This document shows, in pieces, positions 1-63,093 of a stretch of DNA of 63,093 bases. Source of the stretch: Pseudomonadota bacterium (GTDB lineage Bacteria > Pseudomonadota > Gammaproteobacteria > Steroidobacterales > Steroidobacteraceae); the NCBI GenBank assembly GCA_947453225.1, contig CANGFV010000003.1, positions 1-63,093 of the forward strand, written 5' to 3'. How positions within the stretch are numbered: position 1 is the first letter of the stretch; the number at the start of each line of letters is the position of its first letter. The notes under the pieces are model-generated. The model was not told the DNA's origin. It made no database searches and worked only from the letters and a program-made list of their open reading frames with translations. The position numbers were made by a program, and so were the translations under genes.

Positions 1-162
1 TCATAAAAGAACAGCCAAATCAATAAGTGATCAACAGCTGCCAATTAAGTTAGATCACGGATTAACCGCAAAGCTTTTATTGATTACATATAGATACGCC
101 TTAAGTGATTTTTAACAAATCACTTCAACTGCGTAACACTGTAATCAAAGAGGTATTTACAC

Positions 163-825
163 ATGAAATCAGATAGACAAATTAGAGATGACGTTGAAGC
201 TGCGTTGGACTGGGATCCAAGCTTCGACTCCAGAAAAATTGGCGTAGCAGTAAAGGATGGAGTCGTAACACTTAGCGGACATGTCAACACTTTCCCAGAT
301 CGATCCGCTGCGCAGAAAACTGCTCTGGGCGTGATCGGTGTCAAAGCCATTGCCAACGAAATTGAAATCAACTTGCCACTCGATGCCAAGCGAAGCGATA
401 CCGACATTGCTAGCGCCGCCATGATCGCACTAAAGTCAAATATCTCCGTCCCTTCAGATAAGGTAAAAATCACAGTACAAGATGGCTGGATTTCAATTAC
501 TGGAAAAGTCGACTGGTGGTATCAGAAAAACGCAGCCGAGATGGCTGTGCACTACCTACGCGGCGTTAGAGGTGTATCCAATAACCTCACCATTAGCGCC
601 CCTCCAACCAAGGTATCTTCAAGCGAAGTGAGATCAAAAATTGAAAGCGCATTCCAGCGACAGGCTCATTTGTATGCCCAAAAGATTAAAGTAGCCGTAG
701 AAGGCAACACGGTCACACTTGAGGGTGAGGTACCTACTTGGCAAGAACGCTGGGAAGCAGAAACTGCTGCTTGGTCAGCTCCAGGCGTATCTAAAGTACA
801 AGATCACCTTGTGATTAGAGCCTAG
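163..825 (+). CDS. Cytoplasmic protein with three BON domains
   Basis: The 220-aa product consists of three successive BON (OsmY/nodulation) modules at about residues 3-70, 77-145 and 152-220. Each shows the family pattern of an acidic helix, then a 'V.DG.V.LSG.V' strand pair and a closing 'V..V.N.L.I' segment. BON domains are thought to bind phospholipid or glycan surfaces and often occur in osmotic or envelope stress proteins. There is no signal peptide, so unlike E. coli OsmY this copy should be cytoplasmic (inference). The ATG at 163 follows an AAGAGG-like ribosome binding site. The gene is single, ends in a strong terminator, and converges on a small heat-shock gene, which fits a general stress role. 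The family call is firm; the function is not known. Confidence 0.85.
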   Translation: MKSDRQIRDDVEAALDWDPSFDSRKIGVAVKDGVVTLSGHVNTFPDRSAAQKTALGVIGVKAIANEIEINLPLDAKRSDTDIASAAMIALKSNISVPSDKVKITVQDGWISITGKVDWWYQKNAAEMAVHYLRGVRGVSNNLTISAPPTKVSSSEVRSKIESAFQRQAHLYAQKIKVAVEGNTVTLEGEVPTWQERWEAETAAWSAPGVSKVQDHLVIRA

Positions 826-847
826 AGTAATAGCTCGCTTAATACCG

Positions 848-885
848 CCCTTCCTCTGCTCTCTAAAGCGAGGAAGGGTTTTTAT
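848..885 (+). terminator. Rho-independent terminator after the BON gene
   Basis: A 9-bp stem (CCCTTCCTC at 848-856 with GAGGAAGGG at 870-878) is followed by TTTTTATTT. It lies 23 bases after the BON stop codon. Confidence 0.8.
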
Positions 886-954
886 TTATGGAGGACCAAA
901 CTTAATAAAAGAAAAGCATCGGCTCGCCTTCCTTGGCAAACCCATTTCAACGCG

Positions 955-1383
955 TTATTGAATTTTCACGTTAATAGACTTCTGTTTAGCGCTCTCTGTT
1001 TTTGGAATATGCACTTTCAGCATGCCATCCTTAGATTCGGCATGAACTCCAGTTTCATCAATATTTTCTGGCAAGGAAAAACTCCTGCAGAATGAACCAT
1101 AGTAGCTTTCTATCCTAATTTCGTTTTCGTCCTTGGCTTGCTTTTCCTGTTTGCGCTCGCCACTGATGGTGATAACGCCATTTTCCAACGTCACCTTGAC
1201 ATCTTCACGCTTCACCTCAGGAAGCTCTGCCTTAATTAAATACTCCTTATCTGTCTCACTAATATTGGCATTTGGCATCCATTCTGACTGATCAGAACGT
1301 AACAAGCCGCGACTCGAGAGTCGTGAATAACGATTGAAGAAATCTTCAAAATCCCGCAATGGTTCCCAGTTAACAAGATTCAT
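955..1383 (-). CDS. Small heat-shock protein, Hsp20/alpha-crystallin family
   Basis: The 142-aa product is an ATP-independent holdase chaperone that keeps unfolding proteins soluble. The alpha-crystallin domain spans about residues 38-130. It starts at the WMPNANISETDKEY segment and contains 'LENGVITISGERK' and the hallmark 'SKDGMLKVHIPK' strand near the end. A short N-terminal arm (MNLVNWEPLRDFEDFF) is typical of class-A bacterial Hsp20 proteins, as is the total length. The C-terminal I-x-I-like end is only weakly recognisable (INVKIQ). The ATG at 1383 is preceded by a clear GAGGG ribosome binding site that can be sequestered in a hairpin (see the leader entry). It is convergent with the BON gene. 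No sigma-32 promoter was identified with confidence. Confidence 0.92.
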   Translation of the reverse strand: MNLVNWEPLRDFEDFFNRYSRLSSRGLLRSDQSEWMPNANISETDKEYLIKAELPEVKREDVKVTLENGVITISGERKQEKQAKDENEIRIESYYGSFCRSFSLPENIDETGVHAESKDGMLKVHIPKTESAKQKSINVKIQ

Positions 1384-1434
1384 AACCTACCCTCTCTATA
1401 CATTGGTGAAAGACTGATTGAATATAGAGCGAGG
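1384..1434 (-). promoter_or_regulatory. Possible RNA-thermometer hairpin over the hsp20 ribosome binding site
   Basis: On the minus strand the leader reads CCTCGCTCTATA (1434-1423), a loop of about 22 nt, then TATAGAGAGGG (1400-1390) directly before the start codon. Seven contiguous pairs (CTCTATA/TATAGAG) are extended past a G-A mismatch by about three more pairs that cover the GAGGG Shine-Dalgarno. Bacterial Hsp20 genes are classic hosts of RNA thermometers (ROSE, fourU). This hairpin does not show a recognisable ROSE or fourU consensus, so the role is inferred from position and pairing. Confidence 0.4.
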
Positions 1435-1539
1435 CAGAGCCCAACAAAATAAGCACTAGCCCCTTTGAGATAGGTATTACCAACCGTTTTTTTCTTCTGT
1501 CACGCAAGAGGCTTAAGGCAAGCAAATGCCTTCTTCAGA

Positions 1540-1577
1540 AAATAAAAACCCCGATCAACTTGCTGATTGATCGGGGT
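1540..1577 (-). terminator. Terminator of the broken phosphoesterase gene
   Basis: A 9-bp perfect stem (CCCCGATCA at 1549-1557, TGATCGGGG at 1568-1576) is followed on the minus strand by TTTTTATT. It lies about 50 bases downstream of the minus-strand stop at 1627. Confidence 0.8.
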
Positions 1578-1626
1578 GTATTTGTAGAATAAATAGAACT
1601 TTATTCTTGAATCAAACGTAATCGCC

Positions 1627-4600
1627 TTACTGACATTTACCAGTTGAAGCGTTATAGGTGCAGGTCCAAGAATCATCAATAGACTTGTTCGTCTTGCCAG
1701 TACCTACTTTGTTAGTTGTTAAACTGTAACCATAACTAGTCGGTTCAACCCATGAACGAACATACTCTGACTGCACTGAAGTCTGATCCACTGTGACACG
1801 GATGTGCCCACTGTTTGGCAAAATAGTTCCACTCAAATAACCGCCAGTAGTGGCATTAGCGCTTGCGCCACTTGCATTTGTATTTCTAGCACTAGGTTGT
1901 GGCAATTCCTGATATCTAATGCCATCGGCATGGATCTGATTGACGTAAACGTGATCATGTCCATGAAAGACAGCAGTTACATTATTTTCTACGAGTAACT
2001 GATGAATTGACTTACCACCCCATCCAGGGCGATTTGTATTGAATGTTGTAGTATCGGCACCCCACTCATATTGATTAACCACCTCAATACCTCCACGCAT
2101 TGAAGTTCCACCACCCACCAAGTTATGTAGGAAAATAAATTTGAATTTAACTCCATCCAAAGTTGCCTGAGCCAAGGTGGATTTCAACCAGTCATACTGA
2201 GGTTTGCCTAAAGTAAGCCCCCAACCACTGCTACCAGTACTCATCCAATAAGGATCAAGTGCTACGAATAGCGCATCACCCCATCGCCACGAATACCACG
2301 TGGCGGAGTCGTATCTGACCAATGATTCTCCACTCAGCTTCGTATAACCTGAGTAGAAAGGCTGCAGTGCAGGCTTCGGGTTGGCGTAGTAATCAAGACG
2401 AGCCTTTGGTGCCCAATTCAGACCAGGCGAGGTTGAATTACGTGTACCCCATTCACTCTCGTGGTTACCATTTACCAGAAAGAGCGGTATCGAGTGCGTA
2501 ATCAAGCCAAAATAAGATCGATTGAAACGGTATCTTGCAACCATTTGAGCTTCAGTACTTACAGGTGGGGAACCCGTTGACTTACTTGTCGTACTGTTAC
2601 CAATCAATACACCCTCAGTTTTATCCAAGGCCTGATTATGTTTTTCAGTAAAGAAAGTATCACCTAGATCCAGCAAGAAATCAGGCTGGTCTGTCAGCAT
2701 ATTTTGAAGTGTTTGACGGAATAGGTAGATATCAGAATTCACATCCCAATGTGGATCTGCCTCGATCACAAATGAGAAAGCGCTACCCGGATTACGCGCC
2801 GTGTGAAATCTGTATTCAGGCGTCTGAACACCTCCAGTTCCGCCCGTAGGGGTGTAATTAATCTTGTAGTAATACTGAGTGTCTGCCAAAAGCCCACCGA
2901 TGTTAAATTCTGTGGTAATACCCCCAGTAATCAGAGCAATGGGTGAGGTAATGCTTGGATATGAGCCAGGGGTCGTGCCATAAGACACAGAGACCGACCC
3001 TGATTGGTCAGCACTAAACAACTTGATCACAATACTGTTTGACGTTGGCGAACCAAGCAGAATACTCGCCGTCAGTGCGGTGCCATTAACACAAGTCACA
3101 GTCACATTTGAAATATTAGAGGAAGGATCACCTGAATTTGCTGGCGTATTTACTGGCGCAACGATCCAACGGGCTGGTTAGTCACGCTAATTGAATAAGC
3201 AGACCCGGAAGTTATTGCCGCACCCATTGTGAAAGTCTTAAAAGCCGTAGTTCCTGCAGGCCCTGTAACCACCAGTGAATCAGAATTGACACTATTGAAG
3301 AGCGTTATGGACTGAGCACTGGTAAAGCCCATCACTGCTCCACCCACGGTATAAGTAGCAGCAGGCGTACAACTCACAAATAAACCAGAAATATCGCCTG
3401 AGATAGTGGTTGGATTAACAAAGTCGGTAGAGTCAGCGTTTTTAACGGAGCAACTGTTACCCGCTTTGGTCGCACTCAGGCTCACCTGATCTCCCTGATA
3501 CACCGTGAAAGAGAACGAACTGGCAGTGGTGGCTGAATTGGGCGGAGTCGCTCCTGAAATGGAAACCGAAGCGCCAGGCGCATTACTACCGCTCACCGTA
3601 TAAGGCACTGGAGAAGCAGTACAAGTCACCACCAAACTGGTGATATCAGCGCTAACTACTGTCGGATTGGTAAAGCCAGGAATTGAGCAGTTAAACCCAT
3701 CCTTCGCTGCATTCAAACTAATTGAATCACCCTGCTGCACGCTGAAACTAAATGTACCGCCCGTCGTCGGCGATGTATTGGATGGAGTCGCGCCAGTGAT
3801 CGACAGGCTAGCCCCTGAAGGATTAGTACCACTGACGGTGTACAGCGTCGGATTCGCCACACAGTTCACTTCTAATCCTGAGATGTTAGTGGTAACAACC
3901 GTCGGATTGGTAAGACCATTCACGGTGCAGGTATAGCCGTCTTTAGTTGCCGTCAAACTGATTGAGTCTCCCTGTTTAACACTAAAGCCAAATGTGCTTG
4001 CGCTAATATTGGCATTTGTTGGCGTTGCACCACTAATCGATACACTCGCACCGGGCGCATTAGTACCGCTCACCGTTAAACAATAGACTTTGACGTTAGT
4101 CACATTAGCGCCACTGATTTGCCCTGCACCATCAACAATTGCGCATTTTTGTCCCGTGGGTTGAGTATTGGCAGTAGGTTGACCACTGATGGTGACAAGA
4201 TAGTTGGACTGATTTTGCAGTTTGTTAGAAAAGGCAAATGAGCCATTAGCACATACCAGCTTGGTCGCAGAATTTAATGCAGCCACAAAACAACTATTGG
4301 CATTTAGACCTTCAACTGCACCAGAGACAGTGTAAGTGGTAGAACAATTCACAGTGACATTTGTGATGTTGGCAGTGCTGATTACACCACTCCCTCCACT
4401 CACACTACACGACTGCGATCCACCTGGCTGAATACCAACTGAAACGAGGTAGACCGTACCAGCAGGTAGCGCGCTAGCAAAACTAAAACCACCGTTTGCA
4501 GTAATAACCTTGGTCAATGAGTTATTGAGCTTAAGCACAAAAGATGTGCCGGCAATAAGTCCATTCACAGAACCACCAACGGTATATGCAGCAACACAAT

Positions 4601-4934
4601 TGACACTAACATTAGTAACGTTGCTAGAAATATTCGTTCCAACCCCAGATGTCACGGTACATTGCTGTCCGGAAGGCTGAATTCCTACGATAACCGCATA
4701 ATTACTGCCCGCTGATATAGCAGAAGCAAACGTAAATGATCCATTACTCGTACGAACCGAGGTATAGGCGCTGGTGTTATTTACTTTCAGGTTCATCACT
4801 AGAGTTTTTCCGGACAGCAACCCTGTGACATTCGCGCCGACGGTATAAGTGGTCGTTTGCGCATCAGCTGCACGTCCAAGAACGAGCATCGCCACAACCG
4901 CGACCGAGACAAGCACTCTGATTAATTTATTCAT
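1627..4934 (-). pseudogene. Frameshifted repeat-rich metallophosphoesterase (third paralog)
   Basis: Two adjacent reading frames together give one protein like the two intact giants downstream. The first (ATG 4934, signal peptide ending in ADA-QTTTY) carries seven repeat units: three of the longer SGL type, three shorter 'GASVSISGATP' units, and a seventh that breaks off. It stops near 3150, right after 'NQPVG', where the paralogs continue 'GQTC'. The second frame resumes with 'NSGDPSSNISNVTVTC' and holds a purple-acid-phosphatase N-terminal fibronectin-like domain and a metallophosphoesterase with DPH, LGDTF, GNHE and GHDH metal motifs. The frames differ by one step, and the total length is not a multiple of three. 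The 3' part has no sensible start of its own, since its first possible start (GTG at 3105) lies inside a repeat. The product would be exported. Unlike the paralogs it ends soon after the enzyme domain and lacks the shared C-terminal tail. A sequencing error at 3150-3170 is possible. Confidence 0.8.
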
Positions 4935-5070
4935 ACAAATCCGTAAATACGCCGTGATTCTGATAGTTTCTAATGAGCTAAAAATACGCATGGGAAGCCT
5001 ATACCACAAGCATGCCCATCGCTATAGACGGCATGGAAATTATATATTTTTTAACAAAATGGAAATTAGT

Positions 5071-5147
5071 TGGTCGGGACGAGAGGATTTGAACCTCCGA
5101 CCCCTTGCACCCCATGCAAGTGCGCTACCAGGCTGCGCCACGTCCCG
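5071..5147 (-). tRNA. tRNA-Pro (anticodon GGG)
   Basis: The minus strand folds into a full 77-nt cloverleaf with encoded CCA. The acceptor CGGGACG pairs with CGTCCCG, the D-arm is GCGCAGCCTGGTAGCGC, the anticodon arm is CTTGC-ATGGGGT-GCAAG, and the T-arm contains GGTTCAAATCC. The loop reads A-T-GGG-G-T, so the anticodon is GGG, decoding CCC (and CCU) proline codons. It matches the layout of E. coli proL. Confidence 0.97.
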
Positions 5148-5187
5148 ACCGATGCTTAAGCCAGTGGAATGGCTTTGCGGGGTGCGC

Positions 5188-5215
5188 ATCATACCCGATG
5201 AGATTTTGACAAGCA
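5188..5215 (-). promoter_or_regulatory. Putative promoter of tRNA-Pro
   Basis: On the minus strand a TATGAT box (5193-5188) is followed by a GC-rich GCGCACCCC discriminator, as expected for stable-RNA promoters. It lies about 40 bases upstream of the tRNA. The -35 element is uncertain: the best hexamer, TTGTCA (5212-5207), is only 13 bp away, while TGCTTG gives a 16-bp spacer. Confidence 0.4.
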
Positions 5216-5245
5216 CCAGAAATTGACAGCCTAAATAAAGCCTAC

Positions 5246-5277
5246 AAAAAAGAAAGCCACCCGAGGGTGGCTTTCTT
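5246..5277 (-). terminator. Terminator of the YHYH-protein gene
   Basis: A near-perfect hairpin (AGAAAGCCACCC 5251-5262 and GGGTGGCTTTCT 5265-5276) is followed on the minus strand by a T run (complement of AAAAA at 5246-5250). It lies about 30 bases after the stop of the 824-aa gene. The symmetric flanks could also work weakly in the other direction. Confidence 0.85.
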
Positions 5278-5304
5278 TCATTACCAACACAGGAAAATTT
5301 AGGA

Positions 5305-7779
5305 TTATTTTCCTAAGAAAGCGTTACACGCCGTACTGTTCCAGATAGGGTTTCCGGAAGTAGCAGATCCAGCACCACCTCTAAAGCAAGGAGTATTCTT
5401 TAAGTTAGCCTTCCAAGCGCCTTGAACCAAGGTGCTCACTGGAGTTGGTGTAGCTACACCACCTGAATAGTTTTGCCCAGCAACACAGCTAGGATCATTC
5501 GAACTACAAATAGTTTTTCCATTAGCTGTGTAGGTGTAAATGTATGGAGAAGCTGGCATTTGCGACTCGCGAGCATGATAGTGATAGCCGATACCATCGT
5601 GATCGTGACCGGCAAAGGCATCCAGAGCCACGCTAGCACCCAACATGGATGAATCTTGACTGCGATAACGACCAAACGTGGCAATACCGTCGTAACCGAA
5701 AGCAACTAGGGGCGGATGAGTTTTACCCACATAGTCACTGTCGTTGTACAAGCTAAGCTTATTGTTAGACGTCGGTGCATAACCGTCAGCATGACAGTGC
5801 GCACCACCACCACCTTGACCCACGTGGCAACCATACGTACTTAACTCAGCCTTCCAACTGGAAGGAATTACCGAGGCATTCATGATTGGGAAGGTCTGAG
5901 CCCCATCATAGGAAATACCATTATCATTTGAGCTAGCCCAATTAAAAGGATCGCCACTGGAGCTGTAGGCAGCCGCGCAGGCATCGCGTGATGCACCAGG
6001 TGCGAATTGTTTATCGCAATAAAGATTGGCATCGAAATTAGGAACATTTGTTCCGTTATTAATTGAAGTCAAGTTGGTCGTATTGACGTTGCCGTAATTT
6101 CGCATGGGAATACGAGTTGTTTGACTAACCAAATTAGTCAACCGGGTCATTGGCACACCCGGGGTGTTTGAACCAGCCGCAGGCGGCACAGGAATATCTA
6201 GCAAACCGTGGGGATTGCTAGACTGGCTGTAAGTAACGATATTCATAAATGGGTGATAGCAACCGTTGCTATCCGCTTCATTAGTGAACCAAACAAATGG
6301 CACCAATCTTTGATTTGGAGTGCCATCGGCAACCGCATCACTGACTAACGCGCCGGAGAGCAAGGCATCGCGGAAGGCGGTATACACAGCAGGGCTGTAA
6401 CGCAGCGCCGCTTGTGGAAGATCCGCAGTCGCAGTTCCAGACGGCACTTCGCCATTACACAACGTTGAACTATTACCCTCCACCTGTCCTTTCATCGTTA
6501 CTAGGAACGCGTCAGCTGCAGACTTTGTATCAGCATTAGCACCAGGCTTTGTCACCCCACCAGAAGACACCTGGGGCCGATACTTAACATTAAGTGTGTT
6601 TGCAAAATTAGTTTCAGTCGCAGACGTTGTTGCATTTGAAGGAAATGCAGCAGGCGGATTAGTTGTGGTGTACGCAGTATTGGTTGGGTTCATGATAGAA
6701 GGTACGCCATAACCATCACTTGAACTGTAGAAATAGAATGGAGTCGCAGAACCCACAGCAGATACCAATGAATAGACACCGGTAGCAGCATTGAAGTTAA
6801 CGTAGTAATTAGCTAGGGCAAAAGAAGTATCAATTGCAAAACTTGCGTTGTAGCAAGGGCTCTTTGTACACGCCGAAGTCGCGTCTTGAACAACACTACG
6901 TGCATACCTCTTTAGAGCACGCAAAGTGTGCGCAGTTGAGTCATAAGCAAAAGCCACGAAACCCGTAGAAGTCGTTTCAGGCAGGGTTGCACCAGAACTC
7001 GATGGGCCACCAATATTTCTTACGAATTTGAGATTACCGCTGCTATCAGCATCAATAGACTCATTAGGATGAAGATGTGAATCCAAACGATAGCCCACGT
7101 TTGTATAGCCGGCTGTTGTGATGTTGTATACCGTAGCATTGGTACCGTTATCAGCCACCTGCAGCACTTGGATCAGCTTGTTTAGGTAGGTCTTGTAGGT
7201 TGAAGATAAAGGCAAGGTCGCTGAAGTGGCTGCATATCCCGAGGCAACTGTGGTGTTGTAATCGTTACCAATAGCCAAGTACTTTGCAGAAGTGCTTACC
7301 GAAGACGAATTCGAAATCAAGTAGCGAGCACGGTTAGTCAATGTACCATTCACCAAAGTCTGACTTGGCGTATAGCTTCGTGGCATGGTGCTGGCGTATG
7401 ACACCGGCGTGAAATATTGGGCACAAGATGCTGCATCGGCACACACCCCACCCACACTGGTGATACTGGAGAGCCAGACGCTAGCATTACAGTAGGTGGT
7501 AGAACCGGTAGTGGTCGTTACCGTCACTGCTGGAATACTCAATTGACCAGTAGTAGAGCTGAGTGTATCAGCCGCAGTCGAAGAAGACGTACAGGTGGAA
7601 CCCACTGAAATGACGCCGCCTAATACGGCCGTGACATTTTGATAAGTCTTGCCACTGTATGTCACTAAAGGAATGTTCAGCACACCCTTAGTTGTGCTCC
7701 ATGTATCTACTGCATAGGCAGGAACCACGCCCGCACTCAACAGTACCGCCCCTAAAAGCCCAATTTTGCGAATATTCAT
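5305..7779 (-). CDS. Exported YHYH-domain protein
   Basis: The 824-aa product begins with a clear Sec signal peptide (MNIRKIGLLGAVLLSAGVVP, cleavage after AYA). Two short N-terminal units share a pattern of the type 'GxLxIPxVTxxxxTY...V', separated by single cysteines. A long middle region has no family I recognise. The C-terminal third (about residues 640-790) carries a YHYH module: CHVGQGGGGAHCHADGYAP, 'HPPLVAFGYDGI', 'FAGHDHDGIGYHYHARES'. The many His/Cys residues suggest metal binding, but no reaction is established for the YHYH family. The protein is predicted to be periplasmic or extracellular. It has its own terminator and is divergent from the 2391-aa phosphoesterase gene, so the shared 417-bp spacer should hold both promoters. 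Its composition (rich in S, T, N, A) resembles its surface-protein neighbours. Confidence 0.75.
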   Translation of the reverse strand: MNIRKIGLLGAVLLSAGVVPAYAVDTWSTTKGVLNIPLVTYSGKTYQNVTAVLGGVISVGSTCTSSSTAADTLSSTTGQLSIPAVTVTTTTGSTTYCNASVWLSSITSVGGVCADAASCAQYFTPVSYASTMPRSYTPSQTLVNGTLTNRARYLISNSSSVSTSAKYLAIGNDYNTTVASGYAATSATLPLSSTYKTYLNKLIQVLQVADNGTNATVYNITTAGYTNVGYRLDSHLHPNESIDADSSGNLKFVRNIGGPSSSGATLPETTSTGFVAFAYDSTAHTLRALKRYARSVVQDATSACTKSPCYNASFAIDTSFALANYYVNFNAATGVYSLVSAVGSATPFYFYSSSDGYGVPSIMNPTNTAYTTTNPPAAFPSNATTSATETNFANTLNVKYRPQVSSGGVTKPGANADTKSAADAFLVTMKGQVEGNSSTLCNGEVPSGTATADLPQAALRYSPAVYTAFRDALLSGALVSDAVADGTPNQRLVPFVWFTNEADSNGCYHPFMNIVTYSQSSNPHGLLDIPVPPAAGSNTPGVPMTRLTNLVSQTTRIPMRNYGNVNTTNLTSINNGTNVPNFDANLYCDKQFAPGASRDACAAAYSSSGDPFNWASSNDNGISYDGAQTFPIMNASVIPSSWKAELSTYGCHVGQGGGGAHCHADGYAPTSNNKLSLYNDSDYVGKTHPPLVAFGYDGIATFGRYRSQDSSMLGASVALDAFAGHDHDGIGYHYHARESQMPASPYIYTYTANGKTICSSNDPSCVAGQNYSGGVATPTPVSTLVQGAWKANLKNTPCFRGGAGSATSGNPIWNSTACNAFLGK

Positions 7780-8196
7780 ATCGACTCTTGGTATTAAAAA
7801 ACTTTATAGACCCGAAGCATCGTTCAAATTTAGTTTTGATGCAGGCGCTACTATATTCCTAGACCCATCGTGAATGCTAGACCAGACAACCACGGTATTC
7901 AAACCCAAGTCACACTTTTAGCACCTCAAACTCAGATTTTTTTCTTATGAATGAAACATAATGCAAATTTAAATTACTCTCCTAAGTACCAAAGAGTTTG
8001 AGCCAGGTGTTAATTTTGGGTCATTTGCCATAATCCAATCAGACATAAATCTGTGAACTAATCATTATTTTTAGCCTTAATGTTTGTCAGCAGGCAGACA
8101 CTCAGATTATATTTGGTGCAAATATTGACCATTGATCGGTCTCCCCTCCACCGACATTTAATAAAGACGATAGTTTTAGAGCCAGACGGGATACTC
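7780..8196. other. Divergent intergenic region
   Basis: These 417 bases separate the divergent YHYH and 2391-aa phosphoesterase genes. The region is AT-rich and should hold both promoters. I could not assign reliable -35/-10 pairs, hairpins or coding sequence here. Confidence 0.4.
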
Positions 8197-11100
8197 ATGA
8201 ACAAATTTGTGACAGGCTTTTTGGCCATTATTGCAGCCACTCAGCTCCTAGGTATGCAAGCAGCCAATGCAGTTCCAACTGGCCTCACTGCCGGGGGAAA
8301 TGTCTCAGGACTCAGTACAGGAAAATCTGTAGTTCTGAATTTAAGAATTAACAGCACCACCACCTACACAACAACAGTGTCTGCCAATGGCACCTATACC
8401 TTCTCTGCTTCCTTAGCAACCGGAAATACTTACAGTGCATCGGTAGGCATCCAGCCCTCTGGACACATCTGTTCTATCGCCAACTCAAGTGGAACAATCT
8501 CTTCAAGCAGCATCACCAACATTAATGTCACTTGCGTGTCTGGCTATACCGTTGGTGGCAGCCTGTCTGGTTTAGGAACCGGCACCTCTGTAGTCGTTCG
8601 CATGAACTCTGCTACCAAGATTATCAATGCCAACGGTTCATTTACCTTTGCAAGCCTGCTTGCATCTGGCAGCAGCTATGCAGTCAGTATAGGCGTACAA
8701 CCAGCCAACCAAAGATGCTTCGTAACCAACGGTACTGGAACCATTAGCGGCAGCAATATCAATAATGTTTCTATAACCTGCGCCACCACTTATACCGTCA
8801 GCGGTACGGCACCCGCAGCCGGTGTGTCGGGACTCGGTACAAGTAAGTGCGTAACGCTACAACTCAATGGCGTTGGCTCCAAGCTGGTCTGTGCTAACGG
8901 ATCATTTAGTTTTGCCAGCGGCTTAATCACCGGAGAAAACTACTCAGTCACCGTGTTAGGTCAACCCACAGGTCAACAATGTACGGCTTCAAACAACACC
9001 GGCACGATCAGCGGCGCTAACGTGACCAACGTTAAAGTAGATTGTGTCAACACCTACCAAATCTCCGTAACGAATGCTCCGGGTGCTTCTGTGTCTATTT
9101 CTGGCAGCACAGCAACGAATGCGACCAATCCAAACAACGCAACGAGCTTTAACTTCATTGCTAAGCACAATGACAACGTTTCATTGTCAGCAACTAAATC
9201 TGGACAGGTTTGCTCTGTCAGCACATCACCTTCATCACTGAGTTCAATCGCTGGCAACGCTACTGCCACGGTCATATGTAACGCGGCATATACCATCAGC
9301 GGCTCCGTCTCTGGCTTGGGCAGCGGTAAGACATTAAAACTGATCCGTACCGATGCTAGCTCTTTGGCGAACACGCAGGCTGGCGTCTCTGTTGATACTG
9401 GCAATGCATCATTCGCAGCCATTGATAACCCAGGCAGTGAATTCACTGCAGGCTGGGGATTTAGTGTAACCAGCAACCGTTTACTGACTCACTTGGGCGT
9501 ATGGTCACAAGGCTCGCTATATGGCGATGTGAGCGTAGGCATTTGGGATCAAGGCGGTAACTTACTTTCCAGTGTGTCCCTGCTAAATGCCAACCTTGAT
9601 GCATACGGATTAGACAATCAATTCTCTTATGCTGAATTACCAGGAAGCGTCATGCTCTCCGCAGGCCAACAATACACGCTTGGTGCCTTCTACACAGGAG
9701 GCGTGCTTGCAGGCTTTGGCGCACCCGTTACACCAATCAATGGCTTGAGCTTTGCCTCACCTTCATTGGTTGACTTTGGTACTTCGCTGGCCATGCCTTC
9801 TCTTAATTTCTCTTCTGTGTATTCCAACGGTCTCTTTGGCCCAAATCTGCGCTTCCTAACGGCAAGCGCTCAAGCCGCAGGCGAAGAAATCACTGTTAAC
9901 GCTGATGGTTCATTCACCTTCCCCACTGCACAGGTAGATGGCTCTACTTACGCTGTAGCCGTCAGCCAACGTCCAACCGGTCAAACCTGCGCCATCACCA
10001 ATGCTTCAGGCACAATTGCGGGTGCCAACATCAATAATGTATTAGTCACTTGCAGCAACATTAGCTACACCATTTCTGTTGCAAACAACTCAGGTGCTTC
10101 CGTATCTATCAGCGGCAGCAATGCGTCCAACGCGACCAACCCAAACACTGCATTAAGCTTTAATTTCCTTGCTGAGAAAGATGACTCCGTAGTGCTCTCA
10201 GCAAGCAAGACAGGTTACTCCTGCTCTATTACCACCACACCCGTTTCAATTAACCCAATTACTGGCAACGCGATCGCCAACGTGAATTGCACAGCAATTG
10301 TTTATACCATCGGTGGAACCAATGCCGATGGGGCGAGCGTTTCGATCAGTGGTAGCAGCGTCACCGGCCAGTCTGCCACCACCGCCACTCCATACAGCTT
10401 CAACACTAACTTCGGCGATGTCGTCACATTGACTGCAACCAAGACCGGTTATACCTGCACGGTTGCTGGCTCACCTATCACGGTTGGCACCGCTAACGTG
10501 ACCAACGCCAATGTGAGCTGCTCAAAGAACACTTACACCGTCGGCGGCACAAATGCCGATGGCGCAAGTGTTTCAATCAGCGGCAGCAGTATCACTGGCC
10601 AGTCTGCAACCACAGCTAATCCATATAGCTTCAACGCCAAATATGGTGATGTCGTCACGCTCACTGCAACAAAGACGGGTTACACCTGCGTTGTCGCAGG
10701 CTCGCCAATTACTGTAGCAGCGGCTAACGTAACCAACGCAACTGTTGGTTGCACCATTAATACCTACACCGTCAGCGGTACGGTCACTGGCAATACCAGC
10801 AGCGTCACGTTAACCAACAATGGCAGCGACAGTAAGATCGTTTCCACAGGCGGTGGCGGCTTTAGCTTCACTGCACAAAACTACAATACCAACTATTTGG
10901 TAGCCACTTCGCAACCCACAGGCCAAGTCTGCGTGGTGAGCAATGGTTCCGGCACAGTAACTGCATATGTGACTAATGTTGTTGTGACTTGTAACAATAC
11001 TTACACAATTAGCGGCTCAATCTCTGGTCTGAGCGCCAGTGGTTTAGTCTTGTCATTGTCAGGCACTCAGGGCACTGGCTTAGTCGCACCTACCAGTGAC

Positions 11101-14100
11101 ACTGCCAGCCCAGCCAGCGGATCAACTTCTTACACCTTCTCACAGCCAATGGTGAGCGGTAATACCTACGCCGTCAGTATTTCCACACAACCCGCAGGCT
11201 TTAATTGCGCTCTGGCAAATCAGACTGGAACCATTTCTACAAGCAATGTTTCCAACGTCAACGTCACTTGCTCCTCTATTAGTAGCTCAAGCTCATCAAG
11301 TGCAACTGGCCCTGCCCTAAATGCCAACATCATTCTGGGCGCACCGACAACATCAACCATATCAATGAAATTATTCACGCCTGACCAAAGTGGTAGCGTG
11401 TCTGTATCTTATGGCACTGCAACGGGCAGCTATAGCACCACAACCGCTCCGGCCAATCTTGTCGCAGGTACACCACTACAATTGAATATCTCTGGTCTAA
11501 CTCAAGATACTCAATACTTTTATATCCTCAACTTCACTTCTAGCACTGGCGGTTCCAGTCAAACAAGCGAATACACATTCCATACTGCTCGCCCTGTAGG
11601 TAGTGCATTTAAATTCACTATCACTGCAGACCCTCACCTAGACGACAAGTCGGATATCGCTGTCTATAACAAGACGTTAGATAACATTGCGACTCAAGAT
11701 ACCGACTTCCATATCGACTTGGGCGACACCTTCATGACTGAAAAGTGGTATGCCCAATTCATTCAGAGCGGTACTGGCTATCTACAAGATCCAGCCACTA
11801 CACGTGATCAAGTGCAAGCACGCTACAAGTTTGAAATGGGTAATTTCAGCCGTATTGCCAAGAAAATTCCATTGTTCTTAGTCAATGGTAACCACGATGC
11901 TGAACTGGGCTGGCTACCCTCAGGTCAAGCCAGTGCGGCAGATCTTAAATACTGGGCTATTGAAGGTCGCAGCATGTATTTCAACAACCCAACGCCAAAT
12001 ACATTCTATACAGGCGAAGCCCCATCTACTGTTCTTACCAGTGTGAATAAAACCTCAGCGTATTATTCCTGGAAATGGGGTGATGCCTTATTCATTGCAC
12101 TCGATCCTTATTGGAACAGCACAAGCACAACCAGTAATGATATTTGGAACTTAACCTTGGGTCTGACCCAATATCAGTGGCTACAAAATACGCTATCCGC
12201 CAATGCAGCCATGAAATATAAATTCATTTTCTTGCATAACTTGGTCGGCGGTGTACCGGAAATCTCTGCAACCAGCACCACAGGCATACCTGATAATCCA
12301 TGCCCAAAGAATCTTGCTTCAGGGAAACCCTGTACTGGTGGATCAATGCGCGGCGGTATTCAAGCCGCTCAATACGCCGAATGGGGTGGAGCCAACTATG
12401 ACCTGACTACCACCGGTGGCTTTGGGCCAGGCGGTTCATACAAACGCAGCACCACTGCAGGTTGGACCATGCCAGTTCATGACTTGCTGGTCCAATACGG
12501 TGTCACTGCCGTATTCCATGGTCATGACCACTTGTACGCCGATGAAACGCTAGATGGCATTAAGTATCAAGAACTGCCACAGCCAAGTACTAGTTATCAG
12601 TCCAATGCAGACACCAACAACATGAACACGCTAGCCGCACAGGGTGGCTATCCAGGCTGTATTAGCATCCCTGCTACTGCGACCTGTAAAGGTAGTTCTG
12701 GTTATCTCCTAGTAACTGTTGATCCAAATCTTGGGGTCAAGTCTCAATACATGAGAACCTATCAGCTACCAAGCCAAGGTGGCAACAATACCGAATCTGC
12801 AAGCTGGACAGTTCCGGCTCCCAATGCCACCAGCTATACCATTGGCGGTCATACTGCTAGCGGTGGTGGCCTGAGTGGCCTAGGCGCAGGGAAGAGCATC
12901 ACCCTACTGAACTCGGGCGTTGATGCGCTTGTACTGAATGCAAATGGCAACTTCACCTTTGCCACACCAAAACTCAACGGTTCAACTTATAACGTCACTG
13001 TAAGCGTTCAACCAGCTGGTCAGAATTGCACGGTAAGCAACGGCTCAGGCACGGTGAGCGGTGCTAACGTTATCAACATCGGTGTCACTTGCGTTGATGT
13101 GGTCACCTATACCATTGGTGGAAACGTGTCCGGTAATACCGGCTCAGTTACAGTGGCACTGAGCGTGGGTGGAACTCAAGTGGATACTAAGACCGTCAAC
13201 AGCGGTGGCGGTAGCTTCACATTTGCCGCTCAAAATGCAGCTTCGAACTGGAGCGTGGCCGTGACTTCCTCTCCGAGCAGTCAAACCTGTACGCTTACGA
13301 ATGGCTCAGGCTCAAATCTTGGCGCAAATGTCACCAATGTCACTGTGTCTTGTGCCGATACGCTCTATGCCTTAAGTGCCACCACTTCAGGCCTAGGCAC
13401 TGGTCGTTCTATTGGCCTGTCAGTAAATAGCGGTACCGCTACGACGATGACCAGTAATATCACCTCAACACTCGCCTCTCTCAGCACAGGCACCAGCTAC
13501 ACCATCACTCCAGTCGATCAAACGAGTACGGGTACTGGAGCAAAACGTTGCGTGGTTAGAAACCATAAAGGCATCATCTCTGCTGCTGCTGTAAACACAA
13601 CTGTGGTCTGCGCTAACGCAGTCGCCAACACTTATGTAGTGGGCGGCAGTGTTTCGGGACTGACTGGCAGCTTGGGGTTATCATTAGGTACACAAACGAT
13701 CTCATTACCTGTAGGCACTACCGGCTTTGCCTTTACTACACCAGTTGCAAACGGCACTTATACTTTGTCTGTTTCAACCCAACCCAGTGGTCAAGTATGT
13801 ACTGCTACTACTAACTCAGTAACTGTTAGCAGTGCCAATAACCTCACCACACTAGCTGTTTCTTGCGTCAACGCCTATAACGTCGGCGGTACTGTTAGCG
13901 GCTTAGGCACTGGAAAATCTGTGACCGTGCTAAACAATGGAGCTAACTCACAGACAATATCCACCAGCTCTGCCTATAGTTTCTCCATGGTCTCCGGTAG
14001 CACCTACAACGTAACAGTGGGCACTCAACCTACCGATCAATTGTGCTTGGTGATGAATGCATCGGGTACGGTTGGTACCTCAGATATCACAAATATCTCA

Positions 14101-15372
14101 GTAGTTTGCTACGACTACGCCACGATCAGTGTTGTGGTATCTGGCCTTGCAAATCCACTGACCTCGGGTTCAGTAGTTGTGACATTGAATGGAGATACTA
14201 ATACTGCCAACCAATTGACATTCACTACAAACAACGCAGCACAGTCCTTCTCCACAAAGATTCCGCCTGGTAACAGCTACGCAGTTACCATCGTTTCGAA
14301 TACGGTTGTGGCCGCTAGAGCTTGTATTGTCACCAATGGTGTGGGCACCACTAGCACGAGCACACCTACTACGGTGACTGTGAATGTGGTTTGTAAGTCA
14401 CCACCAGCCGGTAGTAAATATTATTTAAGTGGTACTGTTTCAGGTCTAACTGGCACTGGATTGGTCATTACCCTGAATAATCTAGCTACAACACCAAGCC
14501 CAGGTGTTACCACTGCTGAAAACATTACGCTTGTTGCTGGATCAACAGGATTCGCCTTCTCAACTCCAGTGAATGGCACGAATAACGTCGCTGGCAATAC
14601 CTATCCTGGACTCATCACGGTTACAACACAGCCTACCGGTCAGTTGTGTACGGTGGCCAATAATGGATCTGTAAACGTGAAAAACGCCAATGTGACAAAC
14701 ATTGCCATCACCTGCTCCACTGCTTACAGCATTGGTGGTACCGTCAGCGGCTTGGGTACAGGCTTAAGCTTAGTCTTAACTAGTGGTACTGATACTCTGA
14801 CTGTAAGCAGTAACGGAAGCTTTACACTTCCCACCTCCGTCTCTTCGGGTACAAGCTACAACGTAGCTGTAGGTACGCAACCAACCAATCAAACCTGCTT
14901 ACTATCCAACAACTCTGGCACGGTATCGGCCAATGTGACTAACATCGTTGTCAGCTGTACCACGACCAGCTTCACCATCGGCGGTACTATTTCAGGCCTT
15001 GGTGCCAACCCAGTCATCCTGCTGAACAACGGTGGAGATGCATTAACTATCAATGCTAACGGTACCTTTACCTTTGCTACAGCAATAGCCTCTGGTAGTT
15101 ATGCAGTGACCGTGGGCACTCAGCCTACCGGAATGTATTGCCAAGTGACTCAAGGCACGGGTACGGTCGGTAGCACCAACATCGACAGCGTCGTAGTCAC
15201 CTGCTCTAGCACCACAGCTTGCAGTAGCCCAACGAATGCAGTGCCACCAACCAGTGACCCACTGTGGGCGATCTACAGCTCGCCAACCGACTCTGCTGTG
15301 GATTCCACACCAGAAATCACAACGGAATTGGCCAATCCGTTCGCTACCTGCTTAGCGGGCTCAACCCCCTAA
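8197..15372 (+). CDS. Giant repeat-containing metallophosphoesterase A (2391 aa)
   Basis: This is an exported giant protein. The start at 8197 is chosen because it gives a signal peptide (MNKFVTGFLAIIAATQLLG, cleavage after ANA); the frame extends upstream without one. The order is: ten repeat units; a Ser-rich linker; a purple-acid-phosphatase N-terminal-like domain (about 1038-1134); a calcineurin-like metallophosphoesterase (about 1135-1530, with DPH, LGDTF, GNHD, LHNLVGG and GHDH metal-site motifs); nine more repeats; and a conserved 48-aa tail. Most repeats follow 'Y-t-[IV]-[GS]-G-x-[VI]-SGLG ... NGSF.F ... QPTGQ.C.V.NGSGT ... VTNV.V.C', with two cysteines likely forming a disulfide (inference). 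Shorter 'GASVSISG' variants lie at units 4 and 6-8. Unit 5 carries an extra DUF4082-like sandwich (nt about 9355-9885). The enzyme probably hydrolyses phosphate esters outside the cell; the substrate is unknown. Confidence 0.85.
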   Translation: MNKFVTGFLAIIAATQLLGMQAANAVPTGLTAGGNVSGLSTGKSVVLNLRINSTTTYTTTVSANGTYTFSASLATGNTYSASVGIQPSGHICSIANSSGTISSSSITNINVTCVSGYTVGGSLSGLGTGTSVVVRMNSATKIINANGSFTFASLLASGSSYAVSIGVQPANQRCFVTNGTGTISGSNINNVSITCATTYTVSGTAPAAGVSGLGTSKCVTLQLNGVGSKLVCANGSFSFASGLITGENYSVTVLGQPTGQQCTASNNTGTISGANVTNVKVDCVNTYQISVTNAPGASVSISGSTATNATNPNNATSFNFIAKHNDNVSLSATKSGQVCSVSTSPSSLSSIAGNATATVICNAAYTISGSVSGLGSGKTLKLIRTDASSLANTQAGVSVDTGNASFAAIDNPGSEFTAGWGFSVTSNRLLTHLGVWSQGSLYGDVSVGIWDQGGNLLSSVSLLNANLDAYGLDNQFSYAELPGSVMLSAGQQYTLGAFYTGGVLAGFGAPVTPINGLSFASPSLVDFGTSLAMPSLNFSSVYSNGLFGPNLRFLTASAQAAGEEITVNADGSFTFPTAQVDGSTYAVAVSQRPTGQTCAITNASGTIAGANINNVLVTCSNISYTISVANNSGASVSISGSNASNATNPNTALSFNFLAEKDDSVVLSASKTGYSCSITTTPVSINPITGNAIANVNCTAIVYTIGGTNADGASVSISGSSVTGQSATTATPYSFNTNFGDVVTLTATKTGYTCTVAGSPITVGTANVTNANVSCSKNTYTVGGTNADGASVSISGSSITGQSATTANPYSFNAKYGDVVTLTATKTGYTCVVAGSPITVAAANVTNATVGCTINTYTVSGTVTGNTSSVTLTNNGSDSKIVSTGGGGFSFTAQNYNTNYLVATSQPTGQVCVVSNGSGTVTAYVTNVVVTCNNTYTISGSISGLSASGLVLSLSGTQGTGLVAPTSDTASPASGSTSYTFSQPMVSGNTYAVSISTQPAGFNCALANQTGTISTSNVSNVNVTCSSISSSSSSSATGPALNANIILGAPTTSTISMKLFTPDQSGSVSVSYGTATGSYSTTTAPANLVAGTPLQLNISGLTQDTQYFYILNFTSSTGGSSQTSEYTFHTARPVGSAFKFTITADPHLDDKSDIAVYNKTLDNIATQDTDFHIDLGDTFMTEKWYAQFIQSGTGYLQDPATTRDQVQARYKFEMGNFSRIAKKIPLFLVNGNHDAELGWLPSGQASAADLKYWAIEGRSMYFNNPTPNTFYTGEAPSTVLTSVNKTSAYYSWKWGDALFIALDPYWNSTSTTSNDIWNLTLGLTQYQWLQNTLSANAAMKYKFIFLHNLVGGVPEISATSTTGIPDNPCPKNLASGKPCTGGSMRGGIQAAQYAEWGGANYDLTTTGGFGPGGSYKRSTTAGWTMPVHDLLVQYGVTAVFHGHDHLYADETLDGIKYQELPQPSTSYQSNADTNNMNTLAAQGGYPGCISIPATATCKGSSGYLLVTVDPNLGVKSQYMRTYQLPSQGGNNTESASWTVPAPNATSYTIGGHTASGGGLSGLGAGKSITLLNSGVDALVLNANGNFTFATPKLNGSTYNVTVSVQPAGQNCTVSNGSGTVSGANVINIGVTCVDVVTYTIGGNVSGNTGSVTVALSVGGTQVDTKTVNSGGGSFTFAAQNAASNWSVAVTSSPSSQTCTLTNGSGSNLGANVTNVTVSCADTLYALSATTSGLGTGRSIGLSVNSGTATTMTSNITSTLASLSTGTSYTITPVDQTSTGTGAKRCVVRNHKGIISAAAVNTTVVCANAVANTYVVGGSVSGLTGSLGLSLGTQTISLPVGTTGFAFTTPVANGTYTLSVSTQPSGQVCTATTNSVTVSSANNLTTLAVSCVNAYNVGGTVSGLGTGKSVTVLNNGANSQTISTSSAYSFSMVSGSTYNVTVGTQPTDQLCLVMNASGTVGTSDITNISVVCYDYATISVVVSGLANPLTSGSVVVTLNGDTNTANQLTFTTNNAAQSFSTKIPPGNSYAVTIVSNTVVAARACIVTNGVGTTSTSTPTTVTVNVVCKSPPAGSKYYLSGTVSGLTGTGLVITLNNLATTPSPGVTTAENITLVAGSTGFAFSTPVNGTNNVAGNTYPGLITVTTQPTGQLCTVANNGSVNVKNANVTNIAITCSTAYSIGGTVSGLGTGLSLVLTSGTDTLTVSSNGSFTLPTSVSSGTSYNVAVGTQPTNQTCLLSNNSGTVSANVTNIVVSCTTTSFTIGGTISGLGANPVILLNNGGDALTINANGTFTFATAIASGSYAVTVGTQPTGMYCQVTQGTGTVGSTNIDSVVVTCSSTTACSSPTNAVPPTSDPLWAIYSSPTDSAVDSTPEITTELANPFATCLAGSTP
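10303..10764 (+). repeat. Two 231-bp in-frame tandem units within phosphoesterase A
   Basis: Units 10303-10533 and 10534-10764 each encode 77 residues beginning YT[IV]GGTNADGASVSISGSS. They are nearly identical in protein sequence but differ at many third codon positions. Confidence 0.85.
15220..15369 (+). other. Conserved C-terminal tail, copy 1
   Basis: This encodes the last roughly 48 residues of phosphoesterase A, lying outside the repeat pattern: CSS..., then DPLWAIYSSPT, VDSTPEI and CL near the end. The same motif order ends two other proteins (20518-20660 and 21481-21627). Confidence 0.8.
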
Positions 15373-15400
15373 GCAATAGAGTTCTAGTAGTAGAAAATTT

Positions 15401-15432
15401 AACCCGGATGGAATCACCTTCCGGGTTTTTTA
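15401..15432 (+). terminator. Terminator of phosphoesterase A
   Basis: An 8-bp stem (AACCCGGA 15401-15408 and TCCGGGTT 15420-15427) is followed by TTTTT, 28 bases after the stop codon. Confidence 0.85.
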
Positions 15433-15611
15433 TTGGGGTAAAACACTAAAAACCCTGGGCATCTAGACTAATTCAGAACACCACCCTCGGCAGTGACTCG
15501 AAACCGTCATTTAACATATGCACCGTATCTGTGAACTGACTACATAAAACCACCAATAAGAGGTAATATAATTTTCATTACCTTAACAAAAACATGCTCG
15601 GGGATATTGCA

Positions 15612-18600
15612 ATGCGGAAGCTCGTTAAAGGCGCCATAGCCTTAGTACTTACTGGCTATTTATCACTGATAAATACCGCCAGTGCACAAACTACTTATTC
15701 AGTGGGTGGCTCTGTATCTGGACTGGCCACAGGCAAATCCGTGGTACTGCTCAATAACGGTAGCAATGCCCGCCTTGTTAGTAGCAATGGCTCGTTTAGC
15801 TTCTCTACAGGGCTGAGCGCAGGCTCAACTTATAGAGTCTCTGTGGGCATTCAACCCTCAGGTCAGGTGTGTTCTGTCACTAACGCTACGGGCACTGTGA
15901 GTAGCAGCAATGTCACTTCAGTGAGTATCAGTTGTAGTAACTCGTACACTGTGAGTGGTTCAATTTCCGGCCTTGACACCTCTGGCTTAGTACTGCGCCT
16001 CAATTCAAGTTCCTTGTTAGTCAATAGTGCCGCCACATCATTTAAGTTTTCATCGGCATTAACTACGGGTGCCGCCTATGCCGTCTCAGTAGGTATTCAA
16101 CCTTCTGGCTATAATTGTAGTGTGACTAACGGCATCGGCATCATCGCCAGCGCATCCATCACAAATGTATCCGTGAACTGCCAAAGAACTTATACCGTCA
16201 GTGGCACTGTCTCCGGTCTCACGGCAAGCGGTCTACTACTGCAACTGAATAACCCCACCGGCCCTACTAAACTAGTTGCAAGTGGATCATCATCATTTAG
16301 TTTTGCTAGCGGCCTCGCTTCAGGTGCCTCTTACAATGTAACTGTTTCCAGTCAGCCTTCAGGGTTAACCTGCTTGGTCACTAATGGTTCTGGCAACATT
16401 GTTTCTTCAAACATCACGAACGTCAGCGTTGCCTGCGCACCAACCACTTATACTATCGGTGGTGCAGTCACAGGTTTAGGTAGTAGCTTATCCCTTACCT
16501 TGCTCAATAACGATGCTAACGCCATTACCATCAATGGCAGTGGCGATTTAAACTTTGTGTTCTCTCCTGCCGTGGTCTCTGGCACCAGCTACAACATCAC
16601 AGTGGGCACCCAACCCACCGGACAAAACTGTACGGTAGGCAATGGTGGCGGCACAGTCGGTACTCAAAACATTAGTAACGTCAGCGTTAGCTGCGTGAAC
16701 GTTATTCCATTAGATGCCACGATCGTATTAGGCACGCCCACCACTGATAGCATCGCAATGAAATTATTCACCCCTGATCAAAGTGGTACGGTCAGCGTGT
16801 CTTATGGCACAAACTCAGGAAGCTACTCGACGACAACTGATCCCGTAGCGCTAGTCGCCGGCACACCATTGGCACTGAACATCGCCAACCTCGTCAATAA
16901 CACTCAATATTTTTATCGTATTAATTATCAGGCATCTAATGGCGGCAGCCAGACACCAGAATACAAATTCCACACCGCACGGCCTGTTGGTGAAACCTTC
17001 ACCTTTGCGATCCAAGCTGATCCGCACATGGATGAAAAAACTGAGGTCGCGCTGTATCAACGCACACTGAACAATATTGTTTCCGATGCCCCTGACTTCA
17101 TCGTCGATCTGGGCGATACCTTCATGACTGAGAAACACCAAGTTCAATTAGAGGCCACAGTGCACTCAGCCACTAGCCCAGAAATGGTAAATCTGCGCTA
17201 TCAAAGCGACCTGCCCTTATTCGGCATCATCACTCACTCCGTGCCATTGTTCCTAGTGAATGGTAACCACGACGCTGAACTGGGTTGGCTGGCCAGCAAG
17301 ATACCACCGCTGAATCAATTGCCAACTTGGGCATTTAATGCACGTCAGTCTTATTTTCCGAACCCTGTTAAGAACAGTTTCTATGATGGTGAAGATGTTT
17401 CTGTATTGAACACTGCACCACGCGCTTCATACTATTCATGGAAATGGGGTGATGCCCTGTTTATCGCGCTCGATCCATTCTTCAATAGCGCCACTGCCAC
17501 GGGCAAAACTAGCAGCGGCTGGAACCTAACCTTAGGTAAAGCACAATATGATTGGTTAGCCAGCACCCTCGCTGCCAATGCCGGCCTTAAATACAAATTC
17601 GTCTTCCTGCATAACCTTGTCGGCGGCATGCCAGACATTGATACTGCCACTGGCCTGCCTGCAACCAACCCAACAACAGGACAACCTTACATTGGTGGTT
17701 CCATGCGTGGCGGCATAGAAGCCGCTAAGTACTTCGAATGGGGCGGCACAAACTATGATGGCGCTACTGATGGCTTTGCAGCCAATCGCCCAGGTTGGTC
17801 ACAACCTATTCACCAACTGCTCAAAGACAACAATGTGACTGCGGTATTCCACGGTCATGACCACCTCTACGTGGATCAGGAATTGGATGGCATCAAATAC
17901 CAAGAAGTCCCACAACCTAGCGCCGGCAGCACCGCTAACAGCGCAACTCTATCCAAGGAAGGTGGTTACTTGAGCGGTAACATTGATAGCAGCAGTGGCT
18001 ATCTAAAGATCACTGTCTCTCCAAGCGGCGTCACTACAGACTACGTGAGATCTTGGCTCCCTGCAGGTACCGCCGGTACCAACAACGTTGAAAATGGCAC
18101 GACCAAAATCAACAAACAAATTTCTAAAACTTGGACGGTGAACTCAGGTGCAGCTAAGTATGCCGTAGGTGGTACGGTAAGCGGCCTGAGTGGCACAGTA
18201 TCTCTGAGCAACAACGGTAACAACTCTCTCACGCTCAATGCCAATGGCTCGTTCAATTTCTCCAAGATTCTGGCCACGGGCAGCGCCTATGCGGTGACAG
18301 TCACCAGCCAACCTGTGGGTCAAACCTGTACAGTCACCAACGGTTTAGGAACGATTGGTTCTGCAAACATTGTCAACATCAATGTCACTTGCGCAGCCAA
18401 TACATTCACTGTGGGCGGTACCGTTTCTGGTCATACAGGCACCATTACACTAACGAACAATGGTGGCAATGCCATTAATATCCCCGTGGGAACTACAAGC
18501 TTCACTTTCCCTGCTCAGAATTTCGGTAGCAACTGGGATGTTGAAATCGCCACTACCCCTGCCGGCGAAACCTGCTCGGTTTCAAGCAATGGCGCTGGCA

Positions 18601-20663
18601 CCAACCTCACTGCAAACGTATCGGACGTTACCGTCACCTGCGGCAGTGCTACCCACAGTATTGGCGGAACAGTGACTGGCTTAGGGACGGGTCTATCGGT
18701 TGTGCTCCGTAACAATGGCGGCGACGATCTCACCGTCAATGCCAATGGGTCTTTTAGTTTCTCTACCACACTAGTCTCTGGATCCCCCTACTCGGTTTCC
18801 GTCTTTACCCAACCTTCAGGTCAAACCTGTTTGCTAGTTAATAATTCTGGAAACGTCGGTAGCACTGATGTTACAAACATCACCGTCAACTGTACTGCCA
18901 ATAGTTTCACCATTGGTGGAAAACTATCTGGCCTAGGCTCTGGATTGTCTGTTGTTCTACAGAACAATTTGGGCGACGACCTCACCGTCAGCAGCAATGG
19001 AACATTCACCTTTGCAACGCCATTAACTTCTGGGACTTACAGCGTCACCGTTAAAACTCAACCTGTGGAACAGGTGTGTACCGTCACCGGTGGCTCAGGC
19101 ACGGTTATAGCTAACGTAACCAGCATCAGCATCAATTGCGTAACTAACACTTACTCAATGCAAGTTAGAGTCAGTGGCCTCTCTGCAGGCATGGGATCAA
19201 ACCTTAGCGTAGCTCTTTATATCAATGACGGAGCGACACCAACCTCAACACTCAGTGTCGCTTATGGCAATGCGAACAACACTAACCTCAAATTTACTCC
19301 GGATCTCAAGTTTGCTACAGGCACTAAATACAACGTCGTGGTTGCAACGCAGCCAGTCGACTCAAGTAATGGCGCAGTAAGACGCTGCGTTGTAAGTAAT
19401 GGCGTGGGCACTTACTCTGGTGTGACGGTTACGGTTCAACTGTATTGCTCGACTGCAACTGGCAATACAGTTGGCGGTACGGTGACAGGCCTCTCTAGCC
19501 TCCTAGATCTAACCCTATCCTCTAATTACACCGCATCAACCGCCACAGTTAAGCTCGTGGCAGGCTCCAGTGGCTTCACCTTTGGTGCGCTTGGAACTAC
19601 CTTTATTCCTGCAGGATCGACCTATACGGTCACCGCAGGAACACCCTACTACATCGTTTCAGGCTCGGGCGCGACTGCAGTTACTGCACCCACCGGACAA
19701 ACCTGTACCCTTGAAAATGCCACGGGCACCATGGCGTCCAGCGATATCACTAACGTCACGATAAGCTGTAAATACAACGGCTATACCGTCGGCGGCACCA
19801 TCAGCGGACATACCGGAAACGTTCAACTGACCAACAGTGGAAGCACCATCACAGTACCTTCTAGTGCCAGTAGCTTTGTGTTCCCTGAACAGCAACCCGG
19901 CACTAACTATAATGTCTCGGTGACACCGCCTACTGGTCAATCCTGTAATGTGACCAACGGATCTGGTACAAATATCTCTGCAAACGTCACCAATGTTGCT
20001 GTGGTCTGCTACTCAACCTATAGCATCGGCGGTACTGTGTCTGGACTGAACGGCACAGTGACACTCAAGAACAACAACAGCGACTCTAAACAAGTTTCTG
20101 CAAATGGCAGCTTCTCGTTCTTGACTAAATTAACTAACGGAAGTGGCTATAACGTTACTGTAGATATTCAGCCTGATGGACAGATCTGCTTGCTGACTAA
20201 CAACTCCGGCACTGTGTCTGGATCAGATGTCACTGGCGTCTTGGTGCTGTGCTCAACCAACACCTACACCATTGGCGGCTCAGTCACCGGTCTTGGCAAT
20301 GGCCTCTCGTTGGTCGTATATAGAAACAATAGTGAATCAGTCACCATTAACGGAAATGGTTCATTCGCCTTCCTTACTTCAGTGGCTGCAGGCCCCTATG
20401 TTGTGACGGTTGCCGGTCAACCGACAGGTCAAACCTGCTCGGTTGCTAATGGCTCAGGTAGCGTGACAAACTCGAACATCAGCAACATTGTTGTCACCTG
20501 TACAACGAATGTCGGTGGCTGTAGTAGCGCATCTCATGCCAATGCGCCAACAGACCCATTCTGGCCAATCTACAGCGCACCAACATCACCTGATGTGGAT
20601 ACAACCCCACAGATTGACTCAGAACAGCCTAATCTGTTCGAGAACTGCTTGTCTGGAAACTAG
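15612..20663 (+). CDS. Giant repeat-containing metallophosphoesterase B (1683 aa)
   Basis: This paralog of the preceding gene is in the same orientation but separated by a terminator and about 180 bp. The start at 15612 is preferred over the ATG at 15594 because GGGATATT lies just upstream and the product begins with a good signal peptide (MRKLVKGAIALVLTGYLSL, cleavage after ASA). Four repeats precede a purple-acid-phosphatase N-terminal-like domain (about 365-455) and a metallophosphoesterase (about 460-840; DPH, LGDTF, GNHD, LHNLVGG, GHDH). Nine repeats and the conserved 48-aa tail follow. It lacks the short 'GASVSISG' units and the DUF4082-like insert of paralog A. The enzyme domains of A, B and the broken copy are closely alike, including the segments around 'YYSWKWGDALFIALDP'. 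Predicted role: a secreted or surface phosphoesterase held in a repeat-built stalk. Confidence 0.85.
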   Translation: MRKLVKGAIALVLTGYLSLINTASAQTTYSVGGSVSGLATGKSVVLLNNGSNARLVSSNGSFSFSTGLSAGSTYRVSVGIQPSGQVCSVTNATGTVSSSNVTSVSISCSNSYTVSGSISGLDTSGLVLRLNSSSLLVNSAATSFKFSSALTTGAAYAVSVGIQPSGYNCSVTNGIGIIASASITNVSVNCQRTYTVSGTVSGLTASGLLLQLNNPTGPTKLVASGSSSFSFASGLASGASYNVTVSSQPSGLTCLVTNGSGNIVSSNITNVSVACAPTTYTIGGAVTGLGSSLSLTLLNNDANAITINGSGDLNFVFSPAVVSGTSYNITVGTQPTGQNCTVGNGGGTVGTQNISNVSVSCVNVIPLDATIVLGTPTTDSIAMKLFTPDQSGTVSVSYGTNSGSYSTTTDPVALVAGTPLALNIANLVNNTQYFYRINYQASNGGSQTPEYKFHTARPVGETFTFAIQADPHMDEKTEVALYQRTLNNIVSDAPDFIVDLGDTFMTEKHQVQLEATVHSATSPEMVNLRYQSDLPLFGIITHSVPLFLVNGNHDAELGWLASKIPPLNQLPTWAFNARQSYFPNPVKNSFYDGEDVSVLNTAPRASYYSWKWGDALFIALDPFFNSATATGKTSSGWNLTLGKAQYDWLASTLAANAGLKYKFVFLHNLVGGMPDIDTATGLPATNPTTGQPYIGGSMRGGIEAAKYFEWGGTNYDGATDGFAANRPGWSQPIHQLLKDNNVTAVFHGHDHLYVDQELDGIKYQEVPQPSAGSTANSATLSKEGGYLSGNIDSSSGYLKITVSPSGVTTDYVRSWLPAGTAGTNNVENGTTKINKQISKTWTVNSGAAKYAVGGTVSGLSGTVSLSNNGNNSLTLNANGSFNFSKILATGSAYAVTVTSQPVGQTCTVTNGLGTIGSANIVNINVTCAANTFTVGGTVSGHTGTITLTNNGGNAINIPVGTTSFTFPAQNFGSNWDVEIATTPAGETCSVSSNGAGTNLTANVSDVTVTCGSATHSIGGTVTGLGTGLSVVLRNNGGDDLTVNANGSFSFSTTLVSGSPYSVSVFTQPSGQTCLLVNNSGNVGSTDVTNITVNCTANSFTIGGKLSGLGSGLSVVLQNNLGDDLTVSSNGTFTFATPLTSGTYSVTVKTQPVEQVCTVTGGSGTVIANVTSISINCVTNTYSMQVRVSGLSAGMGSNLSVALYINDGATPTSTLSVAYGNANNTNLKFTPDLKFATGTKYNVVVATQPVDSSNGAVRRCVVSNGVGTYSGVTVTVQLYCSTATGNTVGGTVTGLSSLLDLTLSSNYTASTATVKLVAGSSGFTFGALGTTFIPAGSTYTVTAGTPYYIVSGSGATAVTAPTGQTCTLENATGTMASSDITNVTISCKYNGYTVGGTISGHTGNVQLTNSGSTITVPSSASSFVFPEQQPGTNYNVSVTPPTGQSCNVTNGSGTNISANVTNVAVVCYSTYSIGGTVSGLNGTVTLKNNNSDSKQVSANGSFSFLTKLTNGSGYNVTVDIQPDGQICLLTNNSGTVSGSDVTGVLVLCSTNTYTIGGSVTGLGNGLSLVVYRNNSESVTINGNGSFAFLTSVAAGPYVVTVAGQPTGQTCSVANGSGSVTNSNISNIVVTCTTNVGGCSSASHANAPTDPFWPIYSAPTSPDVDTTPQIDSEQPNLFENCLSGN
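20518..20660 (+). other. Conserved C-terminal tail, copy 2
   Basis: The tail of phosphoesterase B has CSS, then DPFWPIYSAPTSP, VDTTPQI, NLF and CL, in the same order and spacing as the other two copies. Confidence 0.8.
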
Positions 20664-20686
20664 CAGTCATTAAAAACGTCAAGATC

Positions 20687-20721
20687 GAGCCAGATAATGG
20701 AAGTTATCTGGCTCTTTTTTT
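20687..20721 (+). terminator. Terminator of phosphoesterase B
   Basis: An 11-bp stem (GAGCCAGATAA 20687-20697 and TTATCTGGCTC 20704-20714) is followed by TTTTTTT. Confidence 0.9.
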
Positions 20722-20779
20722 AGAATCCTTTAACGCAGCCATATCACCGCGCAATCTGCCTTTTAGCTACAGAGACACC

Positions 20780-21349
20780 ATGAAACGTTCGGCCACATAC
20801 CTGTTGGGTTTGCTGTTATCCGTATGGGTCGCAGCCCCCACTTGGGCCGATGTCAGCAATAATAAAATTGTTATCACCAAACTTAACAAACGCTGCCTAA
20901 ACGTCGATTTTTCTATATCGCCTGTATTTACTATCCATCAAATTCTGACACCCCAAATGGCTTGGGATAGCTTTTTTATTCACTACACTGGATTAAACGA
21001 ACTGGCATTTAAGAAGGAAATTGCAAAGATTGCCAGCGTCCTTCAAGCCACTTCTAAAATTACCGACTTAGAAGGTAGAGCCTTTGTATTTGCCAATTGG
21101 AAATGGCCCGAAGCCCAGCCCTGGATGAAAATACTAAAAGAGGAACAAATTCTTTTTATGACTGGCTCAAACTCACAAGGTCACGCCAAACCCATTTTCA
21201 TTCATGCACAAGCTTGCACTAATCAAACCATCAGCACAGTTCAGTTTGCCTTTGATGCAAGGCTGTATCCAATCGATATTACCGCTGCAGAAAACAATCA
21301 GATTGTCCTAACTAAAGAAGCTCCGTTTGCTACGGCAGAGTTTTATTAA
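20780..21349 (+). CDS. Secreted protein of unknown function
   Basis: I do not recognise this 189-aa protein. It starts with a standard Sec signal peptide (MKRSATYLLGLLLSVWVAAP, cleavage near TWA-DVS). The mature part is about 165 residues with two cysteines (in 'NKRCLNVDF' and 'HAQACTNQ'), several aromatic residues and no further membrane segment. It is expected in the periplasm or outside the cell. It has terminators on both sides, so it is probably transcribed alone. It sits between phosphoesterase B and the lipoprotein gene, and so may belong to the same surface system, but nothing in the protein itself shows this. The ATG at 20780 has only a weak ribosome binding site. Confidence 0.7.
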   Translation: MKRSATYLLGLLLSVWVAAPTWADVSNNKIVITKLNKRCLNVDFSISPVFTIHQILTPQMAWDSFFIHYTGLNELAFKKEIAKIASVLQATSKITDLEGRAFVFANWKWPEAQPWMKILKEEQILFMTGSNSQGHAKPIFIHAQACTNQTISTVQFAFDARLYPIDITAAENNQIVLTKEAPFATAEFY

Positions 21350-21410
21350 TAGCCTTACGACCCAGAAATGGTTATCTGTTTGCAGTTAACCCAGAGCGAA
21401 TAACTCAATT

Positions 21411-21448
21411 AAAAAGAGCCAAATGATTTAAGTCATCTGGCTCTTTAG
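21411..21448. terminator. Bidirectional terminator between convergent genes
   Basis: AAAGAGCCAAATGA (21413-21426) pairs with TCATCTGGCTCTTT (21433-21446) with one mismatch. A runs on the left and T runs on the right let it serve both the 189-aa gene and the convergent lipoprotein gene. Confidence 0.75.
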
Positions 21449-21477
21449 TCTGCTAACAATGCTAATTTCGGCTTTAG

Positions 21478-24400
21478 TTATGTTGGCTGTAAGCAACTCT
21501 GGAACAGATTAGGTAGTTCCGTGGTAATCAGAGGCGTCGTATCAACCCCGGGCGAAGTCGGCGCACTGTAGATCGCCCAGAATGGATCTGTGGACGGCGT
21601 ACCAGCATTTCCAGCACTACTACATCCATTCACATTAGTTGAGCAAGTGACAGTGATATTGGTGATATCAGTGGTACCGACTGCGCCTGACCCATTTGTG
21701 ATAACACATGATTGACCCAAAGGCTGCGTACCTATTGAAACCACATACGCCCCGGCTGCCATCGGCGATGCAAAGGTAAATGAACCATTGGCAGTAATTG
21801 ATAGCGCATCACTACCATTTTTGAGTAGTACGACAGAAAGACCGTTACCTAAACCAGACACCGTACCGCCAAGGGTGTAGGTATTCGTAGTACATGAAAC
21901 CAACACGTTAGTGTTATTGGACGCAGCAATCACACCGGAGCCATTAAGCACCAGACAAATCTGACCCGTAGGGCTGACTGAAACGGTCACGTTGTAAGCT
22001 GAGCCGCCACCTAACCCACTGGAGAACGTGAAGGTGCCTTTTGGCCTTAAAACGGATGTTGAATTCGTCCCATTATTGAGCAGCGTGACAGTACCTGTAT
22101 TGCCCATTAGCTTACCGCCCACTGTGTATGTTCCTGCAGATGTACAACTTACTGAAGCCGAAGTACTAGATGAAATATTCGCGATAGAAGCTGGTGTTAC
22201 CGTACATGTATACCCTGTCTTAGCCGCAGATAAGCTAATGCTGTTGCTAGGATTCGCCAAGAAGTTAAAGCTTGTCGCACTGTTTGGATTCGTCGCATTT
22301 GCAGCTGTACTACCTGCGATATCCACTGATGCTAATTGACCATTCGTAACCGAAATTGAATACGTATTAGTTATGCAGTTCACCTGCACAGTGGTCACGG
22401 TACTCAACCCAACAACTCCAACGCCATTCAATACTTCACAAGTTTGACCCACAGGCTGAGTCTCAACGGTTACTGTATAGGCATCGCCGCTCGATACAGG
22501 AGTTGGAAAATAAAAACTACCATTTGATGTGATATCCAACGATTCATTCGTTGCAGTCATACCAGAGAATTTGATATTTGGTCCGAAGAACCCATAAGGA
22601 TTAGCGGCACTTAAATCTTCCGTGGGCGCCTCAAATACTGAATTAAATGTCATAAGAGAATACTTATTGATGGTTAATCCACTAATAGGATTAACGGTTA
22701 CGTTATATGAAGCAAAATGATCCGTACTACTATAGGCCCCAACCGTATATAGACCTGGACCTAAAGTAACTTCAGCTACAGGCAACCAAATAAAGCCACT
22801 AACGCCAACATCACTAAGATCTAAATTAGCAAGACTCCCAGAAAAAACTCCACTAGCAAGTAAAGTACCACTGAGATCCCAAAGCCCTACCTGAACATCT
22901 GAAGTAAAATCATTGTTGTACAAACCTAAAGCAGAAACCTTCTGACTACCCACCAAACTAAATGACCAACCATAATTACCTGCCCCAGATATTTCAGCAG
23001 GCATGTCAGTAGGAGCAGCGAAGCTAACAGCAGCAACAGATGGCGCATTATTACCAATGGTTTTTAAGAGTCTAACTGAGTTCCCGACTCCCAATCCAGT
23101 GACCGCACCTCCAATCTTTAGAGATGAACATGCAACAGTCACATTCGCATCACCGATTATTGGACTGATACTTGATGGAGTGACAGAACAGTCATATCCG
23201 GCCTTGTTTGCAGAGAAGCTCACATTGTCACCATAGTTCGCAATGAAGGTGAAGCTGGCAGCACTGTTTGGATTGGTGGCGTTCGTGGCTGTGCTGCCAC
23301 TGATTGATACAGAAGCCGCTGGAGTGTTAGTCACAGTGATCGTGTAGGTATTGGCAATACAACTGACATTCGCATTCGTTACATTGGCAGCGGCAACCGT
23401 GACTGGAGAGGCCGCAATAACGCAACCTGAGTACCCCGTCTTCGAAGCCGTCAGGATCACAGTGTCACCAGACTTAGCACTGACGCTATACGTACCAGCA
23501 TTGACTGTCACTGTATTGCTGACCGTGCTACCACTGGCCACCACTGTGGCGCCATCAGTCGTACCGCTGACGGTGTAGGTATTGGCAATACAACTGACAT
23601 TGGCGGTCGTGACATTAGTCGCACCCACCGTAATTGGAGAGCCGGCCACCGTACAGGTGTAACCCGCCTTCGTTGCCGTCAGGGTGACCCCTTCACCGTA
23701 CTTGGCATTAAAGCTATATGAGTTTGCTGTCGTGGCTGCTTGACCAGTGAGGGTCGTACCACTGATCGATACGCTTGCACCCGCAGTATTTGTACCACCC
23801 ACCGAGTACGTATTCAAAGTACAACTGACCGTTGCAGTGGCATTGCCTGTGATTGGGTTGATCGAGGCTGGCGTAGTAGCTACTGTACAGGTGTTACCTG
23901 TCTTCGTGCCTGATAGCACCACAGCATCACCGTGCTTGGCTGAGAAGTTAAAGCTGGTGGCGCTATTTGGATTAGTGGCATTCGTTGCGGTGCTGCCACT
24001 GATTGTAACTGCGGCTGCTGAGCTGTTTGTTACCGCAATCGTGTAAGCATTCACAGTGCAAGTGACATTCACCACGATATTGGTCGTACCCACCGTGCCC
24101 GTCGCAGGATTAGGTGATAGCGTGCAGGTCTGACCCTTCGGCTGAGCACTGATCGTCACAGTGTAGCTGTTGCCGTTCACTAACGTCTGCGAGAAGACAT
24201 ATGAAGTCGAACCACTGGCAGGACTGACCGTCCCGCTCTTCGATCCACTCAAAGACAAACTCAAGCCGCTGGCACTGAGACCTGAGATTGAGCCACCAAC
24301 GGTGTATGTCGTATCCGTACACATCACAGACACATTCGTGACATTGGCACCAGCAAGGGTGCCGGAGCCATTCAATACACTACAGGTCTGACCCACAGGC

Positions 24401-24852
24401 TGTGTCAACACAGTCACATTGTAGGTATTAGCATTACTTTGGGCAGGGAAGCTGAAGATAGTCGCAGGATTGGTCACTGTTTGATCGTTCGCACCATTGT
24501 TCTGTAGAACTATAGACTTGCCTGAACCTAATCCAGAGACCGTACCACTGACGGTATAAATAGCAGGGACACTGCTACTACTGCTGGAGCTACTGACCAC
24601 TGAGCTCGATGCACTAGAATTCACACTACCTGCACTACTTGAGCTGGTTACCGAACTTAGAGAACCAGCTGAACTTGTTGAGCTAGATACAACACTACTG
24701 CTCGAACTACCAGCAACTGAGCTAGATGAGCTAGATGAGCTTGATGAGCTTGATGAGCTTGAAAGAGTATCAGTTGGCGAACCTCCACCACATCCGCTCA
24801 ACGCAAACAACAACCCAGAAATACAAATAGAGTAAAAATATTTACCTAGCAC
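21478..24852 (-). CDS. Repeat-rich surface lipoprotein sharing repeats and tail with the phosphoesterases
   Basis: This 1124-aa protein starts at a GTG (24852); an in-frame stop lies four codons upstream. The signal peptide ends in a lipobox, LSGC (Cys about 21), so the protein should be lipid-anchored. A Ser-rich linker of about 75 residues follows. Ten repeat units come next. Units 1, 2, 9 and 10 are the long 'SGLG ... QP.GQ.C ... VTNV.V.C' type. Units 3-6 and 8 are the short 'SVSISGST..NATNPNSA' type. Unit 7 contains a DUF4082-like sandwich (nt about 22560-23040), like unit 5 of phosphoesterase A. The same C-terminal tail as A and B closes the protein. There is no enzyme domain. It could be a surface anchor or partner for the secreted phosphoesterases (inference). 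The gene lies opposite to them and 40 bases downstream of a YfaZ-like gene, so it may be co-transcribed with it. Confidence 0.82.
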   Translation of the reverse strand: MLGKYFYSICISGLLFALSGCGGGSPTDTLSSSSSSSSSSSSSSSVAGSSSSSVVSSSTSSAGSLSSVTSSSSAGSVNSSASSSVVSSSSSSSSVPAIYTVSGTVSGLGSGKSIVLQNNGANDQTVTNPATIFSFPAQSNANTYNVTVLTQPVGQTCSVLNGSGTLAGANVTNVSVMCTDTTYTVGGSISGLSASGLSLSLSGSKSGTVSPASGSTSYVFSQTLVNGNSYTVTISAQPKGQTCTLSPNPATGTVGTTNIVVNVTCTVNAYTIAVTNSSAAAVTISGSTATNATNPNSATSFNFSAKHGDAVVLSGTKTGNTCTVATTPASINPITGNATATVSCTLNTYSVGGTNTAGASVSISGTTLTGQAATTANSYSFNAKYGEGVTLTATKAGYTCTVAGSPITVGATNVTTANVSCIANTYTVSGTTDGATVVASGSTVSNTVTVNAGTYSVSAKSGDTVILTASKTGYSGCVIAASPVTVAAANVTNANVSCIANTYTITVTNTPAASVSISGSTATNATNPNSAASFTFIANYGDNVSFSANKAGYDCSVTPSSISPIIGDANVTVACSSLKIGGAVTGLGVGNSVRLLKTIGNNAPSVAAVSFAAPTDMPAEISGAGNYGWSFSLVGSQKVSALGLYNNDFTSDVQVGLWDLSGTLLASGVFSGSLANLDLSDVGVSGFIWLPVAEVTLGPGLYTVGAYSSTDHFASYNVTVNPISGLTINKYSLMTFNSVFEAPTEDLSAANPYGFFGPNIKFSGMTATNESLDITSNGSFYFPTPVSSGDAYTVTVETQPVGQTCEVLNGVGVVGLSTVTTVQVNCITNTYSISVTNGQLASVDIAGSTAANATNPNSATSFNFLANPSNSISLSAAKTGYTCTVTPASIANISSSTSASVSCTSAGTYTVGGKLMGNTGTVTLLNNGTNSTSVLRPKGTFTFSSGLGGGSAYNVTVSVSPTGQICLVLNGSGVIAASNNTNVLVSCTTNTYTLGGTVSGLGNGLSVVLLKNGSDALSITANGSFTFASPMAAGAYVVSIGTQPLGQSCVITNGSGAVGTTDITNITVTCSTNVNGCSSAGNAGTPSTDPFWAIYSAPTSPGVDTTPLITTELPNLFQSCLQPT
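21481..21627 (-). other. Conserved C-terminal tail, copy 3
   Basis: The end of the lipoprotein has CSS, then DPFWAIYSAPTSP, VDTTPLI, NLF and CL. It is nearly identical to copy 2 although the rest of the protein has no phosphoesterase. Confidence 0.8.
24721..24772. repeat. 9-bp microsatellite encoding the poly-serine linker
   Basis: About six tandem copies of GCT[AT]GATGA occur here. On the minus strand they encode serines in the lipoprotein linker. Because the unit is 9 bp, copy-number change would lengthen or shorten the linker without shifting frame. Confidence 0.75.
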
Positions 24853-24892
24853 TGCAAAGTCTCAGCGGTAATTTGAAAATATTTGATCGGAT

Positions 24893-25447
24893 TTACATAG
24901 CAAACTTCACACCTACCACCACACCTTCATAAACACCATAACTAGGAGATGAAGTCTGATGCTTCTGAAAGCCAAGATACACCGAACCATTCTTAATCAA
25001 CTGATAACCACACCGAGCCGATAACTCATAATAACCATCAAAATCTCCGCCCATAATAATCTTCGGCGCATATGCCGCATCTGCACTCAAGAACCACTTT
25101 GGTAGCAAAGAAAAATCCGCACCTGCAGTCAATGCAAGACCATACCCAGAATTACTTGGCCCCTCACCATCTACTAAAAATACTTTCGCACCCAACCTAG
25201 GCTGCAAATCACCATTGTCTTGACTGGTAAGCACACCCAACCCTAGAACTGTGCTTTTGTGCTCATTGGTATCGGCGTGTAGGTAACTGGCCTGCAACTT
25301 TGCCTGCTGGTTATAGCTTTGACTGTAACTGACTTGCGCCAATTCGTTACTCAGCCCAATATCGAGATCGGCCGCGAAAGCGCTACCGTGAACGGCAAAA
25401 AAACCAAGCAAAGCTACCGATAATATCGAACATATTTTTTTGGACAT
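24893..25447 (-). CDS. YfaZ-like outer-membrane protein
   Basis: The 184-aa product starts with a signal peptide (MSKKICSILSVALLGFFAVH, cleavage after AFA-AD). The remainder alternates short polar and aromatic strands ('QAKLQASYLHADTN', 'STVLGLGVLTSQDN', 'QPRLGAKVFLVDGEG') and ends in 'VGVKFAM', as expected for a small outer-membrane beta-barrel. The strand pattern and length match the YfaZ family, whose function is not established. It lies 40 bases upstream of the repeat lipoprotein on the same strand, and no terminator is visible between them, so they may form a two-gene unit. The family call rests on recognition of the overall pattern rather than catalytic residues. Confidence 0.7.
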   Translation of the reverse strand: MSKKICSILSVALLGFFAVHGSAFAADLDIGLSNELAQVSYSQSYNQQAKLQASYLHADTNEHKSTVLGLGVLTSQDNGDLQPRLGAKVFLVDGEGPSNSGYGLALTAGADFSLLPKWFLSADAAYAPKIIMGGDFDGYYELSARCGYQLIKNGSVYLGFQKHQTSSPSYGVYEGVVVGVKFAM

Positions 25448-25746
25448 AAATGACCTTTTAGCTTGACAGAGCAGTTGGCAAGAAACTGCTCAGAATACTA
25501 CCAGAATCAATGCTATTTTTATGCGCATGCAGTCGCATTTCTACTTGTGAATTGCATTGAATCAGCCAGACAAAAATCCAATGTGCGAACCCAGTGTGAG
25601 GCGTCAACCTAGGCATTACACTTAATGCACCAATAGACGCTGACTATCAATATCCTAATATCAATCAATTGGCTGGAAATCCATCAGGCTGTTACTGTAT
25701 CGCCACACATTTTTGTGTTTCATTCCCTAACCTTGGAGTATTTCGA
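25448..25746. other. Divergent intergenic region upstream of ahpC
   Basis: These 299 bases separate the divergent yfaZ-like gene and ahpC. Apart from the OxyR-like half-site listed separately and the GGAG ribosome binding site near 25735, I see no gene or hairpin here. Confidence 0.4.
25633..25647 (+). promoter_or_regulatory. OxyR-like half-site upstream of ahpC
   Basis: ATAG-N7-CTAT (ATAGACGCTGACTAT) is an exact match to one half of the OxyR consensus, about 100 bases before the ahpC start. The adjoining half-sites at the expected spacing do not match, so the assignment is tentative. Confidence 0.35.
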
Positions 25747-26313
25747 ATGAGCTCACTGATCAACACCCAAGTCCAGCCTTTTAAGGCCCAGGCTTTTCAT
25801 AACGGCAAATTTATTGAAGTGACAGAAGCCAGCCTGAAGGGCAAATGGTCGGTACTGATTTTCATGCCAGCCGCCTTCACCTTTAACTGCCCTACCGAGA
25901 TTGAAGATGCTGCCGATCACTACGCCGAATTCCAAAAAGCCGGCGCAGAAGTTTATATCGTCACCACCGACACCCACTTCTCGCACAAAGTCTGGCATGA
26001 AACCTCTCCAGCCGTAGGCAAGGCAAAATTCCCGCTAGTAGGCGACCCAACTCACGCCCTGACCAATGCTTTTGGCGTGCACATCCCAGAAGAAGGCCTC
26101 GCCCTACGCGGCACTTTCGTCATCAATCCCGATGGCGTTATCAAAACCATAGAAGTTCATGACAATGCCATTGCGCGCGACGTGAAAGAAACCGTCCGCA
26201 AACTCAAGGCCGCACAATATGTGGCCAGCCACCCAGGTCAAGTCTGCCCCGCCAAGTGGAATGAAGGCGCCAAGACCCTGACGCCATCGTTAGATCTGGT
26301 TGGCAAGATCTAA
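25747..26313 (+). CDS. ahpC: Alkyl hydroperoxide reductase subunit C (peroxiredoxin)
   Basis: This is a 188-aa typical 2-Cys peroxiredoxin that reduces H2O2, organic peroxides and peroxynitrite in the cytoplasm. The peroxidatic cysteine lies in 'FTFNCPTE' and the resolving cysteine in 'GQVCPAKW', both as in E. coli AhpC (187 aa). The ATG at 25747 is chosen over the longer upstream frame because of a GGAG ribosome binding site just before it and the conserved start MSSLINTQVQPFKAQAF. It is followed 63 bases later by ahpF, its dedicated disulfide reductase, with a perfect hairpin in the gap. OxyR control is likely from family knowledge and a half-site upstream. Confidence 0.97.
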   Translation: MSSLINTQVQPFKAQAFHNGKFIEVTEASLKGKWSVLIFMPAAFTFNCPTEIEDAADHYAEFQKAGAEVYIVTTDTHFSHKVWHETSPAVGKAKFPLVGDPTHALTNAFGVHIPEEGLALRGTFVINPDGVIKTIEVHDNAIARDVKETVRKLKAAQYVASHPGQVCPAKWNEGAKTLTPSLDLVGKI

Positions 26314-26333
26314 GAGCACTGACCGATCGAAAC

Positions 26334-26355
26334 TGGGCGTGAATCCTCACGCCCA
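26334..26355 (+). other. Perfect hairpin between ahpC and ahpF
   Basis: TGGGCGTGA (26334-26342) and TCACGCCCA (26347-26355) form a 9-bp stem with a 4-nt loop. No T run follows, so it is not a standard terminator. It is more likely a 3'-stabilising or processing element that raises ahpC over ahpF expression (inference). Confidence 0.6.
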
Positions 26356-26376
26356 ACTTTGACATGAGGAATCGTC

Positions 26377-27960
26377 ATGCTTGATGCATTACTAAAACAG
26401 CAGTTAGAAGTCTATCTTCAGCGCATTACCCTGCCTATTGAAATAATCGCTTCTCTTGATTACAGCCAAAGCTCACAAGAAATGCTGCAACTGCTGCAGG
26501 ACGTTGCATCCATGTCTAACCTCATCACCCTCTCAGAACGTGATGATGACTCTGGATACACCCCTTCTTTCAGTATTTGCCGCGCGGGTACTGACATGAA
26601 CATCCGCTTCGCTGGTATTCCAATGGGTCATGAATTCACTTCATTGGTACTGGCACTTCTACAAGCGGGTGGTCATCCCCCCAAAGTCGATGATGCTGTG
26701 ATTGAACAAATCAAGTCACTCAAAGGTAATTTCAATTTCGTTTCCTACATCTCACTGAGCTGCCAAAACTGTCCTGATGTTGTTCAGGCTCTTAACCTTA
26801 TGGCCGTGCTTAATCCATCGATCAGCCACACCATGGTAGACGGCGCGTTGTTTCAGCAAGAAGTTGAGTCTCGTAAAGTAATGGCCGTGCCCACTGTCTA
26901 TTTAAACGATGAAGTCTTTGGTCAAGGGCGCATGAGCATTGAGGAAATTCTGGCCAAATTGGACACGAATTCAGGCGCCCGACAGGCCGAGCAAATCAAT
27001 GCTAAGCAAGCTTTTGATCTGCTCGTGGTCGGCGGCGGCCCCGCCGGCGCTTCAGCCGCCATTTACGCTGCGCGCAAGGGCATCCGTACTGGCGTTGTTG
27101 CCGAACGCTTTGGTGGCCAAGTGCTGGACACTATGGGCATTGAAAACTTCATTTCCGTGAAAGAAATCGAGGGCCCAAAACTAGCCGCGGCACTGGAAGA
27201 ACACGTCAAGAGCTACGAAGTAGATATTATGAATTTGCAGCGCGCTGAAACAATTCAGCCGATGGATTCAGAAGGACTACTGACTGTCAAATTAGCCAAT
27301 GGCGCCCAGCTGCGTAGCCGCTCTGTGGTTATCGCCACCGGCGCCCGTTGGCGCGAAATGAATGTCCCTGGTGAACGGGAATATCGAGGTCGCGGCGTTG
27401 CTTATTGCCCACACTGTGACGGCCCATTATTCAAAGGCAAACGCGTCGCGGTCATTGGCGGAGGCAATTCAGGCGTTGAAGCAGCCATTGATTTGGCCGG
27501 GATAGTCAGTCACGTCACATTGATTGAATTCGATAGCCGGCTTCGCGCCGATGAGGTGCTACAACGCAAACTACGCAGTTTAAGCAATGTACGTGTGATT
27601 GTTTCAGCACAAACCACTGAAGTTCATGGCGCTGATGGCAAGGTCAATGCCTTAAGTTATCGCGACCGAGGCACTAACGAAATTCACCAAATTGAACTGG
27701 AAGGTGTGTTCGTCCAAATCGGCCTACTGCCGAATACCGATTGGCTGAAAGGAACGATTACGCTCAGTCCGCGTGGCGAAATCGAAGTGGATTCCAAAGG
27801 ACAGACATCACTGGCCGGTGTATTTGCTGCGGGCGATGCCACGACAACGCCCTACAAACAAATCATTATTGCTATGGGCGAAGGATCAAAAGCTGCATTA
27901 GGCGCTTTTGACCATCTCATCCGAAGCTCCACACCCGCTGAGAAAGCCAGCGCCGCTTAA
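26377..27960 (+). CDS. ahpF: Alkyl hydroperoxide reductase subunit F
   Basis: The 527-aa flavoprotein passes electrons from NAD(P)H through FAD and two disulfide centres to AhpC. The N-terminal double thioredoxin-like domain (about 1-200) carries the CxxC centre in 'SCQNCPDVV'. After a linker come the FAD-binding '[12 protein letters not shown]' (about 214), the redox-active 'CPHCDGP' (about 346), the nucleotide-binding '[12 protein letters not shown]', and the C-terminal '[10 protein letters not shown]' FAD motif. The length is close to E. coli AhpF (521 aa), and all key cysteines are present. A GAGGA ribosome binding site precedes the ATG. It follows ahpC and ends six bases from the convergent DUF6152-type gene. 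Confidence 0.97.
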
Positions 27961-27966
27961 GAAACT

Positions 27967-28992
27967 CTATTTTTTAGGGAGAAACTTTTTAGTGGCCTCT
28001 GGATCACAGTCACTAGGGAACATTTTTAGATGCGGTGAATGAATTAACTGGCGATGGTTATTAAGCGGCTTAGCCAGATACTCTGGATCTTCCAGCATGT
28101 AGTCGATATCCATGTGCGTACCGTCTTGCGTTAAACGATAACGCTCAACCACATGCTTTTTTCCCCCAGAGGGCACGCCAATTTGATAGGGAGAACGATG
28201 GTCTGCAAAGTTAGCAGTATCGACTACGAGCGTATCCCCTTCCCAGTGACCAATAGAATGGCCCGTCGTGAATCGCACACTTGGGTCAGGATGTTTACGA
28301 CCATCCATATAAATAGTTCGCAACTCATTAAACCATTCGCTACGGAAAGTAATGATCTTTTGCTCAGGCTTGATTTCAAACTCAAGCAGATAAGAGCCGC
28401 TCGACATAATTGCGGATGGTGTAGGTCGACCCACACAAGTCGTTTCTGGATTATCCGCAGATAAAGGATTGTAGGCGGCCTGAGCGGCCTTACCTTTCTC
28501 ATTCAAGGTCAGCGCCGCACGGAAAAAATTATCAAAGCCAGCAGGCTCTCCCTTAATCGAATTACGATCAGTCAGCCAACGCCCAGCAATTGATGTCGCG
28601 GGAGGAGTAACCTCTGGCGCGGGTGCCGCTGCAGTCAGTGATAACCCGCCGGATTTTTCAAGCGATTCCATGATGGCATAAGTTCGACCATCATAAGCAG
28701 GATGCGCACGCACTGTGACCTTATCACCAGGCACCAAAGTAGTTTTTGTCCAACCACGACGCGACAGTAAATTAGTCCCCACCATCTGCACTTCCCACTT
28801 CACCGGCTTACCATTTTGTTGTGCCTCTACAACGAAATAAGCGTGAGGGTTAGTCCAAATAAATTCTTTTACTGTCCCCTCGAAAGCAACAATGGTGCTC
28901 ATATCCACACCGGCATCACTGTGATGACTCCAAGCAACGCTCGTCACACTCAGCAAGGATGAAAAAAATAAGGCATTAAATTTAAGATTCAT
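27967..28992 (-). CDS. Exported DUF6152-type protein
   Basis: The 341-aa product starts with a signal peptide (MNLKFNALFFSSLLSVTSVA, cleavage near WSHHSD). The N-terminal part, 'SHHSDAGVDMSTIVAFEGTV' followed by 'WTNPHAYFVVEA', is the signature of the DUF6152 family: exported proteins with a small OB-like beta domain of unknown function. The second half contains 'GHSIGHWEGDTLVVDTANF' and 'ERYRLTQDGTHMDIDYMLED', a pattern widespread in proteobacterial exported proteins and also without assigned function. Expected location is the periplasm. It converges on ahpF and is followed on the same strand by nothing of related function. Confidence 0.7.
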   Translation of the reverse strand: MNLKFNALFFSSLLSVTSVAWSHHSDAGVDMSTIVAFEGTVKEFIWTNPHAYFVVEAQQNGKPVKWEVQMVGTNLLSRRGWTKTTLVPGDKVTVRAHPAYDGRTYAIMESLEKSGGLSLTAAAPAPEVTPPATSIAGRWLTDRNSIKGEPAGFDNFFRAALTLNEKGKAAQAAYNPLSADNPETTCVGRPTPSAIMSSGSYLLEFEIKPEQKIITFRSEWFNELRTIYMDGRKHPDPSVRFTTGHSIGHWEGDTLVVDTANFADHRSPYQIGVPSGGKKHVVERYRLTQDGTHMDIDYMLEDPEYLAKPLNNHRQLIHSPHLKMFPSDCDPEATKKFLPKK

Positions 28993-29018
28993 AAGTAATA
29001 TATTTTCTATAAAACGGA

Positions 29019-29969
29019 TCAGCGCTTAACTTTCCATTGATCAAGCAATTGCCTTGCATCCCGAAGCTCCTCAGAAGTCATCTTAGTAGTCAAAACTGGC
29101 AGCATCTTTACTGAGGCCTCATCGTGCTGAACAGCGGCTAAATTTGCCCATTTATAAGCCTCAACAAGACTCAAACTAACACCTTGTCCATTAGCATATC
29201 GAGTTGCAAGATCAGATTGAGCAAGAGAAAATCCCTGTTCTGCAGCAGACTGAAGCCACTTCAAAGCTTCTGCTTCATCTCGTAGAGCACCTTCTCCCTT
29301 TTCATACATAAATCCTAACAGAGCCTGAGCCATCGCATCACCTCGTGCAGCCAGTGGCTTAACGACGGTAAATGCTTTAGCAAAATCATTATTCACATAG
29401 GCAGCGAAATAAGGATCAATCTCTAACTCTGCACGCTCCGCTGCTTCGATTCCATGATCAGGATTGGAGATCAAACCAAAATAGTGCTGCGCTCGCGCAT
29501 AACCCAAGTCAGCTGAACTTTTCCACCAGCGAATTGATTCATTGATATTCTTTGCTGTTCCCCTACCTGCAATATACATTCTGCCTAAATGGTATTGAGC
29601 TGGGGCATAGCCATTCTCGGCAGACTTTATAAACCATTTAAAAGCCTCTGCATAATCCTGCTTAACGCCACAGCCATAGGCATACATCATGGCAGTTCGT
29701 GTTTGCGCTTCCTTATGATCTTGCTCGGCCGCCATGCGGTACCACTTAGCAGCTTGCACGTCATCTTCAGCAACGATTGCATTTCCTTTGCCGTAGATAA
29801 CTCCTAGGAGATACTGCGCCGATGCGTCCCCGCCCGTCGCTAATGGAACAAGCATAGCCATGGCAGCGGCATAATCTTTACGCCCCAATGCTGCGTTGGC
29901 TTCTTCGAAAGAAACCGCGTGTGCCGAAGATACGAGCAAAAATAAAAGGATAAGTACTGACTTATACAT
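29019..29969 (-). CDS. Exported Sel1-repeat protein
   Basis: The 316-aa product begins at the ATG at 29969, which gives a signal peptide (MYKSVLILLFLLVSSAHA); the frame runs further upstream without one. The mature protein is almost entirely Sel1-like repeats, a TPR relative of about 36 residues. At least five are visible, for example 'AQYLLGVIYGKG', 'AQTRTAMMYAYGCGV', 'AQYHLGRMYIAGRG', 'AQALLGFMYEKGEG' and 'AQSDLATRYANGQGV'. Such solenoids mediate protein-protein contacts. The partner is unknown. It lies 26 bases upstream of the DUF6152-type gene on the same strand, so the two may be co-transcribed. Confidence 0.82.
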   Translation of the reverse strand: MYKSVLILLFLLVSSAHAVSFEEANAALGRKDYAAAMAMLVPLATGGDASAQYLLGVIYGKGNAIVAEDDVQAAKWYRMAAEQDHKEAQTRTAMMYAYGCGVKQDYAEAFKWFIKSAENGYAPAQYHLGRMYIAGRGTAKNINESIRWWKSSADLGYARAQHYFGLISNPDHGIEAAERAELEIDPYFAAYVNNDFAKAFTVVKPLAARGDAMAQALLGFMYEKGEGALRDEAEALKWLQSAAEQGFSLAQSDLATRYANGQGVSLSLVEAYKWANLAAVQHDEASVKMLPVLTTKMTSEELRDARQLLDQWKVKR

Positions 29970-30056
29970 AAGCAAATTTAGACCCTGATGATCAGAAGGT
30001 ACTCCACCATCAGAGCGGTTTTTGCAAATAAATGTCAGCACGCGCTGAAAATGAAT

Positions 30057-30716
30057 CTAGGCAAGTAGCAAACGATGGGTTTCGATATCAGTCGCTCCAG
30101 CAATACCGCGCCCCAAACGCTTGAGAATACCGTCATGCAGGTCATACACAAGCGCATGAACAGAAATCTGTTGCCCACGAGACCAAGCGTCTTGAAGGAT
30201 AGTTGTTTCAGCAACATTGATGGCCTGCTCTAGCGCATTGAGCTCACACAACTTATTAAGACGAGATTTATGATCCGAAAGTTCGAATACACACGTCTGA
30301 TTACGCTTATACACGTCTTGAACATGCCGCAACCAGTTATCAATCAAACCAAACTTTTGACCTAACAGCGCCGCATTAACACCGCCGCATCCGTAGTGAC
30401 CACACACAATAATGTGCTCAACCTTCAGAACCTCAACGGCATATTGAACAACCGAGAGGCAATTCAAATCACTATGCACCACCACGTTAGCAACATTGCG
30501 ATGTACAAAAATTTCCCCAGGCAATAACCCAAGAATCTGATTGGCAGGTACACGACTGTCAGAACAACCAATCCACAAGAAACGCGGTGACTGCTGACTT
30601 TCAAGTTTAGTAAAGAAATCAGGCTGAGCCTGTGCGGTTACCTTAGCCCAATGACGATTTTGTTGTAGCAACCGATCTAATTCATCTGCATTCAGGTTGT
30701 CAGTACTATGGGCCAT
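30057..30716 (-). CDS. can: Beta-class carbonic anhydrase
   Basis: The 219-aa cytoplasmic enzyme interconverts CO2 and bicarbonate. The zinc ligands and catalytic dyad are all visible: Cys/Asp/Arg in 'GCSDSRVPANQI' and His/Cys in 'CGHYGCGGV'. The length matches E. coli Can (220 aa). The second ATG (30716, MAHSTDNLN) is preferred over the one two codons earlier. It sits immediately downstream of ppc on the same strand. Bicarbonate is the substrate of PEP carboxylase, so the pairing makes metabolic sense for anaplerotic carbon fixation. Confidence 0.96.
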   Translation of the reverse strand: MAHSTDNLNADELDRLLQQNRHWAKVTAQAQPDFFTKLESQQSPRFLWIGCSDSRVPANQILGLLPGEIFVHRNVANVVVHSDLNCLSVVQYAVEVLKVEHIIVCGHYGCGGVNAALLGQKFGLIDNWLRHVQDVYKRNQTCVFELSDHKSRLNKLCELNALEQAINVAETTILQDAWSRGQQISVHALVYDLHDGILKRLGRGIAGATDIETHRLLLA

Positions 30717-30809
30717 GAACAATGAACCTCAACAATCGAGTGTAATACGTTTTTTATTAGGGCGATTCTAAGCGAAATTACTCACTTAGTTACCCCTCAT
30801 CTCGGCTTT

Positions 30810-33524
30810 TTATGTCGAACCCTGCAAGCCCTGACCGATACCATTCACCGAGGCTAACAGCGCTTGTAGCAGTGATTGATCTTGCCTATCTGTTGCGCGC
30901 CAACGCCCTAATAAATCCACCTGCATCAAGTGCATGGGATCAAGATAAGGATTTCTAAGGCGGATTGCGCGCTGAATGGTCTGGTCGGCATCAAGAAGAA
31001 AGGCACAGCCTTTTAATTTCAATACCTGCTGCTTAGTTGACTCAAACTCGTTACGAATGTCAGCAATGACTGATTCAAATTCCTTGCCCGCCAACTGATC
31101 ATAAAACGCCGCCACCCCTAGATCCGCGCGCGCCAGACCCATCTCAACCTGATTAACCAACTGCTCAAAGAAATACCAACGAGCAAACATTTGTGACAAC
31201 AACTCATCTCCAAATTGCTGACTGGCCGCCTCCAAGGCTTTACCTGCACCATACCACGCAGGCAACATATAGCGGCACTGAGCCCATGCATAACTCCACG
31301 GAATGGGACGCGTACTAGCGATATTCACAGGCACATCATTCAACGCCCCTTGCGATCCAATTTGGATTCTTTCAATAACATCTACGGGAGTTGCCAGCCT
31401 GAAGAAGTCATAAAACTTTGAATTATCATAGACCAGCTTACGATACTGCTCGCCGCTGACGCGTGACATTAAATCCATCACCATGCGCCAGTCCGTTGAC
31501 ACATTTTCAGGCGCTCTAATAGCCGCGCGAGATAAACTTAACGCATTAAATGACTGCTCAAATACACGCAACGCAATAGGCCGCAAACTATATTTGTCAT
31601 GCAGCAATTCGCCTTGCTCGGTCATACGCACCCGACCCCTTGCCATACCTTCTGGCATTGTGCGCGTTAACACATCAACCAACCCAGCATTACGACTCGA
31701 AGTGTTACCTCGACCATGGAAAATCGTAAGATCTACCTTGGCCGCTTTTGCAGCCTCAAGCAACGCTTCTTGAGCTCGGCGCAGAGACCATTGCGATGTG
31801 ACACTTCCCTGCTCTTTATTGCTCGCAGAATAGCCAAGCATGACAAACTGATGGTTACGCCTTCCGATCAAGTGCTGCTGGTATATCGGCATCTTGAATA
31901 GCTCAGACATCATTTCGCCGCAATGCTCAAGCTCAGCCTGCGTTTCAAATAAAGGAGTGACATCTATAGGAACATCACTAGTTTGCCGACTGACACAGTC
32001 CGCCCAACGAGCCAACAACAAGACTGACAAAACATCATCCGCACCGGTTGGTCCACTAACTACAAATGGACCAATCGCATCTACGCCATGACGATGCCGA
32101 CAGTGCGCAATTGTGTCGAAAACTGAGAGGCTACGCTTTCCATCTGGATCAAGTGTTTTACAGAACCCTTCATCCCGACCGAGCGCATCAACCAATCGAT
32201 TGCTTCGCTGACTTGCAGTTAACTGACCCCACTGCTCATCACCAATACCTTGTGAAATTACGTGACGATGCACATTGGAGCGCTGCCGCAAATCCAGCGT
32301 CACCAGATGAAATCCAAAGGTTTTAATCCGACGAATTAATCGCTTTACATGGAACAAACCAGCATGTTGCCCTTTGTTCTGAATCAGACTATGAGCAACG
32401 AGCTGAATATCACGCAAAAACTCTGCCGCAGACTCGTAATGATTTTGTCGAGCCTCATAACTGGCGCGCAACCGCTCACTGACTTGACCGAGAAAAACGC
32501 GGTAGGGCATAAAATCCTGCCGCGCCACATTGACGGAATGCGTAGAGGCCAGCATCACTGAATAGGTATTGATACGCGCCTGCAGCTCAGCAGAAATTCC
32601 TATGCGACTGGTACTTTGGGACAACAATTCTGAAAGCTGCTGACATTCGATAAAGTAACTATTAATAATTAACTGATGTTGGCGCGCTATAGTTTCACGA
32701 ATTGTTTTGGCGTTGACACCTGGATTGCCATCCATATCACCACCCACCCAGGAACCAAATTTAATGATTTCTGGAGCCTCAAAGTTACGAGCGTCATCGC
32801 CATAAACACGCCATGCAGCGGCCTCAATCTCCTCGTAAAACACGGGAATAATCTTGTAAATCACTTCAACAACGAAAAACAAGACATGCTCGCGCTCATC
32901 AGCAACAGTCAATCTTTGACGTGAATTATCGGCTGTCTGCCAACCTGTCGTTATTTCAGAACGAACGCGCTGCCAATTCACTCGCGCTTCATTTGAGTTT
33001 GCCGGCAAATCTAGGCGACTCAACAGCAATTCAGAGACCACTTTTTGCTTACGCAGGATCGTTCTACGTTTTGATTCAGTGGGGTGAGCAGTCATCACCG
33101 GCTCAATCCAAATCTCTTGTAATAGTTTTTTTACTTCTTCAAAACTCAAACCATGATTCTTGAGTTTAAGGAAAGCCTCATCTATACCCCCAGGCTGACC
33201 ACCACCACCTTCATTGATGTATTGGCGACGCCGGCGAATACGGTGAACCTTTTCCGCCATATTGACCATCTGAAACCAAGTAGAGAAAGCACGCACTAGA
33301 TCACGCGCCTGATTCGCCTCGCGGCCGCGAGTGCGAATTATTATTTCATCACTTCCATCGCCATCCCGACGATTAAGGGCAGCCTGCCTATCACCCTCAA
33401 CAACATCGAATAACTCATGGCCTCCCTGCTCCGATAACACCTCACCAAGCAACTCCCCTAGCGCATGAACATCATCTCGAAGCGCAATATCTTTCAAGGG
33501 AAATTTGACTATTTGGCGTGGCAT
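30810..33524 (-). CDS. ppc: Phosphoenolpyruvate carboxylase
   Basis: The 904-aa enzyme carboxylates PEP with bicarbonate to oxaloacetate to refill the TCA cycle. The first active-site signature appears as 'EPVMTAHPTESKRRT' (about residue 142). The catalytic glycine/arginine-rich loop appears as 'FHGRGNTSSRNAG' (about 605), a variant of the usual FHGRGGxxGRGG. The end '...VNGIGQGLQGST' differs from the canonical 'MRNTG', which normally contributes to the catalytic C-terminus. 'GSWVGGDMDGNPGV' is also present. The protein thus belongs to a divergent bacterial PEPC branch, and activity is likely but not certain. It lies 94 bases upstream of the carbonic anhydrase gene on the same strand. Confidence 0.9.
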   Translation of the reverse strand: MPRQIVKFPLKDIALRDDVHALGELLGEVLSEQGGHELFDVVEGDRQAALNRRDGDGSDEIIIRTRGREANQARDLVRAFSTWFQMVNMAEKVHRIRRRRQYINEGGGGQPGGIDEAFLKLKNHGLSFEEVKKLLQEIWIEPVMTAHPTESKRRTILRKQKVVSELLLSRLDLPANSNEARVNWQRVRSEITTGWQTADNSRQRLTVADEREHVLFFVVEVIYKIIPVFYEEIEAAAWRVYGDDARNFEAPEIIKFGSWVGGDMDGNPGVNAKTIRETIARQHQLIINSYFIECQQLSELLSQSTSRIGISAELQARINTYSVMLASTHSVNVARQDFMPYRVFLGQVSERLRASYEARQNHYESAAEFLRDIQLVAHSLIQNKGQHAGLFHVKRLIRRIKTFGFHLVTLDLRQRSNVHRHVISQGIGDEQWGQLTASQRSNRLVDALGRDEGFCKTLDPDGKRSLSVFDTIAHCRHRHGVDAIGPFVVSGPTGADDVLSVLLLARWADCVSRQTSDVPIDVTPLFETQAELEHCGEMMSELFKMPIYQQHLIGRRNHQFVMLGYSASNKEQGSVTSQWSLRRAQEALLEAAKAAKVDLTIFHGRGNTSSRNAGLVDVLTRTMPEGMARGRVRMTEQGELLHDKYSLRPIALRVFEQSFNALSLSRAAIRAPENVSTDWRMVMDLMSRVSGEQYRKLVYDNSKFYDFFRLATPVDVIERIQIGSQGALNDVPVNIASTRPIPWSYAWAQCRYMLPAWYGAGKALEAASQQFGDELLSQMFARWYFFEQLVNQVEMGLARADLGVAAFYDQLAGKEFESVIADIRNEFESTKQQVLKLKGCAFLLDADQTIQRAIRLRNPYLDPMHLMQVDLLGRWRATDRQDQSLLQALLASVNGIGQGLQGST

Positions 33525-33864
33525 TTAATTTTCGCTATGAATACGCGGCAATAGCCCAAGCCAAAACTTCAAATAGCCTGTCAAGCATCACCGCAAGGAA
33601 GCCAAGTTTAGAGTCTAGAAAAAATGAATTCTACAGAATCCAAGGACCAAACCACGCACCAAATACACCAAGACGAGACCAAATAAGTCCGTCATCTAAA
33701 TCATAGGCAATAATAAAAAAAGCGATAACCTTATGAAGTTACCGCCTCATTAACAGACCGGTTTAACAATCCTATGGCTTTACTATTGAATTTATAAAAA
33801 AACCAATAACAACAAATACAAAGACCAATCAAATAATTTAGGTCAAAATTTACACATTAGCCTA
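33525..33864. other. AT-rich intergenic region
   Basis: These 340 bases separate ppc from the small exported-peptide gene. The only clear feature is the minus-strand terminator listed separately. A 20-codon frame at about 33624 has no supporting signals. Confidence 0.4.
33710..33746 (-). terminator. Terminator of the small exported-peptide gene
   Basis: On the minus strand GCGGTAAC (33746-33739) pairs with GTTATCGC (33729-33722), including one G-U pair, and is followed by TTTTTTTATT. It lies about 120 bases after the stop at 33865 and supports that short gene as a real transcription unit. Confidence 0.7.
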
Positions 33865-34059
33865 TTAAACAAACTCAAAAGCGTCTACGCGAGGAAGCCT
33901 TATGGCCGCTAAGCCTGTACGAGGAAGCCTTATGGCCGCTAAGTCTTGAGTAGCACCAATAGATTGCTGGAAAACACCGGCAAAACGACTAGAATCAATA
34001 GCGCGGGAAAAAACCAAAGCAAACACTACTGAAGCCAGACCAATCATCAAGTTACGCAT
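33865..34059 (-). CDS. Small exported peptide with duplicated LAAIRLPR motif
   Basis: The predicted product is 64 aa. The ATG at 34059 follows a good ribosome binding site (TTGGAG, 6 bases away). The first part, 'MRNLMIGLASVVFALVFSRA', looks like a signal peptide or a single membrane anchor. The rest is short: 'IDSSRFAGVFQQSIGATQD', then LAAIRLPR twice, and a 'VDAFEFV' end. The two motif copies are encoded by a 24-bp exact direct repeat with a 30-bp period (33890-33913 and 33920-33943). I do not recognise the family. It is next to a membrane-anchored Ser/Thr kinase gene, divergently transcribed. A secreted signal, a precursor peptide or a small membrane protein are all possible. Its terminator and ribosome binding site argue that it is real. 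Confidence 0.55.
   Translation of the reverse strand: MRNLMIGLASVVFALVFSRAIDSSRFAGVFQQSIGATQDLAAIRLPRTGLAAIRLPRVDAFEFV
33890..33943. repeat. 24-bp exact direct repeat, 30-bp period
   Basis: Copies at 33890-33913 and 33920-33943 (starting CGAGGAAGCC, ending GGCCGCTAAG) are identical. They lie in frame within the small peptide gene and encode the two LAAIRLPR motifs. Confidence 0.9.
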
Positions 34060-34480
34060 AAATTCTCCAAGGAGCCACGTAAATAGCTTTTTCACATAAT
34101 CATAATCAGGTAAACATAATAAACCATTTGATGTCATAAACCAGTAAAAAATGTCGCCCAATCACTTCATTTGGCTGATTTTTTTATTGCCACATCATCA
34201 ACGAAGAAAATGGAACAAAAACAAGCAAGGCTTTTATCTTTATTTTCAATAACTTAAGGTTATTTATTAATTTTTTATATAAGCTATAATTCAGGATTTC
34301 AATCATTGATCCAAAAAATCCAGCCAATGGCAGGCAAAAATCACTTAAATCTGAACCGCCGCACAGTTTTCAATCACGCACCAACTCACAATCAACGATA
34401 GCAAGTCAAAACAAACAGCTAACTCTTTAATCCTAAATCCAAGCAAGCATGGCGCTTCCTTCTATAAGTATCGGCCAAAC
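34060..34480. other. AT-rich divergent intergenic region
   Basis: These 421 bases separate the small peptide gene from the TPR kinase gene and should hold both promoters. I could not define promoter boxes, RNA genes or coding sequence with confidence. Confidence 0.4.
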
Positions 34481-37039
34481 ATGCGATTTACTACTTCACG
34501 CCTGACCACTCATCAAACCAGCCCTACTCGTGAAGCCAATACCCGCACGAGATCAATCAATAAAAACAATCAACATGATTTATTAGGCAGCACTATTGGC
34601 GCTTATAGATTAACCAGATTGCTCGGCAAGGGCGGCGCAGGCACAGTGTATTTAGGTGAACGCGCAGACCGACAGTACTCAGCTCAAGTCGCCATCAAAA
34701 TCATTGAAGATCGACGGCTTCATGAAGAAGTTATCACTCGTTTTCAGGCTGAAAGACAAATTCTCGCGCAACTAAATCATCCCAATATTGCACGATTACT
34801 TGATGCCGGCGAGTCTCGCAGTGGGATGCCCTACCTGGTAATGGAATATGTCCATGGCGAAACCATAGACCAATATTGCAATAACAAAACCCTAACGATC
34901 AAAGAGCGCTTAATCTTATTTACGAAAGTTTGTACAGCAGTTCAGTACGCCCACCAGAATCTAGTTATTCACCGCGACTTAAAACCAGGCAATATTCTCG
35001 TTACACCGGACGGCACACCAAAATTGCTAGATTTTGGCATTGCGCGACTTATTGACGACAGCGCCAAATTAGCAATGTCCGCAACCGAAATCGGACTCAC
35101 GCACCTAAACGAGCGCGTACTCACACCCGAGTACGCGAGTCCAGAACAAATCACCGGTCAAAACATCACTACCGCAAGCGACATTTATGCGCTGGGCATG
35201 ATCCTATACGAATTATTGACAGGCGCCCGCCCATATCAAGTACACGCACTAAATCAACTAGAACTAGAACGCATCATCTGCGTGATAGATCCTACCCGCC
35301 CAAGCCAAAGTCTAGAGCAATTCAACCCAAACAACTCGAATATTGAAAAATTCGATATCAACGAAGTGGTCAGAGCGCGCAAAACTAATGCCAAAAGACT
35401 TAAAAAAAATATTTCAGGTGATTTGGACGCCATTGTCATGCGGACACTCAGGAAAGAACCGGCGCAACGATATAGCTCCGTAGAACAACTAACCAAAGAC
35501 ATCGAAAGACACCTCAATCAAGAACCCGTTGAAGCACGGCAAGGGAATTGGACCTACTACAGCAAAAGATTTGTCCATCGCCACATCCTGGGAGTAGCGT
35601 CCAGCATTGCCGCAATGCTTGCGTTAATTAGCTTCTCATTTTTTGTCTCAATGCAGAATGGGATCATTTCAGAACAACGCGACCTAGCCAAACAACAAAC
35701 AATACGCGCAGAACATGTATCTGACTTTATGCTAGAAGTGTTTAGTAACGCCGATCCATTCGTCAACCAAGGAAAAGAAGTTACCGCCAAGGAACTACTT
35801 GCAAAAGCGGGTAATCAAATATCAGATGACTATGAACTTCAGCAACAACCAGAGGTTAAGGCAAAACTCCTTGAGGCCATAGGCCGGGCATATCAACGAC
35901 AAAACCAACCCGAATTGGCTATAAGATACCTTACAGAATCACTCCACATTAAAAACAAAAAATCTGAATTCTACAGAGAGTTTCGAGCTCAAACCTTGAA
36001 TTATCTAGGTGACGCCCAGAGACAAAAAGGACTTTATAAAGAAGCTAAATCCTCGCTTTTTGAATCAAAATCAATTCTCGAAAATAGCAATAAAACCGTG
36101 ACGCCTGAGTATGTAGATGTCTTAAAAAATATTGCCTATCTAGAACTGACCCTCAGCAAGTCCGATACAGCAACAACCATACTTCAAGAAGCCCTATCCA
36201 TAGCGCGTCAAATTTATGGCAATAATCATCCTGAAATTGCATCCATATTAATGACCCTGACCCAAAGCTTGCTCTGGCAGAATAAACAGGTCGCAGCACT
36301 AGACACTGCCCGCCTAGCCATGACTATTACTCATACAACACTTCCAGAGGTACATCCCGATAGAGCCCTAGCTGACTTCACACTAGGAGACCTGCTTTTT
36401 AGACAAGGGCAGCCTGAGGAAGCCGCCTCTCTTATCAATCAGTCACTTCAGGCTCAAAAAAAACTATATGGAGAAAAAAATCCAGTCCTCGCTAGCACAA
36501 TAGATGCGCTTAGTTTTATTCAGCAGGCACAAGGAAAAACAGAAGAAGCCGAGAAAAATTCACGTGAAGCACTTGAAATAATAGAAACAGCTTTGGGCAA
36601 GGATAATATAGATACCGTCTATTATCATACAGCCCTAGCTGACCTGCTAATTAAAAGAAAAAAACATGCTGAGGCTGAGTTTCACGCAAGAACCGCCATA
36701 ACCATTCTTGAGAAAAACAATGCAACTGATCATCAATACATGGCCTCAGCAGAATACCTACTTGCACAAATACAATTTGCAACCAACCATTCTAGACAAG
36801 CCGAGGAGTTACTAAGGAAAAACATTACGCGATGGAAGGAAAATCGCGCTCCAGAATGGCGTACCGCACGTTCTGAAAATCTACTAGGCGAGGTACTCAT
36901 TGCTCTAAACAGAAGCCACGAGGGTAAAGAGCTTCTACACAGCTCATACCTATCACTACAACATGAAAACAGTGGCGCTTCACCCCAAGTTATTAGCGAG
37001 GCTAAAAGCCGTTTAGCTCTTTCCACTTCGGCTCACTGA
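34481..37039 (+). CDS. Membrane-anchored Ser/Thr protein kinase with TPR sensor domain
   Basis: The 852-aa protein has a Hanks-type kinase domain at about residues 41-350. It shows the glycine loop 'LLGKGGAGTVYLG', the 'VAIKII' lysine, the catalytic 'HRDLKPGNIL', 'DFGIAR', and the activation-segment end 'TPEYASPEQI', so it should be active. A single membrane span lies at about 368-390 ('ILGVASSIAAMLALISFSFF'). The C-terminal 440 residues contain tetratricopeptide-like repeats ('A..YL.ESL', 'A..I..EAL.IARQIYGNNHP', 'A..L..QSLQAQKKLYGEKNP'), probably periplasmic. The TPR part resembles kinesin-light-chain-type repeats. The topology suggests a receptor-like kinase. Substrates are unknown. It lies 94 bases upstream of the SYLF gene on the same strand. 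The N-terminal 35 residues are low-complexity and basic, so the true start could be slightly later. Confidence 0.9.
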   Translation: MRFTTSRLTTHQTSPTREANTRTRSINKNNQHDLLGSTIGAYRLTRLLGKGGAGTVYLGERADRQYSAQVAIKIIEDRRLHEEVITRFQAERQILAQLNHPNIARLLDAGESRSGMPYLVMEYVHGETIDQYCNNKTLTIKERLILFTKVCTAVQYAHQNLVIHRDLKPGNILVTPDGTPKLLDFGIARLIDDSAKLAMSATEIGLTHLNERVLTPEYASPEQITGQNITTASDIYALGMILYELLTGARPYQVHALNQLELERIICVIDPTRPSQSLEQFNPNNSNIEKFDINEVVRARKTNAKRLKKNISGDLDAIVMRTLRKEPAQRYSSVEQLTKDIERHLNQEPVEARQGNWTYYSKRFVHRHILGVASSIAAMLALISFSFFVSMQNGIISEQRDLAKQQTIRAEHVSDFMLEVFSNADPFVNQGKEVTAKELLAKAGNQISDDYELQQQPEVKAKLLEAIGRAYQRQNQPELAIRYLTESLHIKNKKSEFYREFRAQTLNYLGDAQRQKGLYKEAKSSLFESKSILENSNKTVTPEYVDVLKNIAYLELTLSKSDTATTILQEALSIARQIYGNNHPEIASILMTLTQSLLWQNKQVAALDTARLAMTITHTTLPEVHPDRALADFTLGDLLFRQGQPEEAASLINQSLQAQKKLYGEKNPVLASTIDALSFIQQAQGKTEEAEKNSREALEIIETALGKDNIDTVYYHTALADLLIKRKKHAEAEFHARTAITILEKNNATDHQYMASAEYLLAQIQFATNHSRQAEELLRKNITRWKENRAPEWRTARSENLLGEVLIALNRSHEGKELLHSSYLSLQHENSGASPQVISEAKSRLALSTSAH

Positions 37040-37133
37040 TAATTCTATCCTAGACTAATTTTAGAATTTGCGTCGCTCGGTATGATGCCTATAATGATGT
37101 AATGGTCAAAATCAGACGGCCGAGGAATGAATC

Positions 37134-37961
37134 ATGCGCTTTTTACCTTTGTTTTTTTGGCTCGCCATCTCGACTTTCGTAGTAGGGACAAGCACTACTC
37201 AGGCCGAAACCCGCCAAGAAACCACTTTAAATAAAGCCACGCAGGTGGTTGGTGAACTACTAAAAGCGCCCGACCAGAACGTCCCCAATTGGCTAATTGA
37301 TAGAGCCTACGCAATGGTGGTCGTGCCTGAAGCAGTCAAAGGCGGTCTCATTTTTGGTGGCCGCTATGGAAACGGCGTCATGTCTATTCGCAAACCTGAT
37401 GGATCATGGAGTAATCCAATATTCGTCACCATCGCTGGTGGCAGCTGGGGTTTTCAGTTTGGGGTACAAGTCACTGACCTAATGCTAGTCTTCACATCAA
37501 AGGCGAGCGTTGAAGGACTGATAGGCGGGAAAATAACTTTAGGCGTTGATGCTTCCGTAGCTGCCGGCCCCTTAGGACGCCAAGGCTCTGCGGCAACTGA
37601 TCTCAACATGTCTCAGATATATTCTTATTCACGCAGTAAGGGATTATTCTTTGGCATAGCGCTTGATGGTTCCGCACTGAGTATTGATCACAAGGCAAAT
37701 GCCAGCTACTACACAAAGCCTGGAATTCTAGCCAGCGAAATTACCAGCCCAACCGCCCCACGCGCCCCAGCTTCTGGCGAGACATTCATTTCCGCCCTGC
37801 TTGGCAAATCACCAGCAGCAGCGCCACCAGCCAAAACCACAGAATCCACCTCATCTGCCCTACCAACCGGGACTTCAACTACCAGCAATTCTCCTCAGAC
37901 CAACGATTTAGTGACCTATCCGATGGAAGACACTAAGCCAGGCTCTGAACCGCCTAAATAA
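37134..37961 (+). CDS. Exported SYLF (Ysc84-type) domain protein
   Basis: The 275-aa product has a signal peptide (MRFLPLFFWLAISTFVVG, cleavage after TQA-ET). The SYLF/Ysc84 lipid-binding domain spans about residues 30-200. Recognisable segments are 'AMVVVPEAVKGGLIFGGRYG', 'GGSWGFQFGVQVTDLMLVF', 'LGVDASVAAGPLGRQG' and 'YSYSRSKGLFFGIALDGSAL'. In eukaryotes the domain binds phosphoinositides; the bacterial exported members have no defined role. The C-terminal 60 residues are a Pro/Thr/Ser-rich low-complexity tail. It follows the TPR kinase gene without a visible terminator and may be co-transcribed. Confidence 0.85.
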   Translation: MRFLPLFFWLAISTFVVGTSTTQAETRQETTLNKATQVVGELLKAPDQNVPNWLIDRAYAMVVVPEAVKGGLIFGGRYGNGVMSIRKPDGSWSNPIFVTIAGGSWGFQFGVQVTDLMLVFTSKASVEGLIGGKITLGVDASVAAGPLGRQGSAATDLNMSQIYSYSRSKGLFFGIALDGSALSIDHKANASYYTKPGILASEITSPTAPRAPASGETFISALLGKSPAAAPPAKTTESTSSALPTGTSTTSNSPQTNDLVTYPMEDTKPGSEPPK

Positions 37962-37997
37962 GCTTATCTAAATCTAAATAGAGAAAAGCATACGTAT

Positions 37998-38633
37998 TTA
38001 TATTGAGCAACTAACCCCCGTACCACCTAAGCCGCAGTACCCATGAGGGTTTTTCGCTAGATATTGCTGATGTTCTGGCTCGGCAAAATAAAAGATTGGC
38101 GCAGTAAGTATTTCGGTGGTGATTGAACTATAGCCTGCTGCAGCTAATTTCCGGGCGTAATCTTCTCTACTTCTTTCCGCTAACAATCTCTGCTGATCCG
38201 TATAGACGTAAATACCAGAGCGATATTGAGTTCCGCGATCATTACCTTGACGCATTCCTTGGGTGGGATCATGTGACTCCCAAAAGATCTTTAGCAATTG
38301 CTGATAGGAAATTGTTACAGGATCGAAGACCACCTGCACCACCTCATTGTGACCAGTTAATCCAGTACAAACCTCTGCATAGTTCGGATTGGGCGTAAAC
38401 CCTGCCGCATACCCTACTGCCGTACTAAACACCCCAGCCTGCTGCCAAAACTTTCGCTCCGCACCCCAGAAACAACCTAAACCAAACAGCGCCAATTGCA
38501 ACTTTTCAGGATATGGAGGTACTAAAGTATGCTCATTCACAAAGTGTCTAGTAGGCACCGCCATAGCCTCAAGACGTCCAGGTAACGCTTGCTCTGGGGT
38601 CGGCATTTTTACCTTTTTATCATTAACAAACAT
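37998..38633 (-). CDS. msrA: Peptide methionine sulfoxide reductase A
   Basis: The 211-aa enzyme reduces methionine-S-sulfoxide in proteins. The catalytic cysteine is in the hallmark '[13 protein letters not shown]' (about residue 54). '[21 protein letters not shown]', '[20 protein letters not shown]' (substrate pocket) and a C-terminal resolving-cysteine region '[14 protein letters not shown]' follow. It matches E. coli MsrA (212 aa) in length and layout, including an N-terminal extension before the catalytic motif. No signal peptide is present, so it is cytoplasmic. It converges on the SYLF gene and is divergent from the small 81-aa gene. Confidence 0.96.
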
Positions 38634-38693
38634 GCCAGTTCCTCACATTCGGCTACAATATAAATATATTAAACTTCATCGCCAGTACAAAAA

Positions 38694-38939
38694 ATGTCTT
38701 CAATTTGTCATCCACACAACCTAGTGACGCCAGCCACCGAACTTAAAAACTTTGGCATCAGAGTTAAACTACGCAGCTCTGATCCTTTTTGCAATTTAGT
38801 GGTCAATAACTGGCAACGAGAACACTGGTTTAATAGTGCTAACGAACGCGATATTGCCTTAGTGAAAATGAGCGAAAAGTACGTGTATTTTCGACCAGGT
38901 GATAAACCCAGTTTAGATTTCGAAAAAATCGATAAATAG
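38694..38939 (+). CDS. Small conserved-looking protein of unknown function
   Basis: The 81-aa product is soluble with no signal peptide. The central part, 'NFGIRVKLRSSDPFCNLVVN', followed by 'WQREHWFNSANERDIALVKM', reads like a compact alpha/beta domain, with evenly spaced hydrophobic and aromatic residues. I have an impression of similar short proteins in betaproteobacteria but cannot name the family. The reading frame ends just before the convergent kinase gene, and the opposite frames over it look like shadows. The start could be the ATG at 38694 or a few codons later. Confidence 0.5.
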   Translation: MSSICHPHNLVTPATELKNFGIRVKLRSSDPFCNLVVNNWQREHWFNSANERDIALVKMSEKYVYFRPGDKPSLDFEKIDK

Positions 38940-38964
38940 TCTGTTATTTTGGCAACCAAAAAAA

Positions 38965-40254
38965 CTAGCTATTGCTTCCAGTTGAAGTATGTAATCGCCC
39001 AATTAAGTGCTGCAAAAACACCTTGTTGAACCGTAACTGACAGGCTGCAGATGTTTGCTCCAACAGGGCGGAACTGACTTTGAGAACCGTAAAGTCAGTA
39101 AGCGCCCTGACCGTCGCCTGACGTTTTGCGCCGCGCACATAACCGGCCTCACCAAAACAAGCCCCCTCCTGCAAGTAACCAACTTGCACACCATTTTTTA
39201 TTACCAGCGCCTGCCCAGAAACAACCACATAAAAACGATTATCAATCTCCCCCTGCTTAATGATTTCCTCACCAGCAGCATAGTTCTGCCAGTAACCGGC
39301 TCGCAAAAGCTCCATAATTTCATGATGGGAAAAGTCGTGGAAAAAACTTAGTTCTCGCAACAAAGCAAACCGCTCTTGCAGATCTAGATCTGAAGCTACC
39401 GCTCTTAACTGCTGATGCACTCGAGTCAATTCAGCCGCCAACTCAGCACCATTGGCATAACGCTTATTAGGCTCCTTCTGTAACATTTTATGCACCACAC
39501 TCTCAAGCATGGCCGATACCTCAGGACGCAATGCACGAACCTCAGACGGAGCAGAGAAAACAATGTTATGCATCAACTGACTTAAACTCTGCCCCCTGAA
39601 TGGTCTCTGCCCAGTCAGCAACTCATACATCACCACACCTAGTGAATATAGATCAGATTTACTCGTCACCGAGTCTGATTGGATTTGTTCAGGTGACATA
39701 TAGGATGGACTACCCGCGATACCATCAATAACAGGAGCATCAGAACCAGAAACCAGCGCAATACCAAAATCTATAATACGTACATCATTATCTTGAGTAA
39801 GCATCAAATTAGAAGGCTTGATATCACGATGTATAACCCCACGACAGTGGGCATAGTGTAGCGCTTTGGCGCACTTATAAATAAGTTCAACAACATTCTC
39901 TATAGGCAATAGATTATCTAGATTGCAATATACGTTTAAGGTACGAGCACCATGAATATGCTCAGCTACCACATAACAGCATCCACCTTCCTCGCCTGCA
40001 TCATAAATAGGCAAAATATTAGGATGCTGAAGTCTTCCAATAATGTGTGCTTCAGAAAGAAACATATTACGAATGTTTTTTGATTTTTCTTCATCAGCCG
40101 AATCAGCGTTATAGAGCTTAATCGCAACATCCCGGCGATAATAAGGATCATAAGAGAGGTAAACCGAGCTGGTGCTACCTCGCCCCACCTGATTGATGAT
40201 GGAATACTTACCGATCTTCATCGGATTACCTTGGTTTTTCGATGAATTATTCAT
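38965..40254 (-). CDS. Ser/Thr protein kinase fused to a cyclic-nucleotide-binding domain
   Basis: The 429-aa protein is cytoplasmic. The Hanks-type kinase domain (about 17-275) shows 'VGRGSTSSVYLSYD', 'VAIKLY', 'HRDIKPSNLML', 'DFGIAL' and 'SPSYMSPEQI'; all catalytic residues are in place. The C-terminal part (about 290-420) is a cNMP-binding domain: 'FSHHEIMELLRAG', 'AAGEEIIKQGEIDNRFYVVV', and the phosphate-binding cassette 'CFGEAGYVRGAKRQATVRA', which keeps the Glu and the R-x-A-T of functional cAMP/cGMP sites. This is the reverse domain order of eukaryotic cGMP-dependent kinase. Direct control by a cyclic nucleotide is therefore plausible (inference). It lies 65 bases downstream of pgpA on the same strand. 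Confidence 0.9.
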   Translation of the reverse strand: MNNSSKNQGNPMKIGKYSIINQVGRGSTSSVYLSYDPYYRRDVAIKLYNADSADEEKSKNIRNMFLSEAHIIGRLQHPNILPIYDAGEEGGCCYVVAEHIHGARTLNVYCNLDNLLPIENVVELIYKCAKALHYAHCRGVIHRDIKPSNLMLTQDNDVRIIDFGIALVSGSDAPVIDGIAGSPSYMSPEQIQSDSVTSKSDLYSLGVVMYELLTGQRPFRGQSLSQLMHNIVFSAPSEVRALRPEVSAMLESVVHKMLQKEPNKRYANGAELAAELTRVHQQLRAVASDLDLQERFALLRELSFFHDFSHHEIMELLRAGYWQNYAAGEEIIKQGEIDNRFYVVVSGQALVIKNGVQVGYLQEGACFGEAGYVRGAKRQATVRALTDFTVLKVSSALLEQTSAACQLRFNKVFLQHLIGRLHTSTGSNS

Positions 40255-40319
40255 GATGACTTCTTACTTATTCGATATATAAACAAAAGAAGGAATATCC
40301 GAAATTAATTCATAAATAA

Positions 40320-40802
40320 TTATTGAATAACGAAAACCAGACCATGCAACAACAGGCAAGAAAATACGCCAGCAATTACATCGTCAAGCATAATTCCAAC
40401 ACCACCAGAAACACTTCTATCGATGCTTCGTATTGGCCAAGGTTTTAGAATATCGAATATTCTAAAGAAAACAAAACCCAGCAAAAGATTCCACCATGTA
40501 AATGGCATTGCAATCATGGTTATAGCCATACCCACAAACTCATCCCAAACAATCCCAGGATGATCATGCACTTCCAAACGATGGGCGCTCTCACCACACA
40601 GATATATACCCAGCAAACCCAGCACAAATACGGTACTTATATAAATCGCCGCCGAACTTTGCATTAACAAAATAACAAAGGGTAATGCCACCAGCGTACC
40701 GACCGTACCTGGTGCTTTAGGACTTAGTCCTGCCCCAAATCCGAATGCTAGAAAATGCACTGGGTCAGAGAGAATTATTTTAATTGGAGCACTTAAACGC
40801 AT
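40320..40802 (-). CDS. pgpA: Phosphatidylglycerophosphatase A
   Basis: The 160-aa integral membrane enzyme dephosphorylates phosphatidylglycerol phosphate to phosphatidylglycerol. Diagnostic segments are 'FGFGAGLSPKAPGTVGTL' near the N-terminus, 'HDHPGIVWDEFVGMAITM' in the middle and 'GGVGIMLDDVIAGVFSCL' at the end, with acidic catalytic residues. Three to four hydrophobic segments are visible. It is the last gene of the nusB-thiL-pgpA run, 20 bases after thiL, an order conserved in many proteobacteria. Confidence 0.95.
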   Translation of the reverse strand: MRLSAPIKIILSDPVHFLAFGFGAGLSPKAPGTVGTLVALPFVILLMQSSAAIYISTVFVLGLLGIYLCGESAHRLEVHDHPGIVWDEFVGMAITMIAMPFTWWNLLLGFVFFRIFDILKPWPIRSIDRSVSGGVGIMLDDVIAGVFSCLLLHGLVFVIQ

Positions 40803-40821
40803 TTAAATATTCAGTATTAAA

Positions 40822-41823
40822 TTAGTTCACAACCGCAAAGTGATCATATCCACCCTCTTCCACAACCACAGCGTCCTGGCTTCGATAGCACTGCACCCCA
40901 CCATTACGAGTTATACGGCCAATTTCAGTACATGGCACACCCGTTTCAGTCATGATGTCCTGCAACGCAACCACATCATCAGCAGGGACAGTAAATAACA
41001 ACTCATAATCATCACCTCCATGCAATGCCAAATGCTCCGCTCCAGCCGCACCAAACACTGAATTCATCGGCTTAGAATGCGGCAGACTATCCAACTGTAA
41101 ATCAGCACCACAGTGACTGGCTGCACACAATTTTCTTAAATCGGTGAGCAGACCATCAGATACATCCATCGCTGAGCTGGCCACCAATTTCAGCCTCAGT
41201 CCTAATTCGACTCGTGGCGTAGGATGATAAAAGCGCTCTAAAAGATACTGACGATGCTCCAATGAAGCGTGTAAATCAGGCTTAAGTAGAAGCTGTAGAC
41301 CACCGGCTGCTTCACCCAACGCACCGGATACAAAAATAAGATCCCCAGGCTTAGCGCCTGATCGAGTCAGCCACTGATCTTTATCGACCAAACCTAAAAT
41401 TTGAATTGAGATACTGAGCGGACCTTTTACGGTGTCGCCACCCACAAGTTGAACACTAAAACGAGCGGCCAAGCGACTAAGACCGACGGAGAATTCAGAG
41501 ATCCATTGCTCATCAGCCTGCGGCATACTTAAAGAAAGCGTGAACCAGCGAGGTTGTGCGCCCATCGCCGCCATATCACTTAAATTAACAGCCAATGCTC
41601 GATAAGCAATATCTGCAGCCGAAGTCTTAACAGGAAAATGCACACCTTCAACAACAGTATCTACTGCGGCCACTAGTCTACAGTGTTGCGGCACCGCTAA
41701 AACCGCAGCATCATCCCCCACTCCCAACAACACATCACTTGAATAATTCGCAGGAGTGAAAAAACGCTTGATGAGATCAAATTCACCCAAGGTAAGTACC
41801 TGACGCCAAGCAGTATTTAGCAA
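40822..41823 (-). CDS. thiL: Thiamine-monophosphate kinase
   Basis: The 333-aa enzyme phosphorylates thiamine monophosphate to the active cofactor TPP. The AIR-synthase-like fold is recognisable from 'GEFDLIKRFF', 'GVGDDAAVL', 'AVDTVVEGVHF', 'GGDTVKGPLSISIQILG', 'AMDVSDGLLTDLRKLC' and 'HGGDDYELLFTVP'. The acidic metal-binding residues are intact. The length is typical (E. coli 325 aa). It sits between nusB and pgpA in the conserved ribH-nusB-thiL-pgpA order. The spacing of 40 bases to nusB suggests co-transcription. Confidence 0.96.
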   Translation of the reverse strand: MLNTAWRQVLTLGEFDLIKRFFTPANYSSDVLLGVGDDAAVLAVPQHCRLVAAVDTVVEGVHFPVKTSAADIAYRALAVNLSDMAAMGAQPRWFTLSLSMPQADEQWISEFSVGLSRLAARFSVQLVGGDTVKGPLSISIQILGLVDKDQWLTRSGAKPGDLIFVSGALGEAAGGLQLLLKPDLHASLEHRQYLLERFYHPTPRVELGLRLKLVASSAMDVSDGLLTDLRKLCAASHCGADLQLDSLPHSKPMNSVFGAAGAEHLALHGGDDYELLFTVPADDVVALQDIMTETGVPCTEIGRITRNGGVQCYRSQDAVVVEEGGYDHFAVVN

Positions 41824-41863
41824 GACCTAAAGAAAATTGAAACCAGCGTTGAAAACTTAGAAA

Positions 41864-42382
41864 TCAATTCCGTGAATACTGTTTTTCACCCGCACGAATC
41901 TCGCGCGCCGCACGATCCAGCAGAGCATTAATATATTTATAGCCATCAGTGGCACCAAATTGCTTGGTCAACTCTACCGCTTCATTAACCACCACACGAT
42001 ACGGCACATCTAAGCAGTGAATAAACTCATACATACCTATTAATAACACTGCACGCTCGATAGGATCCATTTGCTCCCAAGGACGGTCTGCAAACTCTGC
42101 AACCTTTGCGGAAAGCGCCTGATGCTGTTCAATTGCACCGTTCAGCAACTTATGAAAATAAACCGCCTCTGCAGTTTTGTATTCATCTCTTTCGATGAAC
42201 TGAGCCAAAATCTCAGAAAAACTTTGCTCGGTGAGCTGCCATTGATACAGCGCCTGTAAAGCGCAACGCCTCGCCTGACTACGAGCGCGTACTGCACTCA
42301 CTCTAGACTTTCTTTTTTTAGGTTCAGTAGATGCGGCCTCTGAACCCTCCGCTACTGCAACAGCACTCAGGTCGATCATCAT
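41864..42382 (-). CDS. nusB: Transcription antitermination factor NusB
   Basis: The 172-aa RNA-binding protein pairs with NusE (S10) in rRNA antitermination. The arginine-rich start of the fold, '[19 protein letters not shown]', and the end, '[28 protein letters not shown]' (residues about 128-155), are characteristic. An N-terminal extension of about 30 residues, rich in Glu, Ala and Lys, precedes the domain, so the protein is longer than E. coli NusB (139 aa). Its start overlaps the ribH stop by four bases (ATGA), implying translational coupling. Confidence 0.95.
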
Positions 42383-42855
42383 TGATCCAGTTGCGGTAAC
42401 AAATTAGCCATTTCCAGCGCAACCAAGGCTGCATCCGCACCTTTGTTACCTGCTTTAGTGCCGGCACGCTCGATGGCCTGCTCGATGGTATCGGTGGTTA
42501 ATACCCCAAATGCTACGGGTACACCCGTTTGCTGACTGACTCGGGATAAGCCACTGGCACATTCACCACACACATAATCAAAGTGCGGCGTTGCACCTTT
42601 AATAACAGCACCCAAAGCAATAATGCCTTGATAACGCTTGGTCTGCGCCAAACGTTGAGCAGCCAAGGGCAACTCAAAGGCTCCCGGCACTCGTACCAAC
42701 TCAATGTTTTTCTCAGTAGCGCCATGACGCTTTAATGTGTCAACAGCACCGCGCACTAACGACTCAACAATGAAGTCATTAAAACGCGCAGCCACAATTA
42801 CAAACTTTAGGTCGCGCGCCAATAAATCGCCTTGAGTTGTCTTCATCGCGTCCAT
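42379..42855 (-). CDS. ribH: 6,7-dimethyl-8-ribityllumazine synthase
   Basis: The 158-aa enzyme condenses 3,4-dihydroxybutanone phosphate with the ribitylaminopyrimidine to give lumazine, the penultimate step to riboflavin. Recognisable parts are '[20 protein letters not shown]', '[17 protein letters not shown]', '[20 protein letters not shown]' and '[20 protein letters not shown]'. The loop glycines and the phosphate-binding residues are intact. It probably assembles into large particles, as in relatives. It follows ribBX after 105 bases and overlaps nusB. Confidence 0.97.
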
Positions 42856-42960
42856 CAGGACCCCACAAAATACTTAAGTTAAAGATCACACTGGTTCAGT
42901 CAAAGAACCCAGAAGCCGCAAGTATAGCCTGCGACGATACCAGATGCTTGCCACAGGTCA

Positions 42961-44064
42961 CTATTCCACGTAGCCCACGACTTCCAAATCAAACCCCGAG
43001 AGCCCCTGCAACTGCCGTGGCGCAGAAAGTACACGCATACGATGAATACCCAAATCTCGTAAGATCTGCGCGCCCACCCCATAGGTTCGCAGCACACCAG
43101 CAGCTGGCGGACGGGTCTGATTACCCTGCATATTAACCACCGAAGTAATTAAATCGCGGGGCTCTTCTTTAGGTTGCAACAACACAATGACACCCGTACC
43201 TTCGGCGGCCACACGCTGCATAGCGGCACGCAATGACCAACTGCGTTTTTTATCATGCACTCCAACCAAGTCACGCAAGGTGTCCTGCAAGTGAACCCGC
43301 ACCAACGGGGCGTCGACCTGCGTGGGATCACCACAAACCAGAGCAAGGTGCACAGAACGATTCACATGATCCTCAAAGCACATCATGCGAAACGGGCCAA
43401 AATCAGTATCGATACTCTGCTCAGCAATACGCTCCACTGACTTTTCTTTATCAATACGATAACGAATGAGGTCAGCAATGGTGCCGATCTTCAATCCATG
43501 TTGCGCTGCAAATTTCTCAAGATCAGGACGGCGAGCCATGGTGCCATCTTCATTCAGAATCTCCACAATCACCGATGCTGGAGACAGTCCCGCTAAACTC
43601 ACTAAATCACAGCCCGCCTCGGTATGCCCAGCGCGAGTTAATACACCACCCGGTTGCGCCATGAGTGGGAAAATATGCCCAGGCTGACGCAGATCTTCCG
43701 GCTTGGCATTCGCCTTAACTGCGGTCAGTACGGTATGCGCACGATCATGCGCAGAAATACCCGTGGTCACACCCTCAGCGGCTTCGATAGATAAAGTAAA
43801 ATTGGTGCGATGACTTGAATCTGTCTCTGACACCATCAAGGGCAATCGTAGTTGTTTGCATCGCTCACGCGTTAACGTCAAACAAATCAACCCACGACCA
43901 TAACGAGCCATAAAATTAATGTCTTCTGGGCGCACCAACTCTGCTGCCATCAGTAAGTCGCCTTCGTTTTCGCGGTCTTCATCATCCATAATGACGACCA
44001 TTTTACCGGCCGCTAAGTCAGCGAGAATTTCTTCGATGCTATTTAACTTGCCAGATGAGTTCAT
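42961..44064 (-). CDS. ribB: 3,4-dihydroxy-2-butanone-4-phosphate synthase with degenerate GTP cyclohydrolase II domain
   Basis: The 367-aa protein has two parts. Residues 1 to about 205 are a complete DHBP synthase (RibB): 'MDDEDRENEGDLLMAAE', 'HRTNFTLSIEA', 'RAGHTEAGCDLVSLAGL'. The rest looks like GTP cyclohydrolase II (RibA) but lacks its zinc-binding cysteines. Where RibA has the 'HSECLTGD ... CDCG' motif, this protein has 'VRVHLQDTLRDLVGVHDKKR'. It therefore matches the RibBX type, with a non-catalytic RibA-like domain, rather than a true bifunctional RibBA. A separate RibA must then exist elsewhere in the genome. The start overlaps the ribE stop (ATGA). Confidence 0.93.
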   Translation of the reverse strand: MNSSGKLNSIEEILADLAAGKMVVIMDDEDRENEGDLLMAAELVRPEDINFMARYGRGLICLTLTRERCKQLRLPLMVSETDSSHRTNFTLSIEAAEGVTTGISAHDRAHTVLTAVKANAKPEDLRQPGHIFPLMAQPGGVLTRAGHTEAGCDLVSLAGLSPASVIVEILNEDGTMARRPDLEKFAAQHGLKIGTIADLIRYRIDKEKSVERIAEQSIDTDFGPFRMMCFEDHVNRSVHLALVCGDPTQVDAPLVRVHLQDTLRDLVGVHDKKRSWSLRAAMQRVAAEGTGVIVLLQPKEEPRDLITSVVNMQGNQTRPPAAGVLRTYGVGAQILRDLGIHRMRVLSAPRQLQGLSGFDLEVVGYVE

Positions 44065-44675
44065 TGGGTTGCCTCTGCCTGCTGCATACGTTCGAAATAA
44101 CGCGCGATAATATCAATTTCTAGATTGACCACGGTTCCCACGCCATAACTATCCAAAATGGTTACAGCCAAGGTATGCGGAACTAGATTAACCTCAAACC
44201 AAGAATAAGCTGCTTCATCACCAACTGCATTGACCGTAAGACTAACTCCATCAACAGCAACCGAACCCTTTCTGGCGATATAGCGCGCCAATGTAACCGG
44301 CACTGAGAATCGCATTCGTACCGAACGCGCATCCCCATGACGAGCTAATACTTCCCCCATGCCATCGACATGACCAGAAACATAATGCCCACCCAAGGCA
44401 TCACCCACGCACAGCGCTTTTTCAAGATTAACACGCTGATTGATTTGCCAACTTTTAAGAGTTGTTACTTGCAAAGTCTCGCGTGATACATCGGCACTAA
44501 AGGCATCCGGCCAAAGCTGCATTACCGTGAGACAACAACCATTAACCGCAATACTGTCACCTAGCTTTGCGGCTTTAAGGAAAGCCTCGCTAGTTGAAAT
44601 CACCAACTGCACATCGCCATTGATGGCAAGAATACTTTTCACCTGCCCGACTTCTTGAATAATCCCAGTAAACAA
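44061..44675 (-). CDS. ribE: Riboflavin synthase, alpha chain
   Basis: The 204-aa enzyme dismutates two lumazines into riboflavin and the pyrimidine precursor. It is an internally duplicated beta-barrel protein. The first half begins 'MFTGIIQEVGQV' and contains 'DSIAVNGCCLTV'. The second half contains 'GHYVSGHVDGMG' and 'GSVAVDGVSLTVNAV'. All are typical. It lies two bases downstream of ribD and overlaps ribBX. Confidence 0.96.
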   Translation of the reverse strand: MFTGIIQEVGQVKSILAINGDVQLVISTSEAFLKAAKLGDSIAVNGCCLTVMQLWPDAFSADVSRETLQVTTLKSWQINQRVNLEKALCVGDALGGHYVSGHVDGMGEVLARHGDARSVRMRFSVPVTLARYIARKGSVAVDGVSLTVNAVGDEAAYSWFEVNLVPHTLAVTILDSYGVGTVVNLEIDIIARYFERMQQAEATQ

Positions 44676-44677
44676 AT

Positions 44678-45760
44678 TTACCTCTGCAGTTGATAACGCA
44701 AGCGTAAGTCAGCTCCAATAGGCTGACACTCAAATAGCTTAAGCGTAACACGCTCATTCATATGCTCGATCATCGGCAGTCGCAACAACGGACGTGCATC
44801 TTGACCCAACAATACGGGCGCAACATATAACAACAACTCATCAACCAACCCCAACTGAAACAAGCGCCCACTAAGCGTTGCGCCAGCTTCAACCAAAACT
44901 TCATTACAGCCACGTTGCGCTAAATCCTTAAGCATTGCCAACAGATCCACACGATCTTCGTCATCTGCAGCTACCTGTACTACTTCAGCCTTACCCATAG
45001 ATTTGGACTTGGCTCGGGTATAGATAAGCACCCCATCACTGTGTAAGAGATGTGCCGTATGGGGCATGCGCAGTTGTGAATCACAAATCACTCGCAGCGG
45101 CTGACGCCCCAATAACTCAATCTCTGTATCACGTACGCTCAACTGCGGATTGTCCGCCAGCACTGAACCAACCCCCGTCAAAATGGCAGAGCTGCGTGCT
45201 CGCCAACGCTGTACATCAGCACGTGACTCAGCACTACTAATCCATTTGCTCACACCATTTGCCAGCGCAGTTCTTCCATCAAGGCTTGCCGCCAACTTCA
45301 CTCGCACCCAGGGCAACCCTGAACTCATGCGCTTGATGAAGCCAACATTTAACGCCTTAGCCTCATCTTCCATTAAACCTGCAAGTACTTCGATACCCGC
45401 AGCCTTCAATGCTTGCGCACCTTTCCCATTCACCAAAGGATTGGGATCAGTGGCCGCCATCACGACCTTGGTAATGCCTGCATTAATCAGTGCCTCTGTA
45501 CATGGTGGCGTACGACCCTGATGACTACACGGCTCTAAAGTCACATAAGCCGTTGATCCATACGCTTGATCAGCTGCCTGCCGTAATGCCTCAACTTCAG
45601 CATGCGGCTGACCCGCTTTACGGTGCCAACCCTCACCAACCACCACACCATCGCGCACCAACACGCATCCCACCCGAGGGTTAGGATCAGTGGTAAATAA
45701 CCCTTGCTCTGCTAACTGCAGCGCACGAGCCATATACATCTGATCGTTAACGCTAAACAT
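44678..45760 (-). CDS. ribD: Bifunctional riboflavin deaminase/reductase RibD
   Basis: The 360-aa protein carries out the second and third steps of riboflavin synthesis. The N-terminal deaminase domain has the zinc site 'HAEVEAL' and 'PCSHQGRTPPC'. The C-terminal reductase domain (about 145-360) has 'VRVKLAASLDGRTALANG' and 'ADNPQLSVRD'. The ATG at 45760 is chosen; a TTG at 45775 overlapping nrdR is possible but less likely, and MYMARAL at 45739 is also conceivable. It heads the rib genes directly after nrdR, the classic nrdR-ribD order. Confidence 0.95.
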   Translation of the reverse strand: MFSVNDQMYMARALQLAEQGLFTTDPNPRVGCVLVRDGVVVGEGWHRKAGQPHAEVEALRQAADQAYGSTAYVTLEPCSHQGRTPPCTEALINAGITKVVMAATDPNPLVNGKGAQALKAAGIEVLAGLMEDEAKALNVGFIKRMSSGLPWVRVKLAASLDGRTALANGVSKWISSAESRADVQRWRARSSAILTGVGSVLADNPQLSVRDTEIELLGRQPLRVICDSQLRMPHTAHLLHSDGVLIYTRAKSKSMGKAEVVQVAADDEDRVDLLAMLKDLAQRGCNEVLVEAGATLSGRLFQLGLVDELLLYVAPVLLGQDARPLLRLPMIEHMNERVTLKLFECQPIGADLRLRYQLQR

Positions 45761-45771
45761 AAAGCCTGCAA

Positions 45772-46302
45772 TCAACGCTTAGATTTCGGCTTCAGAGAAC
45801 TGACACCATCCCATAGCGCTAATTGCGATCCTTCAACATCAGATTTCAATTGATCACGCCGCAGCTGTTCGATTTCCTCACGAAATGCATCCACATCTTG
45901 AAAACTGTGATACACCGAGGCAAAGCGCACATAAGCCACTTCATCGAGATGCCGCAATTCATTCATGACCAACTCACCCACCATACGGGCCGGCACTTCG
46001 CGCTCACCCAATGCACGTAGCTTGTTACATATATGCAATACGGCAGCGTCAACGGACTCAATCGCCACGGGGCGTTTTTCCAAGGCTTTGAGCATACTAC
46101 TTTTAAGTTTTTGCTCATCGAACGGTTCACGCCGCGCATCGCTTTTCACCACACGCGGCATCACCAATTCTGCAGTCTCAAAAGTGGTAAATCGTTCGGC
46201 GCACTTTAAGCACTCACGACGACGACGGATCTGCTGACCCTCGCCTGCCAAACGTGAATCAATCACTTTGGTTTCTTCGTAACCGCAAAAAGGACAAAAC
46301 AT
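45772..46302 (-). CDS. nrdR: Transcriptional repressor NrdR
   Basis: The 176-aa regulator senses ATP/dATP and represses ribonucleotide reductase genes. The N-terminal zinc ribbon has 'CPFCG' and '[12 protein letters not shown]'. An ATP-cone domain follows (about 48-140), with '[20 protein letters not shown]'. It is somewhat longer than E. coli NrdR (149 aa) owing to a C-terminal extension. It follows glyA by 56 bases and precedes ribD, the usual order in beta- and gammaproteobacteria. Confidence 0.97.
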
Positions 46303-46358
46303 GGATCAGCCTTTCGGTAAGCTGCAACAACTCTGTTGCTGTTGCAGCTACTTATGCA

Positions 46359-47612
46359 TCAACCATAGACAGGGAATTGTTTACAGATTGCCAACACTTC
46401 AGTCTTCACACGAGCAATGGTGGCCTCATCGTTAATGTTATCCAACACATCTGCAATTAGTCCCGCCAAACGCGTAGCTTCTGCTTCTTTGAAACCACGA
46501 GTCGTGATTGCTGGAGAACCAATACGCAGACCACTTGTCACAAACGGTGAACGCGGATCATTAGGCACAGTGTTTTTGTTCACCGTGATATTCGCCTTAC
46601 CCAACGCCGCATCAGCATCTTTACCCGAATAATCACGACCGATCAGATCAAGCAGGAATAAATGATTATCGGTACCACCGGAAACCACCTTGTAACCACG
46701 CTTAACCATGGTTGCGGCCATCGCACGCGCATTAGCAACCACCTGCTTTTGGTAATCAACAAAGCTTGGTTCTAGCGCTTCTTTGAAGGCCACTGCCTTG
46801 GCGGCAATCACATGCATCAATGGACCACCCTGTGTACCTGGGAACACCAAAGTATTTAGCTTCTTAGTGATTTCTTCATTGTGGCGCGCAAGAATTAACC
46901 CGCCACGCGGACCACGCAATGTCTTGTGAGTAGTGGTGGTTACCACATCAGCATAGGGCACAGGGTTAGGATAAAGACCCGCAGCAACCAAGCCCGCAAC
47001 GTGCGCCATATCAACCACTAAATATGCGCCCACCGCATCTGCAATAGCTCTAAAGCGTGGGAAATCTAAAACACGAGAATAGGCAGAAAAACCCGCAATA
47101 ATCATGCGTGGTTTATGTTCGAGGGCTAAACGCTCCAACTGATCATAATCAATCAAGCCATCTTCTGGCCGAACGCCATATTGCACCGCGTTAAAAATAC
47201 GACCAGAAAAATTGATCTTGGCACCATGCGTTAAATGCCCACCGTGATCCAAGCTCATCCCGAGAATGGTGTCGCCAGGATTAATCAACGCTAGAAAAGT
47301 CGCAGCATTAGCCTGAGAACCTGAATGCGGCTGCACATTGGCATAGTCGGCGCCAAACAACTGCTTGGCACGCTCGATCGCCAATTGTTCTACGACATCA
47401 ACATGCTCACAGCCACCGTAATAACGCTTACCGGGATACCCTTCAGCATATTTGTTGGTCAGTACCGTGCCTTGCGCCTGCATCACCCGAGGGCTGGTGT
47501 AGTTTTCAGAGGCAATCAATTCAATGTGCTCCTCCTGACGGAGGCGTTCGGCATCAAGTGCCGCCTGCAATTGAGGATCAAAATCAGCGATTTTCAGTTC
47601 TGCTGCGAACAT
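46359..47612 (-). CDS. glyA: Serine hydroxymethyltransferase
   Basis: The 417-aa PLP enzyme interconverts serine and glycine with transfer of a one-carbon unit to tetrahydrofolate. The cofactor lysine is in '[14 protein letters not shown]'. Other hallmarks are '[17 protein letters not shown]', '[13 protein letters not shown]', '[10 protein letters not shown]' and '[15 protein letters not shown]'. The length equals that of E. coli GlyA (417 aa). It lies upstream of nrdR and downstream of an AT-rich 128-base spacer in which I see no recognisable riboswitch. Confidence 0.98.
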
Positions 47613-47694
47613 GCGTTCTCCCGGAAAAATTACGCTTAAAAATTGACGCGTATTCTACAGGAATGTCGGCTTTCAGCTTTGGGGTATTCGCCAA

Positions 47695-47730
47695 AAAATG
47701 ACCTAAAAACAGTCGATGCTTTTAGGCCAA
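47695..47730 (-). terminator. Weak terminator-like hairpin after the FAH-family gene
   Basis: On the minus strand CCTAAAA and TTTTAGG flank an 11-nt loop and are followed by TCATTTTTT. The stem is AT-rich, so termination may be inefficient. Confidence 0.4.
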
Positions 47731-47740
47731 CGCGGGGAAC

Positions 47741-48646
47741 TTAAGCGGCGACAATCATGTTACGCAATGTGCCGAGCTCATCGATATGAGATTCCACCAC
47801 ATCCCCCACCTTCAAATAGTGGGGAGGAGTCATCGCATAACCCACCCCAGAAGGCGTACCCGTGGAAATAATATCCCCAGCCTCCAGGGTCAATCCTGCC
47901 GATAAATACTCAATAATGGCCGGAATATCGAAAATCATTTGAGCGACTTGGGCATGCTGGCGAAGCTCACCATTCACAGTCAGAATAATCTTTAACTCAT
48001 TGATATTATTGATCTCATCCTTGGTTACTATAGCCGGACCGAAAGGAAAAGTAGTATCTAAGGACTTCCCTTTGAACCACTGGTCGTGACGACGCTGCAA
48101 ATCGCGCGCAGTAAAATCGTTAGCCACACAGTAACCAAATACATGATCGAGCGCCGCCGCCTTGGATATATCCCGCCCGCCACGACCAATCACCACCGCC
48201 AATTCCACCTCGTAGTCCAACTTACTTGTCAGCGAAGCATCGAGCCGGATATCGCCGTCAGGGGCATTCACCGCATGAGTGGCCTTCGAAAAAAATTGCG
48301 GCACGACAGGCAGCGCCACTTCGGTCGGCTTACCAGGCAACCCTTCTTTGATGTGATCTAAGTAATTACGCCCCACACAGAACACATTGCGCACGGGATG
48401 AGGAATAGGCGCCAATAATTTCACGCGACTCAGCGGAATAAACGCTGACCTGAACTCAAAAGCGCGTCGAGATAACTCAGACAATGCATTGAGCTTATCT
48501 TTTGGACTGCGTACGATACCTAGAACCGTTGACACATCCAGCTCAAGCCCAGAGGACTTAACCATCTCAGCCAAGGGCAAAACACATTCACCCAACAGCA
48601 GTCCAGTGTGCTGCTGCTCGGCATAAATAAAAGTAACTAGACGCAT
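47741..48646 (-). CDS. Fumarylacetoacetate hydrolase-family protein
   Basis: The 301-aa protein belongs to the FAH superfamily, which hydrolyses or decarboxylates oxo-acids with a divalent metal. The catalytic core starts at 'VFCVGRNYLDHIKEG'. The metal site is in 'LDYEVELAVVIGRGGRDISK' and the lid in 'NDFTARDLQRRHDQWFKGKS'. The end contains 'SAGLTLEAGDIISTGTPSGV', close to acylpyruvase and 2-hydroxyhepta-2,4-diene-1,7-dioate isomerase relatives. The substrate cannot be told from sequence; acylpyruvate hydrolysis or oxaloacetate decarboxylation are candidates. It lies 21 bases after dcd, on the same strand. Confidence 0.9.
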   Translation of the reverse strand: MRLVTFIYAEQQHTGLLLGECVLPLAEMVKSSGLELDVSTVLGIVRSPKDKLNALSELSRRAFEFRSAFIPLSRVKLLAPIPHPVRNVFCVGRNYLDHIKEGLPGKPTEVALPVVPQFFSKATHAVNAPDGDIRLDASLTSKLDYEVELAVVIGRGGRDISKAAALDHVFGYCVANDFTARDLQRRHDQWFKGKSLDTTFPFGPAIVTKDEINNINELKIILTVNGELRQHAQVAQMIFDIPAIIEYLSAGLTLEAGDIISTGTPSGVGYAMTPPHYLKVGDVVESHIDELGTLRNMIVAA

Positions 48647-48667
48647 AAGAGTAAATTACCTGACACC

Positions 48668-49234
48668 TTAAGCCTTAGGCAGAGTCACACCCTTCTGCCC
48701 TTGGTATTTACCACCACGATCTTTGTAAGAAGTGGCGCACACTTCATCTGATTCAAAGAACAGCATTTGCGCAACGCCTTCGTTGGCATAAATTTTAGCT
48801 GGCAACGTTGTGGTATTGGAAAACTCAAGGGTTACGTGCCCTTCCCACTCAGGCTCTAGGGGCGTGACGTTGACAATGATACCGCAGCGCGCATAGGTGG
48901 ACTTACCCAGACAAACCGTTAGCACGCTGCGTGGAATACGGAAATATTCAACGGTACGCGCTAACGCAAACGAGTTAGGAGGAATAATACACACATCAGC
49001 CGTAACATCTACAAAACTGGCTGGATCAAAGCTTTTAGGATCAACAATAGTCGAATTAATGTTGGTGAAGATTTTAAATTCATTGGCGCAACGCACGTCA
49101 TAACCGTAACTAGAAGTGCCATAAGAAATGATCTTTTGATCATTGGCGACACGCACTTGATTAGGTGCAAACGGTTCGATCATGCCGTGACCTTCAGCCA
49201 TGCGGCGAATCCAATGATCTGACTTAATACTCAT
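48668..49234 (-). CDS. dcd: dCTP deaminase
   Basis: The 188-aa enzyme deaminates dCTP to dUTP, feeding dTMP synthesis. The family segments '[18 protein letters not shown]', '[20 protein letters not shown]', '[20 protein letters not shown]' and '[20 protein letters not shown]' are all present. The length is typical (E. coli 193 aa). It is 47 bases downstream of mrp, an order common in betaproteobacteria. Confidence 0.97.
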
Positions 49235-49281
49235 GTTGACTTACCTTCGCTTTCGAAACTGCAACCCTTAATCCACCACCA

Positions 49282-50385
49282 TCAAGTGGCTTCAAACGAA
49301 ATATTAGGCATCGGCTTAGCCTGTTGAACAGCATACCGAGCCAGACGCGCACCCACCCGACGCGCCAGAAGCATATAGGACTCCCCCAGTTTATCTAGTG
49401 CATCACTAGCAACAACGGGCCGCCCTGCATCCATTTGCTCACGAATACGAATGTCTAGTGGCAATTCTGCCAGCAAGTCTACCCCGTACTGTGCCGCCAT
49501 ACGGGCACCGCCACCGGCACCAAAAACATGCTCTTCGTGTCCGCACTCTGAACAAACGTGGGTACTCATATTCTCGATAATACCAAGCACGGGCACTCCG
49601 ACCTTTTCAAACATCTTGAGGCCTTTACGCGCGTCGAGCAAAGCAATGTCCTGCGGGGTGGTTACAATGAGCGCGCCACTGATGGGCACTCGCTGTGACA
49701 TCGTCAGTTGAATATCCCCCGTACCAGGCGGCATATCCACTATCAGATAATCGATATCACCCCACTGGCAATCGTTAAGCAACTGGGTAAGCGCCTGAGT
49801 CACCATCGGCCCACGCCACACCATGGGCTGCTCACTGTCGACCAGCAAGCCAATAGACATGACCTTAACCCCATAGGCATTGAGAGGTTTGAAGGTTTTA
49901 CCGTCAGTACTGACGGGCCGCTGCCCATCTAAGCCCATCATTTGAGCCTGGCTAGGACCGTAAATATCGGCATCCAATAATCCAACAACCGCCCCGTCGC
50001 GTGCTAGCGCCAGCGCCAAATTAGCCGCTGTGGTCGATTTACCCACACCGCCCTTGCCCGAAGCCACGACAAGAATATTTTTAATCCCCTGAATCTGTTT
50101 AATATTTTGTTGGGTCGCCGTTGAGGGAATTTCACTGCCAATAGTGACCTCAGTCACACCGAACCGACTCAATTCCTGACTTAATTGATGGGCGCACGAT
50201 GCAATGGCCTGCCCCAGGGAGTAAGCCAGCGTGACCTTAACCTTGGGGGACTGACCTGCCACGGTATCGAGCAACTGAACTTGGGCCCCAGAATCGGCCA
50301 AACGAATGCCGGCATTGGGCTCAACAAAGTTTAAGGCCGCCGATAAAATCGCTGGGTTGCTGGCAGTATCACCGACTTGATTCAT
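49282..50385 (-). CDS. mrp: Iron-sulfur cluster carrier protein Mrp/ApbC
   Basis: The 367-aa P-loop ATPase carries and delivers [4Fe-4S] clusters. An N-terminal DUF59/MIP18-like domain covers about 1-95. The deviant Walker A motif reads 'VASGKGGVGKSTTAANLALA' (about 104-123). Switch and Walker B regions are 'LLDADIYGPSQAQMMGL' and 'YLIVDMPPGTGDIQLT'. The cluster-binding CxxC is in 'HVCSECGHEEHVFG'. It is divergent from a kinase gene only 79-95 bases away. In many proteobacteria, including E. coli, its divergent neighbour is metG, which here lies 4.9 kb further on. Confidence 0.96.
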   Translation of the reverse strand: MNQVGDTASNPAILSAALNFVEPNAGIRLADSGAQVQLLDTVAGQSPKVKVTLAYSLGQAIASCAHQLSQELSRFGVTEVTIGSEIPSTATQQNIKQIQGIKNILVVASGKGGVGKSTTAANLALALARDGAVVGLLDADIYGPSQAQMMGLDGQRPVSTDGKTFKPLNAYGVKVMSIGLLVDSEQPMVWRGPMVTQALTQLLNDCQWGDIDYLIVDMPPGTGDIQLTMSQRVPISGALIVTTPQDIALLDARKGLKMFEKVGVPVLGIIENMSTHVCSECGHEEHVFGAGGGARMAAQYGVDLLAELPLDIRIREQMDAGRPVVASDALDKLGESYMLLARRVGARLARYAVQQAKPMPNISFEAT

Positions 50386-50479
50386 GGAGCTTGAATTTAA
50401 CTAGAATGAGAATTGTGTATTGTAGCGTATAAGGTTCGTAGTGTTGTTGAATGTTCCCTAAACTGTGCACCCAAAGCTG

Positions 50480-52870
50480 ATGAAGTTTTTTGACAATCTA
50501 AAAGCAGAACGCCTGATTAAAGAAATAAGGAGCAAGGGCAACCCACAGCATCCACAGGCGCAACACGCACTGGATAAACTGGGCGACCTTGGATCTGTGG
50601 CTATTGTCAAAATATTGGAAACACTACCCTCCGCGAGTAAACAGGAAATAGAAGCCTACGTTCCTGTCTTAGCTAAATTAGCCAATGGCGAAACATTCCA
50701 AATACTCGCCGACTCCATTGCCAGTGCAGATCTACGAACTAAAAGCGCTATCTGTAGCGCTTTGTCAATAAGCCGGAACTACCCCACTGAATTATTGCTA
50801 AAGCAACTTAATCGAGCCGGAGCAGCCAAAGCATCCATCATTGAGATTATCAGCGCACAGAAAAATAGGTTCGGCATACGGGATTTGCTTAATCAGGCAT
50901 ATAAGCAAAAACCTGCTGATCAAGCGATGCTGTTTAGAATCATCAGTGAAATCGCCACTGACAAATCAATCCTTGAACTCCTCAGTCGCATTGATGGCAA
51001 AGACCCTGTAGTGCGGATGTATCTAGTAGATATTCTGTCTCGCTTTGATCAACCAGAAGTCACGCACGCGCTGCATAAACTTCTCAAAGACAGCAACAAA
51101 CAAATCAAACAATCGGTACTTAACGCTTTACTACGTACAAGTGCACCCCTTGAAATTGAGCCAATATGCGAGCTACTCCTTGACCCTGATCTTGAGACAC
51201 AAAATAAGGCTATAGAACTGATCATACGTGCAGGCGATCCAAACACCATGCGCTATTTAATTCCGGCACTCAAAGACGAGAATGAATATGCACGCCGGGG
51301 CGCTGTTGAAGTACTCAATACGCTTGGAACAGCCAAAGATATCAAGCAACTATTGAACATCATTCGTGATCAAGACTGGTGGGTACGCAGTCGCGCGGCA
51401 GATGCACTCGGCAAAATAGGCGGACCAAAAGTCATCGAGGCTGTACTACAACTACTAAGCGACGAAGATCAAGAAGTACGCCGAACCGCTATCGAAATAT
51501 TGCATCAAACCAAGGATGAGCGTGCTGTTACTTTCCTAATCAAAGCAACTTATGATGCAGACTGGTGGGCAGCAGAAAGAGCCGTTGATGCTCTTGGAGA
51601 AATCGGCAACACCAAAGCACTGCCTAGACTGATTGAGTTAGCCGCTAACAGCAAACAGGAAGTGCTACCCGCGGTTGCGCGCGCCCTAGGAAAAATTAGC
51701 GACCCTTCAAGCTTAGAAACAGTGATCGAGCTTCTTAAGTCTGGAGATAAGGTCACAAAAATTGACTCATTAACTGCGCTGGCACTCATCACTGACTCAC
51801 TCACTGCAAATTCAACCAAGTCACTCATTCAGAAAGTCATTCAAGATACAGTTGATGAAGGCATTATCGAAGCAGCCAGAAAGGCATTAGAGACCATTGA
51901 GCAAAAGCTCGGAGCAACCACAGCAAATCCTGCGGAACAAAACACCCAATTTGCAAACCAAACCCTCCTCTCAGACAGAGTGGATCTAAAAACAGTCGTC
52001 AACACAGCTGAAAGCCTGAGCTCGTCACAAAAACTCGAGATCAATACCTTAAAACCAGGCGACGTCATTGATGAACGCTATAAATTCATCAAAAAGATTG
52101 GCAAAGGTGCATTCGGTACTGTCTTACTAGTGCAAGACGCTGTAGTACAAGAGAACTTAGTACTTAAGTTCCTTAACCAAAACATTTCCCAAGATGAAGA
52201 AGCCATGAAGCGCTTTGTTCACGAATTGCGCTATTCACGAAAAATTACTCACAAAAACGTCATTAGAATTTATGACTTTGTTTACATGCGTGGTCTTTAT
52301 GCCATTTCAATGGAATATTTCCCTTCGCATCCATTGAATAAAGAAATTATCGATGAGCAACCGCTACCTATCCAGAAGGCCGTGCAGTTTGGCTGTGATA
52401 TTGCCGCCGCCATGGTATCCGCTCACGGCGCAGGTATTATTCATCGCGACCTAAAACCAGCCAACATTCTGATCAATGACGCGGGCGAACTGAAGGTAGT
52501 GGACTTCGGCGTAGCCGCCGCCCACAAGGAAAATGATACCCAACTCACTAAAACAGGCTTTGTGATTGGCAGCCCAAAATATATGGCCCCTGAACAAATC
52601 ATGGGCAAGACCATTGATGCTCAGTCTGATATCTATAGCCTTGGCATTATTCTTTACGAAATGCTGACCGGCACCCCACCCTACGCCAAAGGTGAACACA
52701 TGTCGGTCATGTATCAACATGTCAAAGGCCAGGCCATTAACCCCACTGAATTAAACCCAACCATACCCGAAGCACTATCCACGCTAGTCATGAAAGCCAT
52801 TAAGGTGGATAAAGCCAATCGCTTCCAATCTATGCAGGAACTACATGTCGCTTTAACAGAATTCCTCTAA
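50480..52870 (+). CDS. HEAT-repeat protein fused to a Ser/Thr protein kinase
   Basis: The protein is about 796 aa and cytoplasmic. Residues 1-480 are HEAT/PBS-type helical repeats, clearest in 'DQDWWVRSRAADALGKIGG', 'DEDQEVRRTAIEILHQTKD', 'DADWWAAERAVDALGEIGN' and 'NSKQEVLPAVARALGKISD'. A linker is followed by a Hanks-type kinase (about 534-796): 'IGKGAFGTVLLV', the 'LVLKFL' lysine, 'HRDLKPANILI', 'DFGVAA' and 'SPKYMAPEQIM'. All catalytic residues are intact. The ATG at 50480 is chosen; a GTG at 50465 in frame is possible, and neither has a strong ribosome binding site. Two PilT-family ATPase genes follow on the same strand, so the kinase may regulate a pilus-retraction-type motor (inference). 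The HEAT part would act as the docking platform. Confidence 0.88.
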   Translation: MKFFDNLKAERLIKEIRSKGNPQHPQAQHALDKLGDLGSVAIVKILETLPSASKQEIEAYVPVLAKLANGETFQILADSIASADLRTKSAICSALSISRNYPTELLLKQLNRAGAAKASIIEIISAQKNRFGIRDLLNQAYKQKPADQAMLFRIISEIATDKSILELLSRIDGKDPVVRMYLVDILSRFDQPEVTHALHKLLKDSNKQIKQSVLNALLRTSAPLEIEPICELLLDPDLETQNKAIELIIRAGDPNTMRYLIPALKDENEYARRGAVEVLNTLGTAKDIKQLLNIIRDQDWWVRSRAADALGKIGGPKVIEAVLQLLSDEDQEVRRTAIEILHQTKDERAVTFLIKATYDADWWAAERAVDALGEIGNTKALPRLIELAANSKQEVLPAVARALGKISDPSSLETVIELLKSGDKVTKIDSLTALALITDSLTANSTKSLIQKVIQDTVDEGIIEAARKALETIEQKLGATTANPAEQNTQFANQTLLSDRVDLKTVVNTAESLSSSQKLEINTLKPGDVIDERYKFIKKIGKGAFGTVLLVQDAVVQENLVLKFLNQNISQDEEAMKRFVHELRYSRKITHKNVIRIYDFVYMRGLYAISMEYFPSHPLNKEIIDEQPLPIQKAVQFGCDIAAAMVSAHGAGIIHRDLKPANILINDAGELKVVDFGVAAAHKENDTQLTKTGFVIGSPKYMAPEQIMGKTIDAQSDIYSLGIILYEMLTGTPPYAKGEHMSVMYQHVKGQAINPTELNPTIPEALSTLVMKAIKVDKANRFQSMQELHVALTEFL

Positions 52871-52964
52871 GCACCCCCACCTATCTGTGACAGACCTCAC
52901 AGGTAGTGCATGTTTTCACCGTATAAACATGCATTTCTCGGAATTGAACTTAATAATCCGGCAC

Positions 52965-54053
52965 ATGGCACGTATCGACGCTTTCTTAAAACTCGGCACT
53001 GATCAAGGGTGCTCAGACATTCACTTCGCCGTAGGCGTTCCGCCCATGCTGCGAATGTATGGCGACTTACTGCCCGTGAAGTTTCGCGACCTCACCCATG
53101 CAGAACTAGAAAGCTATATTTCTGAAGTCACTACCAGCACTCAGCAAAACCTGTTACGCCAAGGCGCAGATCTAGATTTTTCTTATGTCAGCAGTAATGG
53201 CAATCGGTTTAGAGCCAATATCTTCCGTAAAGATACTGGTCTTGGCGCAAATTTTCGCACGATTACAGAAAAAGTACCGTCACTTGAGTCTTTGCAACTA
53301 CCTAAAATCATTCAAGACCTATGTGACAATCAGCAAGGCTTAATCTTAGTTACTGGCTCGACCGGTACCGGGAAATCAACCACATTAGCGGCGATGATTG
53401 ATTATCTAAATACGCGGCGCAAACTCAACATCATTAGCCTTGAAGATCCGATTGAATTCATCCATTGCAGCAAAGAAAGTCAGGTCATTCAACGTGAACT
53501 ACACACACATATACCTAGTTTTTCGGAAGGTGTACGCGCCGCCTTACGCGAAGACCCTGATGTCATTTTGGTCGGTGAACTACGCGATGCCGACACCATT
53601 CGCTGGGCCATGACAGCAGCAGAAACAGGACATTTGGTATTGGGTACGCTACATACAACGGGCGCAATAAAAACTATTGATCGAATTATTGACGCCCTGC
53701 CCGCCGACGAACGCGAACAAACCAAAAGCTTTCTTGCTCAAAGTCTATTAGCAGTAATTACTCAAGCATTGGTCAAAGGTACCGATCAACGTAGCCGTAA
53801 GGCCGTTTGCGAAATCATGGTCATTACTCGCGCTATCAGCAAATTGATTATGACGGATCAGACCCACCAAATTCTTTCGCAATTACAGACCGGCAGAAAT
53901 GTCGGTATGCAAACCTTGGATCAAGCTTTACTTGAAGGCATTCAACAAAAGCGACTTGATCCCGATGACGCCTACTTATATGCCAATGATAAGCAGCTAT
54001 TCACGCGCCACGTCACTGACATCAGCATTCTGCCCAAGCTAGATCTAAACTAA
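52965..54053 (+). CDS. PilT-family twitching ATPase, first of a tandem pair
   Basis: The product is 362 aa. The start at 52965 (MARIDAFLKLG) is chosen because it begins the conserved N-terminal PAS-like domain; the frame runs further upstream. PilT-type hallmarks are 'GCSDIHFAVGVPPMLRMYG', Walker A 'GSTGTGKSTTLAAMI' (about 127), the Asp box 'ISLEDPIEF', Walker B 'DPDVILVGELRD' and the His box 'TGHLVLGTLHTTGA'. PilT relatives power retraction of type IV pili by ATP hydrolysis on the inner-membrane side. The C-terminal part, 'TRAISKLIMTDQTHQILSQL' and 'GMQTLDQALLEG', keeps the usual pattern but not the exact AIRNLIRE motif of PilT. It lies 94 bases after the HEAT-kinase gene. No pilin or assembly gene is in the window, so the motor partner must lie elsewhere. 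Confidence 0.9.
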   Translation: MARIDAFLKLGTDQGCSDIHFAVGVPPMLRMYGDLLPVKFRDLTHAELESYISEVTTSTQQNLLRQGADLDFSYVSSNGNRFRANIFRKDTGLGANFRTITEKVPSLESLQLPKIIQDLCDNQQGLILVTGSTGTGKSTTLAAMIDYLNTRRKLNIISLEDPIEFIHCSKESQVIQRELHTHIPSFSEGVRAALREDPDVILVGELRDADTIRWAMTAAETGHLVLGTLHTTGAIKTIDRIIDALPADEREQTKSFLAQSLLAVITQALVKGTDQRSRKAVCEIMVITRAISKLIMTDQTHQILSQLQTGRNVGMQTLDQALLEGIQQKRLDPDDAYLYANDKQLFTRHVTDISILPKLDLN

Positions 54054-54067
54054 ATCTGTTGAATTAG

Positions 54068-55198
54068 ATGGACACCCCGATGAATTCTGCAGACAAAAAA
54101 CCTACAGCTCTGAACGCTGGAACCATAGAACCGACGGTAAACGGCATTGATGCATTCCTCAAGCAGGTGCTGATCAAAGGTGGGTCTGATTTACATTTCA
54201 TTGCCGGCGATCTACCGCGCATTCGCTTACATGGAGAGCTTTTAACACTACAAAACACCCCACTAGAAGCGACATATGTAGAGAAATTGTTACTCGAAAT
54301 TATTCCGCAGGCCTCTTTGCAGCGCTTAAGAGAAAGAAATGGCGCTGATTTCGCTTATATCATTCATGGAGTATCGCGTTTTCGCGTCAATGTACTGCGA
54401 CATATCAATGGCTTAGGCGCCGTGTTTCGCGCCATACCCACACACGCCAAATCTATGACTGATCTTCAGCTGCCAGAGGCAATCAGTAATTTGTGCAAAC
54501 TCAAATCTGGTCTGATTCTAGTCACTGGAAAAACTGGCTCAGGTAAGTCAACGACCTTAGCAGCAATGATTGATGACATTAATCGCCGCATGAAAGGCCA
54601 TATCATCACCATCGAAGACCCCATTGAGTTTGTACACACTAGAAAAAACAGTCTGATTAGCCAGCGTGAAATTGGACTGCACACCCCATCTTTTGCTGAT
54701 GCATTGAAATCAGCGCTTCGCGAAGACCCCAATGTGATCTTGGTGGGCGAGATGCGTGACCATGAAACCATTAGCATTGCCGTGACCGCTGCAGAGATGG
54801 GCATTTTAGTGATGGGCACCCTCCACACTAATGGCGCAGCCGCTACAGTAGATCGAATTGTGAACTCATTCCCCGCAGACAAGCAGCCGCAGGTGCGCTC
54901 AATGCTGTCCACCTCTTTACGCGGGGTGATTTCTCAGCAACTGATTCCGACTAGAAACAAGGCCGGTCGGATCGCTGCAATGGAAATCATGATCAATACT
55001 CCGGCGGTCGCCAACCTAATACGTCAGGGCAAACTTGATCAACTAGAAAATACCATCCAAAGCGGCAGCGCCTCAGGCATGCGCACCATGGATACCGCAA
55101 TCCAAGAATTACTAGAGAAAAACTTAATTACTGGCCAAAACGCCCACTTAAAATCCACCAATAAATCCCGATTTGAAGGGGTCAAAGACCTGACCTAA
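54068..55198 (+). CDS. PilT-family twitching ATPase, second of a tandem pair
   Basis: The 376-aa product starts 14 bases after the first ATPase gene, and the two are clearly related. It has 'GGSDLHFIAGDLPRIRLHGE', Walker A 'GKTGSGKSTTLAAMI', 'ITIEDPIEFVHT', Walker B 'DPNVILVGEMRD', and the His box 'MGILVMGTLHTNGA'. The C-terminal 'NTPAVANLIRQGKLDQLENT', followed by 'GMRTMDTAIQELLEKNLI', is closer to canonical PilT/PilU than its neighbour. A 25-residue N-terminal extension, 'MDTPMNSADKKPTALNAG...', precedes the core; MNSADKK four codons later is an alternative start. The pair may form a mixed motor like PilT-PilU (inference). Confidence 0.9.
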   Translation: MDTPMNSADKKPTALNAGTIEPTVNGIDAFLKQVLIKGGSDLHFIAGDLPRIRLHGELLTLQNTPLEATYVEKLLLEIIPQASLQRLRERNGADFAYIIHGVSRFRVNVLRHINGLGAVFRAIPTHAKSMTDLQLPEAISNLCKLKSGLILVTGKTGSGKSTTLAAMIDDINRRMKGHIITIEDPIEFVHTRKNSLISQREIGLHTPSFADALKSALREDPNVILVGEMRDHETISIAVTAAEMGILVMGTLHTNGAAATVDRIVNSFPADKQPQVRSMLSTSLRGVISQQLIPTRNKAGRIAAMEIMINTPAVANLIRQGKLDQLENTIQSGSASGMRTMDTAIQELLEKNLITGQNAHLKSTNKSRFEGVKDLT

Positions 55199-55313
55199 CG
55201 CACCGCCGCCGCGCCACAGGCATCAATCTAACAAAACACCATAAACGCCATTAATACGGTCAAACATGGCATAATTGGCTGATCTCGTATTAGCTGTACC
55301 TTTGCATTTTAGA

Positions 55314-57362
55314 ATGACTGCCAAACGCCGAATCCTTGTCACCAGTGCTCTGCCCTATGCCAATGGCCCGTTACACCTTGGCCACATGGTTGAAACCATC
55401 CAAACGGATATTTGGGTTCGTTTTCAAAAATTACGTGGCCACGAATGTATGTATGTGTGCGCTGACGACACTCACGGCACGCCCATCATGTTGCGCGCCC
55501 AATCAGAAGGCATTACCCCTGAAGAATTGATTACGCGCGTTGGCCTTGAGCACAAGGCAGACCTAGATGCTTTCAATATTGGCTTTGACAACTATCACAG
55601 CACGCATTCAGAAGAAAATCGCGAACTGACCTATCGCACTTACGAGGCTTTAGAGCGAGGCGGTCACATAGAACGTCGCATGGTTCGGCAAGCGTACGAC
55701 GAAAAAGCGCAAATGTTCCTGCCTGATCGTTTCGTTAAGGGCACTTGCCCACGCTGCAATGCCGCAAATCAATATGGTGACAGTTGTGAAAGCTGTGGCG
55801 CCACTTATTCAACCAGTGAACTCATCAACCCCATATCGGCAGTCAGCGGCACCACGCCGGTTGAACGCGAATCAGAACACCTGTTCTTTAAGCTCGCAGA
55901 TTTTGAAACTATGCTGCGCGAATGGACCCGATCAGGGACACTACAGCAGGCCGTAGCCAATAAATTAGAAGAATGGTTTTCAGCCGGCCTTAAAGACTGG
56001 GATATTTCCCGCGATGCGCCCTATTTCGGCTTTGAAATCCCTGATGCACCAGGTAAATATTTTTATGTCTGGCTAGATGCACCGGTGGGTTACATGGCCA
56101 GCTTCTTAAATCTATGTCGCAACAACGGCTGGGGATTTGAATCTTGGTGGAAACCAGGGAGCCCCACCGAGCTATACCACTTCATTGGCAAAGACATTTT
56201 ATATTTCCACGCCCTGTTCTGGCCTGCCGTATTACAAGGCGCAGGCTTCCGCACTCCGGATGGTGTTTTTGTGCATGGCTTTCTCACCATCAATGGTGAA
56301 AAGATGTCTAAATCCAGAGGCACCTTTATTACTGCCAGCAGCTGGCGCGAACACTTACCTACCGAACCACTACGATATTTCTTTGCTTCACGTCTAGGCT
56401 CTGGTCTTGATGATCTAGACCTTGGGCTTGATGATTTCGTAAATAAAGTGAATTCCGATATCGTCGGTAAACTGGTCAATATCGCCAGTCGTTGCTCAGG
56501 ATTCTTAGCACGTAGTTTCGATAATCGTCTTGCGATCAAACTACCTGAACCTGACTTGTACGAAGAGTTTTTGCATAAATTACCTATGATTGCTGAGGCT
56601 TATGAGTCACGTGATTACGCGGCGGCCATTCGCGAAATCATGGCGCTTGCTGATCGAGCCAACTTATATATTGATCAACAAAAGCCATGGTTACTCGCCA
56701 AAAATCCAGAGCGCGCCACCGAAGTTCATGGCGTGTGTACTCAAGCAATTAATTTATTCCGAGTATTGGTCATGCTGCTCAAGCCCGTATTACCAGCATT
56801 GACCACAAAGGCTGAAGAATTTTTAGGCGGACATGAATTAAGCTGGGAGGATGTGCAGCGCCCGCTTCTCGGCAGCAAGGTCAACGCCTATGAAGCCTTA
56901 GCAACACGCATTGATGCCAGCGCCATTACAGCGTTAATTTCAGCCAATCAGGCCGCTACATCACCTCAACCCACTCAACCTAAAGCGGCCACCCACTCTA
57001 GTCCGGTCACTGGCGAGGCCAGCATAGATGACTTTGCCAAACTAGATTTACGCATCGCTAAGATTTTGAATGCCGAGTTCGTTGAAGGCGCCGACAAACT
57101 CCTCAAACTAACCGTAGACGTTGGTTCAGAATTCGGCACACGTACTATTTTTGCCGGTATCCGCTCAGCCTATGCACCCGAAGATTTGATTGGACGCATG
57201 ACATTGGTATTTGCCAATCTAAAGCCACGCAAAATGCGCTTTGGCGTATCCGAAGGCATGGTGCTTGCCGCAGGGTCAGATAGCCCTAATGGTGAAAGTG
57301 AAAAACAAATCTTCATTCTGTCACCTGATAGCGGCGCAATGCCCGGCATGAAAGTCAAATAG
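55314..57362 (+). CDS. metG: Methionyl-tRNA synthetase
   Basis: The 682-aa enzyme charges initiator and elongator tRNA-Met. The ATG at 55314 fits the conserved start '[20 protein letters not shown]', which contains the HIGH-type motif. The KMSKS loop is 'GEKMSKSRG'. The zinc knuckle is '[18 protein letters not shown]'. A C-terminal tRNA-binding (Trbp111-like) domain (about 575-682) begins '[19 protein letters not shown]'. All are expected for the long MetG1 form. It is followed at 8 bases by rnfA. Confidence 0.98.
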
Positions 57363-57370
57363 TCACGCCT

Positions 57371-57940
57371 ATGACCAGCCTGCTTATCCTTCTTCTAGGT
57401 ACGGTGTTGATTCAAAACTCAACCATCGTATTAGGAAAGAATGCTGAGCAGATCACGGCACGAGCAACAATCAGTGCTGAGATCAGCATTGCATTACTGA
57501 CGCTCCTAAGCCTCACGCTATCTTCAATGTGGGGCTATTTAATAACTAATGTTCTAGTGACTTACAAAATAGAAGGTCTTCGCACCCCAGCTATACTTCT
57601 AGGTCTAGTATTTATTTTCAGCATTGAACGCCTAATCTTTAGAAGAAGATCACACGCTATCCGCTGGCCAAACTTTAATACACACCTGAGCAACCAATGC
57701 GCCATGCTTGGAATAGCCTTATTTAGCTCAGATTACCTAGACTCTCTTTATGCAGCCTTCATTTATGGCCTTGGCGCCTCAGGCATGCTGGCAGTATTAA
57801 ACGCCTGCTTTTTAGCTCTACGCCAACGCGTTGATATGGCAGATGTTCCGCTACCATTTAAAGGCATCCCCATTGCACTCATATCTGTTGGCTTTATGGC
57901 GCTGGGACTTCTAGGTTTTTCAGGCATGGTGCGCCACTAA
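57371..57940 (+). CDS. rnfA: Rnf complex subunit RnfA (divergent)
   Basis: The 189-aa integral membrane protein should have six transmembrane segments. It aligns over its length with E. coli RsxA (193 aa), notably at 'LLGTVLIQN', 'SNQCAMLGIALF' and the end 'DVPLPFKGIPIALISVGFMA' followed by 'LGFSGMVRH'. RnfA and RnfE together hold a [2Fe-2S] cluster in the membrane core using two cysteines each (family knowledge, from NqrD/E and Rnf structures). Here the first cysteine, expected near residue 25 in the 'LGLCPFMG' region, is absent: the stretch reads 'STIVLGKNAEQI'. Cys110 is kept. It follows metG by 8 bases and precedes rnfC directly. Confidence 0.88.
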   Translation: MTSLLILLLGTVLIQNSTIVLGKNAEQITARATISAEISIALLTLLSLTLSSMWGYLITNVLVTYKIEGLRTPAILLGLVFIFSIERLIFRRRSHAIRWPNFNTHLSNQCAMLGIALFSSDYLDSLYAAFIYGLGASGMLAVLNACFLALRQRVDMADVPLPFKGIPIALISVGFMALGLLGFSGMVRH

Positions 57941-57959
57941 CCACTCAGATATCAACGCT

Positions 57960-59270
57960 ATGTCAGTCGCGCACTATCAAGGGCTTGATATTCCAAATCA
58001 TAAAGAACGCACACGCGCTCAACCCATCAGCACCATTCCCTCACCCCCTCAATTTATCCTACCTCTCAATCAGCATCGCGGCAGCACACTCATTCCCTGC
58101 GTTAACACTGGAGAGCGGGTACACAAGGAACAAGTAATCGCCTCTCCAAAGAACCCCCTCGAAGCAAACCTACACTCGCCGGTATCAGGCACCATCATTG
58201 CCATTGAACCTCGCCCAAGCGCTGCCAGCATTAGCAACGAAACGCTGAGCATCGTGCTAGCAAATGATTTTCAGGACTCCTCTGTACCGACAATGGCTTG
58301 TTTAAACTGGTCAGCGCTTGATAGCCATCAACTTTGCGAGCAACTCGCCAAAGGCGGTATTGTTGGATTAGGTGGTGCCAGTTTTTCTCTTGCTAGAAAG
58401 CTAGCTGCACACCCTGATCACAACATTAATCAGCTCATCATCAATGGCGTTGAATGCGAACCGTTCATTACCTGTGATGATCAACTGATGCGAGAACACG
58501 CCATGGAAATAATTCATGGCATTCAGATAATACAGCTTGCCACCAAAGCCACACACGTCACGATTGCGATAGAGTCAAACAAACCTGAGGCCATATATGC
58601 AATTCAAGAAGCACTACACTCACTGAATAACTTAGACATTGCACTGCGCATCATTGAAAGCACCTACCCTAGCGGCGATGAAGGTCAATTGATCACCAAA
58701 GTCACGGGACTAGAATTACCTAGTGGAAAACTGCCCGCCGAGATTGGCGTGATCGTTAGCAATGTATCCACCATCTATGCGTGTAGCCGATGGATACTAC
58801 ACAGCGAACCCTTAATATCGCGCATAGTGACCGTCACTGGACAGTGCATCAGCAATCCAGGCAATTACTTGGTACAGATTGGCACGCCCATAGAACACAT
58901 ACTGCAGCATTGCGGCGCCACCCTCACTTCAAAGCAAAAACTTATTATCGGTGGAGCCATGATGGGTCAAACGCTACCGCATAGTAATTTTCCATTAACG
59001 AAAGCCATTAATTGCATCATCCTTTCAGACGATCGCGAACTAAAAACAGAGACCGTAGAGCAGCCTTGTATCCGCTGCGGCGAGTGCGCTCAGGCGTGTC
59101 CAGCGCAGTTACTTCCACAGTTATTACTTACCTACAGTAAACAAGGCAATTCAGACGCACTGACTGAACTTGGGCTTTACGACTGTATAGAATGTGGTAA
59201 TTGCGATTATCTATGCCCAAGCAACATCCAGCTAGCAACACGATTTCGTGCCGCCAAGCGGAAGACCTAA
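57960..59270 (+). CDS. rnfC: Rnf complex subunit RnfC (short form)
   Basis: The 436-aa subunit is the NADH- and FMN-binding entry point of the Rnf complex. The N-terminal biotinyl-lipoyl-like domain and the NADH/FMN region contain 'GGIVGLGGASFSLARKLAAH' and 'LIINGVECEPFITCDDQLM'. The usual 'GGAGFPTHVKL' is altered to 'GGASFSLARKL'. The C-terminus has two [4Fe-4S] motifs, 'CIRCGECAQACP' and 'CIECGNCDYLCPS'. It is much shorter than E. coli RsxC (740 aa), lacking the Ala-rich C-terminal extension, as in other betaproteobacteria. It starts 19 bases after rnfA. No rnfB lies between them, although that is its normal place. Confidence 0.92.
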   Translation: MSVAHYQGLDIPNHKERTRAQPISTIPSPPQFILPLNQHRGSTLIPCVNTGERVHKEQVIASPKNPLEANLHSPVSGTIIAIEPRPSAASISNETLSIVLANDFQDSSVPTMACLNWSALDSHQLCEQLAKGGIVGLGGASFSLARKLAAHPDHNINQLIINGVECEPFITCDDQLMREHAMEIIHGIQIIQLATKATHVTIAIESNKPEAIYAIQEALHSLNNLDIALRIIESTYPSGDEGQLITKVTGLELPSGKLPAEIGVIVSNVSTIYACSRWILHSEPLISRIVTVTGQCISNPGNYLVQIGTPIEHILQHCGATLTSKQKLIIGGAMMGQTLPHSNFPLTKAINCIILSDDRELKTETVEQPCIRCGECAQACPAQLLPQLLLTYSKQGNSDALTELGLYDCIECGNCDYLCPSNIQLATRFRAAKRKT

Positions 59271-59274
59271 ATTT

Positions 59275-60306
59275 ATGTCATTAATCACTTCACCATCACC
59301 TCATCTGCACGGCGCACCAAGCGTAAGGTTCATCATGGGCATGGTGTTACTGACATTAACACCTGCACTCTTTGTGCAATCGATATATTTTGGCCCAGGC
59401 TTATGGATTCAACTGAGCTTAGCCCTTCTCACAGCACTGGCATGCGAAGCTTCCGCACTTGCCATAAGACACAAACCATTAATGGCGCCACTCACTGATT
59501 GCAGCGTACTGATCACCGCCACCCTACTTGCCATGTCAATGCCGCCATTGGCTCCGTGGTGGCTGATTGTCAGTGCCGTGGCCTTTGCAGTTTTACTCGG
59601 CAAACATGCTTTTGGTGGACTAGGGTTGAATACATTCAACCCAGCCATGCTTGGTTATGCCGTATTACTTGTCTCTTTTCCAAAGCAAATGACCACTTGG
59701 CTCCCTGCACAGCATATGCAAGCCACAAATCTGACACTCTCTCAAACTGCACAGGCCATTTTTTCAGACACTCTGCCAGAATCGCTCACCGTTGATATTT
59801 TATCTGGTGCCTCACCTCTGGCGGCTATCAAGTCAGGATTGTCGCAGCGACAAACTATAGAAGAAATTTTCACTCAACCCATATTTAGTAGCTTGGCAGG
59901 CCAAGGCGGGCAGTGGGTATCCTTGTCCATTCTCCTTGGTGGCCTATGCCTTCTGGCAATGAAAATCATTCGTTGGCAAATCTCAACTGGCGTACTACTT
60001 GGCCTGGGATTATGTGCGTGGATCATGCATCAACTTGATCCCGGACAACATGCGGGCGTGCTTTTTCACCTATTTTCTGGCGCAACCATGCTATGCGCCT
60101 TCTTTATTGCAACCGATCCAGTTACCGCGGCCACTAGCCCACGCGGACGATTCGTCTATGGCCTAGGTATAGGCGCACTGACCTACATTATTAGAGACTT
60201 CGGCAGCTATCACGATGGAGTAGCTTTTGCGGTGCTGCTCATGAACCTCGCTGTTCCTTTAATTGATAAATTCACAATCCCACGCGCTTATGGAAGAGCT
60301 GCATGA
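59275..60306 (+). CDS. rnfD: Rnf complex subunit RnfD
   Basis: The 343-aa integral membrane subunit carries covalently bound FMN. The flavinylation threonine is in 'HLFSGATMLCAFFIATDPVT'. Further family marks are 'AFGGLGLNTFNPAMLGYAVL' and 'SPRGRFVYGLGIGALTYIIR'. The start at 59275 (MSLITSPSPHLH) is chosen; the frame extends nine codons upstream into rnfC. The start lies 4 bases after the rnfC stop. The stop overlaps the rnfG start (ATGA), so translation is coupled. Confidence 0.93.
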   Translation: MSLITSPSPHLHGAPSVRFIMGMVLLTLTPALFVQSIYFGPGLWIQLSLALLTALACEASALAIRHKPLMAPLTDCSVLITATLLAMSMPPLAPWWLIVSAVAFAVLLGKHAFGGLGLNTFNPAMLGYAVLLVSFPKQMTTWLPAQHMQATNLTLSQTAQAIFSDTLPESLTVDILSGASPLAAIKSGLSQRQTIEEIFTQPIFSSLAGQGGQWVSLSILLGGLCLLAMKIIRWQISTGVLLGLGLCAWIMHQLDPGQHAGVLFHLFSGATMLCAFFIATDPVTAATSPRGRFVYGLGIGALTYIIRDFGSYHDGVAFAVLLMNLAVPLIDKFTIPRAYGRAA

Positions 60307-60938
60307 CTCAGACTAAACCTTTAACAAAAAAGATTTTCCTGCTGATGCTGGTAGTCGCTGTATGCCTTGCTGCGCTACTAGTCACGCGTAGCCTCACTCA
60401 AGAACGTATCATGCGCAATGAACATGCTTGGCTGGAAGCACAAATTAACTTTTTATTACCTACCTCACTGCACGACAACAACCTACTGGATGATCAGGTT
60501 AGTATTTCGGCACCCGAAGATCTCACGCCGACAGGACGGCTTGTTGCATATCGAGCCAGATTACATGGCAACCCAACCGGCGTAGTCATTCATGCCATCA
60601 CTTCAGAAGGCTATAACGGTCCTATTGAGCTACTTATCGGCGTGGACTACGCTGGAACCATACAAGGGGTACACATACTAAGCCATCATGAAACGCCAGG
60701 CATGGGCGATACCTTTGCTCAACCCGGATCAAGCTGGCTAGATTCATTTAAACACCGCTCATTAACCAATCCAGATACTCGTGGCTGGAACGTGCGTAAA
60801 GACGGTGGCGAGTTTGAGCAATTCACTAGCGCTACCATCACTCCCCGCGCAATTATTCATGCCATACAACGTAATCTAGATTTTTATAATCACAACAAAG
60901 ACGCTATTTATTCAAGCGAGGCACAGCCTCTGCAATGA
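60303..60938 (+). CDS. rnfG: Rnf complex subunit RnfG
   Basis: The 211-aa protein has an N-terminal membrane anchor (residues about 10-28, 'IFLLMLVVAVCLAALLV') and a periplasmic FMN-binding domain. The domain shows 'IELLIGVDYAGTIQGVHILS' and 'ETPGMGDTF'. The covalent flavinylation motif is in 'FEQFTSATITPRAIIHAI', where the threonine is kept but the usual Gly of 'GAT' is Ser. It overlaps rnfD upstream and rnfE downstream by four bases each. Confidence 0.92.
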   Translation: MTQTKPLTKKIFLLMLVVAVCLAALLVTRSLTQERIMRNEHAWLEAQINFLLPTSLHDNNLLDDQVSISAPEDLTPTGRLVAYRARLHGNPTGVVIHAITSEGYNGPIELLIGVDYAGTIQGVHILSHHETPGMGDTFAQPGSSWLDSFKHRSLTNPDTRGWNVRKDGGEFEQFTSATITPRAIIHAIQRNLDFYNHNKDAIYSSEAQPLQ

Positions 60939-61588
60939 AATATATCCCCGCATTTTTAGATGTCAGTTGGCACCGAACTACCTTCATTCTGCCATTGTTT
61001 GGACTATGCACATTACTGGCAACAACCGACACACTGGCGCTAGCCATCAGTACTGCATTGATAGTTTTTCTGTGCAGCATTTGCAGCACTATGTTATTTA
61101 GCTCCCTGCAGCGCATCGTTGGATACCACTCAAGCACAGCAGTTTTCCTAACCTGCGCAGCCACGTTAATCGCGGCTATTGAAATGCTGATGCACGCCTA
61201 CTGTTATGACATCTACAAAAGATTAGGATTATTTCTGCCATTGACTGTTACCCTACCTCTACTACTGGCACGAAGTGAACTTCAACTGAACACTATGCCA
61301 TTACATCTAAACCTGTTACGTGCAGTTAAAATGGGCTTTGGATATAGCTTAGCCGCTATTGTTCTAGGTGCAGGACGTGAACTAGTCAGCCATGGCTCGC
61401 TATTTTCGGATGCACAACAACTATGGGGCGTCTGGGCAGAAACTATTGAATTAAACTTCTTTAACCCCGAAATGGGGTTCACGCTCGCGGAACTTGCGCC
61501 CGGCAGTTTTATCGCTCTAGGCATCGGTGTTGCGATATATAACTGGCTACAACTTAAATGGCACACCCATAAAGCAGCCAAACCATGA
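60935..61588 (+). CDS. rnfE: Rnf complex subunit RnfE (divergent)
   Basis: The 217-aa integral membrane protein is the partner of RnfA. It aligns with E. coli RsxE at 'LFGLCTLLATTDTLALAIST', 'IAAIEMLMHAYCYDIYKRLG', 'LGAGRELVSHGSLF' and 'LAPGSFIALGIGVAI'. Cys25 of 'GLCTLL' is kept. The second cluster cysteine, in the 'LIVTNCIVVGRAE' region of E. coli, is lost: here it reads 'LTVTLPLLLARSE'. With RnfA lacking the other type of cysteine, the RnfA/E pair keeps only two of four expected ligands. Several extra cysteines (for example 'FLCSICSTML') are present and might compensate. Start and stop both overlap neighbours by ATGA. Confidence 0.88.
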   Translation: MKYIPAFLDVSWHRTTFILPLFGLCTLLATTDTLALAISTALIVFLCSICSTMLFSSLQRIVGYHSSTAVFLTCAATLIAAIEMLMHAYCYDIYKRLGLFLPLTVTLPLLLARSELQLNTMPLHLNLLRAVKMGFGYSLAAIVLGAGRELVSHGSLFSDAQQLWGVWAETIELNFFNPEMGFTLAELAPGSFIALGIGVAIYNWLQLKWHTHKAAKP

Positions 61589-62307
61589 ATCAACTGCAGC
61601 GTCACGAGCTATTTTCACGCCTGCGTGCGCTTAACCCAAAACCCACGACCGAACTAAAGTACAGCAGCCCGTTTGAACTGCTGATCGCGGTCATTCTGTC
61701 GGCTCAAGCCACGGACAAGAGCGTCAATCTAGCCACGCGACAGTTATTTCCAGCGGCCAATACCCCCGCTAAAATTTATGATCTAGGCATTGCCGGTCTA
61801 TCGAAATATATTCAGACGATTGGCCTATATAACACCAAGGCGAAAAACATCATCGCGACTTGCAAGCTATTGTTAGAACAGCATGCAGGTAAAGTACCGC
61901 GAACCCGAGAAGCTCTTGAGGCACTTCCAGGCGTGGGCAGAAAAACCGCTAACGTTATCCTTAACACAGCCTTTGGAGAGCCCACCATTGCAGTCGATAC
62001 GCATATTTTTCGGGTCTCTAATCGCACCGGACTGGCACCAGGCAAGAACGTGCTACAGGTAGAGCAGAAGCTCTTAAAGCATGTGCCCGCCGAATACGCA
62101 GTTGACGCCCATCACTGGCTCATATTGCATGGTCGCTATGTATGCAAAGCGCGTAATCCAAATTGCGTACACTGTGTACTGATTGACTTATGCGAATACA
62201 AACACAAAATAAGCACGAAGACTGAAGACGTCTCCCTTTTCCCACCCAATACACACACCAAGAAATCAAACTCTCAAACCCTCAAGGCAAAAAAGAAAAG
62301 AAGCTGA
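61585..62307 (+). CDS. nth: Endonuclease III
   Basis: The 240-aa DNA glycosylase/AP lyase removes oxidised pyrimidines in base excision repair. It contains the helix-hairpin-helix 'LEALPGVGRKTANVILNTA' with the catalytic lysine. The catalytic aspartate follows in 'IAVDTHIFRVSNRTG'. The [4Fe-4S] loop is C-x6-C-x2-C-x5-C ('CKARNPNCVHCVLIDLCEY'). A basic C-terminal tail of about 30 residues is extra compared with E. coli Nth (211 aa). Linkage of nth to the rnf operon is widespread in proteobacteria. It overlaps rnfE by four bases. Confidence 0.97.
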   Translation: MNQLQRHELFSRLRALNPKPTTELKYSSPFELLIAVILSAQATDKSVNLATRQLFPAANTPAKIYDLGIAGLSKYIQTIGLYNTKAKNIIATCKLLLEQHAGKVPRTREALEALPGVGRKTANVILNTAFGEPTIAVDTHIFRVSNRTGLAPGKNVLQVEQKLLKHVPAEYAVDAHHWLILHGRYVCKARNPNCVHCVLIDLCEYKHKISTKTEDVSLFPPNTHTKKSNSQTLKAKKKRS

Positions 62308-62840
62308 TGACCACAAACACTTACGCCATAGATATCAACACTTTGCTTCAAGACGACTCACTCAATCTTTTCCAGAAAGTGCTACTGGCCACAGACGGAA
62401 CAGTCACCCAACTTCTTGAGATTTACTCTGGTTCATCCATAAAAGTAAAAAAACTTAGCCAAACCATTGTCAGTGATATCGACAACTCTTGGTTACAACT
62501 CAACAAAGGTGACAGATTACTTAAACGTAGCATCTTGCTATGTAATCAGAATACAAACCTGCTGCATGCGGAATCCTACTTTGTCATTGATCGACTTCCT
62601 AAAACTATGCATCAGCAGTTACTAGAAACTGACCAGCCTATTGGCTTACTGTGGCGCGCAGAGCGCATGGAGACATATCGGGAGATTGCAGGCTATACCA
62701 GAGCACCAGATAAAAGCCTTGTTCAGTACTTCAACATGAAAGAGAACGAAGCCTTTTTGGGAAGAACCTACCAGATTTACTATCAGCATCAGCCGCTAGG
62801 AATAATTACCGAAAAGTTTCCGGTCAGTTATTTCCGCTAA
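62307..62840 (+). CDS. Chorismate pyruvate-lyase-like protein (DUF98 family)
   Basis: The 177-aa protein looks like the UbiC/DUF98 chorismate lyase superfamily. The start 'FQKVLLATDGTVTQLLEIYS' is typical of DUF98. The later 'LKRSILLCNQNTNLLHAESY' segment and 'IGLLWRAERMETYREIAGYT' with its conserved arginine and glutamate fit the chorismate-binding pocket, and 'FLGRTYQIYYQHQPLGIITE' follows. The reaction would be chorismate to 4-hydroxybenzoate plus pyruvate, the first step of ubiquinone synthesis (family knowledge; not proven here). Its start overlaps the nth stop (TGATG), so it is probably the last gene of the metG-rnf-nth unit. Confidence 0.75.
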   Translation: MTTNTYAIDINTLLQDDSLNLFQKVLLATDGTVTQLLEIYSGSSIKVKKLSQTIVSDIDNSWLQLNKGDRLLKRSILLCNQNTNLLHAESYFVIDRLPKTMHQQLLETDQPIGLLWRAERMETYREIAGYTRAPDKSLVQYFNMKENEAFLGRTYQIYYQHQPLGIITEKFPVSYFR

Positions 62841-62898
62841 TCAGAATTTGGCTCTATGAAAAATAATTCCGCCACAGAGGGGCATTGAGTAAAACAAA

Positions 62899-63093
62899 CT
62901 AAACCGCCATCAGGCCTTTAATCAATCCAGTAAAACAAATAAATGCTGCAATCGCATTCACAACAATTTGCGGTCTATTACTGACTCTGATCGCCCAGCC
63001 TAAGAACATCATTGCGCCAATCAGAAAAGAACCGATGTTCCACGGATAAGTCGCCGCCCCAAGTGCGCTGAGAACATACCCTGTTGTTACAAA
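62899..63093 (-). CDS. Membrane protein, C-terminal part (cut by window edge)
   Basis: An open frame of 64 codons on the minus strand runs from the window edge to a TAG at 62899. It reads 'FVTTGYVLSALGAATYPWNI', then 'GSFLIGAMMFLGWAIRV' and 'NAIAAFICFTGLIKGLMAV'. Two hydrophobic segments of about 18 residues are evident, so this is the end of an integral membrane protein. I cannot assign a family from this fragment. It converges on the chorismate-lyase-like gene. Confidence 0.65.
   Translation of the reverse strand, partial: FVTTGYVLSALGAATYPWNIGSFLIGAMMFLGWAIRVSNRPQIVVNAIAAFICFTGLIKGLMAV

Follow-up and report, generated by a model that had tools for sequence, protein, structure and literature searches.

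A conserved C-terminal module with two invariant cysteines on exported phosphoesterases and lipoproteins in three Steroidobacteraceae genomes

Background

Signal peptides and lipoboxes are well established as signals that export proteins. The described systems closest to the element considered here are C-terminal sorting signals. GlyGly-CTERM, PEP-CTERM and LPXTG each combine a motif, a membrane helix and a basic cluster, and co-occur with a cognate enzyme, rhombosortase, exosortase and sortase respectively (PMC3237569). MYXO-CTERM is likewise tripartite, consisting of a Cys motif, a transmembrane helix and an Arg-rich end; a genome encodes dozens of proteins that carry it, and it is served by its own intramembrane protease, myxosortase (PMC11980579).

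We analysed a window of 63,093 nucleotides (the whole stretch of DNA considered here, contig CANGFV010000003.1 of the Steroidobacteraceae assembly GCA_947453225.1), in which three exported proteins share a C-terminal tail. Like GlyGly-CTERM, PEP-CTERM and LPXTG, this tail is a shared ending at the extreme C-terminus of exported proteins that otherwise differ, but the helix and basic cluster are absent from it and no enzyme was found among the neighbours inspected. With MYXO-CTERM it shares an invariant Cys in a C-terminal element on exported, surface-destined proteins, although it has neither helix nor basic end and few carriers. The carriers are also reminiscent of MSCRAMM/CnaB-type surface proteins, in which a terminal module is borne on a rod of Ig-like repeats; this likeness is confined to the repeats, by weak fold matches, whereas for the tail neither Pfam nor the PDB gives a match.

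Results and discussion

Three carriers in the window

Protein A (8080..15372, forward strand; judging from the sequence, translation probably begins at the internal ATG at 8197) has a Sec signal peptide, roughly 17 repeat units with a metallophosphoesterase domain among them, and the tail (15220..15369, forward strand, 50 aa, CSSPTNAVPPTSDPLWAIYSSPTDSAVDSTPEITTELANPFATCLAGSTP). Protein B (15594..20663, forward strand) comprises a signal peptide, 13 repeats, a metallophosphoesterase domain and the tail (20520..20660, forward strand, 47 aa, CSSASHANAPTDPFWPIYSAPTSPDVDTTPQIDSEQPNLFENCLSGN). Protein C (21478..24852, reverse strand) is a lipoprotein with a FALSGC lipobox, a Ser-rich linker, repeats and the tail (21481..21624, reverse strand, 48 aa, CSSAGNAGTPSTDPFWAIYSAPTSPGVDTTPLITTELPNLFQSCLQPT). 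Both A and B match the Pfam metallophosphoesterase (calcineurin-like) family PF00149, and in each this domain is flanked by arrays of approximately 80-residue repeats; no enzyme domain was found in protein C with Pfam. Counted from its first Cys to the last residue, the tail is placed directly behind the last repeat in all three proteins, outside the repeat arrays. It opens with Cys and carries a second Cys 4-6 residues from the C-terminal end, and the motifs follow in the order CSS, DP[FL]W.IYS[AS]PT, VD[TS]TP.I and N.F..CL. This motif order is as described in an earlier note made from the sequence of the window, and the three tails are homologous.

Distribution of the tail

A profile built from the A, B and C tails gave exactly three matches in the window's own 1.86 Mb genome (G000; E 7e-34 to 3e-29), which are its training rows. 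Untrained matches were obtained in two other genomes, both metagenome-assembled (CAILZL01, VK3_bin-0953; CANGBB01, Jr-28aug17-207): four in G003, of the same genus as the window genome (E 1.5e-24 to 4e-18), and one in G032, of another genus of the same family (E 1.1e-16). These untrained matches place the motif far beyond chance. Sample names suggest that both of these genomes and that of the window derive from lakes. A second profile (A2), built from all eight tail sequences, revealed credible tails on eight proteins in the same three genomes when run over the full family (217 genomes), and a sample of 396 genomes of the order returned these three genomes only. No further tail was found in samples of the class (369 genomes) and phylum (398 genomes), which yielded one chance match in a broken frame; when 84,980 species genomes were scanned with a pattern, the G003 and G032 loci alone were recovered, and plasmids gave no match. 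Two viral-contig matches (L074 and L075) were rejected as internal motifs in unrelated proteins, and matches in G548 and G014 because they lie within short broken frames. A Pfam search with the tail gave no match; the best NCBIfam hit, JDVT-CTERM, involved one of the eight members at E 0.023 and was treated as noise, and a PDB sequence search found no relative (best E 0.018 over 20 positions). On present evidence the tail is lineage-restricted: the three genomes that have it belong to two genera within a single family. The earlier note had expected such a profile to find the tail on many large exported proteins. The five new tails all lie at the extreme C-terminus, but eight carriers in three genomes fall well short of many.

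Sequence and predicted structure

The eight tails are 45-50 residues long, and each forms the extreme C-terminus of its open reading frame; credible tails are never internal. Every tail contains exactly two Cys residues, 41-42 residues apart, and no other, and the protein ends 1-6 residues after the last Cys. All eight thus show the paired cysteines at fixed spacing in an exported protein that characterise disulfide-closed extracellular domains, and 15 columns of the alignment are invariant across the two genera. The earlier note's description of a tail framed by two fixed cysteines, with no hydrophobic helix or basic end, extends to the whole set. The best 15-residue Kyte-Doolittle mean is at most 0.94 in all eight tails, compared with 1.7-2.5 for readable signal peptide cores, and K+R is zero in six tails and one and two in the remaining two. 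None has the transmembrane helix of the tripartite signals.

Structure prediction was less informative for the tail than for the repeats. AlphaFold2 modelled the tail alone with low confidence from eight sequences (pLDDT 68, pTM 0.26), and together with the last repeat, again from eight sequences, the tail reached pLDDT 53-66 and was not confidently placed on the repeat. As no confident fold was obtained from eight sequences, the tail could equally be a peptide-like ligand or a globular domain. The repeat, in contrast, is modelled as a confident beta-sandwich (pLDDT ~95) with weak matches to CnaB/SdrD-like folds (Foldseek best E 1.8e-3), and for this reason the repeats fit a display stalk.

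The tail lies directly behind the last repeat in all seven repeat-bearing carriers, and their last repeats all lack one residue ahead of the SYxVTV strand. This arrangement could be accommodated by a passive end-cap that, without any specific partner, shields the stalk from proteolysis by lying over the last repeat's exposed edge. We consider such a role unlikely: the model places the tail on the repeat without confidence, the G032 carrier offers no repeat to cap, and many proteins of the same or related genomes end in a bare repeat, stopping right after it without a tail (G000 C47 and C2; two in G003 C15, with others in C24 and C33; G001 C12 and C2).

Conservation relative to the repeats

The note had also described the tail as more alike among the three proteins than the adjacent repeats are. 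This is weakly so for A, B and C (51, 58 and 68% identity for the tails versus 47, 56 and 54% for the last repeats), but it does not hold generally, since over all 21 pairs the mean identity is approximately 56% for tails and last repeats alike. It is reversed in proteins D and E of G003, which share 87% and 81% identity in their last two repeats but 56% in their tails. Near-copy repeats beside divergent tails indicate that the repeats recombine, whereas the tails evolve separately and are not simply carried along. Codon comparison of the tails gave pS values of 0.58-1.05, which approach saturation, and pN/pS ratios of 0.25-0.43. The tail is therefore old and under purifying selection, and its occurrences, spread over three genomes, are not the recent paralogs of one genome that the note had named as a possible refutation. 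It is a real, selected and as yet unnamed C-terminal module.

These comparisons also bear on whether the tail might have no function of its own and descend from the 3' end of a single ancestral gene that spread through duplication and recombination. Seven of the eight carriers do come from one repeat family and are clustered in the genome, and recombination among the repeats is evident from the 87% identity of the last repeats of D and E and from two identical repeats in E. Nevertheless, this explanation is very improbable in view of purifying selection at near-saturated synonymous divergence, the invariant columns over two genera, the divergence of the D and E tails next to near-copy repeats, and a stand-alone carrier in G032. 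The two identical repeats are adjacent (lipoprotein E of G003, L023 568-2583, reverse strand; 100% identity), which points to a recent duplication. The hypothesis that the last repeats all descend from one common repeat was not upheld, the repeat tree being unresolved.

A minimal carrier

The G032 carrier (G032:C1:268721-269184) is only 154 residues long and consists of a signal sequence with a LAGC lipobox, a serine-rich linker of ~75 residues, the tail and the stop codon. Because it has no repeats, the tail lies outside the repeats, as the note had claimed. With only lipobox, serine linker and tail present, it is the tail that must do the work of this protein. The lipobox already anchors it and nothing else is left to sort, which argues against a sorting role.

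Tail-free sister proteins and secretion machinery

In the window genome the tail is found on three of at least nine repeat-family proteins. Phosphoesterases and repeat proteins that possess a signal peptide or lipobox but no tail occur in all three carrier genomes (G000 C51 and window 1627-5009; G003 C28, C30 and C33; G032 C1 and C2), and several of these sisters match the carriers in the type of their signal peptide or lipobox. Many phosphoesterases of the same kind function without any tail in the neighbourhood. The tail-free gene in the window occupies two frames on the reverse strand, with repeats at 3150-5009 and the phosphoesterase at 1627-3105; its G003 counterpart is a single open frame, 58% identical, and the split is due to a frameshift in the gene or to an error in the assembly. 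The idea that the tail is an alternative to a lipid anchor was rejected, because tail-less phosphoesterases have plain signal peptides or lipoboxes and three of the carriers are themselves lipoproteins.

The note's central suggestion was a common secretion, anchoring or assembly step. Read as a sorting signal, the tail would be recognised by a dedicated machine that then secretes, cleaves or anchors the carriers. The strict C-terminal position on different exported proteins, the conserved motif and the invariant cysteines would suit such a signal, and a type II secretion secretin is encoded in all three tail genomes. The secretin, however, is equally present in tail-free relatives and therefore does not track the tail, and no dedicated protease, sortase or other secretion or processing gene of the kind the note had predicted was found among the neighbours inspected. 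The tail lacks a hydrophobic segment and has hardly any basic residues. The carrier genomes also encode sister proteins that do without it, several of them with a signal peptide of the same kind; one carrier, a lipoprotein, has no domain besides the tail; and only eight carriers are known, from 3 of 217 family genomes. Sorting or secretion is accordingly a doubtful function for the tail; what survives of the suggestion is a modular C-terminal element, for which assembly or docking is favoured.

Genes adjoining the tail loci

All eight tail genes encode, or adjoin genes for, surface metallophosphoesterases or YHYH proteins. A, B and both of their G003 counterparts are phosphoesterases with the tail fused to them, while elsewhere the tail is encoded by a separate neighbouring gene. 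Tail protein D of G003 is encoded 182 nt behind the gene for a tail-less phosphoesterase (L024:10375-13239), and in the same genome the gene for tail lipoprotein E and a YHYH gene diverge from each other across 164 nt. The tail gene of G032 lies 162 nt before two in-line tail-less phosphoesterase lipoproteins. Fusion to an enzyme at some loci and separation into an adjacent gene at others is the usual sign of a functional link. Part of this linkage could reflect old tandem duplication of one locus.

In the window, an 824-aa exported protein with a YHYH motif (GYHYHA; 5305..7779, reverse strand) is divergent from A; it has no Pfam match and shares 65% identity with the YHYH protein whose gene diverges from that of tail lipoprotein E in G003. 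Downstream of B lies a 189-aa exported protein of no known family (20780..21349, forward strand), 128 nt from the gene for protein C, with a 50% identical relative in the same position, beside phosphoesterases, in G003. It was rejected as a partner of the tail because weak relatives occur in tail-free genomes, so that it is not tail-specific; such distant relatives are found near phosphoesterase/YHYH genes in G773 and G283. The neighbourhood of YHYH/PEBP, phosphoesterase and 189-aa genes is also present without tails in G773, where a gene beside phosphoesterase genes joins a YHYH-type protein (GRADDYHYHA) to a PEBP-like domain (L085, G773:C62, 3078-5405, reverse strand). A YHYH and PEBP-like fusion is likewise found at G003 L021:2615-5119 (Pfam YHYH and PBP), which marks this as a recurring surface gene cluster.

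A possible role at the cell surface

We tentatively propose, as a plausible reading that falls somewhat short of probable, that the tail is a lineage-restricted C-terminal docking or capping domain, predicted to be closed by a disulfide, of a surface phosphoesterase gene cluster. A signal peptide or lipobox would export each carrier out of the cytoplasm, after which the tail would act as a small autonomous domain, in which the two invariant cysteines most likely pair as a disulfide outside the cytoplasm and close an acidic loop of ~44 residues. The beta-sandwich repeats, as a putative stalk, or the serine linker would display the tail at the end of the protein, where it may dock to or cap the same envelope or extracellular partner on the lipid-anchored carrier and, in genomes that have them, on the secreted phosphoesterases. 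The low-confidence fold of the tail and the existence of working phosphoesterases without it count against docking. Each carrier genome encodes exactly one tail lipoprotein (3/3), alongside two secreted carriers in G000 and three in G003. A narrower version, in which the tail is a specific docking tag of a surface phosphoesterase assembly, so that the single lipid-anchored tail protein of each cell and the secreted phosphoesterases carrying the tail share a receptor or bind one another, appears distinctly unlikely. Such a tag would retain secreted enzymes on a Gram-negative surface by a non-hydrophobic, disulfide-closed element.

If the tail does dock enzymes at the cell surface, it would do so without a helix. 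With only two genera of a single family represented, its general importance is limited. The system nevertheless provides a clear test bed, with a natural minimal carrier, enzyme fusions and separations, and tail-free sisters in the same genomes.

Other observations

A separate, tail-less phosphoesterase subtype (L063, L058, L099 and L059), represented in four genomes, has a common C-terminal ending of its own, SWLP..C....QSCE.G.H.N.E....[SD]TW/SWT. Elsewhere in the window a HEAT-repeat Ser/Thr protein kinase is followed by a T2SSE-family ATPase (50465-54053, forward strand), and two more eukaryotic-type kinases are encoded at 34481-37039 (forward strand) and 38965-40254 (reverse strand).
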